A stretch of DNA of 64,000 nt, from assembly GCF_016545825.1 (NCBI RefSeq), contig NC_052614.1, forward strand, positions 20,540,559 through 20,604,558, written 5' to 3'. The notes beneath the pieces were generated by a model. That model was given only the letters and a program-made list of their open reading frames with translations. It was not told the DNA's origin and ran no database searches. How positions within the stretch are numbered: the first letter of the stretch is position 1; each line of letters starts with the position of its first letter. The DNA is from Eucalyptus grandis (Eukaryota > Streptophyta > Magnoliopsida > Myrtales > Myrtaceae). This document shows, one piece after another, positions 1-64,000 of this stretch. Made by a program: the position numbers and the translations under genes.

Positions 1-1585
1 GACGTGGGCAAAGCTGATGGTAGAAGAGACTAATTATATGACGTCCGCAAGCAATTCTACTTTCTTCTAGGATGAGATTTTAGTGGCAGAAGCAAAAGGG
101 CACAGGCTTCTGACTATGTCATCTCAATTCTCAAGAGTTTGTTAACTATTTTTATTTCCTCGTTCACTTTGCCGGCGCCACGTCTAGCCTCCACTGGCGT
201 TGCTCTCCAGATTTGGCTGTCAATGGCCGAACGCGTTCAATGCTGCCGTTGGCATATACTTCATCCTTGGCTGTCGTTAGCATAGTTCGTCCATGGCCGA
301 GCACGTTCAAGCGTCGTTGGCGTCGCTCACTCATGCTGCGCTCAAGCCTTCGACTTCGTTCATCCGTTTTTTATCTGCTTTTGAGCTTGCGGTCAATGGC
401 CATTGGGATATCGAGCTCAATGTCAAGGCTCACAGCGACGTGGCTGCTAGATATGTGGATAAGCTTCCTCACAAGCCATGGACAAGCAAAGGCTTGCGGC
501 CGTACTTGAGGCTAGATCTGGAGGCACAACTTTAGATTCAGCTTTGGATGGGAAACAACCGCGAGCCGCCTTGATGACGGAGGGCGTGGCTCGGCCATGG
601 ACAGGCAACAACTGTGAGCTGAAAAAGCAAAAAAGAGAAAAAATGAAAAGCATAAAACAATGGCTTTTCCATTCTTTTTTCTTATTGTATGAACTCCATG
701 TGATTATATGTGGTCAGACCTTGAACTCAATCTATGCGAGAATTTTCCCTCCTACGATGCTTTTCCGTTGGATATTTTAATTCTGGAAAAATTTTGCTTT
801 CCGCTCCTATACTGTCGTGAAATTTTTTAATTGATTCATAATTTTGCTAATTAATTTTTTTCACTTGCACAGATTATCTAATCAAGTCTCCCTATATCAC
901 CATCAACGACATTAAAGAGTGATGTTGGCACTATTTTGTCAAAGTTGACGAATTCTTTTTTTTTTTCTTCTCATGGTAGCATCCATGTTCATAAAATGTC
1001 CTACTATTGTTGGACAATCATATCGGCTAGTTCTGACCAAATATGGTGTTGGAAGATCTTCATTTGACTAACTGTGCAAGTAGAAGGATTTTGTTAGCAA
1101 ATTAAAAGTACCAGGAATTGATTAGAAAAAGCGTTAAAGCACAGGATGAAAAGTTTTTTTTGTTTCTCTTTACTTCTAATTAATAACTATTTCATTAGAT
1201 CGCTCTAAAGTTGTCTTAAGATGGAATGAACTTTTTTATTTTGATACAGCTGCATTTAGCTCTACAAGATCATGTATATGGACCACTTGTCTTGAATATT
1301 GACCTACCACTCATAACCTGACTCATCTTAAATATCGTCATACTGCTTCGTTACGCATTGTATGATAATTTGAATATGTTTATAACATTCATAAGCCTGT
1401 CACTTCTCTTGGAGCTGTACTAAAGTAAGGAGAATTCTGCTTTGATTCATCGCATTGGTTGGGCCAGGCTTAGAAACATTGGGCCCTATAGGCAAGAAAA
1501 AAGCTTGTAGAGCACACTAACCTGTGGATAAGCCCAGAATAGTAAGCCCGTGATCTCCCTCTACAAAATACAAATGTCCTTTGGC
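1..1585. repeat. Repeat block A, copy 1
   Basis: This stretch matches 28040-29560 in the same orientation over most of its length, with many substitutions and small indels. Shared landmarks are the 'gatggtagaagagact' start, a GC-rich patch near 180-600, and the 'aatgtatgcc' end near 1590. Short open frames exist in the GC-rich patch but none resembles a known protein and the two copies do not keep a common frame, so I do not call a gene. It is probably part of an old, unclassified repeat or segmental duplication. Confidence 0.7.
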
Positions 1586-1604
1586 AATGTATGCCTCCTC
1601 AACC

Positions 1605-2030
1605 ACGCATGAATGAAGTCACACCGGTTAGGTTTGCACAACATCTATGTCTGCAAGAGATATATCTTCCAACAAGAAGAAGTCGCTTTCGGCAATTCTT
1701 GGACTAGACATTGCAGGAACTGGACTAAATACCTTATTCTATCTATCAATTCATTTTCGTGGAGAAAGATTCTGGTGGGAAGCTGTAAATGGGAGAATAT
1801 GAAAGAAATGGTAATAATAGGCATTTTTCAGTGTGTTATAAACTTCATACACAAGTTAGGGTTTGTGCATGTGAAGTGCATGTGAAGTGGGGTAGATGAT
1901 AGATTTCAGAGAAAATTAAAGGGCTCTTGGCTATAGACTAAATTAAAAGAGGTAATTACCTTGAAAGGAATGAGATACTTAACATATGCTACTCATTTTA
2001 GGATTGATTGATCAAAGTAGGCAATCGGGG
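1605..2030. repeat. Repeat block B, copy 1
   Basis: This block is closely similar to 27475-27957 in the same orientation. The second copy contains about 50 bases (near 27789-27840) that are missing here. In this copy block B lies to the right of block A; in the other copy it lies to the left. No protein is recognised in it. Confidence 0.7.
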
Positions 2031-2885
2031 TTGCATTAACTAACTTTCTGGAGTATTAATGTTAGCATCATGAGAACTGATATTGTTTAGTTATAATTTT
2101 AAAAAAAAGCTAGTTAGATCGATCAACTATTAATTTTCTTTTTTTAAGAGCTGTAAATAACACAACCTGTTGATTACATCTTAGTGTCTTTTTTTAGGCT
2201 ACTATGCGGTAAATACTTTCATAAGTATCATTATGTCAAATAATTTCATTTTCTTTTCTAGAGAAATGTGCTATTTTAACTACACCGGTAAAAGAAGATA
2301 AGACCAAAATATATATGAAGGGTGTAGCGTATACCAATGAAAGAGTATGTTTTTCATTATTTGCTCCGCTTGCTTTTATGCCTAGCATGGCAAGGCATTC
2401 TTATGAGGCTCCTTTTAGAAAGGTAGTACATTGTTATATGAACCTTTCTTACTCTACTCTTCTCACTGTTTATAAACACAATTATTTTTATATAAAAATG
2501 AATTTTTAGCATAAATTGAGTAGCGGATTTGAAATTAGAGATGACAATGAGGCACAGCCAGGGTCAGAATGTGTCTCTTACCTCATCTCACGACTAATTG
2601 TAATCCTCTACTACAATCCAAAAATACATTCTTTACAATTAACGAAAAGATCATTCCTAGTCCCAAGAATACAATCCCAACACGACGAAGACCACGTCCC
2701 ATCCACGTCCCATTTGGGCCATTGCTCCTTCCCCTCCATTGTACTACAGATTCTCTGACAGATGACAAGGAAAAGATGAATACCAATGGAAATTGAAATA
2801 AACCCGTGGTTGTTTTGTGCTTTGTCTGAAAGTAAATTTGTAAGAAGGAAGCATGACCACCACACCTCAAAACCCCATGCATCAC
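2031..2885. other. AT-rich spacer, nothing recognised
   Basis: No gene, splice pattern or repeat family could be supported here. Short open frames near 2315-2796 have no recognisable motif. Confidence 0.5.
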
Positions 2886-2887
2886 TA

Positions 2888-3049
2888 CATTTGGTTTAGC
2901 ATTTGTAAGAGGCTTTGAACTCAATGCAAATGCTGAAAGCCTAAAGTTACTTAAAGAAATACAATTGTGTTTGGTAAAAAAATTTAGTAAGTAGACTTTG
3001 AGTTGAATATGCATTTGGCAATAAAAACTTTCACAATGAACTTTGATGG

Positions 3050-3080
<31 letters not shown>

Positions 3081-3806
3081 CTTTAAAAAAAAAAATTGAA
3101 CAAAACCCTTTGCCGGTCCGAGGGGAAGGGCTACGGTTGCCGGCGAGCTAGATCGGCTCATCGGCGGTTGTCGGAGGAGGTCCCTCGAGGTCGAGCAACC
3201 TCCGGCGAGGGTTGCAAGACCCAGCGCGCCGCTTGGATCTTGTGGCTGCAGGCGGTCCTCGCCCGGGTCTTGCGAGTGTCACGCGATGGCGGTCGGAGTC
3301 GCGAGACCCAGGTGAGGGCCGCTTGCGGCAGCGAGACCCAGGCGACGATCACCTAGGTCGCGCAACCCCTGGGTCGAGCGACCCTTGCCGATGGTCACCC
3401 AACCCGACCTCTGGCGGCCCTCGGCTAGGTTGTGCAACCCTCGCCGAAGGTCGCCCAACCTCGGGCAACCTCCTCCAATGGCCGCCGGCGAGCTAGATTT
3501 GGCTCGGCGGCGGCCACAGCCTTCACCGGTCCGGCGAAGAGCTGCCTCCTTTTTCAATTAGAAAAATAAAATAAACGGGGCAAAATCAGAAATATGAAAA
3601 ATTAATGAGGGTAGTTTTGGAAGAGAAAAAATAATTTTAAAATTCCGTTGAATGCTGAAAGTCCAGTCCCTACTAGCTTTGGGCTTTCAGCATTTTGAAG
3701 GCAAGTTGAAAGCTGAAAGCCAGCAAAAAAATTAAACCAAACGGTCCAAAGCATTTCCTCAAGGGGTTTTCGGGGCTGAAAACCCTCGAAAATGCTGAAC
3801 CAAATG
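2888..3806. mobile_element. Non-autonomous TIR element with GC-rich core
   Basis: The two ends are inverted copies: catttggtttagcattt at 2888 and its near-perfect complement ending at 3806 (16 of 17 positions agree). Each end is flanked by 'ta', a possible TA target duplication, so a Tc1/mariner-like or related cut-and-paste origin is possible. The outer parts are AT-rich. The core (about 3105-3545) is GC-rich and built of degenerate 'ggcgagg' and 'gcaacct' strings. No transposase is present. The superfamily is uncertain because a 2-bp duplication is weak evidence. Confidence 0.6.
3054..3080. repeat. (AT)n microsatellite
   Basis: An uninterrupted run of alternating A and T inside the TIR element, followed by an A-run. 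Confidence 0.95.
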
Positions 3807-4038
3807 TACCAAGAAAAGATAAAACCTCCATTGGGGCCATTCATTCTCTGGAGGAGATCGAGCCCAATCGAGTGACCATTGAAAATCCAAAGCTCTCATC
3901 ATCAACTTTTTACTGCGCACACACACAAACGCATGTGACAAAAGTCCAATTAATGCTGCAAAATTGTCTGTTCGACGTGATCGATTCATAGCAATGATCT
4001 TTGCGAAACGCGATTGCTTTCTAGAATTGTTCTTTATT

Positions 4039-4046
4039 GTTGTGGT
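4039..4046. repeat. Left 8-bp target-site duplication of Pack-hAT
   Basis: The sequence gttgtggt lies directly before the left terminus and recurs exactly after the right terminus at 17391-17398. Eight base pairs is the diagnostic duplication length of the hAT superfamily. Confidence 0.92.
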
Positions 4047-4058
4047 TAGGGGTGAGCG

Positions 4059-4200
4059 TGGTTCCGGGTAGAACCGAGAACCGGGGAACCGAACCACGGG
4101 TTCCTTACCGGTTCTGGTTCTAAGAAGACCGGTTCGGTTCCCGGTTCCATTTTCTAGGAACCGGGGTTCCCGGTTCCCATAGGAACGGAACCGGTTAAAT
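4059..4200. repeat. Left subterminal ggttcc-rich region of Pack-hAT
   Basis: Many short ggttcc and ggaacc motifs in both orientations, mirrored in the right end. These are likely transposase-binding subterminal repeats, by analogy with Ac and other hAT elements. Confidence 0.7.
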
Positions 4201-4370
4201 TTACAATTTAAAAAAAAAAAAAACTCTAAAGTACCCCACGATTTCCCCCTTTCCCTTTCTTTCTCTCTTGTCTTTTATCCCCTTTTTCCTCTCCTCACGT
4301 CACTTCCTGCTCCCCACTCCCACCCACTTTTTTCTTTTCTTCTCTCTCTCTTTCTCTCCCCCTCCCTCGG

Positions 4371-6196
4371 GACGGAGAAAATATTGGGTACGTCTTATGT
4401 ATCAACGTGGCAAACAAGGAGGCGCTCGCAGCGCGACACGTGTCCTTGTGGGACCCACAATTTCAGGCGCTCATTTTGAAAATTTCCAGATCAGAAGCTT
4501 ACGGAGAGAGGGTTTACGGTCGCGGGTTCTTTCTTTGCGCCTCTCTCTCCCCGACGAACTCCCTCTCTCTCTGCCCTCGCTTTTTCCGACTGCCGAAGCA
4601 CCGCGAGCAACCGGCGAACCAGGAGGATACCGGCGAGACGACCGCGAGCAACCGACCGGCGTGCGACCTCCCCCTCTCTCTCTGCCTTCCGGCGTGCGAC
4701 CACCCTCTTTTCGACCGACCGGCGTGCGACCTTCCTCTCTCTCTGCCCTCCCTCTTTCCGACCGGCGAACCACCGCGCCGCACCTCTGGCTCCGGTTCCG
4801 GCCCCAACTCGTCCGTCCTTACTCTTTCTCTCTACTCGCGTCTCTGTCTGCCCTCCCTCTCTTCGACAGCGAACCACCGCGGGACCGGCGAACCACCGCG
4901 CCCCCCTCTAGCTCCAGATCCGGCACCGGCTTGTCCAGGTAATTCCTCGCTTTCTCTTTTCTCTCTTTCTCTCTGTACGACGGGGTGACGGAAGGGATTT
5001 TATAGGAGTTCAGCGATGCCTGAAATGTCATTAGTAGTATGCTTTTCGCCTGTAGTTTTCTTTAATCTTGGGTTTGGCTATTCATCATGCCGGTAGGACA
5101 TACTCGAAAAGGCTCTAAAATGAGTGCTATTGTTGCAAATCATGGATAGTCCTTGAAAAGCCAGATCTGTTGTTCTTCCATATTGATGTTTATATGTATA
5201 TTCCCCAATAACTTTGCTGAGATGCACGGCAAATGCATCCAGTCTCAATTGATTATTGTCATGCGGTGTAGATTTTTATTGCCTCCGAGATCATTTGGTC
5301 ATATTTGTTTCCGTGTGTTTGCGATGCTTATGGTATAGACCTATGTGATCTCCGATGATGATTTTTTTTTTTTTGGTCGGATTTTAACTTTCTCGTATTT
5401 AATCCAATTGCGGGATGTGGCGGTGAAGGTATTCTCGATGCAAGAATATTCAGAAGAATTGATAAATTCCTTTAGACAAGAGGTTTGTTTTCTTTTTGTT
5501 TTACTATGTCTCATGAGTTCTCTTTGTTTCTAATATTATTCAGCCAGGACATGCTGAGGGTCGCTTAGACTTTTTAATTTGAATAAGGCATCTCTCGTAG
5601 GACATGATATGCAGGCTATGTCTTGCTCTAAGCTGTTGGCCTGTCATTGACTTGTTAATTGAAATCATGAAAACATCGTTATGATAGCGTTTAGTGATTG
5701 CTGGATGCGAGGTGGCTGGTTTAATTTTGATAAGGGCCTTCCTTGACGGGTTGTAATTGCAGTTGATGGTCTAGATTCAGGCGAGGCGGTGAGGGATAAT
5801 GGGTTAACCTTTTAGTTGATAATGAGCCCAAAAAGTGATCTATATTATCCCAGGATGTGACGAGTCAACATCGAGGTGCCAAATGACTCCATCTATTGTG
5901 TCACTTGCCCCTACATCTTCTGATTGTTCTTTTTTTCTTTTTCCTTTTCGATAAGAACTACATAGTCAAGATGGTTTAGGAAGAACATTCTGAAAACCAG
6001 TGTGATAAAGAGATGAAGTAAGATTGACCAACATGTTCGAACGCATGCATTTATCTCTCTCTCTCTCTTGTACTTGTATGACTAGCCCGTATTTTATTAT
6101 TTTATAAAATTCTGAAGCCTTTTAATGACCAGAATTTTTGGTGCTTATTCTGTAGCAACTGGGATTTTTTCCCCAAAGCACGGATATAGTTTATTG
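4371..6196. repeat. Left arm of internal long inverted repeat
   Basis: This 1.8-kb arm is the reverse complement of 13183-14985, with high similarity by eye and scattered substitutions and small indels. The outer limit is near 'gagaaaatattgggtacg'; the inner limit is 'tatagtttattg'. The outer 600 bp is a pyrimidine-rich, leader-like stretch ending in a plausible 5' splice donor near 4940 (ccaggtaatt). A Raf-like kinase exon follows at 5414-5482. The arm therefore looks like the 5' end of one gene (leader, intron, kinase exon, intron), inferred from these splice signals. Confidence 0.9.
5414..5482 (+). pseudogene. Raf-like protein kinase exon fragment (left arm)
   Basis: The 69-nt segment reads DVAVKVFSMQEYSEELINSF and then RQE. 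This matches the beta3 strand of plant Raf-like MAPKKK/PAS-kinase proteins, including the VAVK lysine that binds ATP, and the start of helix C. The donor 'gag|gttt' is kept, but the acceptor reads cgg instead of cag, unlike the right-arm copy. Only this exon of the kinase domain was found, so no kinase can be made. Assignment to the Raf-like family is from motif memory. Confidence 0.78.
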
Positions 6197-7000
6197 ATGT
6201 TGGGAGCGGCACTTGGGCTTGCTGGTTTGCCTTTACATTGTGTGATTTTTCTCCACTTTGCAGTTGTTGATTCATTTGTCCTTGTAAGCTCTTTCCTTCC
6301 CAATGGTGGTCCAACTTTTTCCATGGCTGTTTACCCATCTGAGTTCGGGATCCAGCGCATGAAAGAGGAAGAAATTTATGGCCCTGTTGGGCTCTTTGAT
6401 GATGAGGATGATAGGAATGAAGATTATTTGGACGAGAAACAGGACACTCTTGGTGAGATATTGAATGGAGATCGCCTAGTAACTGCTCCATATGAAGTAA
6501 AATTTCTACAGGGGAAGGATCAAGAGGTTGCGTGTGCAAAGAAGTTGACAAGTGAAGAAGTCTCTCAAATCCAAGCTACAATCAAGCAGTTTTATATATT
6601 TCAGATGTACTGTGATGACTTGCCAATCTGGGGATATATAGGAAAGGTGGAAGAATCACCTACAAATATTTCAGAGCACAAATATCTCCTTTACCAGCAT
6701 TTCGAAATTGAAATCTTTTTCAATAAGGATCAAATAATAGAGGCTCATTTGTTGATGCACCCTAATGAGGTAGTGGAGTTGGCTGAAGGCGGGAATATGG
6801 ACATAGAGCTACAGTTCAGCGTGCATTGGATGGTCTGGCGGGTTTCTTGTGAGACCTCAAAGTGTCCTAGAGAGGTCTCGTCACTCCAATGGTACGGGGC
6901 ACATTTCAACCGATGGTCTGGCTGGTTTCTTGCCTTTTTTTGTACAATCTACATGCAGCTGCATTACATGTTAATGAGCATGTGGGGTAATAGGGTCTAA
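6197..7000 (+). pseudogene. TM9SF (nonaspanin/EMP70) chimeric fragment
   Basis: A single open frame begins at 6125 and ends at 7000 (291 codons). From about 6430 to 6830 it matches the lumenal N-terminal region of TM9SF proteins, with LGEILNGDRLVTAPYEVKF, then FQMYCDDLPIWGYIGKVE and a YLLYQHFEIEIFFNKDQ-like segment. At about 6860 it jumps to the far C-terminal membrane region (CPREVSSLQWY, then IYMQLHYMLMSMWGNR), so roughly 300 residues of the family are missing between. Intact family members are about 590-650 residues, sit in Golgi/endosome membranes and have nine membrane spans. The first 70 residues are not TM9SF-like and begin in the inverted-repeat arm. The long open frame is notable, but the deletion makes normal function unlikely. 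Confidence 0.8.
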
Positions 7001-8339
7001 AAGTTTCACTTTTGTTGTTGAAAACAGAAAACTAAAAGTTTTATTCGATAAACTAAAGGGTTTATTTGCTAGCATTCTTATTCTAAATTTCGTGCTGCAT
7101 GTGTCATATTGCAGGTGAAGGAAAAGATCTAAAATTGGTGGGATTTTTGTTTCGGGTCATGTTAAAAGAGCTCTTTGAGGGAAGTCGATGACTTCTTATA
7201 TGGATGTGGACAGGTTTTAAAGAGTTACGGACTTATTAATGTGCAAGAAGAAGAATCTTATTGTCATTAAGGTTTTCCCTACCTGATGTTCATGTGCTAC
7301 GAAGCGTGCAAGAGGATTATGGTTGAGGATGATGAAGAGGCGTAACCACATATTTGACAAGAAGAAATGCGAGGTCTTTTGCTATGGGTCATCTATAGAA
7401 AGAGTGGATAAAGATCACTATTTTGCATACTACGATTTTTTTATTTTGGTCAGATGTATACTGTGATTGAATGGTTTAGTTTATGTTTTTTTCTTTTGCT
7501 CATACGATTTCTTCAAAAGAATTCTTCAAGGAAGTTCTTGTTACCAAGGTTGGTTCTACATGCACTCGCAAAGATATTCGAGGGGTTTACTTTTCTTTTG
7601 GGGTTCAATGTGTTTCTGAAGAAGGTACTGGCATGTTTTGATAATGTGAGTATTGCCTTTCATGAGAAGATGAGTTGGCAAGAGTCGAACCAAGAAAGAT
7701 GGCCAATTTGTCCAATAACATGCTGATTGAGATGCAATGTTTTTCACAGGGGCTACTTTGTGTGCATAAATCTCTTGGAGTACCTAACATAGGGAAAGCT
7801 TTTTTGCTTACTGGATTGTCGATTTGAATGAATAACAGTTTTATGTTTGGAGTTTGCTATTTCAATTTTACGTTTGAGTACCTTCAGCTTTCTTTTGACA
7901 GAACAAAGCTTTGTATTAAATGATCTTGTCGGATGTTGATTTTATTTTGATCCAAACTGTGGCTAGTTACCTTGCAAGGCAAAGCTCTCGCTGCCCTACT
8001 AATCTTGGAAAACCTGCGAGTCAAGGGATTGCTACTTAGTATGAAATCGAAAAGTGGCAATGATTCAACCGTCGAGTTTGAATTTGACAATATACAAAGA
8101 ACACAACATCACGTTTCAATTATTAGTAGTGTGAGAGAGAATTAATTGACGTGCGGGAAATGCTTTCCGTAGAGCAACATTAATAAAGCCATAATTTACA
8201 CGATAATTGTGGGAACATTAATAAAGGCATCGACTTAAGCTTGACCAATGAACTTGTTCTGTATTCGACCTTTTAAGTGCTGAATTAAGTTCGAAAGTGT
8301 TACATTCTTGTGATCAAACAATAAAATACTGCACAATAA
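7001..8339. other. Pack-hAT interior, origin unrecognised
   Basis: About 1.3 kb between the TM9SF and CesA fragments. A 90-codon open frame at 7454-7726 and exon-like stretches (for example after the 'ttgcag' near 7113) may come from further host genes, but I recognise no family. Confidence 0.4.
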
Positions 8340-8740
8340 ATAACAACAGACGAATCAATGGTTCGGGCCAACCAGTGGACCCCATGACTGATACCCACTG
8401 TTAATCGCATATGACACCTGCTACAATGCCAATGATGTTCACGATAAAAACTGTGGTCGGAGGAATGAGAAGCGATGTCATTTGAACACAAAGCTCAGCA
8501 AAGTCTCCTTCCTCATCGGCTACTTTCGAAGTGACTGAAGTTGGTATCAATGCCAGCAAGCACTTTAAGAAGCCCTTGGAACACAGCAAAAAGGTGAGCA
8601 GATGTACCACCGATGACCCAGAATTGCTCATTCCTCCACGAATCCTCAATGCTGAAACCACTCCAACGGAGCTCAAGAATACCAGTTGCGAAAATTGAGA
8701 CGAAAAGGAGAATGAACCACATGCTAGCAAAGTTGCTTAT
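8340..8740 (-). pseudogene. CesA cellulose synthase C-terminal fragment
   Basis: Read on the minus strand, the fragment starts after an acceptor (ttgcag at 8741-8746) with ISNFASMWF. It continues through [42 protein letters not shown], then [20 protein letters not shown] and SGYQSWGPL. This is the transmembrane region just after the QxxRW site of plant plasma-membrane cellulose synthase catalytic subunits. Two frame changes (around the DTNF/SKVADE junction and before SGYQSWGP) break it. The N-terminal RING, catalytic D residues and QxxRW are absent, so it cannot make cellulose. Confidence 0.9.
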
Positions 8741-8904
8741 CTGCAATTTTTTTTTTTTTTTAACATCAGATCAGTCATCAAATGAAAGAAAAGAGGAAAC
8801 AATCTCTAATTACGCTGAAATTACTAACATGTAGCTCTAGATAGTCTAGCGTAGAGACAACTATATTTAGTTTATGAAATTAGTAGTATAGCATGATAAG
8901 GAGA

Positions 8905-11455
8905 AGCACCAACAGCTAAAGCCGGTTGCTGCCCTAGAATTGAAGGTTGAGGATTCATCATCAGGGTGTTGGGGATTGTGTAGTCTCTGCTCCGATCATT
9001 GTTAACCTGGAAAAATAGTTAGCATATCAGTCAATTAACAATCTCCCACCTACTTTCTTCGAAAGTAAAAATGTAAGAGAACAATATCAGCAAATTAATG
9101 TTCGCATATATTCAAAGGCAAGACAAAATTATTATGACACGCCGTATATATCTAACATAGAAACTGAAATGCAGCACAAAATACTAAGACAATTATTTCC
9201 AGCCAGTCATAACAATTCACCAAGCTAATAAATCATAACCTCCCCCACAGAATAATCAATGAATAACAGATGAATAAACAGCAGATTCTAGAACTGTCTA
9301 AACGAAAATGACCAGGCTTCCGTACTATTTTATCTTAAAATAACATTAGTACATTCTCACAAAAGGAAGCGCTCACAACACTTGCTTCAGTTTTCAAATT
9401 CCCACCAATTCATGATATAAGAACAAATTACACAAAATGCCTCATGTTAAAGGGACCAAGTTTAAATCATGCTAGCACCTAAGTTTATCTTTCAAAGCAA
9501 GGGAAACAAGAGAGTTCAGATTCCCCGAATGATGACACAGAAAACACAACTGCAAATGGGTGTGACTTATATACGGTCACGTTGAAAATGGTAACACCAG
9601 ATCCAAGGAGATGAGCAGAACCTTGAACGTGTGGCATATTTGAAGTCAACAGCCAATGAAAGTTCTTGTTGCCAGAGACATCAATGAATGTTTCACCACT
9701 TTTCTCAAAGTGAAACAGCTTATACTGGCGAAATAGAATAATGTCATCCCTTATTCATCAGGTTTATACATATTTCACGTCATTCGCCCTTCTACAGGGA
9801 ACAGATTTCACTTTAACTGTTTTTAAGTGAAAACTAAAAACAAGTGATTGACATACTAGTGACTCTTTGAATGGTAATCGCTCTTGATCAAATGGTCAAT
9901 TGGAAGTGGCATCTTTCAAAATTCAACTGGAAAACTTGATATAGGAGAGGGAGTTTTGCCTTTTGTATCAAAAGCAAGGAAGTGTACATCCACGGTGTAG
10001 GATAGTCACAACTTGCTGAGATAAACGTAATACAGGGGGCAGCAGATGTAATTACCTTTATGCTAAGATCTGTATGGCGCGAATACGAGATATGGAGTTT
10101 GCAAAACCCCCGTCATATATGCAATGCCCTTCCAAAGCTTCCTTTGCAACTCCAGCTGTCTAAACATCTGCATGGACAGCAATGTGACAACCAACATGCA
10201 CTTCATTAAATGCATGCATATTTTTCACCCTAATACAAGAAAGATATTCTTCATCCAGAAAAATTCACTGCTCTTACTAACCAGGGTATTGAATCAATGC
10301 TTGGACCCCTCCATTCTTGTCAAACATGGCAATCTTCACGTACGGGTCCAAAAGCTGAAAAGACTGAACCGGGCGAAATTGGTGACAAACTTTTAAAACA
10401 CATGCTTACCCAAGAATGCAGATGAGAGAATTAAAAATAAAATAAAATAAAATAAATACCATGTGAAGAACATCCAATGTTACTGCATACTGCATATTCT
10501 CTATTGATGCGAGAAGGACATTGCTCTCAGGTTCTAATTTTTTCCCATCCAAGCCAACACTCAACTGCAGCATACAATGCAATGTTTGATCAAATCAATC
10601 AAATCATAAGGCAGACAAAATAATAAGCCCACCTCATTCTAACAGCGGATGTGATTACAACAAAGCAAATGTTGATTTTTGATTCCTTACCTGACCACTG
10701 CCATCTATAGCAGATGGAGCAACAGGAAGGTATGGATTAGTGTAGTCCCTGATAAACAAAAAAATGTCCATGGTAAAATACACAGTCGATCAATCAAGAA
10801 ACGGACATCAAACAAAGGCTTGGTATAAAAAACCCAATTAGAAAGTCACCTGCTCCGATGGCTCTGGAATTTCACACACGAGATATGTGTGGGCTGAATA
10901 TGTGATCCGAGGGTGCATGGCCCCATGTGCTCAGGAAGCAAATAGCTGTGAACCAAGACAAAGTCAGTCAGTAACCTTCATGTGAGTGCACTAGAAGAGA
11001 ATATGCTATCGCAACCCAAAAGAAATTCTCAAAGCACATGAACATGCCACTCTATGTTAAGAACTGCTTCTTTGTAACTAGAGAAATTTGATTTTTAGCT
11101 TAACTAGGAATTATTCTTTAAACACAATATATAGGTGATAAACTCATGCCAAAATATGCATTACTTTGGGCAACATGTACCAGTTCCAGTTGGACAAAAT
11201 ACCATGTCAAAAAATTAATACAACCGTCACCTAGGAATGCATCTTCCATCAAGGGCATTTTTTGCAGAAGAAGCAGTTTCGGCATTTGAAAATTGCACCA
11301 GGGCCTACAAACAAGATTTTAGTCAAGAATTTTTTGCTTAAATTATAAACTCTGTACAAAACCAAAAAAAAAGTCATCTCAGTTTTTGTCACCTGGAATC
11401 CAGCAGTTTTCTGAAAGGTAGTAATCTTGTGAACAAACCCAAAAGCTGAGAAGAC
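8905..11455 (-). pseudogene. Polypyrimidine-tract-binding protein (PTB) multi-exon fragment
   Basis: At least eight exons in correct order and with splice sites lie on the minus strand: 11455-11393 (VFSAFGFVHKITTFQKTAGF), 11304-11231 (ALVQFSNAE, ALDGRCIPR), 10945-10850 (YLLPEHMGPCTLRITYSAHT), 10748-10691 (DYTNPYLPVAPSAIDG), 10564-10461 (KLEPESNVLLASIENMQYAV), 10363-10282 (VFSAFGPV), 10155-10056 (VAKEALEGHCIYDGG) and 9006 to about 8905 (NNDRSRDYTIPNT). This is the order of RRM2-RRM3 and linker in plant PTBP1/2-type splicing regulators. Single-base frame errors occur in exons 10945-10850, 10363-10282 and 10155-10056, and RRM1 is missing. Retained introns show capture as genomic DNA, not via mRNA. 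Confidence 0.9.
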
Positions 11456-12495
11456 CTGCATTACCAATTAACCAAGAAAATTGTTCAGTATAAGAAGATT
11501 TTCTATCACAATTGGCTGCGATATTTTAATTAGTTTTTTCTTTTTTTTGGGTAAAAGCGATATTTTAGTTAGTTGTATTCTTGAGAAAGCTTAAATTAAT
11601 TCAGCAAGTTCGACTGAAAATTTAAGGTGTTCAATATTAAAAACTTGCCAAATGAAATGAAAATTCCATCCAAACAGCCAAAGCTAAACCTAAAGTCAAA
11701 AGCTAGAGCCAAGGCTAAAAATTGATCAAAAACAGGTTCAAAGCCACCCCAAACACAACAATGAGCTTTTCAAGACATCAGCATGGTAACACAGACAGTT
11801 GCTTTTATCGAAAAAGAAATTCCAACCCCTATCCCCTCTCAATATCAGTGTTATAAGAGATATCATCAGAATGTATTCAAATGTTACTTTCTGAGAGAAA
11901 CAAATATGAAAATTTACACAAATACGTACCAAAGTCAGAAGCATCACATGCAGCATTTAATTTGTTTTAGATCAAGAGATTGGTTAATGATTTCAAAAGT
12001 ACATCTAAATCAGCAAAATGTTGCTAGAAATCTCAGGTTTGGCACTCCAAACATAACAAGGATCACTGCCCAAGCATTTGCAAGCAATAAACACCCTATG
12101 ATGAGCTGTCAGTGAATTTTTCACATTGAGAAAAAAGAAAATCTTTCATGCAACAATGAGATTTATCCAATTTGATACGGAGGCGTCAAAATCTTCCTAA
12201 CAACTCTTTGACGTAGGGATCAGGCGTCAACCTCACATTATTGAGCATAGGCTTGTGGGTTTATGATTTTTTGTTCGTCGAAATTGTACATGATTTTCAT
12301 ACCGTCCAAAATTCCCGGCATGTACTACATGGAAGGGCAAAAATGCAGGGCTGAACATTTGCAACCAAAATCGGCGAGTACAAACAATCTCCCAGAAAGC
12401 AAGTCATGTATCCCCAAAAGAAGCACGACTCATACAGCTTTTTGATCCTACTTGGACAACCTCGGAAAAACACAAATCCCATTTTTCGTGCCACC
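11456..12495. other. Pack-hAT interior, probably captured intron
   Basis: AT-rich sequence between the PTB and HYPK fragments with only short, unrecognised frames. It may be PTB intron or 5' sequence of the HYPK donor. Confidence 0.4.
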
Positions 12496-12499
12496 AATT

Positions 12500-12720
12500 C
12501 TTTATCGAAGCAAGGAACAATTTCAGCAACAGCATCACCTTTATGCTCGCATAAGGTCCTTTCAGCCACCTTCCGATCCAGCCGTTCTCAGATTTTACCA
12601 TACACTACTAGAAAGCTCAGGCCAGTGAGAATAAATGCGTTCAAGCACATGGCATAAGCTGACCTCCCTCAAGTTCATTAGCGATTATGTCAACGTCAGC
12701 TGCATTGATCTTCACAGTTC
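12500..12720 (-). pseudogene. HYPK-like (huntingtin-interacting protein K) fragment
   Basis: Two exon-like pieces lie on the minus strand. The first (about 12718-12665) reads GTVKINAADVDIIANELE, preceded by ctgcag. The second (about 12580-12505) reads RKVAERTLCEHKGDAVAEI. Together they match the C-terminal UBA-like region of plant HYPK proteins, small ribosome-associated partners of the NatA N-terminal acetyltransferase. The N-terminal half and the last few residues are lost, and the intron between the pieces is short or altered. Identification rests on the VDIIANEL and ERTLxEHKGDAVA strings. Confidence 0.75.
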
Positions 12721-12724
12721 CCTG

Positions 12725-13182
12725 CAGGTTTAAGATTAGTTCCACAACTAGCTAATGAGGTTTCATAAAATTCTACATGAACGTACTTTATGAGAAGTGA
12801 GAAAAATTGTGGCAACATCAAAAGAGGTTCTCAGAATCTGCATGGTACTACGCATGCTGAGGGGGAGAGCATGGACGTACAACAATCGCAAAGTCCTATC
12901 GAAAGTTCCTCATTTGAGTAAAACGAGAAGGTATAATCCTTTCGTAGACCCACATGCTATTACATCTATCCAACACAACACAACACAATTAATCATAATG
13001 CAATGGATCAAGGCATGGAAAATATAAAGAAAAATATCCATAATCCTTTGGCAAAAAAAAAAAAAAAAAAAAAAAAGATCAAAACCTGCTATCACCACAT
13101 GTCCTGGAAAAGTTGCGTTGCTGTATTAGTGGAACAACACTTGAATTAAAATTGCCAATGCCATCACTAATAGAGCTGACGC
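12725..13182. other. Pack-hAT loop spacer with A-run
   Basis: No gene recognised. It contains an A-run of about 24 bases at 13053-13076 and ends at the inner edge of the right inverted arm. Confidence 0.5.
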
Positions 13183-14985
13183 CAATAAACTATATCCGTG
13201 CTTTGGGGAAAAAATCCCAGTTGCTACAGAATAAGCACCAAAAATTCTGGTCATTAAAAGGCTTCAGAATTTTATAAAATAATAAAATACGGGCTAGTCA
13301 TACAAGTGCAGAGAGAGAGAGATAAATGCATGCAGTTCGAACATGTTGGTCAATCTTACTTCATCTCTTTATCACCTTTGGTTTTCAGAATGTTCTTCCT
13401 AAACCATCTTGACCATGTAGTTCTTATCAGGAAAAGGAAAAAGAAAAAAAAGAACAATCAGAAGATGTAGGGGCAAGTGACACAATAGATGGAGTCATTT
13501 GGCACCTCGATGTTGACTCGTCACATCCTGGGATAATATAGATCACTTTTTGGGCTCATTATCAACTAAAAGGTCAACCCATTATCCCTCACGCCTCGGT
13601 CTGAATCTAGACCATCAACGCAATTACAACTGTCAAGGAAGGCCCTTATCAAAATTAAACCAGCCACCTCGCATCCAGCAATCACTAAACGCTATCATAA
13701 CGATGTTTTCATGATTTCAATTAACAAGTCAATGACAGGCCAACGGGCTTAGAGCAAGACATAGCCTGCATATCATGTCCTACGAGAGATGCCTTATTCA
13801 AATTAAAAAGTCTAAGCGACCCTCAGCATGTCCTGGCTGAATAATATTAGAAACAAAGAGAACTCATGAGACATAGTAAAACAAAAAAGAAAACAAACCT
13901 CTTGTCTAAAGGAATTTATCAATTCTTCTGAATATTCTTGCATCGAGAATACCTTCTTTGCCACATCCTGCAATTGGATCAAATACGAGAGAAAGTTAAA
14001 ATCCGACCAAAAAAAAAAAAAAAAAAATCATCATCGGAGATCACATAGGTCTATACCATAAGCATCGCAAACACACGGAAACAAATATGACCAAATGATC
14101 TCGGAGGCAATAAAAATCTACACTTTGCATGACAATAATCAATTGAGACTGGATGCATTTGCCGTGCATCTCAGCAAAGTTATTGGGAATATACATATAA
14201 ACATCAATATGGAAGAACAACAGATCTGGCTTTTCAAGGACTATCCATGATTTGCAACAATAGCACTCATTTTAGAGCCTTTTCGGAGTATGTCCTACGG
14301 CATGATGAATAGCCAAACCCAAGATTAAAGAAAAACTACGGGCGAAAAGCATACTACTAATGACATTTCAGGCATATTTGAACTCCTATAAAATCCCTTC
14401 CGTCACCCCGTCGTACAGAGAGAAAGAGAGAAAAGAGAAAGCGAGGAATTACTGGACAAGCCGGTGCCGGATTTGGAGCTAGAGGGGGCGCGGTGGTTCG
14501 CCGGTCCCGCGGTGGTTATTTGTCGAAGAGAGGGAGGGGGCGACAGAGACGCGAGTAGAGAGAAAGAGTAAGGACGTACGAGTTGGGGCCGGAACCGGAG
14601 CCAGAGGTGCGGCGCGGTGGTTCGCCGGTCGGAAAGAGGGAGGGCAGAGAGAGAGGAAGGTCGCACGCCGGAAGGCAGAGAGAGAGGGGGAGGTCGCACG
14701 CCGGTCGGTTGCTCGCGGTCGTCTCGCCGGTATCCTCTGGTTCGCGGTTGCTCGCGGTGCTTCGGCGGTCGGAAAAGCGAGGGCGAGAGAGAGGGAGTTC
14801 GTCGGGGAGAGAGGCGCAAAGAAAGAACCCGCGATTGTAAACCCTCTCTCCGAAGCTCTGATACCGGAAATTTTCAAAATGAGCGCCTGAAATTGTGGGT
14901 CCCACGAGGACACGTGTCGCGCTGCGAGCGCCTTCTTGTTTGCCACGTTGATACATAAGACGTACCCAATATTTTCTCCTCGGAC
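13183..14985. repeat. Right arm of internal long inverted repeat
   Basis: Reverse complement of 4371-6196. Long perfect stretches alternate with single changes and small indels. Both arms keep the pyrimidine-rich leader, the kinase exon and the sequence up to 'gggattttttcccc'. The two arms are separated by about 7 kb, so a read-through transcript could fold into a 1.8-kb stem. Confidence 0.9.
13899..13967 (-). pseudogene. Raf-like protein kinase exon fragment (right arm)
   Basis: Inverted copy of the kinase exon at 5414-5482. It reads DVAKKVFSMQEYSEELINSF and then RQE, so the residue before the ATP-binding lysine is changed from V to K. This copy retains a proper acceptor (ttgcag) and the gttt donor, so it may be the less altered copy at its 5' edge. 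Confidence 0.78.
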
Positions 14986-14996
14986 GGAACCCCCTT

Positions 14997-15034
14997 CTTC
15001 TTCTTCTTCTTCTTCTTCTTCTTCTTCTTCTTCC
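14997..15034. repeat. (TTC)n microsatellite
   Basis: About twelve tandem ttc units directly outside the right arm of the inverted repeat. Its position suggests the arm boundary fell in or beside this repeat. Confidence 0.95.
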
Positions 15035-15321
15035 TTCCTCCTGCTGGCTGCTGCTTCACCCACCACCACACCGCCGCCCCACGCCCTACTCACCAACACC
15101 TCTTGGCCATCGAACCACCACCACCCACTGCTCGTCCGATGAGCCGTCTCGCTGTTGAGCTCAATGAGCCGTCGCGCCGTCCGTGCCACTACTCGCCGCT
15201 GAGAGCCATCTCCCTTGACATCACCGTTGGACGCCGTCACCCCTCGCTCGCCTCGCCGCTCAGCCGCTTGCCGTCAACGCCGCCATTAGACGTCGCTCGT
15301 CCCCGCGGTGGAGGCTGCTCG

Positions 15322-15463
15322 CTCGCCCAGCCGCCCCGACGTTGCTCGCCGCTCGCCCAGCCGCCTTGACGCTGCTCGCTCGCCACTCGCCCAGTCGCCT
15401 CGAAGCCGCTCGCCACTCTCCTAGTCGCCCCGACGCTGCTCGCCGCTCGCCCAGCCGCCTAAT
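15322..15463. repeat. ~30-bp GC-rich minisatellite, about five units
   Basis: Degenerate tandem units begin with ctcgcccagccgcc and end with gacgctgctcgcc. The units vary by substitutions and small indels. Confidence 0.8.
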
Positions 15464-15486
15464 GAGCCTTAACTCCACACCCCTTC

Positions 15487-15530
15487 GCCTCCGCCTCCGC
15501 CTCCACCTCCACCTCCACCTCCACCTCCAA
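15487..15530. repeat. Hexanucleotide (CCTCCR)n repeat
   Basis: Tandem cctccg, then cctcca units, about seven in all, followed by unique sequence. Confidence 0.85.
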
Positions 15531-15965
15531 CTCAGTTGCACCCCCACTCTCTCTCTCCTTCCGCCTGTTTGGTCGGGGGCAACGTGGGACGCCCTCGGAG
15601 ACTCCGGCGGGGGCCTACCAGCTGATCGACGATGAAACGGTAGGGTTGGATTTATCTCAGTTTATTTGGATTTTTAGCTTGCAAAATGTTTTTGTAGGAC
15701 GTATGACAGTTGAATTTAACTAAAGTCATTTAACTCGACCATGTTATGTTCATTTTAGTGACAAGTGGACCATATTTTTCTCATTGAGCCTTCCGTATGT
15801 AAACCTGGGATTTGTTAAAATAGCATGCTACTGAAGTGAGAGAAGCTGAGTCCAAGTTGTTCTTGTCTATTATGTTTATGCAATTTCAAGGGAGTATGGC
15901 ATTAACGTAACTTTAGTCTTTTACCTTTTGATTCTATTGTAAGCTTCTATTTCATTTCACGAGAT

Positions 15966-16790
15966 CCCAACAAATGGAGCTGGTTTGATTGAGTATATAT
16001 GCCATCCTTTTCGGTCCCGAATGTACTGTCCGTCGCATGAGCATGACAACACAACTTGATGTTGTAGTTGCAAGCGTTTGGAGGTAGTGGTCTAGGCTAG
16101 CACAAGTAAATGCAATGCCATGCTTTGTTCCCACAATCTTGCGGATTGTATATTTTAAATGCATTGAATCAGCTGTACTCATTTTTTTGTTTTTCTTTCT
16201 TTTGATATTTATTTTACCTCGACGGTCGTGGAACACAACATACATATCTTTGGGAGATGGACGAAGTTTATGCCTCGAGTGCATGGAATCTGCTATCATG
16301 GACACTAGTATTTGTCAACCACTTTATCATGCGATCGAGACTACTATGAAGGAATGAACATGAAATTGGATCAGCAAATTCCAATGCTTTTGGTTGAAAG
16401 ACAAGCACTTAATGAGGCTATTGTTGGAGAAAAAAATGTACGACATGGTATGAGGTTTGGGTTTTCTTTCAAAGTTGGTGTGCCATTCTGATGCTAGTTT
16501 TCTGCGGGGCCACCATCACATGCCGAGACAAAGAGGTTTATGTCTTTCCGAGGAGCAAGCGTGTCCAGTGTATGATATTGGACATCTACGATTTTGCTTT
16601 CGGGAAATCAGAGTAAATCCTTGAGCAAGATTCACCTGTTCAATTTTACACTCGTTTCATTGCTTTTGTATTCAGGTTCACCCGAGACTTGGAGGCCACG
16701 GGCTTGTTGGAATGAAAACTCAACCTAGAAATTGACAAGGAAATGCGAAGTTACAGCCATTCTTGTTCTTTATGGTCTACCGAGGTAAGT
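15966..16790 (+). pseudogene. DA1/DAR-type LIM peptidase fragment
   Basis: Plus-strand exon pieces match plant DA1 ubiquitin-activated peptidases, negative regulators of organ size. They read CHPFRSRMYCPSHEHD and CCSCKRLE (about 15990-16082), then YISLGDGRSLCLECMESAI and MDTSICQPLYHAI (about 16230-16340), then QQIPMLLVERQALNEA (about 16370-16430), GHHHMPRQRGLCLSEEQ (about 16508-16560) and CEVTAILVLYGLPR (about 16745-16785, followed by a gtaagt donor). A stop codon interrupts the first piece after the HEHDNTT string, and the downstream HEMMH metallopeptidase motif was not found. The order of pieces follows the family, so this is a truncated genomic copy. Confidence 0.85.
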
Positions 16791-17239
16791 GTGACTGAAA
16801 AGCTCTTGTTTCACAAAGTAATGAATATATTTATTAAGTACACAATAGCTCTTCATATACATGTTTTAAAAATTTGTAGGTTAGAAAGACTTCTTGAGGA
16901 TGAGTTGACAAACAACTGCATATTTGACGGGTCTTCCTAAGTAGACGATCTAAACTTTTCCAATGCATAGTTGTTAGGAAGTCCCATTGAGCTGTGACAG
17001 AGAGACTTTCCCAACATAGAGCTTCAGAAAAATGGTCGATGCTAATGAAACTTCTTGTATAGTTCAATGGATGCTTATACTTCATTTCGGAGTGATGGCA
17101 TTATGGGTCCTGTTATGGAGAAGTACGTCTTGGAAGTGAAAGTGTTGTGATAAGTTGGCGTGGCCATTTCTCGAGATAAGTATTGTGAAAGTTTTGCTTA
17201 ACTAAAGATGAAAAAAAAAAAAAAGAACTTGTAAGAACA
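16791..17239. other. Pack-hAT right interior, unrecognised
   Basis: Follows the DA1-like donor site. An acceptor-like 'ttgtag' occurs near 16879 but the sequence after it does not match the DA1 peptidase region that I know. Confidence 0.4.
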
Positions 17240-17378
17240 CGGAACCGACCACGGAACTGTAATAGGGTAGGTTCCGGGTTCCAAGTTCCAACGGGTAGAT
17301 TCCGGGTTCCAAAAATTAGGAAACTGTACCCCAAGGTAGGTTCCGGGTTCCGGGCGGAACCTGTAAGGAACCTGGAAT
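17240..17378. repeat. Right subterminal ggttcc-rich region of Pack-hAT
   Basis: Repeated ggttccgggttcc and ggaacc motifs mirror the left end and lead into the right terminal inverted repeat. Confidence 0.7.
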
Positions 17379-17390
17379 CGCTCACCCCTA

Positions 17391-17398
17391 GTTGTGGT
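17391..17398. repeat. Right 8-bp target-site duplication of Pack-hAT
   Basis: Exact copy of the left duplication, gttgtggt. Confidence 0.92.
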
Positions 17399-19813
17399 GG
17401 ATCTTTGCTCTCCGCCTTCTCCCTTTTGGCTTCGTATTGGTAATGGTTGGTCAGAATTTTTTTTGCCTCGGTAGGGGTGATTTTAGATTCTTTATGGGTA
17501 ATTGACTGAGTGTTAAAATATAGAGAGAATTATTTAGAGTAGTACGCGGTGTACGGAGATTCGTGACCATTTGAGAATCCACTCATGTTTTAGCAGAACC
17601 AGAGGATTGAGATGTAATTTTCCAACACTCATAGCTGAATAAAGTACATTCAAGTTGGACAACTCTAAAATAGTGAAGATTTGTCTAAAATATGCAATCG
17701 GGTACCTCTATTAGCTCCTCCTTTTAAGAGCCATATAACAATTCCAATGCAACATTTAATATTCTCAAGGATATTCGATGGTAGGCACCATTCAGCAAAA
17801 TTAGCTAAAACCTTAAAAAAATAAAAAAATAAAATTAGAGAGAGGGGGAAAGGGATGGTGCTGCAACACCTCTGTGGATAGCAAGGGAGACCAACCATCT
17901 TGCATTCACTCGCAAGAGGACTATTAAATTAATGTCTCGAGTTTGAATTCAGATAATGCTTTATTAAACTGAATTTGTCAATAAAGATTTCCTCAGTAGA
18001 TTTCAAATTGAATGAAGAAGCTCTTCTTTTCTTAGACTTCTTATAGTTGCATAAAAGAGAAAATAAACTAGAATAGAAAAAAAAAAAACAAAGGTTTCTC
18101 TTATTTTATTTGCAGGAGGAGCCGAATCCCTCTGCAGGTTATCCATGGTGCACACAGTATTCTAGGGCTGGGTTTCTTTTAGCCGATGATAATTAAAGAA
18201 AGAGGTCTTTGCACGTGGAGCCAAAAAAAAAAAAGTAAAAAAAGGAGCGCCGCTTGAGACAAGCGGCTGAACCGCACGTCTCCTGAAGCCCTATGAGAGA
18301 GAAAGAAAAGGAGCAGCACGTAGGAGCCGCACACGTCAAGCTGAAGGGAGTACATATAAGGTCTTGTTTAAAATTTGAATGCGTTTTGTGCCATGAGTTT
18401 ATAATCAAATGAGTTATTTATTTATAAACATTTTGGGTTTGGGGTTAAATTTATGTGTGGGAAACACTCGAGCGTGTGAGCAATTATAAACTCTGATTCT
18501 CTCTGATGGATTATTTGCTATTGGCTTTTCCCGTAGACATAGATATCGATATTCAAACCGAACCATATAAATTTTTAGTGTTTTTATTATTTCTCGTTTA
18601 TTTCTCTGGTGATTTTACAATGACGTAAATTGTAAGATTATATTGTTTTGGTGTATTATATTTCGACCAGGACCTTGGGCCCTACCCTGAGGGCGAGGCA
18701 CCCTCGCTCGTGGTGGTGCCACCATGCGCTACCATCTTAGTTATAGCCATAACGACCGCCATGTGAGGATCAATTGACCCTCATCAACCAACACTTGCTA
18801 GGTGATAGGGAGCGCAAACAGGCCTTCGCTCATGGTGAGGCATAAGCTTAAATCGTTGGCCATGAAAAGTTTGGCTGCTCTCGTGGAGACCCAGCGAAAT
18901 GGTTGCTAGCTACGTTTCTGCTCTTCCAGTTGTTAGCTTACAGAACCACATTGGAGCGTTATCATAACTGAGAGTCGTCGAAAAAATAAGTCACATTCAT
19001 TTTTCCCGTCACTCAAAATAAATGAAGAAACGAAAGTATTTGATTGTGTTTTAAAATAAATATTTTATTTAGTTGCACTTTTGAAAAATTTGAAGATTTG
19101 ACAGCACTTTTGCAAACTTTAAAAATACAACACATAGATGATGCCTTTTTACAAGAAGAATGTTCCATCACTATTGCTTCTTCTTTTTTTGTCGAACCAT
19201 CACTATTACTTGAAACTGAGACTATTTGCATAAGATTTTGAGAAAAAAAGGGTAGTTAACAGTGTATATGCATCCATAGATGATGAGCTTGGTCTTACTC
19301 AATGTTTTTCAAGTGTTCACAGTCGGATAAATTTCATGGTTGGTCGCTTAACTTGGGTGACATTGCAATTGGGCCACTAATTTATTTCGATCACTTGATG
19401 CAGTGAACTCTTTTACCGTTTGCAATTGAGAAATGATTAAGTGATGGTCTTTAATCTACTATGAGAATAACAGATTACAAAAAATCTTAATAAATAATTA
19501 TAAATTATTATGAGATTTACTCATTTAAGAATTTTTACTCATAACGTATTATTATTCTCATAGTAATCTAAAAGACTATTATACTAAATAAGCCATTTGC
19601 AATTCATGCACTTTGGCCCGAATTTGGTGAAACAATAGCATGGTGGACACATGGCGTGCACATAGTGGGAGCCATGTCATCCTAACAAAATCAAAATAAT
19701 TTAAAACACATAAGTAAATAAAAAGAGGGCAGAGGGCATCGAGTCACACGAGATAATTGTTAAGTATTTGAACATTTTTAACTTTTATGTGGTATTGTCA
19801 ACTTTCTCTTTTT

Positions 19814-19859
19814 GGGGGAGGGAGGGAGGAAGGGAGGGAGGGAGGGAGAAGGAAGGGGA
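19814..19859 (+). repeat. G-tract run, potential G-quadruplex
   Basis: At least seven runs of three or more G separated by single A or short A/G loops on the plus strand. This satisfies the classical G3+N1-7 quadruplex pattern several times over. Confidence 0.75.
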
Positions 19860-19977
19860 CATGTGGTCTCAAAGATGGTGTCTTTGTACGCATCCGTGAC
19901 TAGGGGTGAACTGGTGTGTATCATTGAGAGGTGGTGGTGGATGGATTTTTGTTGGGTTGCGCATCCATGAGATTCTG

Positions 19978-19979
<2 letters not shown>

Positions 19980-20012
<33 letters not shown>
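19980..20012. repeat. (CT)n microsatellite
   Basis: About sixteen tandem ct units. Confidence 0.95.
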
Positions 20013-21007
20013 ATCTGATCAGTTGGTGATACATATGAAAGATCACTTTCTTCCTCCACATGGTTGCCTTGCTGTATTGTTCCCTACCCATCTCTCTTCT
20101 TTCTTCTTCATCTCTTGCCCTTGAACACACTGTGATTCCTCTTAATTTGACCTAGTTTAAACAGACAGTTAAAAAGAGGACAAACGGACGGAACAAATTG
20201 GAGGTAAAGTAGATATTCATCGCTTTCCAATATATTAGCGAGAGTCTGCACAAAAAAACACAAAAGCCGCCAGAAGTGTTTATTATAATTAATGTTTGCA
20301 AAGATCTGCATTACTTAGCAATTCAATAGTGGGCTTTTGGACTGAAGTTTTGTGAACATGAAGAAAAGCAGATTATATTTCTAATGATTAAGTGAGATTT
20401 GACATTACCGACCAAAAAAAAAAAAAAAAATGAGATCTGACATTCGCCAAGATCCGTCGAAGATTTCTTATAAAGGTCGATGCACGGTAGTTAGCATTAT
20501 TATGAACCTGATTGAACATCGTGTTAAAGTTCGAACCTTGTTGTGTTATTATCTTAATAAAAAAGTTGCAGTGACTTAATTATAGGTTGTGTTTATTTTG
20601 TGAAAAATAAACTATTTAGAGAACATTTTCCTGAATATATAAATATATACTGTTATTGATAGTGAACACATTTTTCATTAACTAATTATCTTAAGTGAAA
20701 CATGCTATTACTTTTAGATAAATATTTTTCAAATCATTCATATTCCACGAAACAAACGGAGCCATTTTGTCCACTCTTATTTTGAATTGATTGGCATGAA
20801 TTCATTCTTTCATTCACAGGTAACAGATATTTAGCTTTTTACATAAGCCTAATTTTTAAGAGTGGTAAGACATAATATACATAAGCATGTCATTCTGCAG
20901 GAGCCATCGATTATGCATTAGTGACATTACCCTAACCTATATAGCTTGAAATATAGCAATTCAATCATACCAGGAGTAACCGAAATCACAGTTTATCTTG
21001 AAGTTTC

Positions 21008-21241
21008 TGTTGGATATATTATTAATATAGTCCAAAACAATATGTTCACATACAAGCCCAATAGGTAAAAGCATGGTTATTTGGGTCCATATGGGCCGAA
21101 GCCCAATAACGTGCATATAAAAACTCTAGGGTTTCCTCTGTTGGAGGTAACATTATTGTTGAAAGCATTCCAAACTTGATGTCTCTTGGTGTAATACTTC
21201 AAGCAACTACTTCTTCTCTCTCAAACCTATTACCTCTAACA
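21008..21241 (+). repeat. 5' LTR of Copia 1 (234 bp)
   Basis: Direct partner of 26799-27029. It differs by scattered substitutions and a few indels, mostly around 21140-21170. It contains the cattccaaacttgatg motif (21166-21181) that recurs in the element's 3' internal region. Confidence 0.95.
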
Positions 21242-21783
21242 ATCTTGAAGTATTAGGTTCGTGTGTCGGATTTGAGCGAGTAAAGTGTGTTCTTGAAGAT
21301 TTCGTCAAGACGAATTCGCGGCTGTAATTTACTTTTGATTTCGACGGTGATATTGGCCGGGATCTGAGTTTGAAGATTCGGGTGACCGAAATCTTTGATT
21401 CAAAAACCCAAAAATTATAGCCAATTTAAGAGGGTGAAACCACTTGGGCTTTGATCTACTCGTCGCTACGAACGTTTTGAGTGGTCACTCGCGTCAATCG
21501 GAGGTCGGACGGAGAAGTTATGGCACCCGGAAGTTTCCATCTGAATTTCTAGCGAATTTTGGGGACGAAATTTCTAGCGAATTTCGGGGGCGAAAATTTC
21601 CAGCGAGTTTCAGTGACAAAGGCAGTCCATCTTAAGGTTTTTGGGCGCTCCAGATCTGTTTTTGGGGTTTGTTTTGGCAAATTCCATCTTTACAAAGTAG
21701 TTTGATCAAGGTTAGGGAGTTATTCAACTTTGTTGCTCGAGGACTTCAAGGTGCACTCTTTCTAACACTTTGCTTTGATTAAA

Positions 21784-22440
21784 ATGGCAAAGCGTAGTTC
21801 CTATGATATTATAAAGTTGCAATCTTATGATGTTACTGAATTTCATGGCTGGAAATTACATGTTCAATTTGGCATGAAAGAACGTGACATATTCTATCTT
21901 GTATTGAGCGATTTTACATCTACCACTGAAGATGTGAATGAATATCAATGGAACAAAGATGAGGATTTTTGTAGAGATTACTTGCTGAACTCTCTGAATC
22001 CTAATTTGGCTATGACTTATAGTGAGTATAAGACGGCGAAAGAGATATGGGATCACTTGAACGCTCAGTTCCAAAAACAAGAGGGGTTATCTAAAACCCT
22101 CCTAGCGGAGAAATTCTTTGACTTTAAATTCACTATGAATTCAAGCATCACTTCTCAGTTAGTTGAATTTGAGAACATGAGGAACAAGCTGAAAGATGAT
22201 AATTCGATATGTCCGATAATCTCTTTGTTGGTCTTGTGTTGAGCAAGCGCCAGGCGAATGGAGTTCTTTCAAGACTGAAATGCACTGGTGAAGGTACAGA
22301 TGGGACTGGATGAATTAAAGAGGTATATTCACATTGAGGATCAAAATATCACTAGGAAGAGTTTGGAACAAGTGGGACAACAAAAGTCAGTTGCCAACTT
22401 AGTCTCACACTCCAATAAACCTCGAAAAAGTCCAAGTCAC
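21784..22440 (+). pseudogene. Copia 1 gag
   Basis: The frame from 21784 opens MAKRSSYDIIKLQSYDVTEF and holds a Copia-type gag (UBN2-like) domain with WDHLNAQFQ and KTLLAEKFFDFKF strings. It breaks near 22230 by a frame change, after which gag-like sequence continues in other frames. Start chosen at the methionine that best fits other Copia gag proteins. Confidence 0.8.
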
Positions 22441-22499
22441 CAAAAGGTGAATCCTCTTTACTGAGTTAGAGGCCAAAAAGACTATCTTAAAAAAGAAGA

Positions 22500-22830
22500 A
22501 GAAGGGCAAGTGCCATAAGCTGTGGAAAGTGGGGTCACTTTGGGTAGCGAGTGTAAGTTGCCAAGGAAGCCAAATAACGACACACCACATAATGAGACCA
22601 ATATGCTTATTAGAGGATCGAGCCTCGAGCCTTTATTGGAATGATGAAGAATGGAAAGGCCAGCATCTCTTCGAGTGGTGGTTGGACGGTGGCGCTACTT
22701 GTCATGCTACAAATGACAAGAATTTACTCACGAGGTCACGAAGTGAAAGACGTGGAAAATTGCAATGGTGGTGAGGCAAAGGTGACTCATCTTGGAACCG
22801 CAAATTTGGTGCTTTCTTCGGAGGTAAATT
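22500..22830 (+). pseudogene. Copia 1 zinc knuckle and protease remnants
   Basis: A CCHC zinc-knuckle region lies near 22510-22575 but is split by small frame changes. The protease active site is seen near 22680 as DGGAT, where family members have DSGAT, so the motif is altered as well as displaced in frame. Confidence 0.7.
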
Positions 22831-23049
22831 ACTAACTCTGAAACATGTTAGAGTAGTACCTTTACTTAAGAAGAATTTAATATCTATGAGTTTACTTGAT
22901 AAAGCTGGTATGTCTTTTTCAACTATGAATGGTAGAGTAACTTTATCTGTTAACTCATATTATTTTGGTTGTGCATTCATGGTTAATGGTATGTATAGGT
23001 TGAGTTTAAATGCTTTGATAGCATAAACCATGTGAATTCTACTTTGATC

Positions 23050-23850
23050 GATCCAAAGTTGCTACACAATAGACTTGGACATGTGAATTACAGGAAAATG
23101 CAACATTTAGCTAAAACTCATAACATTCCATTAGATACTTCTATTCGATTTGATAAGTGTGAAGTGTGTGCACGAGGCTAAAATTACTAGAAAACCCTTT
23201 AAATTGATTTCTAAAAGCACACAACTTCTTGAGCTAATACATTCTGACATTTGTGATTTTAGAAATTACATTACTAAAGGTGGTCGGAAGTATCTAATAA
23301 CATTTATAGACGATTTTTCTAGATATTGTCATGTCTATTTGTTGAAATCGAAAGATGAGGCTTTTGAAAAATTTAAGATTTTCAAGTCTAGAGTAGAAAA
23401 TCAACTCAACTTGAAAATTAAGAGGTTTAGGAGTGATAGAGGAGGAGAATATACTATGTCAAGGTTCAAGGAATTTTGTGCTTGAAGGTATAATACTTGA
23501 AACCACTTGCTCCTTATTCACCCCAATCAAATGGTGTTGCAGAGCGTAAGAATAGAACGTTAACTGAAATGTTAAACTCTATGTTACTTACAGCTGGCAT
23601 GCCTTCCTCCTACTGGGGAGAAGCAGTTCTAACTGCTAATCACATCTTGAACAGGTTGCCGCACTCTAAGTTGTCCATGACACCTTATGAGATATGGCAT
23701 AAGCGCCCTTGTAGATATGATACTCTTAAGACTTGGGGCTGTATTGCTTATGTAAGTATACCAGATCCTAAAAAACCTAAGGTGGGATCTAGAACTATTA
23801 CTTGTGTATATCTAGGTAGTGCGAAGATAGCGCTGCAAATAGGTTTTTAG
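23050..23850 (+). pseudogene. Copia 1 integrase
   Basis: A GAG-pre-integrase segment (LGHVNYRKMQHLAKTHN, near 23075-23115) leads into the integrase core. The catalytic triad is visible: D in LELIHSDICDF, D in RFRSDRGGEY, and E in SNGVAERKNRTL. Frame changes near 23160 and between 23485 and 23497 split the protein in three. The family function is insertion of reverse-transcribed DNA. Confidence 0.88.
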
Positions 23851-23865
23851 ATCTATCTACTACGA

Positions 23866-24861
23866 GTGATAGAATCTAGAGATGCAGTGTTCTTTGAAAA
23901 CAAGTTTATCAGAGATCAAAGCTTGAATGTTTCTGGATCTACAGATATGATTTCAGAATCTCCTGTAGAATTTGAAGCAGGCCCTTCTGACACTAATTCC
24001 ACACAGTTGGCTATTGAACCAATTCCAGTTAGAGTATCTACAAGAGAGAGAATTCCCAAAAGTTTTGGTGAAGACTTTGTTGCTTACCATCTTGAGGATG
24101 ATCCATTCTCCTATCAAGAAGCAATGAGATCTAGAGAATCTCTACTGAGGGCAGAAGTCATAGATGATGAAATGAGCTCTCTGCTAGAGAATCACACTTG
24201 GCAGCTAGTAAATTTGCCAAAAGGGGCTAAAGCTATAGGCTGTAAATGGGTGTTGAAGAAGAAACTGAATAGTGATGGATCAATAGCCAGATACAAAGCA
24301 CGCTTAGTAGCTAAAGGCTATAAACAACAGAGTGGAATAGACTATTTTGATGTCTATTCACCTGTGTGTCATCTATCAACTATAAGAATTCTTCTTGCTT
24401 TGGCATCTATTGAACACTTTGTAGTGCATCAAATGGATGTAAAAACAGCTTTCTTAAATGGGGATTTAAATGAGGAAATTTACATGGAACAACCGGAAGG
24501 ATATGTTATGAAAGGTCTTGAGGACAAAGTTTGTAAATTAAATAAATCTCTATATGGTCTTAAACAAGCACCTAAGATGCGGCATCTTAAATTTGATGAA
24601 GTGGTAAAGAGTTATGGCTTTCAGTCTAGTTATTCAGATAAATGCCTTTACCATCGTTCTATATCAAATAAGATAGTCATCATTTGCTTGTATGTTGATG
24701 ACATGTTAATTCTTGGTTCCGATCATTCTGTAGTGAGTGACGTGAAAGCTACTTTAGCTAAAGAATTTGACATGAAAGATCTTGGTATTGCTAATACCAT
24801 TCTTGGTATGAAAGTAAGCTTTGAACGGCAAGTCATCTCCTTAGCAGACTCATTATATTGA
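23866..24861 (+). pseudogene. Copia 1 reverse transcriptase
   Basis: A 331-codon open frame includes ARLVAKGYKQQSGIDYFDVY, VHQMDVKTAFLNGDLNEEIY, LYGLKQAP and the active site YVDDM (about 24690-24705). It ends early at 24861 by frame change, just after the ILGMKVSF string. This is the longest intact coding part of the element. Confidence 0.9.
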
Positions 24862-25616
24862 GCATCTACTTTCTACTTGGGGATACGATAAGTGTAAACC
24901 GAGTGAGACACCATGTGATTATAATAATAGCGAGTCCTAATGAAGGGACCAGCGTGGATCGGTTAAAGTACTCGAGCGATTGGTAGTCTCATGTATGCTA
25001 TGAGTTGCACTAGACCCGACATAGCCTTTACAGTTGGTATGCTGAGTCGTTTTACTAGTAATCCTAGTAAAGAGCATTGGGATGCCCTTAATAGGCTAAT
25101 GAGATACCTTAAAGGTACTAAAGATTATGCGTTTTATTATTATGGTTATCCTCCAATTGTGGATGGATATTCTGATGCCTCATGGTGCTCAGATATTGGA
25201 AATAGTAAGTCCACTAGTGGGTATGTATTCACTTTAGGTGGAGCTGCTATTACTTGGAAATCCAAACGACAGACTTGTATTGCATTGTCGTCTATGGAAT
25301 CGGAACTTTTGCTTTAGCCTCAGCGGTGAAGAGGCAGAGTGGATAAAGAATCTGATTATGGATATTCCTTTGACTCGACTAAAAATTAATTCTTTAAGCC
25401 TATTCTGTGATAATCGAGCAGCTGTCCAAGTCGTCAAGAATACTCTCTTTAATTCAAAAGAAGACATGTGAGGCGAGACATGCGTTGTTGAATTATCTGA
25501 GAGAACAAGGGGTTATCACCTTGATCGATGTGAGATCGAAGGATAACATAGCCGATACTCTCACCAAAGGTATGCCTAAAGATCGATTATTCAAAACAGT
25601 GGGAAGCTGGGGTTAA
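24862..25616 (+). pseudogene. Copia 1 RNase H
   Basis: Three overlapping frames hold CTRPDIAFTVGMLSRF, DGYSDASWCSD, STSGYVFTLGGAAITWKSK, ALSSMESE, FCDNRAAVQV and the DNIADTLTKGMPK end. Two frame changes (near 25310 and 25460) separate them. The catalytic acidic residues are present but not in one frame. Confidence 0.88.
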
Positions 25617-25761
25617 AGACTATATAGGCAAGTCTTAACTACCATTTACTTACCTGTGTTTTGAATTATCAAATCTTTCTTTATTGGCTACAATGATAAG
25701 CACGGTTTATATGTTTCATTGATGTTCTGATTGCTGACTAATTGAAGAGGGTGAGTTGTCT

Positions 25762-26140
25762 CATTCCAAATTTGATGAAGATGACTTTAACCTAATTCAA
25801 ATGTTCTATCTGGAAAAATTGTGTCATTCCAAACTTGATGATACAATTCAACTAGACTGGACTATCCTTTTTGGTTAAATGATCTCATTCCAAACTTGAT
25901 GCTAGATTATTTGACTTTAAGGAATCGTAATTGTGACATTCCAAATTGAAACATAGAAACAATTGTTTACATAAGAAGCCTATTTGTCTTGTTCTTAATT
26001 GAAACTTGATATTACACGACTAGGTTGTTGTAAGTGACTTGACTATTGGTCTTGTTCTTTGAAACTAGACAATAGTTATTCTCCTACAAATAAACTTAAG
26101 TTGATGGCTCTTTGTAAATCACATTGTTTAAGTCTTGTTC
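25762..26140 (+). repeat. ~60-bp degenerate repeat array shared with the LTR
   Basis: cattccaaacttgatg or close variants start at 25762, 25825, 25886 and 25937 (spacings 63, 61, 51). The same 16-mer occurs in both LTRs (21166 and 26954). A second word, gtcttgttc, follows at about 25986, 26048 and 26132. The array lies between the RNase H end and the 3' LTR. Confidence 0.8.
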
Positions 26141-26788
26141 ATAATTTATGAAAGCGGCTTGATGCTTATGACATGATATTATGATGCTTTATGACATCAA
26201 TATATGTTCTTCTCCGCCTGATGGAATGGTGCTAAGTTTTTATTCACTTGATTGAATTCATGATAATATGAAATTCATATTTGACATTCTACAGGGGATG
26301 GCAGAGATGGAGGAGAGCTTAATGAGTGGGATCCTGACCAGGATAACCTACTTGATGAATGAATATATATCACTTAGAGCGTGTGGGGACTTGACAGTTT
26401 ACCTGCTATTGCCTATTTTGATGAAGTCCATTTACTTGAGACTTGCATTTTGCTATTTCTATTTTGTGGACATTATTATGCTTGTTTCTTATATTTGTAA
26501 GGCCTTAGACTATTTTGACTGGCCTACTTATACTTTATTAATATGCATATATTGGTTGTGAACGAATCTGAGATTTATTTTGGGATTTGGATTTTTAATC
26601 TCGAGAACATATTCATGATAAGAATGATTCACTTATTTAGTTTGCACATGATGATTTAGTTTAATACTTTATTGCTGGAATACTCTTTGACCGATCCGAG
26701 TTGATTGTCTTGGACTGAATGTGGATGATTCATGTTTGTTTGAACATTACACTGACCAACTTATTGGATTGTGCTGTATGGTGAACAT

Positions 26789-26797
26789 AGGAGGAGA
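26789..26797 (+). promoter_or_regulatory. Polypurine tract of Copia 1
   Basis: A purine run, aggaggaga, ends one base before the 3' LTR, where plus-strand DNA synthesis would start. Confidence 0.8.
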
Positions 26798-26798
26798 T

Positions 26799-27029
26799 TG
26801 TTGGATATATTATTAATATAGTCCAAAACAATATGTTCACATACAAGCCCAATAGGTAAAAGCATGGTTATTTGGGTCCATATGGGCCGAAGCCCAATAA
26901 CGTGCATATAAAAACTCTAGGGTTTCCTACTGTTTGGAGGTAACACTGTTGAGCATTCCAAACTTGATGTCTCTTGGTGTAATACTTCAAGCAACTACTT
27001 CTTCTCTCTCAAACCTATTACCTCTAACA
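26799..27029 (+). repeat. 3' LTR of Copia 1 (231 bp)
   Basis: Starts TGTTGGATAT and ends CTCTAACA, followed by the gtttc duplication. Confidence 0.95.
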
Positions 27030-27034
27030 GTTTC

Positions 27035-27470
27035 GAATAACAAAAACGACCAAAAAATAAAAATAATTATTGGCTTATTATTCCTCAATGACCTATCACG
27101 AGTGTCACATGAGCATCCTAAGAGAGTTTCATTATACAAAAGCTAATACGTGATCTTCGTACCAAGTAGATCTGTCGGACGAACACAATGGTGGGAATTC
27201 CATGCGATACAAAATAACTGGATCGAGAACAAAATAATGCCATCGATATGTACAATTGTAGATCTCATGGGTCGCATAAATTATTTTTCAACGTCATTAT
27301 TATTTGGGGGGAATAATATTGTTAATATAAACAAATCCCATATCTCTCAACACGTGAACACGCTTCTCCAAATTTCTAAATCGCCTGCTCCAAGCTGGCC
27401 CCTTCACATGCAATTGCGATTTGTAGCTCCAGAATGCTCAGGCATGGAGCCCTACGCACATTTCTATCTT
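27035..27470. other. Spacer, no gene supported
   Basis: Continues the sequence that Copia 1 interrupted. Short frames only. Confidence 0.5.
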
Positions 27471-27474
27471 TCTT

Positions 27475-27957
27475 ACCACGCACGAATTAAGTCACACCGG
27501 TTAGGTTTGCACAACATCTATCTTCCAACAAGAAGAAGTCGCTTTTGGCAATTCTTGGACTAGACATTGCAGGAATTGGACTAAATACCTTATTCTATCT
27601 ATCAATTCATTATCGTGGAGAAAGATTCTGGTGGGAAGCTGTAAATGGGAGAATATGAAGGGAAGGGTAATAATACGCATTTTTCAGTGTGTTATAAACT
27701 TCATATACAAGTTAGGGTTTGTGCATGTGAAGTGCATGTGAAGTGGGGTAGATGATAGATTTCAGGAAAAGAAAATTAAAGGGCTCTGGTTTCTTCTTCC
27801 ATGTTAGATCTGACATATATTCCCTTTGAAATCGGTGTTGGCTATAGACTAAATTAAAAGAGGTAATTACCTTGAAGGGAATGAGATACTTAACATATGC
27901 TACTCATTTTAAGATTGATTGATCAAAGTAGGCAATCGGTGTTGCATAAGATGTTCA
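27475..27957. repeat. Repeat block B', copy 2
   Basis: Matches 1605-2030 in the same orientation, but lies left of block A' here. It has about 50 extra bases near 27789-27840 relative to copy 1. Confidence 0.7.
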
Positions 27958-28039
27958 ATCCTTGATCCTAGCATTGTGCTGTCATGGATGACTAGATCTA
28001 AAAGGAGAAGATATTTGTCTTTCCTGTGCCAATGTTTGT

Positions 28040-29560
28040 GAAGTGGACAAAACTGATGGTAGAAGAGACTCTAGATGATATCTACAAGCAATTTTAATTT
28101 CTTCTAGGATGAGATTTTAGTGGCAGAAGAAAAGGGCACAGACTACTGACCATGTAATCTCAATTCTCAAGAGTGTGTTCACCTAATTTTAGTTCCTCCT
28201 TCACTTTGCCGGTGCCGTGTCTAGCCTCTGCTGGTGTCGCTTCTAGCCTCCGCTGGTGTCACTGTCCATATTTGGCTGTCGATGGCCGAATGCGTTCAAG
28301 GCTGCCGTCAGCATATAGTTCGTCCTTGGCTGCTCGTTAGCACAGTCCATCCATGGCCGAGCACGTTTAAGTGTCGTTGGCGTTGCTGCCCATGCCGTGC
28401 TGAAGCCCCCGACTTCGTTCATCTGTTTATTATTTGCTATTTGAACTCGCAGTTGAGGCCACTGGGATATCGAGCTCGCTGTCAAGGCTCACAACGACGG
28501 ATGAGCCGTGGCCGCTAGATATGTGGATGAGCCGCCTCACGAGCCATGGACGAGCAAGGCTTGGAGATGAGCCACCATATTTGCGCACGCGGTCGTGGTC
28601 ATGTTCGGAGTTTAGAAATCATCCTTCTTGCTTCTTTTTGTACGAACTCCGCGTGATTGTATGTGGTCGGGCCTTGAACTCATTCTATGTGAGAATTTCC
28701 CCTCCTTCGATACTTCTCCATATTTTATTTCTGGAAAAATTTTGCTTTCCGCTCCTATACTTTCACGAATTTTTTAATTCTTAATATTTCTAATCAAATT
28801 TCTTTGCTTGCACAAATTATCTCATTAAGTCTCCTGATACCAAATTTGGACACACAACTGTCGAATGACATTAGAGATTGATGTGGGCACCATTTTGTCA
28901 ATGTTGACGAATTCTTTTTTTTATTCTTTTCCTTTTTTTTCATGGTAGCATCCATGTCGATAAATTGTCCTGATGTTGTTGGACAATCATGTCGGATGAG
29001 TTTGGCCAAATATGGTGTTGGAAGATCTTCATTTGACTATTTGCGCAAGAGTAAGGATTTTGTTAGAAAATAAAAAAAATATCAGGATTTGATTAGAAAA
29101 AGCATAAAATCACGGGAGAAAAGTATTTTTTTTCTTCTAATTGATGACTATTTCATTGGATTGGTCTATTGTTATTTTAAGATGGAGCAAACTTTTTTAT
29201 TTTGGTGGAGTTGCATTTAGCTCTACAAGATCATGTGCATGGACCACTTGTCCTGAATATTGACCTGCCGCTCGTAATCTTGTCACTTTTCTTGAATGTT
29301 GTCATATTGCTTCGTTATGCGTTGCGTGGTAGCTTGAATAAGCTACCACTTCTCTTGGAACTGTACTAAAGTAAGGAGAATTCTGCTTGGTTCATCGCAT
29401 TGGTCAGGCCAAGCTTGCCGAAAAAAAGAAAGAAAAAAATCGGGCCCTATGAGTAAGAAAAAGCTTATAGTTCACACTAACTCGCGAATAAGCCCAGTTT
29501 AGTAAGCCCATGATCTCCCTCTCCAAAATACAATTGTCCTTTGGCAATGTATGCCTTCTC
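28040..29560. repeat. Repeat block A', copy 2
   Basis: Matches 1-1585 in the same orientation. Its right end was later approached by Copia 2, which begins about 115 bp downstream. Confidence 0.7.
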
Positions 29561-29676
29561 AATATTTAGCATCTCCTTCCAAAAAAAGACATTGATCTGG
29601 GAATTGGAGATCCACGGCGGACAACACATCCTACCACTTTTTTATTTTTGGCGGTGCAATTCAAAGCATTCCGGTC

Positions 29677-30099
29677 TGATGGATTTATGAGATGGGCCTA
29701 AGTTGGCCCGTCCGCCCATGCTGGGCCCAAAAGGCCCGGCCCACGGGAATAGGGCCCGTGGAAGGGGAAGGTCTAAAAGGGAGGAGAGAGAGAGAGAAGA
29801 CAACGCTTGGCTGAACGTACGTACGTTCTCTCCCTCGCTCTCTCTCCAAAAAGACAAAAAGAACAGTAAGGCAAACGGCACGTTCTTCTTCCCTTCAAGG
29901 CGCCATCGGATCGAACAGGACCAGAATTTCTTCTCGATCTTCAGCATTGGTGTCTAATCTGTGGCTAACAAGGTACGCTCGAATCCGTGGTGTGCTTTAC
30001 GATCGGTGATACGTGTTTTCCCGGGCTTCGTCTTCCGCATTGATTTAGGGGTTCGATTAAGTGTCGAATCCGGTTTTCGGGGATCGGTCATTCCCAACA
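29677..30099 (+). repeat. 5' LTR of Copia 2
   Basis: Starts tgatggatttatgag and ends cattcccaaca. Where the 3' LTR has a TATA box (tataaaa at 36581) this copy reads tctaaaa (29772-29778). A purine run and a cgtacgtacgt palindrome follow. The LTR that should drive the element thus has a damaged core promoter. Confidence 0.95.
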
Positions 30100-30100
30100 T

Positions 30101-30112
30101 TGATATCGAGCC
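30101..30112 (+). promoter_or_regulatory. Candidate primer-binding site of Copia 2
   Basis: tgatatcgagcc directly follows the LTR. It resembles the initiator-tRNA-Met site tggtatcagagc with one substitution and a one-base deletion. Confidence 0.6.
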
Positions 30113-30189
30113 TAGTACGGATCGGGGCGAAAAATCCCGACACCCAAGCACTGTACGTCCTTTTTTCTGAGTTTCCGTAAGTCGGAATC

Positions 30190-30830
30190 AAATTATGAAG
30201 GCACTGCGTGAAAGGCGACGTCGAGGCGAGTCTGGCGACATGTCGTGCGTCGCCGGACGACGCCGCACGCGCCCACACGCGCGGCCACAAGCCGCCGCGC
30301 GTGGGCGCCACGCGCGCCACAAGCCGCCGCGCGTGGGCGCCACGCGCCCGGCGTTGGCTATGGCCAGCACGTGCGCCACACGCGCCGGTGACGAACCGGC
30401 ACGTGCGCGCGCGCCGGCGACCAGCGAACGGCACGCGCGCCGGTCCGCGGACCGGCAGCGTGCGCGTCACGGTGACATCATCCAACGGTCGGTAACCGCT
30501 CGGATGCGTCACCGATGATGTCATCACCGACGACGGTTGGCCGGCGGTCCGGACGGCGACCGACCCGACCCGATCAGCTGGCGCATGCCGCGCACGTGCG
30601 GGCGACGTCGCGTGACGTCATCACGCTCACGCGCGAGGCACGTGCCGGCCGACGTGCGTGATGTCGTCGGCGCGCACGCGCACGGCATGTGCGGTCGGTT
30701 CGTCCGACCGGCCCGACCGGTCCTCCGACCCGCGCGCCTGTTGACCCGACCCGTTGACCGGTGACCCGACCTGTTGACCCGTTGACCGACGACCGTTGAC
30801 CGTTGACTTTGACCGTTGACCCGAAAAAAA
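30190..30830 (+). other. GC-rich CpG-dense leader of Copia 2
   Basis: About 640 bp with strong C and G excess and dense CG dinucleotides, unlike everything around it. It includes a 32-bp tandem duplication (30285-30348), four cacgtg G-boxes (30368, 30400, 30593, 30639), tgacgtca (30613) and related tgatgtcatca strings. It ends in the W-box cluster and an A-run. Long frames on both strands here reflect composition, not genes. Confidence 0.8.
30741..30820 (+). promoter_or_regulatory. Cluster of eight W-box motifs (TTGACY)
   Basis: ttgac followed by c or t starts at 30741, 30754, 30774, 30782, 30796, 30803, 30809 and 30816, all on the plus strand. TTGACY is the core recognised by WRKY transcription factors. 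Whether it acts is unknown; it lies downstream of the LTR start site, in the leader. Confidence 0.75.
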
Positions 30831-31070
30831 AAAAAAAAAAAAAAAGGAATTTGTTTCTTTTTTCAATTATGTCTGTGTGGGTTGTACGTAATCCATTTTT
30901 ATTCTGCATTTGTTGCATGAATCATGGAAATTTATGTATTTTCCATTTTGTTTATTATGGATTATAAGTGATCCATTTTAGTTCGCATTTGTTGCGGGAA
31001 CTATGATGCGTTATGCGGGGATACCGCAATCCCAAGAACGGACGAAGGAAGAGCTAGACTGAAAAGGCTG

Positions 31071-31364
31071 ATGAAAGAGTTAGCTGATTATCGGTGGCTT
31101 GATGGTGATTTAGTATCACACATGGTCAATGTCAATCAGATGATACAGGAAATCATCTGGAATGGTTACCTTATGCCGGACTTTGAGAAGGTGTCGGCTT
31201 TGATGAACACTCTTCCACCTGAATGGCAAGCAATGTTAGATCGGCTATGGGAGATCAACGTGGTCCCGGATTACAAGGGGCTAGTGGAAGCTTTTGTAAG
31301 AGAGTACTATAGGATTGAGTTGGCCAAAACTTCAACCCTTAGATTGAGCACCACATGGCGCGAG
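31071..31364 (+). pseudogene. Copia 2 gag, N-terminal part
   Basis: A 98-codon frame with MPDFEKVSALMNTLPPEWQA and VPDYKGLVEAFVREYYRIEL, typical of Copia gag. It stops at 31364, and about 550 bp without coding sense follow before the next gag-like frame. The full gag is therefore interrupted. Confidence 0.7.
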
Positions 31365-31923
31365 TGAATGCGCCTTGGTGGCGACATGAGAGCTCTCCAA
31401 AAGTTTTTCCATGGTTGGCAAATGTACCTTGAGTTTTCTCGAGATGTTTTGGTGATAGATTAGAAAGGACATTCCCTATTTATTTCTTTGATTAATTATG
31501 TAATGTTTACTACCGATTGTTGTTGATGTAGCAACCTATATGTAAGTTGTATCATGTGAAAGCATTGTTATTTTATTGGATGTTAAGATTTTATTTGCTT
31601 TTTGTTATTGCTGGTTCTTTGTGGGTAATTAGGTTTGTGGGTAGTTTAGAAGTTTTTGTAGCTTCATAGAATTGATTTTGCATATGACAATCATATTAAT
31701 TATAGTTTTAAGTTAGGATTTTTGGAGGATGATTGGAAACGTAGTGACCTTTTGATTCTAAAACCTTACTTGAAATTGTTCATTAATATGATGGGTCTGT
31801 GCAAAAGGGATGCATAAATGATAGACATTAATTATTCGTGCATATAAGTCTGATGTGTTCAGATCGATGGTTTCAGCAACTAAGAAAGTAATTGATGATA
31901 TGAACGGCAACGATTGAGGAATA

Positions 31924-32580
31924 TTGAATATGAAGATTCAATATGTGCTGGAAAAGCTAGAAGCACTAGAAGCTCTTGACCATATTATGGAAGATCTAGA
32001 GGATGTTGTGCGCCACCTTGAGCTAGTAGAGGACTGCCTATCGGCATTTGAGCCGAAAATAGACATTGGCTATGCTGGTCCTAGCTCAGAAAGGGCCTTG
32101 AGCTCTAAGCGCAAGCGTATTGATTCGTTCAATATGTGGGAATGCAAATGATCAAGTCCTTATTGCAAGAGATCAAAAGTTAACCAACACAAGAGAGGAA
32201 AATGTCCTCAAGTGAAGAAAATGTCAAGGGTGAAGTGTTACAATTGTGACAAGAATGGTCACTATGCTCGCGACTGTTGTGAGCCAAAGAAGGTAAACAC
32301 CTCTTGTACATTTGAGAACTTTGATTATGTGTCAAGTTCTGAATTATTGGCCGAATCCAATCCTTTGTGGACTGTAGATTCAGGAGCAACAGACGATGTT
32401 GCGAAGGATAAAGGATCCTTCGTGGAATTCCGACGAATACCAACTGGAACTGAGTGGATCTATGTGGAAAACAACTCCCGAGCTAAAGTTAAAAGGATTG
32501 GCACACGCCAACCGAACATGTGTGGTGGACGCAACTTGTTCCTACATGATGTTCTAAATGCTCGGAGATTCGTCGAAATT
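31924..32580 (+). pseudogene. Copia 2 gag C-terminus, zinc knuckle and protease
   Basis: A 75-codon coiled-coil-like frame (31924-32151) is followed by a frame (from about 32212) with an intact CCHC knuckle, CYNCDKNGHYARDC, and the protease active site TVDSGAT. A stop before 32212 and one at 32581 separate them from neighbours. Confidence 0.85.
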
Positions 32581-32583
32581 TAA

Positions 32584-33516
32584 TTGTCTGTTTTGATGTT
32601 GGTTAAGCTTGGTTTTAGTGTGAACTTTCGTAATAACGGTGTAGATTTGTATTTGGATACAAACTACTATGGTTGTGGTCACTTTCTGGATGGTTTTATT
32701 GTACTGAATGTTGACTGTGGTGATGTCAATATGTTATTCCCTTGTTTCACGTTTTTTACTTCATGTGACAATGATGTGAATGTGTGGCATGCTAGACTTG
32801 GTCATATTGGCCAACAACATATGAATAGACTAGCCAAAGATGGCTTGTTGGGCAATATTGAATAAGTCGATTTGTCCATATGTAAGCATTGCCTAGAAGG
32901 GAAAACGACAATGAAACCATTTGGAAAAGGTAAAAGAGCTAACGTTCCTCTGCATTTAATCCATTATGACGTTTGTGGTTCAATGAATGTGAGAGAAAGG
33001 CATGAGACTGTTTACTTCATCACTTTTAATAGATGATTATACTCGATTCGGATGTGTCTATTTGATTTCTCATGAATCTGAAGCATAAGTTGTTTCAGAA
33101 GGTTTATGAACCTAACAGAAAATCAATTAGACAAGAAAATAAAAGTATTTAGATCCGATCGAGGTCGAAAATATTTATCTGATGAGTTCAGAAAATTATG
33201 TGATGAAAAAGGAATAGAAAGACAGTTATCTATTCTATATACTCCTCAACAAAATAGTGTTGCAGAGAGAAGAAACAGAACCCTACTGGAAATGGTTAGG
33301 TCCATGATGGTGCATGCTAACTTACATATCACTTTTTGGAGTGATGCGTTGTTAACTGCTGCCTATATACTTAACCGAGTGCCTTCCAAATCAGTTAGTT
33401 CCACTCCATATGAGTTATGGACAGGTAGAAAACCGGACTTAGGTTTTCTTAAGTCATGGGGTTGTGCTGCCTATAATGAATCCTCTCACAAATTTGGGAA
33501 ATATGGTCCCAAATGA
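32584..33516 (+). pseudogene. Copia 2 integrase
   Basis: WHARLGHIGQQHMNRLAKDG begins the pre-integrase segment (to 32865), followed by a CKHCLEGK zinc-binding piece. The core holds D in HLIHYDVCGS, D in VFRSDRGRKY and E in NSVAERRNRTL, with the last two in the open frame 33106-33516. Stops near 32863 and 33030-33105 split it. Confidence 0.85.
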
Positions 33517-33628
33517 AAGTAGAGTATTTTAATGAGATACTGCAAACACTCGAAATGGTATGTGTTCATAGGTGAGCAGGAAAGTGGGAGAATAACTGAA
33601 TTTTGAATCATGGGATGTCACATCCTTA

Positions 33629-34635
33629 GTGGATGAATTTCCTAAAAGGGGCGAAATAGGAGAAGATTACTTCCTATTTGAAATCTTGGATCAAGATAAT
33701 GATATTAGTGGAGTTCGTCCAAGTGGGAGTAATATGAGAAGTGATAAATTGAATTCAACTCATTCTCAATTGCAACCACCTGATGTGACGACATCATCAT
33801 TACCTAATCCAAGTGGGAGCATGATAGGGAATGATGTGCTAAGTGTACAATCTCCCATACGGTGAATAAGTCGCCAAAGTATTCCCCGTCGATGTTTTAA
33901 CATTGAAAGGGAAACTTTTATTGTTGCTCCACAAGATGAGGATGAGCCAAGAAATATTAATGAGGCTCTTAATTGCCCTAGTAAAGAAAAATGGATTTAT
34001 GCAATGAAAGAGGAAATAGAGTCAATGAAATCAAACCAAGTCTGGGAACTTGTTGATCTTTCAAAAGGGACGCAGAGCTATTGGGAACAAGTGGGTTCTC
34101 AAAATAAAGCGAAAGGCTGATGGCTCGATAGAAAGGCATAAGGCTTACCTTGTGGCGAAGGGGTATAATCAACAGGAAGATATTGATGATAAAGATACAT
34201 TCTCTCCTGTAGTGTGGTTTACCTTGATTCGCATAATTCTGGCAGTAGTGTTTGGTATGGATCTTGAGTTACATCAAATGGATGTAAAGACTGCTTTCCT
34301 CAATAGAGAATTAGAGGAAGGAACATATATGGAACAATCTGTTGGTTTCATAGTGAAAGGCCAAGAAGAAAATGTATGTCGACTTTGGAGGTCGATATAT
34401 GGCCTTAAATAGTCGTCAAGACAATGGTATATACGATTTCATAATGCCATAATAGCATATGATCTTACAATGATAGATGAGGATCATTGTATATATATCA
34501 AAAGATCCAAGTATCAATTTGTGATCATATCATTATATGTTGATGATATACTAATTGCCGGAAGTAATATGGAGTTTGTTCATACTGTCAAAAGTTGGTT
34601 GTCTTCCAACTTTGAGATGAATGATATGGGATTGT
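33629..34635 (+). pseudogene. Copia 2 reverse transcriptase
   Basis: Motifs include WVLKIKRKADGSIERHKAYL, VAKGYNQQ, LHQMDVKTAFLNRELEEGTY and the active site LYVDDILIAG (about 34535-34565). A TAG stop follows YGLK where the family has Q. The thumb then breaks at about 34630, where the sequence passes from DMG straight to a WDCKLINTPI-like string, implying loss of roughly 40 residues. Confidence 0.87.
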
Positions 34636-35397
34636 AAACTCATAAACACTCCTATTGCAAAAGGTGAAGGATTGAGCCATAGACTGTGTCCAAGGACTCC
34701 ACAAGAGAATGAACAAATGAAACATGTTCCTTATGCTAGTGCTGTTGGGAGCTTGATGTATGCTATGATGTGTACAAGACCTGACATATGTTATGTAGTT
34801 GGAATGGTGAGCAGATACCAATCCAATCCAGGTCAAGCACGTTGGAAAGCCGTTAAAAGAATACTAAAGTATCTAAAGGGGACTGCTGATTATACGCTGA
34901 GTTATTATGGAAAGGATCTGCGACTCTAAGGCTATTCGATGATGATTGGGGAGGAGATTTAAATAAAAGGAAATCTACCTCTAGGTTTGTTCTCTTACCG
35001 AATAATGGCACCATGTGTTGGAGCAGTAAGAAACAAAAGTGTATAGCCTTGTCCACGATGGGAATTGAGTTCGTGGCATTATCAGCAGCAGTATAAGAAG
35101 ATGTTTGGCTTAAGAGATTTTTTTGGATCATTTAGGTGTTATTGGAAGTGCTGCAGATTAATTGTTGGTTAATTATGATAGCCAAGCAGCAAAAGTGTAC
35201 ACCAAAGATCCAAAATATCATGACAAGACCAAACATATAGATACCAAGTATAATTTTGTCATGGATATGATTGCACGAAAAGATGTGAACTTAGAGTACA
35301 TACTACGCATAGAATAGTAGCAGATCCTATGACAAAACCAGTACCTAGAGATGTGTTTTGTGGCCATATGAAATCTCTAGGACTGCGTAGAGGCTAA
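34621..35397 (+). pseudogene. Copia 2 RNase H
   Basis: Frame 34621-34929 holds PYASAVGSLMYAMMCTRPDI and VSRYQSNPGQARWKAVKRIL. Later frames hold KRKSTSRFVLLPNNG-like, ALSTMGIEFVAL-like and the C-terminal FCGHMKSLGLRRG, which ends at 35397. Several stops break it. Confidence 0.83.
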
Positions 35398-36475
35398 TGT
35401 ACTGAATATTATAATTTTCCCTAAGTGTTCACATATGATGAATTTATGTTTTTTCATCATTAATGCCTATGAATCTTTGTTTGATCTTTATGCATCTTAA
35501 TGCTCAGTGCATTACTTTAAGTTAGGAAAGTATGTCGGACAGTTATGATATTAGCCCACTCACACGGGTAATCGCCTCTATTTACTGTGTGATAAATAGA
35601 GATGAGACTGTTTTTAAGCTTATTATCTAGGTGATAATCGAGAGCTCAAGCTTAAAACACGTATGTCGCCTTAACTGGGTGTTAAGATGATGACATAATA
35701 CTTACTATGTCCGAGAGTAAAATACCCCACATATTTTACTTTATCTGTCTAAGATGCAAGATGTGAGTTCTGATGAATTTTGTAAATGAGTAGATACGTG
35801 AACTCAAGTTAGACATTGGGTATGTTTGAACTATCATCTGTACGGTATTGAAAGGTGTAGACATACGCTCCATGGGAAAGGAGTTAATACCGTAATACGT
35901 ATTTCATACTACGTATGCATGAGACGACCAATAAGAGTGGCAAAAGTTTGATCTCAACTTTTTATGTCGTGTGAGACTCTTGAGGAATAGAGTTCCTCAA
36001 TTTTTAGTCCCCTCATGACTCTTACTTATTCTCAAGATTTCTATTTAGTGTTTGCTATCTTAGGATGTTGCCAATGGTCATGAGTTTGATTCGATCTAAT
36101 GGGGCATTTCTAGAAAAGCAAGCTGAACTGAAATTGAGAGTTTGAAGGAAAGAGGAAGATCGATTTTGGAGAATCACATTGTAGTTTTGTATTCACCGGT
36201 TAACCAATTATGACTGTCTTTGGGATAATCATAATTGTGAATACAATATATATATATATCATTGTTTGAAAGAGATCAAGAGAGATATAAATGTGATCAA
36301 TCGATCTAGGGTACTGCATACTAAATCTACTCGGAGTGTGATACCCATTATGAGCTGCTATATATTCCTAACAGATGTATGGCAACGAGCTCTCAAAGTA
36401 TGCTGGTCGCACGGATTATTCACCGGTATGAATGCTGAAGAGAGATAAAGAGAATTATGTCGGCCCACCATGTGC
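35398..36475 (+). other. Copia 2 3' untranslated internal region
   Basis: About 1.1 kb between the polyprotein end and the polypurine tract, without recognisable coding sequence. A short (AT)n lies near 36247-36260. Confidence 0.7.
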
Positions 36476-36485
36476 GAGTGGGAGA
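36476..36485 (+). promoter_or_regulatory. Polypurine tract of Copia 2
   Basis: gagtgggaga directly before the 3' LTR, the usual Copia form. Confidence 0.85.
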
Positions 36486-36908
36486 TGATGGATTTATGAG
36501 ATGAGCCTAAGTTGGCCCATCCGCCCATGCTGGGCCCAAAAGGCCCGGCCCACGGGAATAGGGCCCGTGGAAGGGGAAGGTATAAAAGGGAGGAGAGAGA
36601 GAGAGAAGACAACGCTTGGCTGAACGTACGTACGTTCTCTCCCTCGCTCTCTCTCCAAAAAGACAAAAAGAACAGTAAGGCAAACGGCACGTTCTTCTTC
36701 CCTTCAAGGCGCCATCGGATCGAACGGGACCAGAATTTCTTCTCGATCTTCAGCATTGGTGTCTAATCCGTGGCTAACAAGGTACGCTCGAATCCGTGGT
36801 GTGCTTTACGATCAGTGATACGTGTTTTCCCGGGCTTCGTCTTCCGCATTGATTTAGGGGTTCGATTAAGTGTCGAATCCGGTTTTCGGGGATCAGTCAT
36901 TCCCAACA
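36486..36908 (+). repeat. 3' LTR of Copia 2
   Basis: Same length as the 5' LTR with seven single-base differences, most of them G/A. It retains tataaaa at 36581-36587. Confidence 0.95.
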
Positions 36909-36913
36909 CGATC

Positions 36914-39420
36914 CATTACCGTCTCCTTGAGGATCTGCCCGATTCGTGCATCAACAAAGCTTACTCCTACTAATTAGACTCATCATCTTGATCTACTCTT
37001 CTTAATATGTTCTTCACATATCAAATTATGCGACAGGGCACAATATCTAATTAAGAACTTGAAACAATGACTTATTTAACTTGATACTTACAGCATTGGG
37101 TAAACTTCTATTGAATGAATTCAACAACTTAGAATTCGAATGGATCTGAATTTATAGCTCAACTATGAAATAAGGAAAATAAATTCAAGGAAAATGGAGG
37201 AAAATAGGGGACAAAATGTTTTTTATTTTTATTTTTTCAACCTCTTGTATATATAGTTATGGTTTATGTGGGAACATTGTGATGCTAAATAAGATTTTCT
37301 TTTTTATTTATTTTTAATTGGGGAGGACATAGGATTGATGAGCTAGGTAGTGGTATACATAAAGGAGGACTCGAAGATAATTGACGTTCAAGTTAAGCCC
37401 TAATGGGGATGCTCAATGTGATCTCACTCCCTGGGTCAATGATGGCGAGCCGGACCTCTAATTGGATTGATATCTGCTACATGATCATGTTGGCGGGGGC
37501 CATATTCTTCACCATGCCCTTCCTCATGGGATTTGCCTCCAGCTATGCCTCCTTCTTATTGGGCCGCTTCACGAATGTTAACATCAGCTATGCCCTTGTG
37601 ATTGTCATCTGCATCGTCGAGGTCTTGCCTTTTCTCATGGGTTCTTGAGACCCACAAGAGAAGGCAAGGAAGACACTGGCGATGTACTTAAAAGGTATAG
37701 TCGACGCAACACTAGTGAAGTAGCTCAATAGGAAGGAGTCATAGTTGGGAGTGAAGCCTATGAAGAGGGGCCCAATGAAGAAAATGGCCCTGAGAGCCCT
37801 TATGAAAAAATTGAGTATTTGATATTAAAAAAAAAATCCGATTGCTTTGAGTATTTGGGCCGCTTCACCAATGAAGAAAATGGCACTGATGTGGGGCTAC
37901 GGAGGTGCTAAATGAGCCTATAGAAAACTTTAAGAAAATTAAATAACAAGTTGAGCGGTTTGCCTGAATTTCTATCATGGACTATAGTGTCATCTATTTT
38001 GAGTTGCGCCACACAGATTTTCTACCATTGGCCCACTGTCCCACGATCGATTATGCATGATGAGATAGGAGTAGCTTTAATGGCTGCGGACCTATGGTAA
38101 TGATGATTTGGCTTTTCTTTAGGAGAAATGCAAAGATTTTAATTTTAAAAAGCACGCAAAGTAATGATTATTCGGTAAAATAAATTGAAAAATATTTTGG
38201 AAAATAATTTTAAGAGAAATGTTATTTGGTAAACATATGATTTTGTAGAAGGCTTTGCAAATGTGTTACCAAATGCAACCAAAGTGCATTATGATGACAT
38301 TAACTTGCCTTTTTTTTTTTCTTTTTAACTCCGCCACTTTAGTGACTAAAACTAGCCAGCACTTACCATGTGAATTGTGCTATCAAGTGGATTGGAATTG
38401 GAATCTGAAATGAATATATATATATATATATGTACATCTCTGTAATAAAAGAAATGTTCTCTTCAACCCAATTGACAAAATTATGTTTAAAGAATATCTA
38501 GTTTGACAAATAATTGAAGATGACATAGTGGTAACATAAATATCAGGCCTCTTGCTAATTATGTCAATAAAAGTTGTAAGTCCAATCTTAAAGGTTGGTG
38601 CAGTTGATTGGGGTGTTAGTAGTGTCCTACTAATCTATAAAAATGGAACGAATTGGCATATGAGTAGTATTTTATTATTAAGTCATATTACACTATTTAG
38701 TGCTCCTATTTCCACTATTTATCAACCAATTATTATGAGCAATTCATTGATTTTTCTACATAATCCTTAAATAACAAATGTAATGTACCTTGAATACGAT
38801 ATGAAGCATTCTAATGTTCGGACATGAAAGCGGATGGATTGGATGATATTTAAATTTTCTTATGCTACAATACTTGGAGAAGAATATTTCACTTTTTCTT
38901 GCACTAGGAAGATGTAATGGAAACAAATGCGGAAGTGTCAATGACGGAGACCAACAAATATCATTAGTAGAACACGCCACTAACTGTAGGGTCTCTCGAA
39001 CCCTGCAGTGAGCTCGACTCTAGAAGTCACTGTTGTACGGTCATCCTGTCACCAATATGTGCTAGCTTACCAAAATACAAAAACGAATCAGGAATTGAAC
39101 CGCACATTTGGATGGTTTACTGCCATTAGTTTGAATATATTTTCCATCTATTAACTTACCACAATTGTTATACACCCCAGTAATAATTAATAACGACTTT
39201 GGTAGAGACACCAACATTATCATGTCTTGTTTTTCATTAGATAGGGTCTCATCAAGATTCTTCAAGATCCATTATGAGATTATTAAACTCATCTAAGTGG
39301 GCTACATTGCTATGGCATCTTTTTCTTTAGACATCTCTATTAACACCTCATCTATAATTATACTCTTTGCCCCCTCCATTAACTCATCCTCTATTGGCAT
39401 CTTTCATCATTTCTGGCTAC
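36914..39420. other. Spacer with one possible transporter fragment
   Basis: Mostly AT-rich sequence without genes. It contains a short (AT)n near 38415-38432 and the weak transporter-like frame listed separately. Confidence 0.5.
37403..37648 (+). pseudogene. Possible MFS sugar/polyol transporter fragment
   Basis: An 81-codon frame is strongly hydrophobic and contains LAGAIFF, FLMGFASSYASFLLGRFTNV and YALVIV. This resembles the second and third membrane helices of plant polyol transporters (usual strings LLMGFA, N/Y, GRFVAGIGVGYALMIAP). The diagnostic GxGVG turn is lost and no other exon was found. It may equally be a chance hydrophobic frame. Confidence 0.3.
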
Positions 39421-39423
39421 TTA

Positions 39424-40232
39424 GGCCCTATTTGGCAATTTCTGTTTCTGTTCCCCGAAACACAAATTTTTGTTTTTTTGTTCCCAAGAACAGAACCGCG
39501 TTTGTTTATACTTTTGTTCACAGGAATAGATTTGGAACAGAAACAAGAAGTGGAAAAAACTTGCTTCTTGTTTTAGGGAATACTTCCGAGAAACACTTAT
39601 TTTCTTCTTCTTTTCTCTTTTTTTTTCTTCTTATTTTCTTCTTCTTCTTCTTCCTTTGGCCGGTCACCGGCCTTAGCCATGACTGACGCCGGCAACTAGC
39701 CAGACGAGGGCCGGCGACCTCGTCGAAGCATTGCCAGCCCCCGGAGAGGCAGGCCAAGCCTCGTCGTGGCCGCGCAAGGCTCGGCCTCCCCAGCCAACGT
39801 AAGGCCAAGCCTCGCCAGGCTAGGGCGAGGTTGACCTCGCGCCGCCTGGGCGAGGTCGAGCCTCGCCGAAGGCCAGCCTCACCGGTGGCTGGGTGAGCTC
39901 GGCCTCACCGTGGCTAAGCGAGGCCGTCGGCCCTTGTCGGCCGATCATCGACCATGGTTGAGGCTGGCGAGCAGCCAAAAGGAAGAAGAAAAGAAAAAAG
40001 GAAAAAGGAAAAATAAAAATAAAAGAAAAATATTAAAAAATTAAAATAAACAAAAAAAATTATACAACTTTACCAAACATGTTTATGTTCTTTTTTTATT
40101 CTAGGAACATAAATTTTATACAATTACCAAACACGTTCTCTGTTCAAAAATTGTTCATCGGAATAGAAATAGTTTTTTTCTATTTCTGTTCCACGGGAAC
40201 AATTTTGAACAAAAACGTTACCAAACGCGCTC
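39424..40232. mobile_element. Harbinger-like non-autonomous element, 809 bp
   Basis: Flanked by tta at 39421-39423 and 40233-40235. The left end is ggccctatttggcaat and the right end is the complement of gagcgcgtttggtaac, an imperfect inverted pair around the core tttggYaa. Subterminal regions repeat 'ctgttcc' and 'ggaaca' in inverted order. The core (about 39655-39970) is GC-rich with many 'gcgaggc' words. No transposase. Confidence 0.75.
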
Positions 40233-40235
40233 TTA

Positions 40236-42110
40236 GTCTTGCCATTCAACACCTTAGACTTTACTTGGTTGTTGATGACATAACACTCCACAATCTAAAT
40301 TTCCCTAGCAGGCGAAGACCCTTGGGTTGGCCTGGCGAGGGCTGGTGACCCCCGCCGGATTTGGGGGAGGGCTGCGATCCTCGTCCCAGATCTGAGCGAG
40401 GGCACACAAGCCCTCATTGCTGGTTGGCTGGGGCCGCCGACCCTCAGCTAGGGCTCGACAGCCACGGCCAACACTCCCCCACCTTCCCATCGGTGGAGAG
40501 GAGGCGGCGGTCGCGAGGGCGAGCGCTCGGCCGCCAGCTGCCTCCCTCCTCCTCCCCATCCCACCCCTAATTTAAAATTAATTAATTGTTTATTTATTTA
40601 TTTAAATTTTACTTTAATTAATTATTAATATAAAATTCAAATTATACCAAAACATCGTTTTTGTGTGTGATTTGCTAAGTCAGCCTTCCGACTAACCATG
40701 TAAGCGAAAAAAAATTAATAAAAAATGCTACGTAGAATTCTGGCGAGCTTCACCGGATGTGGCACTCAAGTGTCCTATTTTTTATTTAAAAAAATGGCAC
40801 TTAAATATCACTTTCGTAACTTTTGTACTTAACTATCCCTTTGTGCCAACTTTTGGCACTTCAAGCGATCTTTTGCCAACTCATATCTTAAAAGTAGTAG
40901 AGATTTAATAGAGCATGAGTTATGAAAAGCATATTTTTTGTATAAACTAGATCGAGCATTTACTACATTTTTAGTCTGTTGACAAGGCATTGGAAGGCAA
41001 TATTTGAAATAGTTTGAAATAATCAATTATAAAAGTCTTGATTAAATGTTTTGTAAAAGAATTGCCAAAAGCTATATGTGTTGATTGTGAAATGTTTATG
41101 AGATGCAGCATATTTGATAAAAGGAATTGAGAAAAGGTCATACAATTAGGTTTCTGGAACTAATTTGTGAGATGAATTCACGATTTAATCAGGGGTTATT
41201 GGAGAATGTTGTTAATGGATTATGCCTATGTCGCTATGATTAGAATCTATTGAAGGGGTAAGTATGCATACTATTATTAAGACATCCTTCTAAGCCAAAC
41301 CACCTGCTGATATAAAAGGAGACCTACTCAAGAAACGAAAACTTGGTTGTGTTTGTCACAAGCGTTAAGCATGGTCATAGTTATGTATTGAGCATTAGAT
41401 TAGTTTATTGAATAGATTATTGACATTTTAGTTAATTGAGATTGATCAATAGAATAAACCATTGATGATTGATTTGTTATTGTAACTTGATATTTTTAAT
41501 TGATCTTATACTAAGTTTTATTGAAAAGATATCATCAATCTTTGATATTTTATGTATATCATATACTGAATTAGGGATTGATGAGTTACGATATTGTATT
41601 ATAAAGATGCGTAGTGAACGTTCAATCTACTTAAAAAAGATGCACTACTTATTGAGCTGTAGTTGCTCATTCCATTCATCTTGCTATTCGGGTTTTCAAC
41701 GAGCTACAAATAGGAAGAAAGCATTTTCATCTTCAGGAGGATGTTTTAATAATGGTATCTTTTAGGTATAAGTTGTTTATGGTTGAATTGAACCTTTGAG
41801 TTTGGTTGTTGTTTGGAGATGTGCATATCCTTTTTATGGATTATAGAAACACTGCTATCGTAACCAGATGACTCCTTTATCAAATATATATATAGAGATG
41901 TATATATATTGACAATAGGTGGATGATAGTAATGTTGAGGTCGTGTCCTTTGGAAAAAAGGATGGCTATGTCATTGACCTTGTACTTGTAGAGTTGCGGT
42001 TGTGATTGGCTTTTCCCTACAGTTCATGAATGTTTGTGACGCAAAAAACAGTAATGTTTGGACATTAGGGCATGGTGAATGGATCATAGTTGCATTTTAT
42101 TGTCCTCCAA
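40236..42110. other. Spacer, no gene supported
   Basis: Begins with a GC-rich tail (to about 40560) that resembles the cores of the neighbouring small elements, then becomes AT-rich. Only short unrecognised frames. Confidence 0.5.
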
Positions 42111-42113
42111 TGT

Positions 42114-42460
42114 AGGTAGAAGACCAACTCATCTTTTCCTGATCTAGGATGATGAGATGGAGAAAATTCAGGATAATAAAAAATGAAAAAAGACAACATT
42201 GATTGTTCCGTAGGCATATTACAGTGTGTCTGCAAGCCCTTGTGGTTTTCTCAAGGGAGAAGTCTTCTGGGGCAGACACGAGAAGTACATTGTCTTGCAG
42301 GATGATGCAGACATTGAGTCAGGAAGAACTGAATGGATTTCTATGCATTATGGTTAAGGGAATGAAAGCTAAATTAATGGCTCCAAGAGAACACTCTTCT
42401 TGATAAACTCAAGTGCAGGGAATGCAGTTTGCGTGTGGATCTACTCGCTTTGAGGATTTC
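42114..42460 (+). pseudogene. Unidentified gene fragment, inverted copy 1
   Basis: This is the reverse complement, with many differences, of 44240-44616. In the best frame both copies encode a DEMEK start after a ctag acceptor-like site, ALIVP or TLIVP, a stop, AYY and SASP strings, and LQDDAD/TEWI-like strings. The common stop after the IVP string suggests both derive from an already broken gene, or that I have the wrong frame. The parent gene is not recognised. Confidence 0.5.
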
Positions 42461-42463
42461 TAA

Positions 42464-43570
42464 GGGCGTGTTTGGTAACGATTCTGTTCCCGGGAGCTGA
42501 TTCTGATTAGAACTGATTCTTTTTTATTATGTTCCCGGGAACTGATTCTAAGCATTTTAAGCCGTTTGGTAATTGTCCAAAATTTTTGATTCTGGAATAG
42601 AATTGCGTTTGGTACCGTGTTCATTAATTCTGTTCCAAATCAATTTCTTTTAATTTTTAAATAATTTTTTTACTTTTTTCCTTTGTTTTCTTTTCTTTTT
42701 TTCATTTTTTTTCATTTTTTTTCTTTTCATTTTCCTTTCTTTTCTTTTCTTTTTTTTTCTTTTCTTTTTCTCATCTTCTTCTTCTTCTTCGGCTAGTCGC
42801 CGGACCGGCAACCGGCCGGACGAGGGTCGGCGACCTCAGGAGCGTCGCCGGCCCGGCGAGGCGGGCCCTCGTCGGCCGAGCCTCGCGCCAGCCGGCGAGG
42901 CTCGCCTAGCCCCACCGAGGCTCGGCCGAGCCAGATCTCGGCGAGCCGGCGAGGCCGAGCCCTACCGGTGGCCGGATCGACCTCGTTGGGGGGCGGGCGA
43001 GGCCCGGCCAGCCACCGGCGGGCCGGGCGAGCCTCGCCCGGCCACCGTGGGGGGCCGGGCGTCGTGAGGCTCGCCCGGCCCCGCCCGGCCCCGGCGAGGC
43101 GGGCCTCGCTTGGCCCCGGCAAGGCCTCGCCCGGCCAGGCGAGGCCCGCTCGGCCACCGGCGAGGCTCGGCCTCGCCAGTCCGGGAGGTTGAGCCTCGCC
43201 GGTGGCCGGGCTTGCCTCCGACAAGCTCGCCGGACCTCGCCCGGTCCGGCGAGCCTCGGCAAGCTCGCCGGACCGGCGGTGGCGGCGGCAGGGGTGGTGG
43301 AGGCGGCCGGCGGCCGGCGGTGGCGGGCGGTGGCGGGCGGTGGCGGGCGATGGTGGATGGCGGTCGCGAGATGGACGAAGAGAAGAAGAAAATTTATTGA
43401 TTTTGATTCTTAAATTCGTTCGGAACAAGAATCAACTTTTTTATTCTTGATTTTGTTCCCAATCTGTTCCCGGGAACAAAAAATTTACCAAACGCGATTC
43501 TAGGCCGAAACTGATTCCGGGAACAAAGAATCAGAATTTGGCACTGTTTGGATGGTTACCAAACAGGCCC
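42464..43570. mobile_element. Harbinger-like non-autonomous element, 1107 bp
   Basis: Flanked by taa at 42461-42463 and 43571-43573. The termini are gggcgtgtttggtaacg and the complement of gggcctgtttggtaacc, an inverted repeat with two mismatches. 'gttcccggga' palindromes lie at both ends. The core (about 42790-43370) is extremely GC-rich with 'gcgaggc' and 'ggccggc' words; the 211-codon minus frame there is compositional. It inserted at the right edge of the inverted gene fragment. Confidence 0.85.
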
Positions 43571-43573
43571 TAA

Positions 43574-44239
43574 CTGTCCATTCATTGAGGGAAGTTATTC
43601 GCTTTGTGAATATCGATTGCTTGCCACATGGAAGCATCGTCCAAATTTTCAACAACTTGGATAATAATTTCCAATGCATATGATACTTTTTCTCAAAGTG
43701 TGGCACTATGCAAATATAGAACCAGCGTAGCATTAAATGTATTGGTATCAGTGGCGCTGGCAGGTGACTTGTTAGCTTATTAGTAGTTGTGATGGCTGAT
43801 TGATAGAAATTGAAAGAAGTAGCCTCATTTGGAATGAGTTTGCCTGAATCTTTGTGTCAGATGTCATCTTTTTTTTTTATGCCATCAGGAGTCATTTTTT
43901 ACATGACGATGAAAACATTCCAAATATCCAACTAAATTTGGTAGTTGAGTGCTTTACAGTCAATTTCCGTCACTGTTATCTATTAAGTGGTCAGAGAGAG
44001 AAGGCTATTTGTTTTGTGTGGGTAAATGAATGATTCTACAAATTTCTCTAGTAACTGAAGAGTGCAAAAGACCAAGAGGAGAAATGCAGAGAAAACAAGC
44101 AGAAGTATGCAATTTTGCAATGTCCCAAACAGTGATCATTAATTAGTAATCTTGACAGATTTTGGAGGGGTTCGTGCAAGATTGATTTAATGATCATCAT
44201 TTGGGACATCCCAAAATTGCCTACTTCAGCTTGTTTTAT
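43574..44239. other. Spacer, no gene supported
   Basis: AT-rich, no recognisable coding or repeat structure. Confidence 0.5.
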
Positions 44240-44616
44240 CTAAAAGCAGAGTAGATTCCATATGCAAATTGCATTCCGGTTTCTAGGAAACTTGTCACTC
44301 GACCACAAATCACTTGAGTGGTTTATTAAGAAGAGTGCTAGTATTCACATGGAGCCATCGATTCAGCTTCTATACCCTTAACCATAATGCATACAGATCC
44401 ATTCAGTTTTTCCTGGCACCACGTCTGCATTATCCTGCAAGACATGTACGTTTCCTGTCCCGGCTGCGAAGACTTCTCACTTGGAAAAACCCCAAGGGCT
44501 TGCAGATTCAATGTAATACGCCTACGGAACAATCAATGCTGTCTTTATACATTTTTTGTTTTCCGGATTTTTCTCCATCTCATCAACCTAGAGCAGGAAA
44601 AGATGAGTTAGTCTAC
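44240..44616 (-). pseudogene. Unidentified gene fragment, inverted copy 2
   Basis: Minus-strand partner of 42114-42460. An acceptor-like 'ctctag' precedes the coding-like stretch at about 44590. The copies share the unknown protein strings described for copy 1. Confidence 0.5.
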
Positions 44617-44759
44617 TAACGGGTAAGTTAAATTCATTTCTTCATCAAACTAAGCTGGGGATTAACTTTTTGCTGCAACAACTTGTGACCTGCGATGCTA
44701 GATCTTTACTAATACCTTAGCGACCTGCTTTGTTGTTAAATTATATATCGAGTTTGAGA

Positions 44760-45195
44760 TGTGTACGAAACCTTGAAGGATTTTGATTTGTTCAAATTCG
44801 GTGTGCGCTTTAATCGAGTCAAATTTGGATTTTTTGGGCAATGGAAAATTTGATTTTGTTTTCTGTTCGAGGAAGAGTATTATTTATTTTTGACCGTTTC
44901 GACTTCGTGGGCTCTTTGTTTATATCGCATGTGGAGGAAAGACTTCTTTTGGCCGTACAAAAGAAGAAGGGACTCTCATAAATATATATAGATATGCACT
45001 TGTTGGGTCAGTAGATTTGTCGAAGGAAATAAAATGAAAAGGCGGGGGTTCTAATTTTCTCATCCCCTTCAACCACAGCAGCGCAAAAAGAAAAGAAAAG
45101 GTGGAGTTGTCCTTCTAGCCACGCGGAGAGGAAGAGGAAGAGGAACACACGGTGATCGTTTTTTGCGCGAAGAGTTTACATCCTCGTTCTCTTTC
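44760..45195 (+). repeat. Promoter-like repeat block P, copy 1
   Basis: Similar to 60713-61085 and 62080-62420 in the same orientation. Shared words are gaaggattttgatttgtt, cgagtcaaatttgga, 'gggtcRgtagRttt', 'ggtggagttctcctttta' and 'gagtttacatcctc'. An AT-rich TATA-like patch lies in the middle. Confidence 0.65.
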
Positions 45196-45239
45196 CGGAG
45201 ATACGGGTGTTTAAAACTGTAATTCTCCACAAGGCTAAA

Positions 45240-46130
45240 CAGTGATTTAGGTGGAATCTAAGGTTCAGAAGCACGTGAGTATGTGAGCTATTGTACTTTA
45301 TACTCGTTAGATTGATTAGTGTGGATTATTTGCAACTAATCTCCCTATAAAATAGATATCCACATTGGGACTTCATGCGTTCCTTATTGTTCCTCATTGA
45401 TTTATTTGGTCATATCATTCTTGCATGTTGATTTAATAATAGGATTCAATTAGTTTTTACATTAATTTTACAATAATTGGTATCAGAACTAAGTTTAGAA
45501 TCTTTTCTGGATTTGATTTGGAGTTTTTGCTTGTATGATCGTTGTTCGGAAATTTTGTTGTTGCAACTATGCCTAGAGCAAAATAGAAATTCAAAAATTT
45601 AACGGGAGAAACAACTTGGCTGGTGAAGCGAGATGAGACATTGGATGGCAAGGCTTAGTTTCTGGAAATGATAAAGATGCCAATAAAGCTAATGGAGAGG
45701 GCAAAAAGTATAATCATGTTGATACCATCGAGATTTTAATAGAAGTGGTGGTGAAGAGAGATGCTGCAGTGTTATGAGGAAAATTTCGGGCTCAAAGGAT
45801 TTAAATAATTATCATATGTTGAAGATGATGTTTCTGTTTCAACGGTCTAAGCGTACTTCCACCAAAGACCACTTAGATGAGTTTAATAAGGTTGTGATGG
45901 ATTAGAAGAACGCAGGTGAAATCCTAGTTGATAAGAAAATAAGACATGATGTTGCTGGCCTCTCTATCAGAGACATGAGATCATTGTATTTATTCACTAT
46001 TACGGGGTTGTTTCTCCAATGAATAGCAGAAAAAGTTACAATTTGACAATCTTTTGCAAAATGTAGCATGAGGTCGATCACTCGCCCTGCTAGTCTCAAG
46101 CTTCATCGATTATGATCTCGATGGTCTAAA
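45240..46130 (+). mobile_element. Copia remnant: LTR end, primer site and gag
   Basis: A sequence ending ttttaca (45472) is followed by tggtatcagaac (45478-45489), a near-perfect initiator-tRNA-Met primer site. Next comes a decayed Copia gag with the pieces MPRAK, TTWLVKRDETLDGKA and DHLDEFNKVVMD, split by stops. No integrase or polymerase follows. The 5' limit of the LTR was not found. Confidence 0.7.
45478..45489 (+). promoter_or_regulatory. Retrotransposon primer-binding site
   Basis: tggtatcagaac, complementary to the 3' end of initiator tRNA-Met except near its end. Confidence 0.8.
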
Positions 46131-46134
46131 AGGT

Positions 46135-46895
46135 AAATAAACTTTTGGAAATGCGTCGATCGCGTCCTTAGCATGCAAAACTTGCTGAGGAATTCAAGCC
46201 TATTGTTATTCCCAACCTTTGGATCAGATTGTTTCAATCTAGGACCGTTTGATCACGATATTAGCGACGTTCACGATGTCACCCTTTCTTGCTGCCCATC
46301 TTACCTAGTCCGTTTTGGCAGAATTCAACGAATTGATCCCAACCCTTGCTTTTCTCAAATGGTCCGATCTCCACCGTTCAGGAGGAAGTTCACCGTGCAG
46401 CTCCCTACAATCATCGGCATAACTCTTCCAAACCACTTGAATTATTGTTTAGTTAATCAAGATATTTTGTTTTTGCGGTGATAATTAACAGGTGACCAGA
46501 ATCATTTTTGTGGCGATAATCATCGTTTAGTGAATCAATGAAACCTAAATACATCAAATTCTACCTTTTCAAACTCGAGACCTACTGAGATTAAAAAAAA
46601 AAAACTTGAGACCTACCATCCTCAAAGTTGATTAACCAAAGATCTCAATCAAATTGTCAACTCAATATAATTTATCAAAACCTAACAATATTATTAGCAC
46701 ACTACTCAAGCAACAACCTTAGCTCCAACTAGAACGTAAACACTAACTGCCCAAATATCCAAAACAGTCACAAGACTAATTATTAAAGGCCTAGCATACC
46801 AATACACTTCAGGCAAATGCCAAATCAGAATAACCTTTTTCTGCAGCAGCTTATGCACCCTTCGATGCTATATCTTGCTGCAAACACTAGGGGAT
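46135..46895. other. 3' flank of the TNL locus
   Basis: No coding sequence recognised. The stretch near 46690-46735 resembles 57470-57515, upstream of the TNL start, suggesting old tandem TNL copies. Confidence 0.45.
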
Positions 46896-48178
46896 TCATC
46901 CCAACGTCAACAGGAGAAGCAACTTGATTATGCAGCAAGTCTTTCCTAGCTCTCCATATATTGCATATGGAAGCCATTCTACAGTAGCTTCAGCGTAATT
47001 AACTCGAAAACTAGTCCCCAGGCGGCCTGCTTTATCCAGTGAAGTCCAATAATCCATTTCCCGGGAACTCGATCGGTAGCACATAGGACTAGAGGTCTCC
47101 TCCACATCTGCAAAGGGAGAAGAGTTTTGTCAAGAGGCTTGTTGTCACCACTTTCTTATTTCACTGTTGTTTTTTCTTTTCAAGTTCATGTGTACGGTGA
47201 GCTAGTTTAGATTAATGATCAACATCCCCAGATACAGTCTATCTCCAGCTTGATTGTTTCGTTCATTTTATTTTTTCTTTTTTTGTATTTTGGCATTCTT
47301 TAGTTATTTGAGCAACTTTGATAGAACCATTAATCTACCAAAAATGGATAATGAAACAGTGCCTTGCTGCATATGACCAAAAAATTGATAGCAATCATCG
47401 CAATTGACTCCAAAATATTGGGTCATCTGGAGAATTAGGTCGTCTTCTTCTTTCACTGCTTAAAAATGACTTCTCGCGGCATAAAAAAAAAGAGGGACCT
47501 AAGGCACAAATAATTAGAAGAACGTACCAATACCTAGAGCTTGACCTGGTCCGATATTGCGCACCTTTGAGAAAAGTATCATATGTATCGGAAATCGATG
47601 TGGCACACAAATGGGTTTTCACAAAATGGAATTAATTTCCTCGGACAAATCCACATAAAGTTTCTCTTGTGATGGACCTGGGAGAGGGGGGACATGTCCT
47701 TAGAGCAAACTCCAGTACTTCTGGCAATTTCACAGATTCCCAAACTCGATCACATTGTGAATTTATTCATCTCTCCATTGCTAGAATCAGTCACCTTTTG
47801 CTTATAGAATTGAGCATGAACTTCTGGAAACATCCGAAGATGTGGTTCGTGAAGGAACTTGGGAATTATTCAAGCCTGCAAGAATAGTTTGTACTATTGA
47901 GGGAAGCTAATAGATGATATTATATCCAAAATAGCAGCAGAACATCCAAAGATTAGTTCAATTCCTGTTAGTTTTTTGTACGTTGATAAGCTAATAGATG
48001 TTAATTGTGTGACAGGATGACAGTATATTCATTTTAACAGCAGTGACTTACTTGTAGAATCGAGCTCAGTGTCGGGTTCTGGAGACCATAGAAAACCTAT
48101 AGTCAATGGCAAGTTCTGAGAATAGTAGTTATTGGTGTCCATCACTGATTCTTCTGCATCTGTTTCCCTTGCATCTTC
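46896..48178 (-). CDS. TNL C-terminal exons C1 and C2
   Basis: Two minus-strand exons follow the second LRR exon in matching phase. C1 (48178-48052, 127 nt) starts after taccag with EDARETDAEESVMDTNNYYS and continues QNLPLTIGFLWSPEPDTELD; it ends at a gtaagt donor. C2 (47107-46896, 212 nt) starts after tttgcag and gives VEETSSPMCYRSSSREMDYW, then TSLDKAGRLGTSFRVNYAEA, WLPYAIYGELGK and a stop. C1 leaves one base and C2 supplies two, so the codon NVEE is formed across the junction. I do not recognise the domain. It is acidic and aromatic-rich, and may be a post-LRR region. Its assignment to the receptor rests on phase and proximity only. Confidence 0.55.
47715..47870 (+). repeat. Dispersed repeat, copy 1
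   Basis: Similar to 59545-59695 in the same orientation ('gcaatttcaca', 'cccaaa', 'tttattca', 'ctctccat', 'tgagcatgaac'). It lies in the intron between C1 and C2. Confidence 0.65.
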
Positions 48179-49406
48179 CTGGTACAAGAAAAAATGGATC
48201 AGTCTTCTTATCCAATCCATCTGCTTTGAAGTCCGACCATTCCAATGCTTCATATCATAGTTAAGGTACAATGCATATTTTATTTTATTTATGGATCATG
48301 CGTAAACCAAGGTGTATGTAAACCAATGTGTACATTATACACCTTGGTTTACACATCATGTGAAAACTAATTATGCAAACAAGTGCTAGCAGATCTATCA
48401 TAATCCATAGCTTTATTAATTGCCGGCAAATATCTATATGAAAGGACTTGATGAACTCAACATAATTATACAAACTATTTGGCAGCATGATGATTATGTA
48501 TCTATTAACTATGTAGATATTTCACCAACAATTTATTGGCTACTTCATATTTCGCTCTAATTAGATTTAGCTATCAGGAAAAAAAAAAAAAAAAACATAC
48601 ATTCTGCCACTTGATTAGATAAAGATGTGCGTGATATCATGAACTATTCATTTTGTACAAGCATCTTCTTCTTCTTTTTTTCACGAATTTTTCTGTTTAA
48701 TAAACCTTAGACAAGAAAAAAAATGAATATCAAGCTATATTTAAAGTTTTGACAAATGATAGGGTTGTACCATTTCGCATGCTTGCCTTTCTAAGGTGAC
48801 TGTGAACCAAACAGTTACAGTTTACTAGGCATAGCTTGATAAGTAGAACATTATTGACTAGTGGGTATTGCATATAAGCTCTGCTCCTGGTATACCTTTT
48901 TTCACTATTTTTACTTTTCTCATGGCTCATCTAATAAGTACCACTCCAAATTTTTCATAATACAAAAGTCGTATATTTGTTTTTATATAATTTACTAGTT
49001 CATTTTAAACTCTAATGGATAAGTGTAGAGAGCGTGATTTTTATCTTTGCTAGGTGAAATATTAATATAATCGTTGTTTAGTTATGTAAAGGATCTTTAT
49101 TAAGCCCTCTGCTCATGTACGAAACACTTTACGTACTCACCATTGGATGGTTGACACGTTGAAAAATTCGATTACAAAATGAAGTTCAGACAGTAAAATA
49201 ATGAATGTTTCTTTTACACTAATAGTGGACCTAACCATAATCCATAGATTTATATAAAAAAAGTATGAATTAAGACATGCAAGAGAGAGACAGAGAGACA
49301 AGGAAGCAAATGGAACAAGCAAAAATGAGGAAATGTGATGCCTCCTACATGCGTTTCTGAAAAATGAAAATTTGAAAAATAAGTAAAAGGTTGAAGGAAG
49401 GCGCAC
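48179..49406. other. Intron between LRR2 and exon C1
   Basis: The part 48480-49400 is related to 51400-52800, the sequence downstream of the first LRR exon, but lacks about 0.5 kb that contains the short exon 5 of copy 1. Contains a near-perfect 'acaccttggtttacac' inverted pair near 48295-48355. Confidence 0.55.
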
Positions 49407-51086
49407 CTTGTTGAATGTCATTCTCGTCATGACAAGAATCATCTCTTTGTAACCTTGGTAAGTACCCTCATAACTACTTAGTTTCATGCAACCCCATACT
49501 TCTATCCTACATTCATTTGGTATCTTTGAGTCGGATACATCAGTCAATCTTTCCAACGATCCACACCTAGAAAGATACAAAAAACCTAAAAGCTCCAATT
49601 CCTCAAGGCCCTCAACAACCCGTAGCCCATTGCATTGGTAGATCCGCAAAGCCTTCAGCTTCTTCGAGTTTGATAAATCGTGCAACCCTCCCAGTGAATC
49701 GCAATAGCCAACTCGAAGTTCCTCTAATGATTCCATTGTACTGGGAAATTGAATTTCAAGTAGCTTTGGGCAATCTAAAACTTCCATTTTATAGAGCTTC
49801 CTCAGACTTGATGAAATTACTGACAGTCGCTCGAGAAACTTGCATTCTCTCACACCTAAATTACTCAATAGTTCAAGCCCATCCAATTGAATTTCCCTTA
49901 GTGGAGAGCTATGAAGACACAATATGGACAGATCTTTCAAGTTGGAAAATTGTGGTCCAACAACTATCGAGTCAAAATTGTCCATGCCAGATAAAGTGAG
50001 TTCTCTAAGCCGCGGTAGGCAACCCAACTCTGTTGACGAAATGGGAAAATCTGAAAGGCCCCAGCTCAACTTCTCTAGCTTAGATAACTTTCCAACCCAT
50101 TGCAATCGGAAAGTTTGCATTGGGTTTGATGGTTGGGTAGGTGCTTGTCCAAAGCCGTTAGACAGAAGCATTTCCACTAGATTTGTGAGGTTACTAAGAT
50201 CCGGAACTAACCGCAATGATGCTGAGTGAACACGTAGACAATGCAAACTCAAGGGAAGCTCTGGCAACTCTTGAAGCTCATTACAATGTGTTAAATCCAG
50301 CTTTTGGAGTCGTGTGAGGTAATTGATTGCCATTGGCACTGCACTAATTTGGGTATATGAAATGTCTATCATAGTCAGAGACAATAGTTTGCCAATTTCA
50401 GTCGGAAGTTCGCCTACAAGTTGTTCACAATGTTCGGCATGGAGCTCCTCCAACTTCTCTAGCATTTCAATACTGGCAGGTAACCTCCTTATTGGACTAA
50501 ATCCCATCCTCATCACCTTCAATTGCTTGAGATTTATAATCGAATCAGGTAACTCAACAATATTTGTCCCCAAGAGATTCAACTTTTGTAATGATGTCAA
50601 GTTGCCAATTGATTCTGGAAGCTCCCCCAAATTTCGACAATATTTGAGTGAAAGTAACTCGAGTTGTGTAAGCTCTCCGATAGAAATTGGAAGTTCCACA
50701 ATTGGCGTGCCTGATAGATTTAGGAATGACAGATGTCTTGCATTGCCAATTGAATTAGGTAAACTTGTAATTCTTGAGGATGATATATCCAACTTAGACA
50801 ATGATCCTAATTTCCCTATAGAGTATGGAAGTTTCTCCATTTGGGAGCACTTTTTGATAGAGAAGTGCTTCAGATTCACCAGTCCTCCAATCTCTTCAGG
50901 TAAAGTTCGAAGATTCGTACACCAAATGATGTCCAATTGAGTAAGAATTTTCATCTTCCCAATTGAGGAGTCAAATTTTCGCAAGTTTAGACAGTAGTGA
51001 AAATACAATGTCTCTAAACTCGGGTATCCAGTCCATTTCAATTTATCCCATTCTTCGTGATAAGGAACCTTCAATTCTTCTAGCAT
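49407..51086 (-). CDS. Second LRR exon (LRR2) of the TNL locus
   Basis: A 1680-nt phase-0 exon (560 codons) after a tttgtag acceptor starts MLEELKVPYHEEWDKL and ends MTFNK at a gtgcgcc donor. It contains about ten LRR repeats of the NLR type (for example LPEEIGGLVNLKHFSIKKC, LPISIGELTQLELLSLKYC, LPDSIINLKQLKVMRM) and a degenerate C-terminal LRR region. It is a clear paralogue of the exon at 54478-52802, offset by about 3.39 kb, with the same donor sequence. No TIR or NB-ARC exon lies between the two, so this is a duplicated 3' half, not a separate receptor. It is uninterrupted, which suggests selection or recent origin. Confidence 0.85.
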
Positions 51087-51194
51087 CTACAAAAGTAGCT
51101 GAAACATTATCAGAGGGGCGTCAAAGGAAAAAATAAAAAATAAAATTCTATGTTGAGAGAACAAAAGTACAAATTCAGACTTTCAAAAATTTTC

Positions 51195-51355
51195 AACTTC
51201 CCTGGTTTTTGGCGTTTTAATTGTGTGAAAGTTTGGAAGTTACTAGATTTTTAAAGTGCAAATTGGCCATTCTACAATCTAGAGTAGGAAAACCTCAAGA
51301 AAGCCATCTTAACTTCAGGCGATGATTGTTGATGTCTCATCAAAAGTCCCTGCTT
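51195..51355 (-). pseudogene. Remnant of duplicated TNL linker exon 3
   Basis: Aligns to the 3' end of exon 3 (54590-54735) on the minus strand but has in-frame stops and indels. It shows that the duplication included the end of exon 3, the intron and the LRR exon. Confidence 0.75.
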
Positions 51356-52416
51356 TTATTAGCTTTTGACATGTATTCATAAAAAAGAACTTGATGAACA
51401 TAATTACCCAATAATATAGCAGTATAATGATTCGATGTCCATGAAGTATGTGCATATTTCAACCAGATTTCATTGGCTACTTCGTATTTCACTCTAATCA
51501 GATTCAGCTACCAGGAAAAGAAACAAAACAATATGTTTCACTGTGTGATTAGATAAATAGATATCATGAATTATCTGTTTTCTACATGTGTTTAATAGAA
51601 ATCTGGAGTAAATCCTTTGACGAGAAAAAATTGTAATATCAAGCAATAAGTAAAATATGGGCAAATGATAAGAGTTGTACTATTTTCACATGCTTGCCTT
51701 CTTATGGAGAATGCCAAACCATTCAGTTAGTCTGACAGGCGTAGCAGGACAAGTAGAACATTGTTACAAAGGGTACTGCTTATAAGCTACCTCTGTTTTC
51801 GGTATATGTTTTTTCACTACTATTCCTTTTTCTCATGGCTCATCCAATTGTAACACCTCAAATACATTAATTATATATTCGTTTCTATATATTTATTTTT
51901 TCATTTAAAATACGAAGGGAAAGATTAGTTATTTAAAAGAAATTTATTCGAACAATTAACTACGGTTGAGCTACTACTTTTGTGCCCACGTGCGAGATTT
52001 TTATCTTTGGTTGGGGAAATATTGACGCAATCACTTTCTTGTTTATATGAAAGATTTTTATTACATCAATTGCCAGTGTAAGAAATTATTATACTCATAA
52101 TTGTATGGTTGACTTGTGAAAGAGTTAATGATCATCTCAGGCGTCTACCTTCTAGACTATTCACAAAGTGCATCTATGTGTCTAGATTAACAAGGCTACT
52201 CCCTGTAGGTCAAAATTTTGTAATTGAAATTTAATTTGACTCAAGTGATATTTTAGGATCTCTATCTTCTACCTTAAACTCATCTCTCTGCTTACGGATT
52301 CCCCCGTATTTGAAAGAAAATTTCAAGTTAATTTGGTTTTAGGGAATGTTTATTATTTTCGTTTTAGCACAAAGATCTCTAGAGACTGCAACTTATTTTT
52401 GAAAACGACCTTAATT
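51356..52416. other. Intron or spacer between LRR1 and LRR2
   Basis: Without coding sequence. The part 51400-52130 resembles 48480-49140, the downstream flank of LRR2, confirming the tandem duplication. Confidence 0.6.
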
Positions 52417-55400
52417 TCATTTTACAATACTTAAGCTCTTCGATATTTGAGAATATATTGAGTTCACGAAAGATAAAATTTTCATCCAACACATTAGAGA
52501 AAAAAGAAATTTTCTCACTTCATCGACGCGAGAAGAATTTTGGGTCCGTAGAAGAGACCGTACCTGTACAATGAGCGGTCGGCCATGTTTCAAGAACTGT
52601 GCCGCACCCTCCTGAAAGGAAGAAGGCCAAGTATTGAGAAATGTTAACAGAGAAAGAACCACACGACGCGGTTGCCTGTGGAACGTAGAGAGAGAGAAAG
52701 ATGAAAGTAAACGGAACAAGGGAAAGAAAAGTCATGCCTACGCCTGTGTTTCCGAAAATTTAAAATTTGAGAAATAAGAGAAGGGTCGAAGGAAGGCGCA
52801 CCTGGTTTAATCCCCTCCTTGTCCAGTCAAGAATCTCCTCTCTATAATCCCCGTAATAGCCATAATTGCAATCTGGTAACTTCTTGCAATTCGATACCTC
52901 TATGACGCATTCATTTGGTATCTTTGAGTTGGGTAGATTAGTCAACACTTTCAACGATGGACACCCCAAGAAGTCCAAGTTCTGCAAAAGCTCCAATTCT
53001 TCAAGGCCCTCAATAACCGGTAGCACACGGCATGTGTGGAATTTTAAAGTCTCAAGCTTCTTCAAGTTTGATAAACCATACAACCCTCCTAGGGATTTAC
53101 AGTCTTCAACTAAGAGCCTCTCCAATGATTCCATCGTACCAAGAAATCGAATTTGAAGAAGCTTTGGGCACTCTTCAACTTCCATTCTAGACAGCTTCCT
53201 CCATCTCAATGAATTAACTGACAATCCCTCAAGAAACTTGCAATATGTCACAGTCAAATTTCCCAATAGTTCAAGCCCATCGAGTTGAATTTCCCTTAGT
53301 GGAGAGTGACAAAGATGCAATTTGGACAAATTTTTCAAGCGCGAAAATTGTGGTCCAATGACTACCGAGTCGAAACTATCCACACAAGGTAAGGTGAGTG
53401 TTTTAAGTCGAGGTAGGCAACCCAACTCCGTTGACGGCACAGGAAGATTTGAAAGGCACAACTCCAATTGCTCCAACTTAGATAACTTCCCAACCCATTG
53501 CAATTGAAGAGTTGATGCCTGGGCAAGTGCTTTTCCATAGTTGGACAGTTTCAAAGACACCAGATTCGTGAGGTAACTAAGATCTGGAACTAACCGCAAT
53601 GATACTGATTTAAAATATAGGCAATTCAAACTTGAGGGAAGTTTTGGCAGCTCTTGAAGCTTATAACAAAATGATAGATCCAGCTCTTGGAGTTGCGTGA
53701 GGGAATTAATTGTCGTTGGGACTGCACAAGCACTAGTTTGTGATATGTCTAGGATACTTGGAGACAACAGTTTGCCAATTGTAGTTGGGAGTTTGCCTGC
53801 AAGTTGTTGACAATTTTGGACATTGAGCTCCTCCATGCTCTCTAGCATTCCAATACCGGCAGGCAACCTCTGTATTGGACAACATGCCATCCTCATCACC
53901 TTCAATTTCTTGAGATTCTTTATCGAATCAGGTAACTCAACAATTTTTGTCCTTGAGAGATCCAACTCCAGTAATTTTGTCAAATAACCTATTGATTGTG
54001 GAAGCTCCACAAAATTTTGACAATTAGAGAGTGAAAGGAACTTGACTTCTGTAAGCTCTCCAATAGAAATCGGAAGTTTTACAATTGACGTGTATGATAG
54101 ATCAAGGAATGATAGGTTCTTTGCATTACAAATAGAATCAGGTAAACTTGTAATTTTTGTGCTTGATATATCCAACTTAGACAATGATGCTAATTTCCCG
54201 ATGTTTGGAAGTTTCTTGATTTTGGAGCACTCCTGGATATAAAAGTGATTCAGATTCACTAGTCCTCCAATCTCTTTAGGCAAATTTCGTAATAAATGAC
54301 ACCCATGAATTTGCAAGTGAGTAAGACCTTTTAGTTTCCCAATAGAGGAGTCAACTTCTTGCAAGTTTTGACAGACATCGAGAGATAGTATCTCCAAACT
54401 CACACATCCAGAAAAGTCTGGAGTCCGTTTCAATCCATCACAATAGAAGAGAGAAAGAACTTTCAATTTGTTTTCCATCTGCAAAGATCATTGAAATATT
54501 ATCATAGAGGATCAAATAGAGAATACTATGTCTATGTTAAGAGAACAAAAGTACGAATTCACACCTTGAGAATGTTCCATCCACCCCAGTTTTCGGTGTT
54601 CCCATTGTTTGAAAGTTCGAAAATGACTAGATTTTTCATGTGCAAATTGGCCATTCCACAATCTAAAGGAGGAGAATGCCAAGAAAGCCAACTTAGCTCT
54701 TGGAGATAATTGTTGATGTCTCCGGCAAAAGTCCCTTCATATAAACGGAGAAATTTTAGATTTGGCATCCTCTCAAGTTCTTCATCCACAATGTTGAGGG
54801 TATCCAAACCATATCGAACTAAATTGAGTGCTTTAACTTTGCCTTTTCTCTGCCAATAGAAACCATCAATGAGTATGAGCTTGCAAACATTAAATTTGTC
54901 CTTTAGAATGCCTAACAGGATTATCTTAAATGGGAAGTGGGAAAATAATTTCACGGTGGATAATGTATGGATCCTACTTTTAACTTACCTCTTTTGATCT
55001 CATTACTTCCAAAGCTTCTCGGCCATTCCACAACCTACTAAGGGTACATTCCTTTTTAACAATGTCTCTTCCAAGGTCTCTCAATTGATCATGCATCCAT
55101 ATAGTATCACCATCAACAATTTTAATTAGACACAAATCGGTAAGTTTTTTCAATGACTTATGGGGGTAAAGATGGCAAGCATCCCAGAAATAGGCTGCCC
55201 ATAATTTCTTTCTAGATATGAAGAAGCATGCGATATCAAGAAAAACTTCTTTTTCCACATCTCCTAATGCATCATAACTTATCTTCAACTTATCCCAAAC
55301 TTCATCATGAGGTACCTTCTTCAACATTTCTAGCGTTTCTGTCCATATTTCCTCTTTTTGGTCATGAAGATAGGAACCTATGACTTCAAGAGCCAATGGG

Positions 55401-57087
55401 AGTCCCCCGGTCATAAATACAACTTCTTGAGAGAGACTTCGATAAGCATTGGGAGGAGAGTCCCCGTTAAATGCATGCAAACTGAAAAGTTCTAGCGCTT
55501 TATCACGATCCATTTCCTTCACTTCATAAGCTAATATTCCCTTCTCTTCATCCAAAATTCGTTTGTCTCGTGTTGTGATGATAATCCTACTCCCAAAACA
55601 GAAAGTGTTAGGGTGCCCAGCTAGTTTCTTAAGTTGCTCTTTCTTGTCTATATCATCTAGAACAATGAGAACTTTCTTAGAACTAGCTATCCTTCTTATG
55701 CTGTCTATCCCTTCATCAGTGTTACTAAAATTTTCTACAAATCTAGAATCAGAGATGTCGGATGCCAACTGTTTCTGCAGATTTACTAGGCCATTTCCTT
55801 TCGATGATTCTCGGATGTTCCCAATGAAGCTGCATTGGCCATCAAACTGAAGACATAATTCATTGAAAACAATCTTAGCAAGAGTAGTTTTACCGATCCC
55901 GCCCATTCCATAGATTCCAACGAAACGCACACCCGTGCCAGAGTCAACATCTAACAAATCCATTATGGCTTCTACTTGTTTGTCTACCCCAACCGATTTG
56001 TTGTCCAGAGGTCTTTGTTTTACTTTCAGCTTATACAGAACCTCTTTCACAACGAGTTCAATGACTTCACCTTGTCTGCCACATACCAAACACTTTTAGT
56101 CCAAGAAAACAAATAACAATCTCACTACTACTTCCTAGTAGAGCATTTGAGTTGGATCACTATTTTTAAGTCTCAAGTAAATTCTATAGAGCCACAAGAA
56201 TTTTGGATTAATAGACTCCACAAGATATGATTGGTACGATAAACTTACAATTTGACCATATTTCTGAGAAAGAAGATGTTCCTTTGCGGTCCGAATTACA
56301 GACATCATTCTAGAATTAGATCAAATTCACTCATATAACTGTCACCAGCCAAAATGGCCCTGTTTATGTATGAGAATTAGTGAATTGCCTCTGTTTTTTC
56401 CTCCCCGGTGAGAAATGAATTATTGCTCATATACCAAAAAAGGGTTTGTATATGCCACGTCAACCAATATATTTCAACAACATACACCCCTCCAGCTAGT
56501 TTTCACTGCCATTTACAAGAACAATAAGAGAATAGCATTTGGACTGAAGCTTTAAAAAAGTTCCATAAATAAGCATTGACTTACGCTTTCCCTCGGACTT
56601 CCCATCCCTTGATCTCAGCCACTTTTCCCAAAGCCGCCTCCCACCGTTGCCTGATCTCAGAACCGTGCCTCTGCCCATGCTTCTTTAAGTCCTTGAGGTA
56701 CAGTTTCGTCCTGAGCTTGACGTCGGTGGGCGTGACATCAAAGAAGATGGGTAGGATCTCGGGCTTCCCAGTCGATTCATGGAGCTCCGTCACTCGAGCG
56801 AGCTCGCGGAGGCACCAAGCACTCGAAGCATAGCCTCTGGAGAGGACCGGTATGCAGATCTTGGATTCGCCGACCGCTCTCAGAAGATCGTCGATCCGAT
56901 CACCAGCGTGAAGCTCTTCGCTGTCTCTGTAGGCGACGATCCCCTGGCCGACCATGTCCCGGTAGAGGCAGTCGGTGAAGGTGTCGCGAGTGTCGGGCCC
57001 TCTGAAACTCAAGAACACGTCGTACTGGGTCACCGACGCGCTGGAACCACCGGTTGCTGCCATGTTTTTGGGGGGCTTCCCTCGCAA
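52417..57087 (-). CDS. TIR-NBS-LRR (TNL) immune receptor
   Basis: Exons on the minus strand: 57087-56585 (TIR), 56075-54989 (NB-ARC), 54849-54565 (linker), 54478-52802 (LRR1), 52611-52564 or reading on to a stop at 52417. All junctions have GT/AG and matching phase; the short model gives about 1248 residues. TIR holds YDVFLSFRGPDTR and the catalytic glutamate of WCLREL (residue 95). NB-ARC holds GMGGIGKTT (P-loop), KKVLIVLDDID (Walker B), GSRIIITTRD (RNBS-B), GLPLAL, FLDIACFF and MHD (IWMHDQLRDLG). LRR1 holds about ten repeats. Family members detect pathogen effectors and signal by TIR NADase activity through EDS1. The start at MRGKPPKN is first in frame; MAATGG (residue 9) is a good alternative. 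No defect is seen. Confidence 0.92.
52564..52611 (-). CDS. TNL short exon 5
   Basis: A 48-nt phase-0 exon between ctttcag and gtacgg reads EGAAQFLKHGRPLIVQ. It lies in about 0.5 kb that the second copy lacks. If spliced onward to LRR2 it keeps frame; if not, translation ends at 52417. Confidence 0.6.
56090..56578. other. TNL intron 1
   Basis: Separates TIR and NB-ARC exons. The part 56290-56410 recurs at 60586-60710 in the same orientation, so a piece of another TNL intron survives there. Confidence 0.7.
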
Positions 57088-59500
57088 AAGGTCTCTCTGT
57101 CTCGCTCTGGTTTTTGCCTGCTCGGAGTTGGAGCTGCGTCTTCGTTAGGGTTAGAAAGTAGAAATCATGTGTGAATGCCCAAACCGATCTCAAGGAATCC
57201 CTTAAAAGCCCTCTTTCCTTGAAATGGACCCACGCCCACGCGCAAGATCTGGAAATTCGAGCTTTTGGCCTGGATCGGCATCCGATGCTTAAAGTAAACA
57301 GAGAAGGATGTTTGACCCGGGTCAAGCTCGAAAAATATTCCGAAATTCAATTTTGTTTTCTTGTTTTTTGGACGGGCAGGTTAAATTCAATTCATCATCG
57401 GACTAAGCTGGGTAGCCAAACCCACAACGAGTGATCCCATTCAGCAAACCATTACTAGCAGCTTAGTAACTTGATTAGTAAACTGCTCAAGCAACGACAC
57501 TAGCTCCATTATTGTTTTTATGGCCTTTTTGTTAGTTACTTGGTGCGTGCTTCACTCGAACATGTCTTTTCTTGCAAGTTTTCAACCATGAATAACCTAC
57601 GGTAAAGAAAATGTGATGCAAAGGAGGAATCAAAGGTCATTGAGTAATATAACTTCTTAGATGAATATAATAATTTAAGAGTCAAAATACTGATAAGAGA
57701 AAGAAAATGCATCATAATATTATACTCGTGAAATGGGGAGATATGGCAAAGTAAACTTATAACTATATTTTTGTCTTGGATTGTACTAACCTAAATATAT
57801 GTTGTAAGGAAATTAGTGGTGTAATAAATGCAGAAAATTGAATTCTAGAGCAAATTTCCTTTTTTGTTTCATATGTAAATTAAAGTTAAATTGAGAAAAT
57901 GTATACGCAATAGAAAATATAAATAAGTTATGCCTAGCTTATTTATATTTTTAAGTAGCATTCTTTCTTCTAAAGGTTCTGAATCCATTGCGTCATGGAT
58001 TACTGAAGAAATTCTTTATATATGTGTACATGAACACTTGTAAGTATTGTCTCTGAAGATGACATGTACTTCTAGACCTATAAATAACTCAAAAAGTCAC
58101 CTCCTAATTGCAAAGATCGGCTTTCTTGCATTCTCCATCAGGAAAAAAAAAATGCTGCCACGTAAGTTTTTCTTTGGGAAGACCAATTAAGATTACTTGA
58201 CCATGGAGAGTCGGAGCCACCTAAAAGAGTACATGGTACTAGTATCAATTTGAGCAAAAGTAGAAATTCAATGACCAACTTCAAACATTCACTAAAAGTT
58301 TGATTGCTAAAAACAATCTTATCCTAAAAGTTTCGTTTCACATCCACATACATATTTAGATTCAACAAGCATTTGCCCATCAGTGTACTTATCCAATTAT
58401 ATATAATCTTATGTGATTACATAATAATTATACTTTATATCATTGGACGTGTGTGACGTTATCATCGTGAATATGATGTCAGCTTTCACATGTGTGAGCA
58501 CATCAATTTTGAGGAAATTTTGTCCGTCCAACATTGCTTAAAAAGAGGGGAAAATAAATTAATCATTTTTTATTAAATTAATTAGTTCATTTAATCAATT
58601 ACTTATTAACAAAAAAAAAAAGGATTAAGCATTTCCATTTGATATGGGCACCCATAAACGACACGCCGTCCACTTCGTCACCCACCTAGCCAGTCCTCTT
58701 TTTTTTTTTTTTTCCCAATTTTTCGTTCCGTTCCACCAATTCGAGATACTCCAAAACGACGTCACTCTCTTGTTCTGCTTCTTTTTCTTCTTCTTCTTCT
58801 ATGTCCAATGCTCGTCTGATCAAACGGCGAAGACCTGCAATCATCTGCGTGGACTCCCATTCCAAGCCATCCATCTTCCCCCACCCATTACCACCACCAG
58901 TACACCTCCGAGTTCGCTAACTGGCCCAGATCCTCCACACCTCCGACACCATCAACGATTACTCGAGCAACTTGTCCAGCTTCAGCTTTGATGCGCAAAC
59001 TCAATGTTCGGTGGCTCCAACGACTAATAATGTGCAAGATTGGCGTAGTGATGCTCCAAGTCATGTTGATAATGGAATGGGCGTTCGGTATGATTTTTCT
59101 CGTCTAAGCTAGGGGTGCACAAGAATTGCCAGAATTCTAAAGAGACAAAAAAAAGAAACGCAGAACAAAACATAGAACTTAAATTGACCGTGCTTGGGCG
59201 GACTAAGAAGGAGGAGAAAGTGGAAGAAGAAGACGAAACAAATAAAAAAGAGGGACACCAATGGGCACCACGCATGAGCATGCTAACATTTGAAAAGGCA
59301 AGGGGTAATATGGTCAGAACACAGTGGAATGACTTGTGCAAGCCAAATGAAGAGCGGGAAAAGCCTGACCCTTTGAAAAAGGAGGGGAACATGTGGGACA
59401 AGGGAGAAGAAATTGAGGGCACAAGAAAACAAAGGAGAGAAAGAGAAGGGAAAAGAAGAGCGAGCGTAAAGACGATAATAAAATAACAGCGCGCCGTTGA
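57088..59500. other. TNL upstream region and spacer
   Basis: 57088-57170 is probably 5' leader. I see no clear TATA box. 57390-57515 resembles sequence 3' of the TNL locus (46690-46735 and 44640-44720), likely a relic of an upstream tandem TNL. The rest, including a purine-rich stretch near 59130-59480, holds only unrecognised frames. Confidence 0.5.
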
Positions 59501-59544
59501 GCAAAGACCCCATCACCGCCCGTCGTCGTTGAGTAAACTCCAAC

Positions 59545-59695
59545 GCTTCTCGCAATTTCACAAGATTCCCAAATTCGATCGCCCATTGTAGATTTATTCA
59601 CCTCTCCATCACTTGAATTGGTCTCCTTTTGTTTATATAACTGAGCACGAACGCTTGGGAACATCTGAAAATGTGGTTTGTGGAGGAAAATGTCA
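59545..59695 (+). repeat. Dispersed repeat, copy 2
   Basis: Partner of 47715-47870, same orientation, moderately diverged. Confidence 0.65.
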
Positions 59696-59989
59696 AATTA
59701 TGTTTCGATATGAGTCTTGAAAGTTAAAAGTCTTTAGACTTTGATTTGGCCTGCCCTTCGATTATAATTTGGTTTTCTGTTGGATATATAATCCAAGATT
59801 TGGTTAACAAGATATCCAAGGGCGGTGATTTTACATATACATCCAAGATTTGACGTAACTGAGGCATAAAGTGAAGGAATCTATTTCGCACAACGAGATG
59901 AAATGGTGCGCCGCATAAGTAAAGTTCCTGTCTTTAAGAGGAGCAAGAAACACAGAGATTTGTGTAGAAAATTCGACATCTAATTGAGG

Positions 59990-60585
59990 CATTTTTTTCT
60001 TTGTGGATACATAAGTGAATTTCTAATGATTTATATATTGAACAATTACGTGAGACTAAATATTGTAAGATTATGTGTAATCTAGGATTATGAAATTCTC
60101 CAATATGTGGGGAGATTGTAACTCTATAATTCTCCGATTGAGTAATAGATTATCTACAGCTGACTCTTCCTGAGAAATAAGTACAGATCATCGGACCAAA
60201 ATACATAAATCATTTTTTGTTCTTTATTGTTGCTTGTTGATTTCTCCCGTGGTTTCATTATCTCGCTTTGATTTAATTGCAAAAATTTGTTAACTACTGA
60301 ATTATTTTACAAAGGATTTTCTGGAATTGCTTTGAGGCTATTGCTTGTCTGACCGATCTCTAGAAACACTATTGTTGCAATTATATTGGAGCAAAAATAG
60401 ATTTGAAAAGTTTGATGGGACTTTGAATTGTAGAGTGTTAAGATACTTACACCATCAACAACCAAGATTGTCTAAGGTGTTGAATGGCAAGACTAAGTAG
60501 CCAGAAACAATGAAAGATGTCAATAAAGGATAAGTTAATGGAGGGGACAAAGAGTATAATTATGTCAAACCTTTTAGATGCGGTC
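59990..60585 (+). mobile_element. Copia remnant 2 (LTR end and gag)
   Basis: Related to 45240-45720: LTR-like 'ctctataattctcc', an end at 'attttaca' (about 60311), then a gag-like start (FEKFDGTLN, VLNGKTK). The primer-binding site has been lost, and only about 200 bp of gag remain. A third LTR-like piece is near 61165-61230. Confidence 0.55.
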
Positions 60586-60710
60586 CAAATTATGGATATC
60601 AATCTAAAATTATATCAAATTCACTCATATAACTATCACTAGCTAAAATGGCCCTACTTATGTGTAAGAATTGGTGAATTTGGCTCTCTTTTTTTTACTT
60701 GGTGAAAAGG
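60586..60710. repeat. Duplicate of TNL intron-1 segment
   Basis: Similar to 56290-56410 ('atcaaattcactcatataact', 'aaaatggccct', 'gtgaatt'), same plus-strand orientation. Confidence 0.7.
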
Positions 60711-60712
60711 GA

Positions 60713-61085
60713 ATTTAATTTGTTCGAATTTGATGTGGCGCTTTGATCCGAGTCAAATTTGGATACTTGATTTTGTTTCTTTGTTAGAGACGGTTATCTA
60801 AGTTTTGACCGGTTTGACTTTTTGGACTCTCTATTTATATTGTGCACAGAGGAGGTGCATCCTTTGGTCTTTAAATGTACTTGTAGGGTCGGTAGGTTTG
60901 TGGGAGGAAGAAAAATGAAAAGCCGGTGGGTTTTATTTTTCTCAACCCACTCAACTGCAGAGCCGCGCAAAAGGAAAAGAAAAAGATGGAGTTCTCCTTT
61001 TAGCCCGCAGAGGAAGAGAAAAACACAATGATCATTTTTTTTTTCCTTTTTTTCCGCAAAGAGTTCACATCCTCCGTTTTCTATG
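60713..61085 (+). repeat. Promoter-like repeat block P, copy 2
   Basis: Same landmarks as copy 1, with 'ctatttatattgtgcac' as its TATA-like patch, followed by 'cgagtcaaatttgga' homologous sequence upstream of it. Confidence 0.65.
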
Positions 61086-62079
61086 TGGTGTGACATAATT
61101 GTTTTGATTTGTAAACTAATTCTTAGTGTTTAGGTATAATTTACTATGGGGAAGTACTTAGTGAATGATTATACTCTATAATTCTCCTAATTCTGTGAAC
61201 TATTCTCTTATTGGTACTGATTCTTCTCACGTTACATTAAGAAATAAGCTTGCATATGTGTTTCATACAGAAAAATTGCAATTCATATTCGTCCTAAAAT
61301 ATATTTCATTTTATCTTTGCTATCTACTCTTTATTATTATATGCAAGTTTATTTCTTCAATATCGAAACATGTATCTTGTAAACCGACATCCTTATGAAC
61401 TCCAATGTCCAACATACTATCATATCTCATTTTCTTTCCAATTTGTAATTTGAGGTAGTGCATTACGCATGTTAACAAAAGTGTTTCTATTTAGGAAACA
61501 GAAAAAGAGAACGCCATTTGCTTATGATGCAATATTATACAACAATATAATTGACCGAAGTCATGGAATTGTAATATAGTCCATTCATCAAGTCTAATCG
61601 CTAATGACAAACATGTAAACGGTACGCCACCACCCTCATGAACTTCTACAAGTTGCCGCCATCTCTAGATATTGCTAAAACAATAGCAGCTATTTCAACT
61701 TAACCTGTGTCAATTAGCCCTCGGAAAAGATTAAAAAATGAAGCTGATGGAGAAATTGGACTGCAACTTCGTTCGCTAATCACTGTCTAATGAGGAAAAG
61801 AAAAAGGAGGGAGAGAAAGGGAAGAGTTTAGTCAAAAGGAGGGGAACATGTGGGACAAAGAAGAAGAAAATGAGGCATAAGAAGACAAAGGAAAGAGATA
61901 AAAGAGAGAGGGAGACGGAAACGTCGGAAAGAATAGAAGAAAATAAGGGAGAGAATGAGCGGCCGAAAGCAAGAGAGAAAAAGGGAAGAAGAAAATAGTG
62001 AGCGGAGCAGCTTAGAGAGAGAGAGAGAGAGAGAGAGACATGGGCGCTTTCTCTGTTTGAACTGCGAATGAAACCGACC
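61086..62079. other. Spacer, no gene supported
   Basis: AT-rich, then purine-rich from 61790 with the words 'aggaggggaacatgtgggacaa' shared in part with 59380-59405. Ends at a (GA)n run. Confidence 0.5.
62016..62038. repeat. (GA)n microsatellite
   Basis: About eleven ga units. Confidence 0.95.
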
Positions 62080-62420
62080 CGGTTGAAGGATTTTGATTTG
62101 TTGAAGTTTGGTACGCGCTTTGGTCCGAGTCAGATTTGGATTTCTTGGGTAGGGGAACTTTATTTTGTTTTATGTTTGAGACGATTATGTAAATTTAACC
62201 GGTTTGACAACTTAGCCTGTCTGTTCATAGTGTATAAAGGAGGGTCTTCTTTTGGTCTTTTATATATTTTCACTTGTGGGGTCGGTAGGTCTGTCGTGGG
62301 AAGAAAAATGGACTCAAAAAAGCAAAGATAAAAGGTGGAGTTCTCCTTTTACCCGCCGACGAAGAGGAACGCGCAGTGTAACTTTTTTTTTCTTTTTGCG
62401 CAAATAGTTTACATCCTCAT
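62080..62420 (+). repeat. Promoter-like repeat block P, copy 3
   Basis: Best TATA candidate of the three copies, tataaag at 62233-62239, with the conserved 'ggagttctcctttta' and 'agtttacatcctc' downstream of it. Confidence 0.65.
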
Positions 62421-63297
62421 ATACAAAGAGTATATGGAATGCAAAATAACCTCTTTGCCTGCACAATTGAGCTCAATGATTTGCAGCAATGCAATTGTCA
62501 TAAATCCTCGTTTATTCAGTCATTTTTGTTTTTCGCTTAAGCAACTCGCCGTTTTATTGCTTGCTTCTCACCGACCGGTCTCCTGTGATTTTGATGCACA
62601 ATTCCCTCATTATGTACGTGCCATTTTGTACTTAAACAAAGCAGAAGTTTCTTCTAGTCTTGTTTATTCATCAATGTCCTCTTGCCCTCATTCTAAAATG
62701 AGTCAGTCATCCAATCAAACTTTGCAGGGTTTGATTTATTGCGATGTTCAAATCCAACTTGGAATGGAACACGCGTTTCGTTTGCAATAGAAGCACTAGC
62801 AGCATATTTTGTGCTTTGAGAATTGCTTTTGGACATGATGTGAGAAAAGAGCATGTTCGATTACCTCATGGAGTGGGAATATCCAACAAATTGAAGAAAA
62901 TTAAGAGTTGATTTCAAATGCTAGGAGAAAAGGAAGCCTCGATAGTTAGAATCCTATTTCCCACCTCAAATTTTAATGTGGATTAAAACGTCGCCATTGA
63001 GCTATTAATTACAGAGATCGACAGAAATCAGAAAGAGGAGCCGTGATTGAAAGATGCGAAAGAGAGAAATTATGGTGATGGATGAATAATCAGATGGAGA
63101 TGGGGATTGCGACGATAGGGACGTGCTGATGGTGGTGTCGATCGGGAGTAGCGGCTACAGCCTTGCGGGGGGCGATGACGAGGCAGTGGCTGCTAAGTTG
63201 AACCTTTTTTTCTTTTCGCAAAGTGCAATTGGTTCTTCATACTGGTGTTTGTGACTAGTGGATGACGAAAACCATTTTCAAGTACTAAGGTGTTCAG
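62421..63297. other. Spacer, no gene recognised
   Basis: A 151-codon plus frame (62335-62790) starts inside block P and has no recognisable motif. The remainder is anonymous. Confidence 0.45.
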
Positions 63298-64000
63298 TAG
63301 GGGTGAGCATGGTCCGGGTTGGTCCGGCCACCCCTAACCCTAGGACCAACCCGCCGTCTGATGTCGGTCCTCAATTTTAGGACCGAGGACCGACCCTATT
63401 GAGCTTGGGACAAGGACCGGACCGACCCAATGGGTTCGGTCCGGTTCCGTGGTCAACCCAGACCGATCGATAATTTTTTCGTCTTATTTTTTATACTCCC
63501 TAAAAAAGCAAACTTACAAATTCAAATTACACATCCATCAATAATGCGACATTGTGCAACTAAACTATAAATACCAATACATATTTAGCAAATTTAAGAT
63601 GGCACAATAATAAAAATTTTGTACCTACTAACCGCTCATCGAGATATGGGACAATATGGAAAGTTCTTGTAATCATCTATCTTTAATATTCATAACATCA
63701 TATGCAAAAAGCGTTTTCCTGCATTTAGAGTCCACTCAACCAAAAAATGAGCTTCACATCACTTGACTAGCAAATCACCATAGCAACTGCAGTACTTCTC
63801 TACTCTTCAAAAACTTCTACCATTTGACACAAATTGAAAAGCAAAGTGCAGCTGAAATTCATTAGTAAAATACAATTAAACTATAAAAAGTTCAAAATAC
63901 TTAAGATAAACCATGAATATATAACTTCACATCTTGTTAATTCACTTGAACTTCTAAACACCGAAAACAAAACAAACGACACTTAATTAATACTCAACAA
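63298..64000. mobile_element. Left end of another hAT element, truncated by window end
   Basis: Starts taggggtgagca, identical in 11 of 12 positions to the Pack-hAT terminus. It is followed by about 170 bp of repeated ggtccgg/ggaccg motifs, the counterpart of the ggttcc-rich ends. The expected 8-bp flank would be gtgttcag. The other end is not in the window; AT-rich interior follows from 63480. Confidence 0.65.

Follow-up and report, generated by a model that had tools for sequence, protein, structure and literature searches.

A Mutator-like element loaded with gene pieces, very probably nested within a DA1-carrying hAT transposon of Eucalyptus grandis

Positions 4047–17390 of the analysed DNA (the window, 64,000 nucleotides of Eucalyptus grandis contig NC_052614.1) are very probably occupied by two non-autonomous transposons, one nested in the other. 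A 10.6-kb Pack-MULE at 4375–14978 lies within a 2.7-kb hAT with a DA1-like gene piece. This arrangement is favoured because the block 4375–14978 is absent from all five sister hATs that were fetched, in which the insertion site is seen uninterrupted.

The outer element has the short terminal inverted repeat (TIR) and 8-bp target site duplication (TSD) of a hAT. The TIR TAGGGGTGAGCG at 4047–4058 is matched in 12/12 positions by its reverse complement at 17379–17390, and a TIR/TSD pair search places identical copies (8/8) of the TSD GTTGTGGT at 4039–4046 and 17391–17398. Seven pairs in the window combine a perfect 12-bp inverted repeat with a perfect 8-bp direct repeat at a spacing of up to 20 kb; besides the hAT pair there are six palindromic ones, which arise because they lie inside long inverted-repeat arms, and 60 first-order Markov simulations yielded none. 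The two 200-bp hAT ends hold 11 of the 14 GGTTCC and 6 of the 12 GGAACC occurrences in the window. An earlier note on this DNA had described the TIR, the TSD and these mirrored GGTTCC-rich ends, and all three are confirmed. From left to right, the hAT comprises a left part with the TIR, GGTTCC-rich end and a CT-rich stretch (4047–4374, forward strand), a GC-rich part common to relatives with other loads (14979–15771, forward), the DA1-like piece (15772–17074, forward) and the right end with a GGTTCC-rich stretch and TIR (17190–17390, reverse). The DA1-like piece scores above the Pfam cut-off for PF12315, which is also found in its candidate donor on C7. Once the MULE is subtracted, about 2.7 kb with this one identified gene piece remains; judged from sequence, the outer element is a non-autonomous, host-gene-carrying member of the hAT family.

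The sister-element search that had been proposed earlier did recover sister hATs, four of the five fetched with a recognisable TSD (three at 8/8 and one at 7/8); the fifth, L043, has an altered left end, and no TSD was found for it. K2P distances between the window hAT and its sisters are 0.058–0.067. A more distant relative, L046, is flanked by a perfect 8-bp TSD and bears a kinase-like piece as its load, with a kinase match below the curated cut-off. The claim that hATs carry host genes therefore stands for the DA1-like piece of the window hAT and for the kinase-like piece of L046, but not for the Raf, TM9SF, CesA, PTB and HYPK pieces, which sit in the nested MULE.

The inner element is bounded by a 1.8-kb inverted repeat (4374–6196 and 13183–14979), forming long TIRs of the MULE type with the tip sequence GAGAAAATATTGGG. 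Its left arm (4375–6196, forward) and right arm (13183–14978, reverse) are 97.4% identical over 1777 aligned bases, gaps left out, which corresponds to a K2P of 0.027, and the difference between them is even (2.62% in the outer part, 2.67% in the Raf part). Both arms contain a Raf-like kinase exon; in the left arm the Raf-like kinase gene sequence occupies 5331–6196, with the exon near 5416–5482. The MULE is flanked by a probable, imperfect TSD, CTCGGGACG at 4366–4374 and CTCGGACGG at 14979–14987; the copies differ by an edit distance of 2 over 9 bp, a similarity reached by 1759 of 200,000 random same-flank pairs, and both junctions fit the site that is uninterrupted in the sister hATs. A scan of 20 of the 85 listed ORFs revealed neither a MULE nor a hAT transposase. 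The inverted repeat, the separate element that it bounds and an ESF1 piece had been overlooked by the earlier note.

That note had instead proposed a single 13.3-kb Pack-hAT which gathered every gene piece from at least six donors. The perfect outer TIR and TSD agree with this reading, as do the gene pieces that occur in the hAT family, yet it is exceedingly improbable, as none of the five fetched sister hATs shares the whole gene load and the same block is found outside hATs, as separate elements with 9–10-bp TSDs. We consider it very improbable that the inverted repeat is a local inverted duplication inside the hAT or the nest an assembly error: the numerous small indels that distinguish the copies would be compatible with an imperfect assembly, but at other loci these arms delimit separate elements with perfect TSDs, and both junctions match the site seen intact in sister hATs. 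It is possible, but unlikely, that the MULE entered the hAT at another site and that the resulting 13.3-kb composite reached its present position as a single hAT, in which case the whole load was hAT-carried at least once. Both hAT ends look intact, and the perfect outer TSD, set against the imperfect TSD of the MULE, would fit a younger outer insertion; however, no second composite copy appeared in the hAT searches (40 of 334 and 40 of 326 candidates scored), and the K2P values, 0.027 for the arms and 0.058–0.067 for the hAT sisters, do not date the landing of the window copy.

Between the arms of the Pack-MULE lie pieces of several genes. An ESF1 piece (6227–6424, forward; PF25121) is 89% identical to C9:37009804–37010000 and overlaps a TM9SF/EMP70 piece (6417–6999, forward; PF02990) made up of two patches, 6417–6831 and 6846–6999, which are about 980 bp apart in a single donor gene on C7; the filler between them (6829–6849) resembles the donor, in a short match with an E-value of 0.012. 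The stretch 7005–8365 is common to other multi-copy loci, and two ORFs tested from it gave no Pfam match above cut-off. It is followed by a CesA piece (8367–8905, reverse; PF03552; PDB cellulose synthase, 1.5e-36), an intron-bearing PTB piece colinear with C11:3469704–3473001 (8905–12227, reverse), a probable HYPK piece (12227–12718, reverse) and Raf-like gene sequence, probably intronic, that continues from the right arm (12716–13182, reverse) and also directly adjoins the arm at further loci, including those on C1 and C11. Of the identities proposed earlier, those of TM9SF/EMP70, CesA and DA1 hold, with matches above their Pfam cut-offs, and that of PTB through its donor locus. The HYPK matches to PF19026 reach 19.4 and 17 bits against a curated cut-off of 27, the other half of the domain being found in a sister; the Raf-like exon alone has no significant match and matches the kinase domain only once joined to the next exon, read from the sister element C3:19785059–19794550. 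None of the frames of ESF1-TM9SF, HYPK and Raf had a match in the PDB search, and HYPK and Raf are the weakest of the gene-piece identities.

The fused ESF1-TM9SF frame is open for 294 aa in the window and broken or shortened in all five sister copies fetched (longest open stretches 129, 94, 87, 206 and 170 aa); function is therefore not indicated, and a functional chimeric gene was rejected. Small indels are frequent between these copies, and assembly error may be part of their cause.

Donor alignment succeeded in part: loci were found for ESF1 on C9, TM9SF on C7, PTB on C11 and, as a candidate, DA1 on C7, while no donor could be assigned for CesA, HYPK or Raf. The four loci are on different chromosomes or far apart, and the one syntenic host region that the earlier note had named as its refuting alternative is therefore unsupported. 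As a HYPK donor, C9:1914371 is unconvincing, since the stretch also holds part of the 12716–13182 piece. C10:19286100 was rejected as a CesA donor, its 90% identity extending over 245 bp only; the other 34 of the 35 CesA-matching places scored comprise 12 full-length copies at 92–100% (window included), three partial ones at 95–97% and 19 at 67–81%, which are presumed to be CesA genes. With pieces traceable to ESF1, TM9SF and PTB donors and no transposase among the ORFs scanned, the inner element has the make-up of a Pack-MULE.

Related MULE insertions with perfect 9–10-bp TSDs are found at C3:32402992, C3:19785059, C8:13537069, C9:19557188 and C1:13793900, and a twin insertion has a TSD of 9/10. 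Sister elements on C1 and C4 have a single Raf arm; the C4 copy is without the left tip, and no left end of the C2:46807700 arm was found within the fetched stretch. Because the sister MULEs hold subsets of the gene load, the comparison suggests that the load was built stepwise, with shuffling. Pieces may have been gained one by one, as copies of DNA templates made when breaks or gaps were repaired with template switching, and handed between MULEs with common ends, and one arm may have been copied onto the opposite end in a single step. Both the hAT and the MULE would have been moved by transposases from elsewhere, with the gene pieces as passengers. We hypothesize, at somewhat better than even confidence, that this MULE family acts as a modular fragment shuffler, in which elements with the same ends swap pieces and even whole ends (a captured-gene arm being placed on the other end in one event), that the extant sisters represent successive states and that the loads can go on to insert into other transposons, hATs among them, and increase their size.

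The locus is a rich instance of an arrangement already known, a Pack-MULE inside a Pack-hAT. Pack-MULEs whose extended TIRs include acquired sequence are on record (PMC3310237), and the window family resembles Pack-MULEs in its long TIRs, 9–10-bp TSDs, intron-bearing gene pieces and several copies with distinct TSDs; it departs from the typical form given there in that its arms measure 1.8 kb rather than 100–500 bp, it holds six gene pieces and it sits in a hAT. The 2.7-kb hAT, with its DA1-like piece and no transposase in the 20 of 85 ORFs scanned, is comparable to the Pack-hAT and Pack-TYPE transposons of PMC8903248, and is unremarkable among them once the MULE is removed, other family members bearing other loads. 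Tgm-Express1, a 5.7-kb CACTA element of soybean in which five host genes are represented by fragments (PMC1947982), likewise has a multi-gene load of exon and intron pieces between transposon ends; it belongs to another superfamily than the window MULE, and its transcripts are known.

An outer TIR and TSD are no proof that one element captured everything in between; before a Pack-TYPE element is credited with a given size or number of donors, it should therefore be examined for elements nested inside it. Provided that the sister series stands up, this family would allow the stepwise building of multi-gene Pack-MULEs to be tested within one genome, since that genome contains apparent TSD-bearing intermediates together with four donor loci and a junction that may have been templated.

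The ends that the earlier note gave for a hAT element at 4047–17390 hold on re-reading: the perfect 12-bp terminal inverted repeat (TIR) and 8-bp target site duplication (TSD) are both exact, and the two GGTTCC-rich 200-bp ends have 11/14 GGTTCC and 6/12 GGAACC copies. Up to a spacing of 20 kb, the window has seven pairs in which a perfect 12-bp inverted repeat is flanked by identical 8-bp direct repeats; one is the hAT pair, and six are palindromic and lie within the long arms of a nested Mutator-like element (MULE). Markov simulations (n=60) yielded none. Another TAGGGGTGAGCA tip at 63298–63336, with GGTCC-rich sequence behind it, is perhaps a further hAT end. What does not stand is the note's reading of this interval as a single 13.3-kb hAT. 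The window corresponds to C3:20540559–20604558 of the host genome. Searching that genome with 14980–17200 (40/326 candidates scored) gave at least five further hAT copies with 89–93% identity over most of the query, and all five sisters fetched read through the MULE site uninterrupted. Four of them are 2618–2699 bp long, have TSDs (three perfect, one 7/8) and lie at K2P 0.058–0.067 from the window hAT; in the fifth, L043, the left end is altered and a TSD was not located. The DA1 fragment of the earlier note (DA1-like, PF12315) is confirmed as the load of the hAT proper, outside the MULE. Its likely donor is a locus on chromosome 7 (C7; K2P 0.069), where LIM and DA1-like exons flank the captured part. 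Two related hATs, L046 and L047, share the ends and a GC-rich stretch and carry instead a protein-kinase-like piece scoring below curated Pfam cut-offs; L046 has a perfect 8-bp TSD, and in L047 only one tip was located.

The inner MULE (4375–14978) is bounded by a 1.8-kb inverted repeat, 4374–6196 versus 14979–13183 in self-comparison of the window (94.5% identity including gaps; 97.4% across 1777 aligned bases), with tips GAGAAAATAT at 4375 and ATATTTTCTC at 14978. The flanks, CTCGGGACG and CTCGGACGG, are two edits apart, and 1759/200000 random 9-mer pairs from the MULE flanks are equally close. This near-match is by itself weak support for a second element, and sister elements were therefore sought. 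Related MULEs lie on C1, C2, C3, C4, C8 and C9, among others (40/299 arm and 40/84 interior candidates scored), with TSDs, read from the ends, at C3:19785059–19794550 (9/9), C8:13537069–13544222 (9/9), C9:19557188–19563848 (10/10), C1:13793900–13800836 (10/10) and C3:32402992–32410940 (10/10). The last has a twin 50 kb away (TSD 9/10) with the same flanks, so the two probably represent one insertion within a duplicated region. The left tip is missing from the C4 copy, and no left end was found within the stretch fetched for a C2 arm ending at 46809525. At 5331–5335 several sister loci have ~380–600 extra bases, and one ~19 kb, the matches on either side overlapping by 5 bp; either an insertion in the sisters or a deletion in the window copy could account for this.

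Since the arm-to-arm K2P (0.027) is lower than that between the hAT and its sisters, entry of the MULE after the spread of the hAT family fits, with the proviso that arms can be homogenised; this hAT copy may have landed here either before or after gaining the MULE.

Most gene pieces named in the earlier note were recovered within the MULE. The TM9SF fragment matches a Pfam-supported EMP70 gene on C7, two parts of which, ~980 bp apart, correspond to 6417–6831 and 6846–6999, and the filler at 6829–6849 is similar to donor positions 2503–2524 (E 0.012). The CesA fragment matches PF03552 and a PDB cellulose synthase (1.5e-36); the 35/35 places scored include 12 full-length at 92–100% (the window included), 3 partial and 19 at 67–81% identity, and a truncated CesA on C10 (90% over 245 bp). 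The PTB fragment is colinear over 3.3 kb with a C11 locus, introns retained (K2P 0.036), whose spliced donor exons match PTBP1 (1.1e-25). An ESF1 piece (PF25121) is also present; among 9/9 candidate places scored, only C9:37009804–37010000, an ESF1 exon 89% identical, lies outside element copies. The HYPK claim stands in part: PF19026 is matched at 6.7e-4, but at 19.4 bits, under the cut-off of 27; the remaining half of the domain (17 bits) is in a sister MULE, and of the 10/10 places scored none was established as an intact HYPK gene. Likewise, the arm exon, which we take to be Raf-like from its motif, gives no significant kinase match alone, but does so when joined to the next exon of the C3:19785059 sister (PK_Tyr_Ser-Thr, 3.5e-9). 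In the sister MULE L078 (C3:19787300–19792250), several more kinase-gene exons accompany the HYPK piece.

The pieces have sharp borders, which are found again in several elements. The skip and filler in TM9SF and the retained PTB introns suggest that DNA served as the template from which the pieces were copied, in line with models of gap filling or template switching such as FoSTeST (PMC8277862). In the element at C1:13793900–13800836, 6197–9895 is flanked by a Raf arm at one end and a short arm (73%) at the other, and the C4 copy has the MULE interior, one Raf arm and a short-arm end with inverted 9731–9895 that looks like a copied C1-type end. The two Raf arms of the window MULE diverge evenly (2.62% in the outer and 2.67% in the Raf part), which suggests that one was copied to the opposite end in a single step; extended TIRs are described as able to incorporate acquired sequence (PMC3310237).

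Elsewhere in the window, 21008–27029 and 29677–36908, each between direct repeats (96.6% and 98.3%, respectively) and with RVT_2 and integrase matches, are probably two copia-type LTR retrotransposons. The window start (1–2036) recurs 26–28 kb on, at 27516–29562, in the same orientation with 78–97% identity, and 49137–57144 (minus strand) holds TNL disease-resistance gene sequence with TIR (1.5e-29) and NB-ARC (4.5e-31) domains, a Roq1-like winged helix and two long frames judged LRR-like by eye.

Pack-MULEs are a well-described class, reportedly the subject of a 2004 study by Jiang. In open-licence PMC text, no earlier description was found of the window element, nor of any Pack-hAT with a Pack-MULE inserted in it. 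Multi-gene Pack elements are already known, and the window element shares this character with Tgm-Express1, which has five gene fragments (PMC1947982). No transposase was found among the 20 ORFs scanned of 85 listed in the window. A 294-aa ESF1–TM9SF frame is open in the window copy only, being broken or shortened in all five sister copies fetched, and the gene pieces are most likely passengers.
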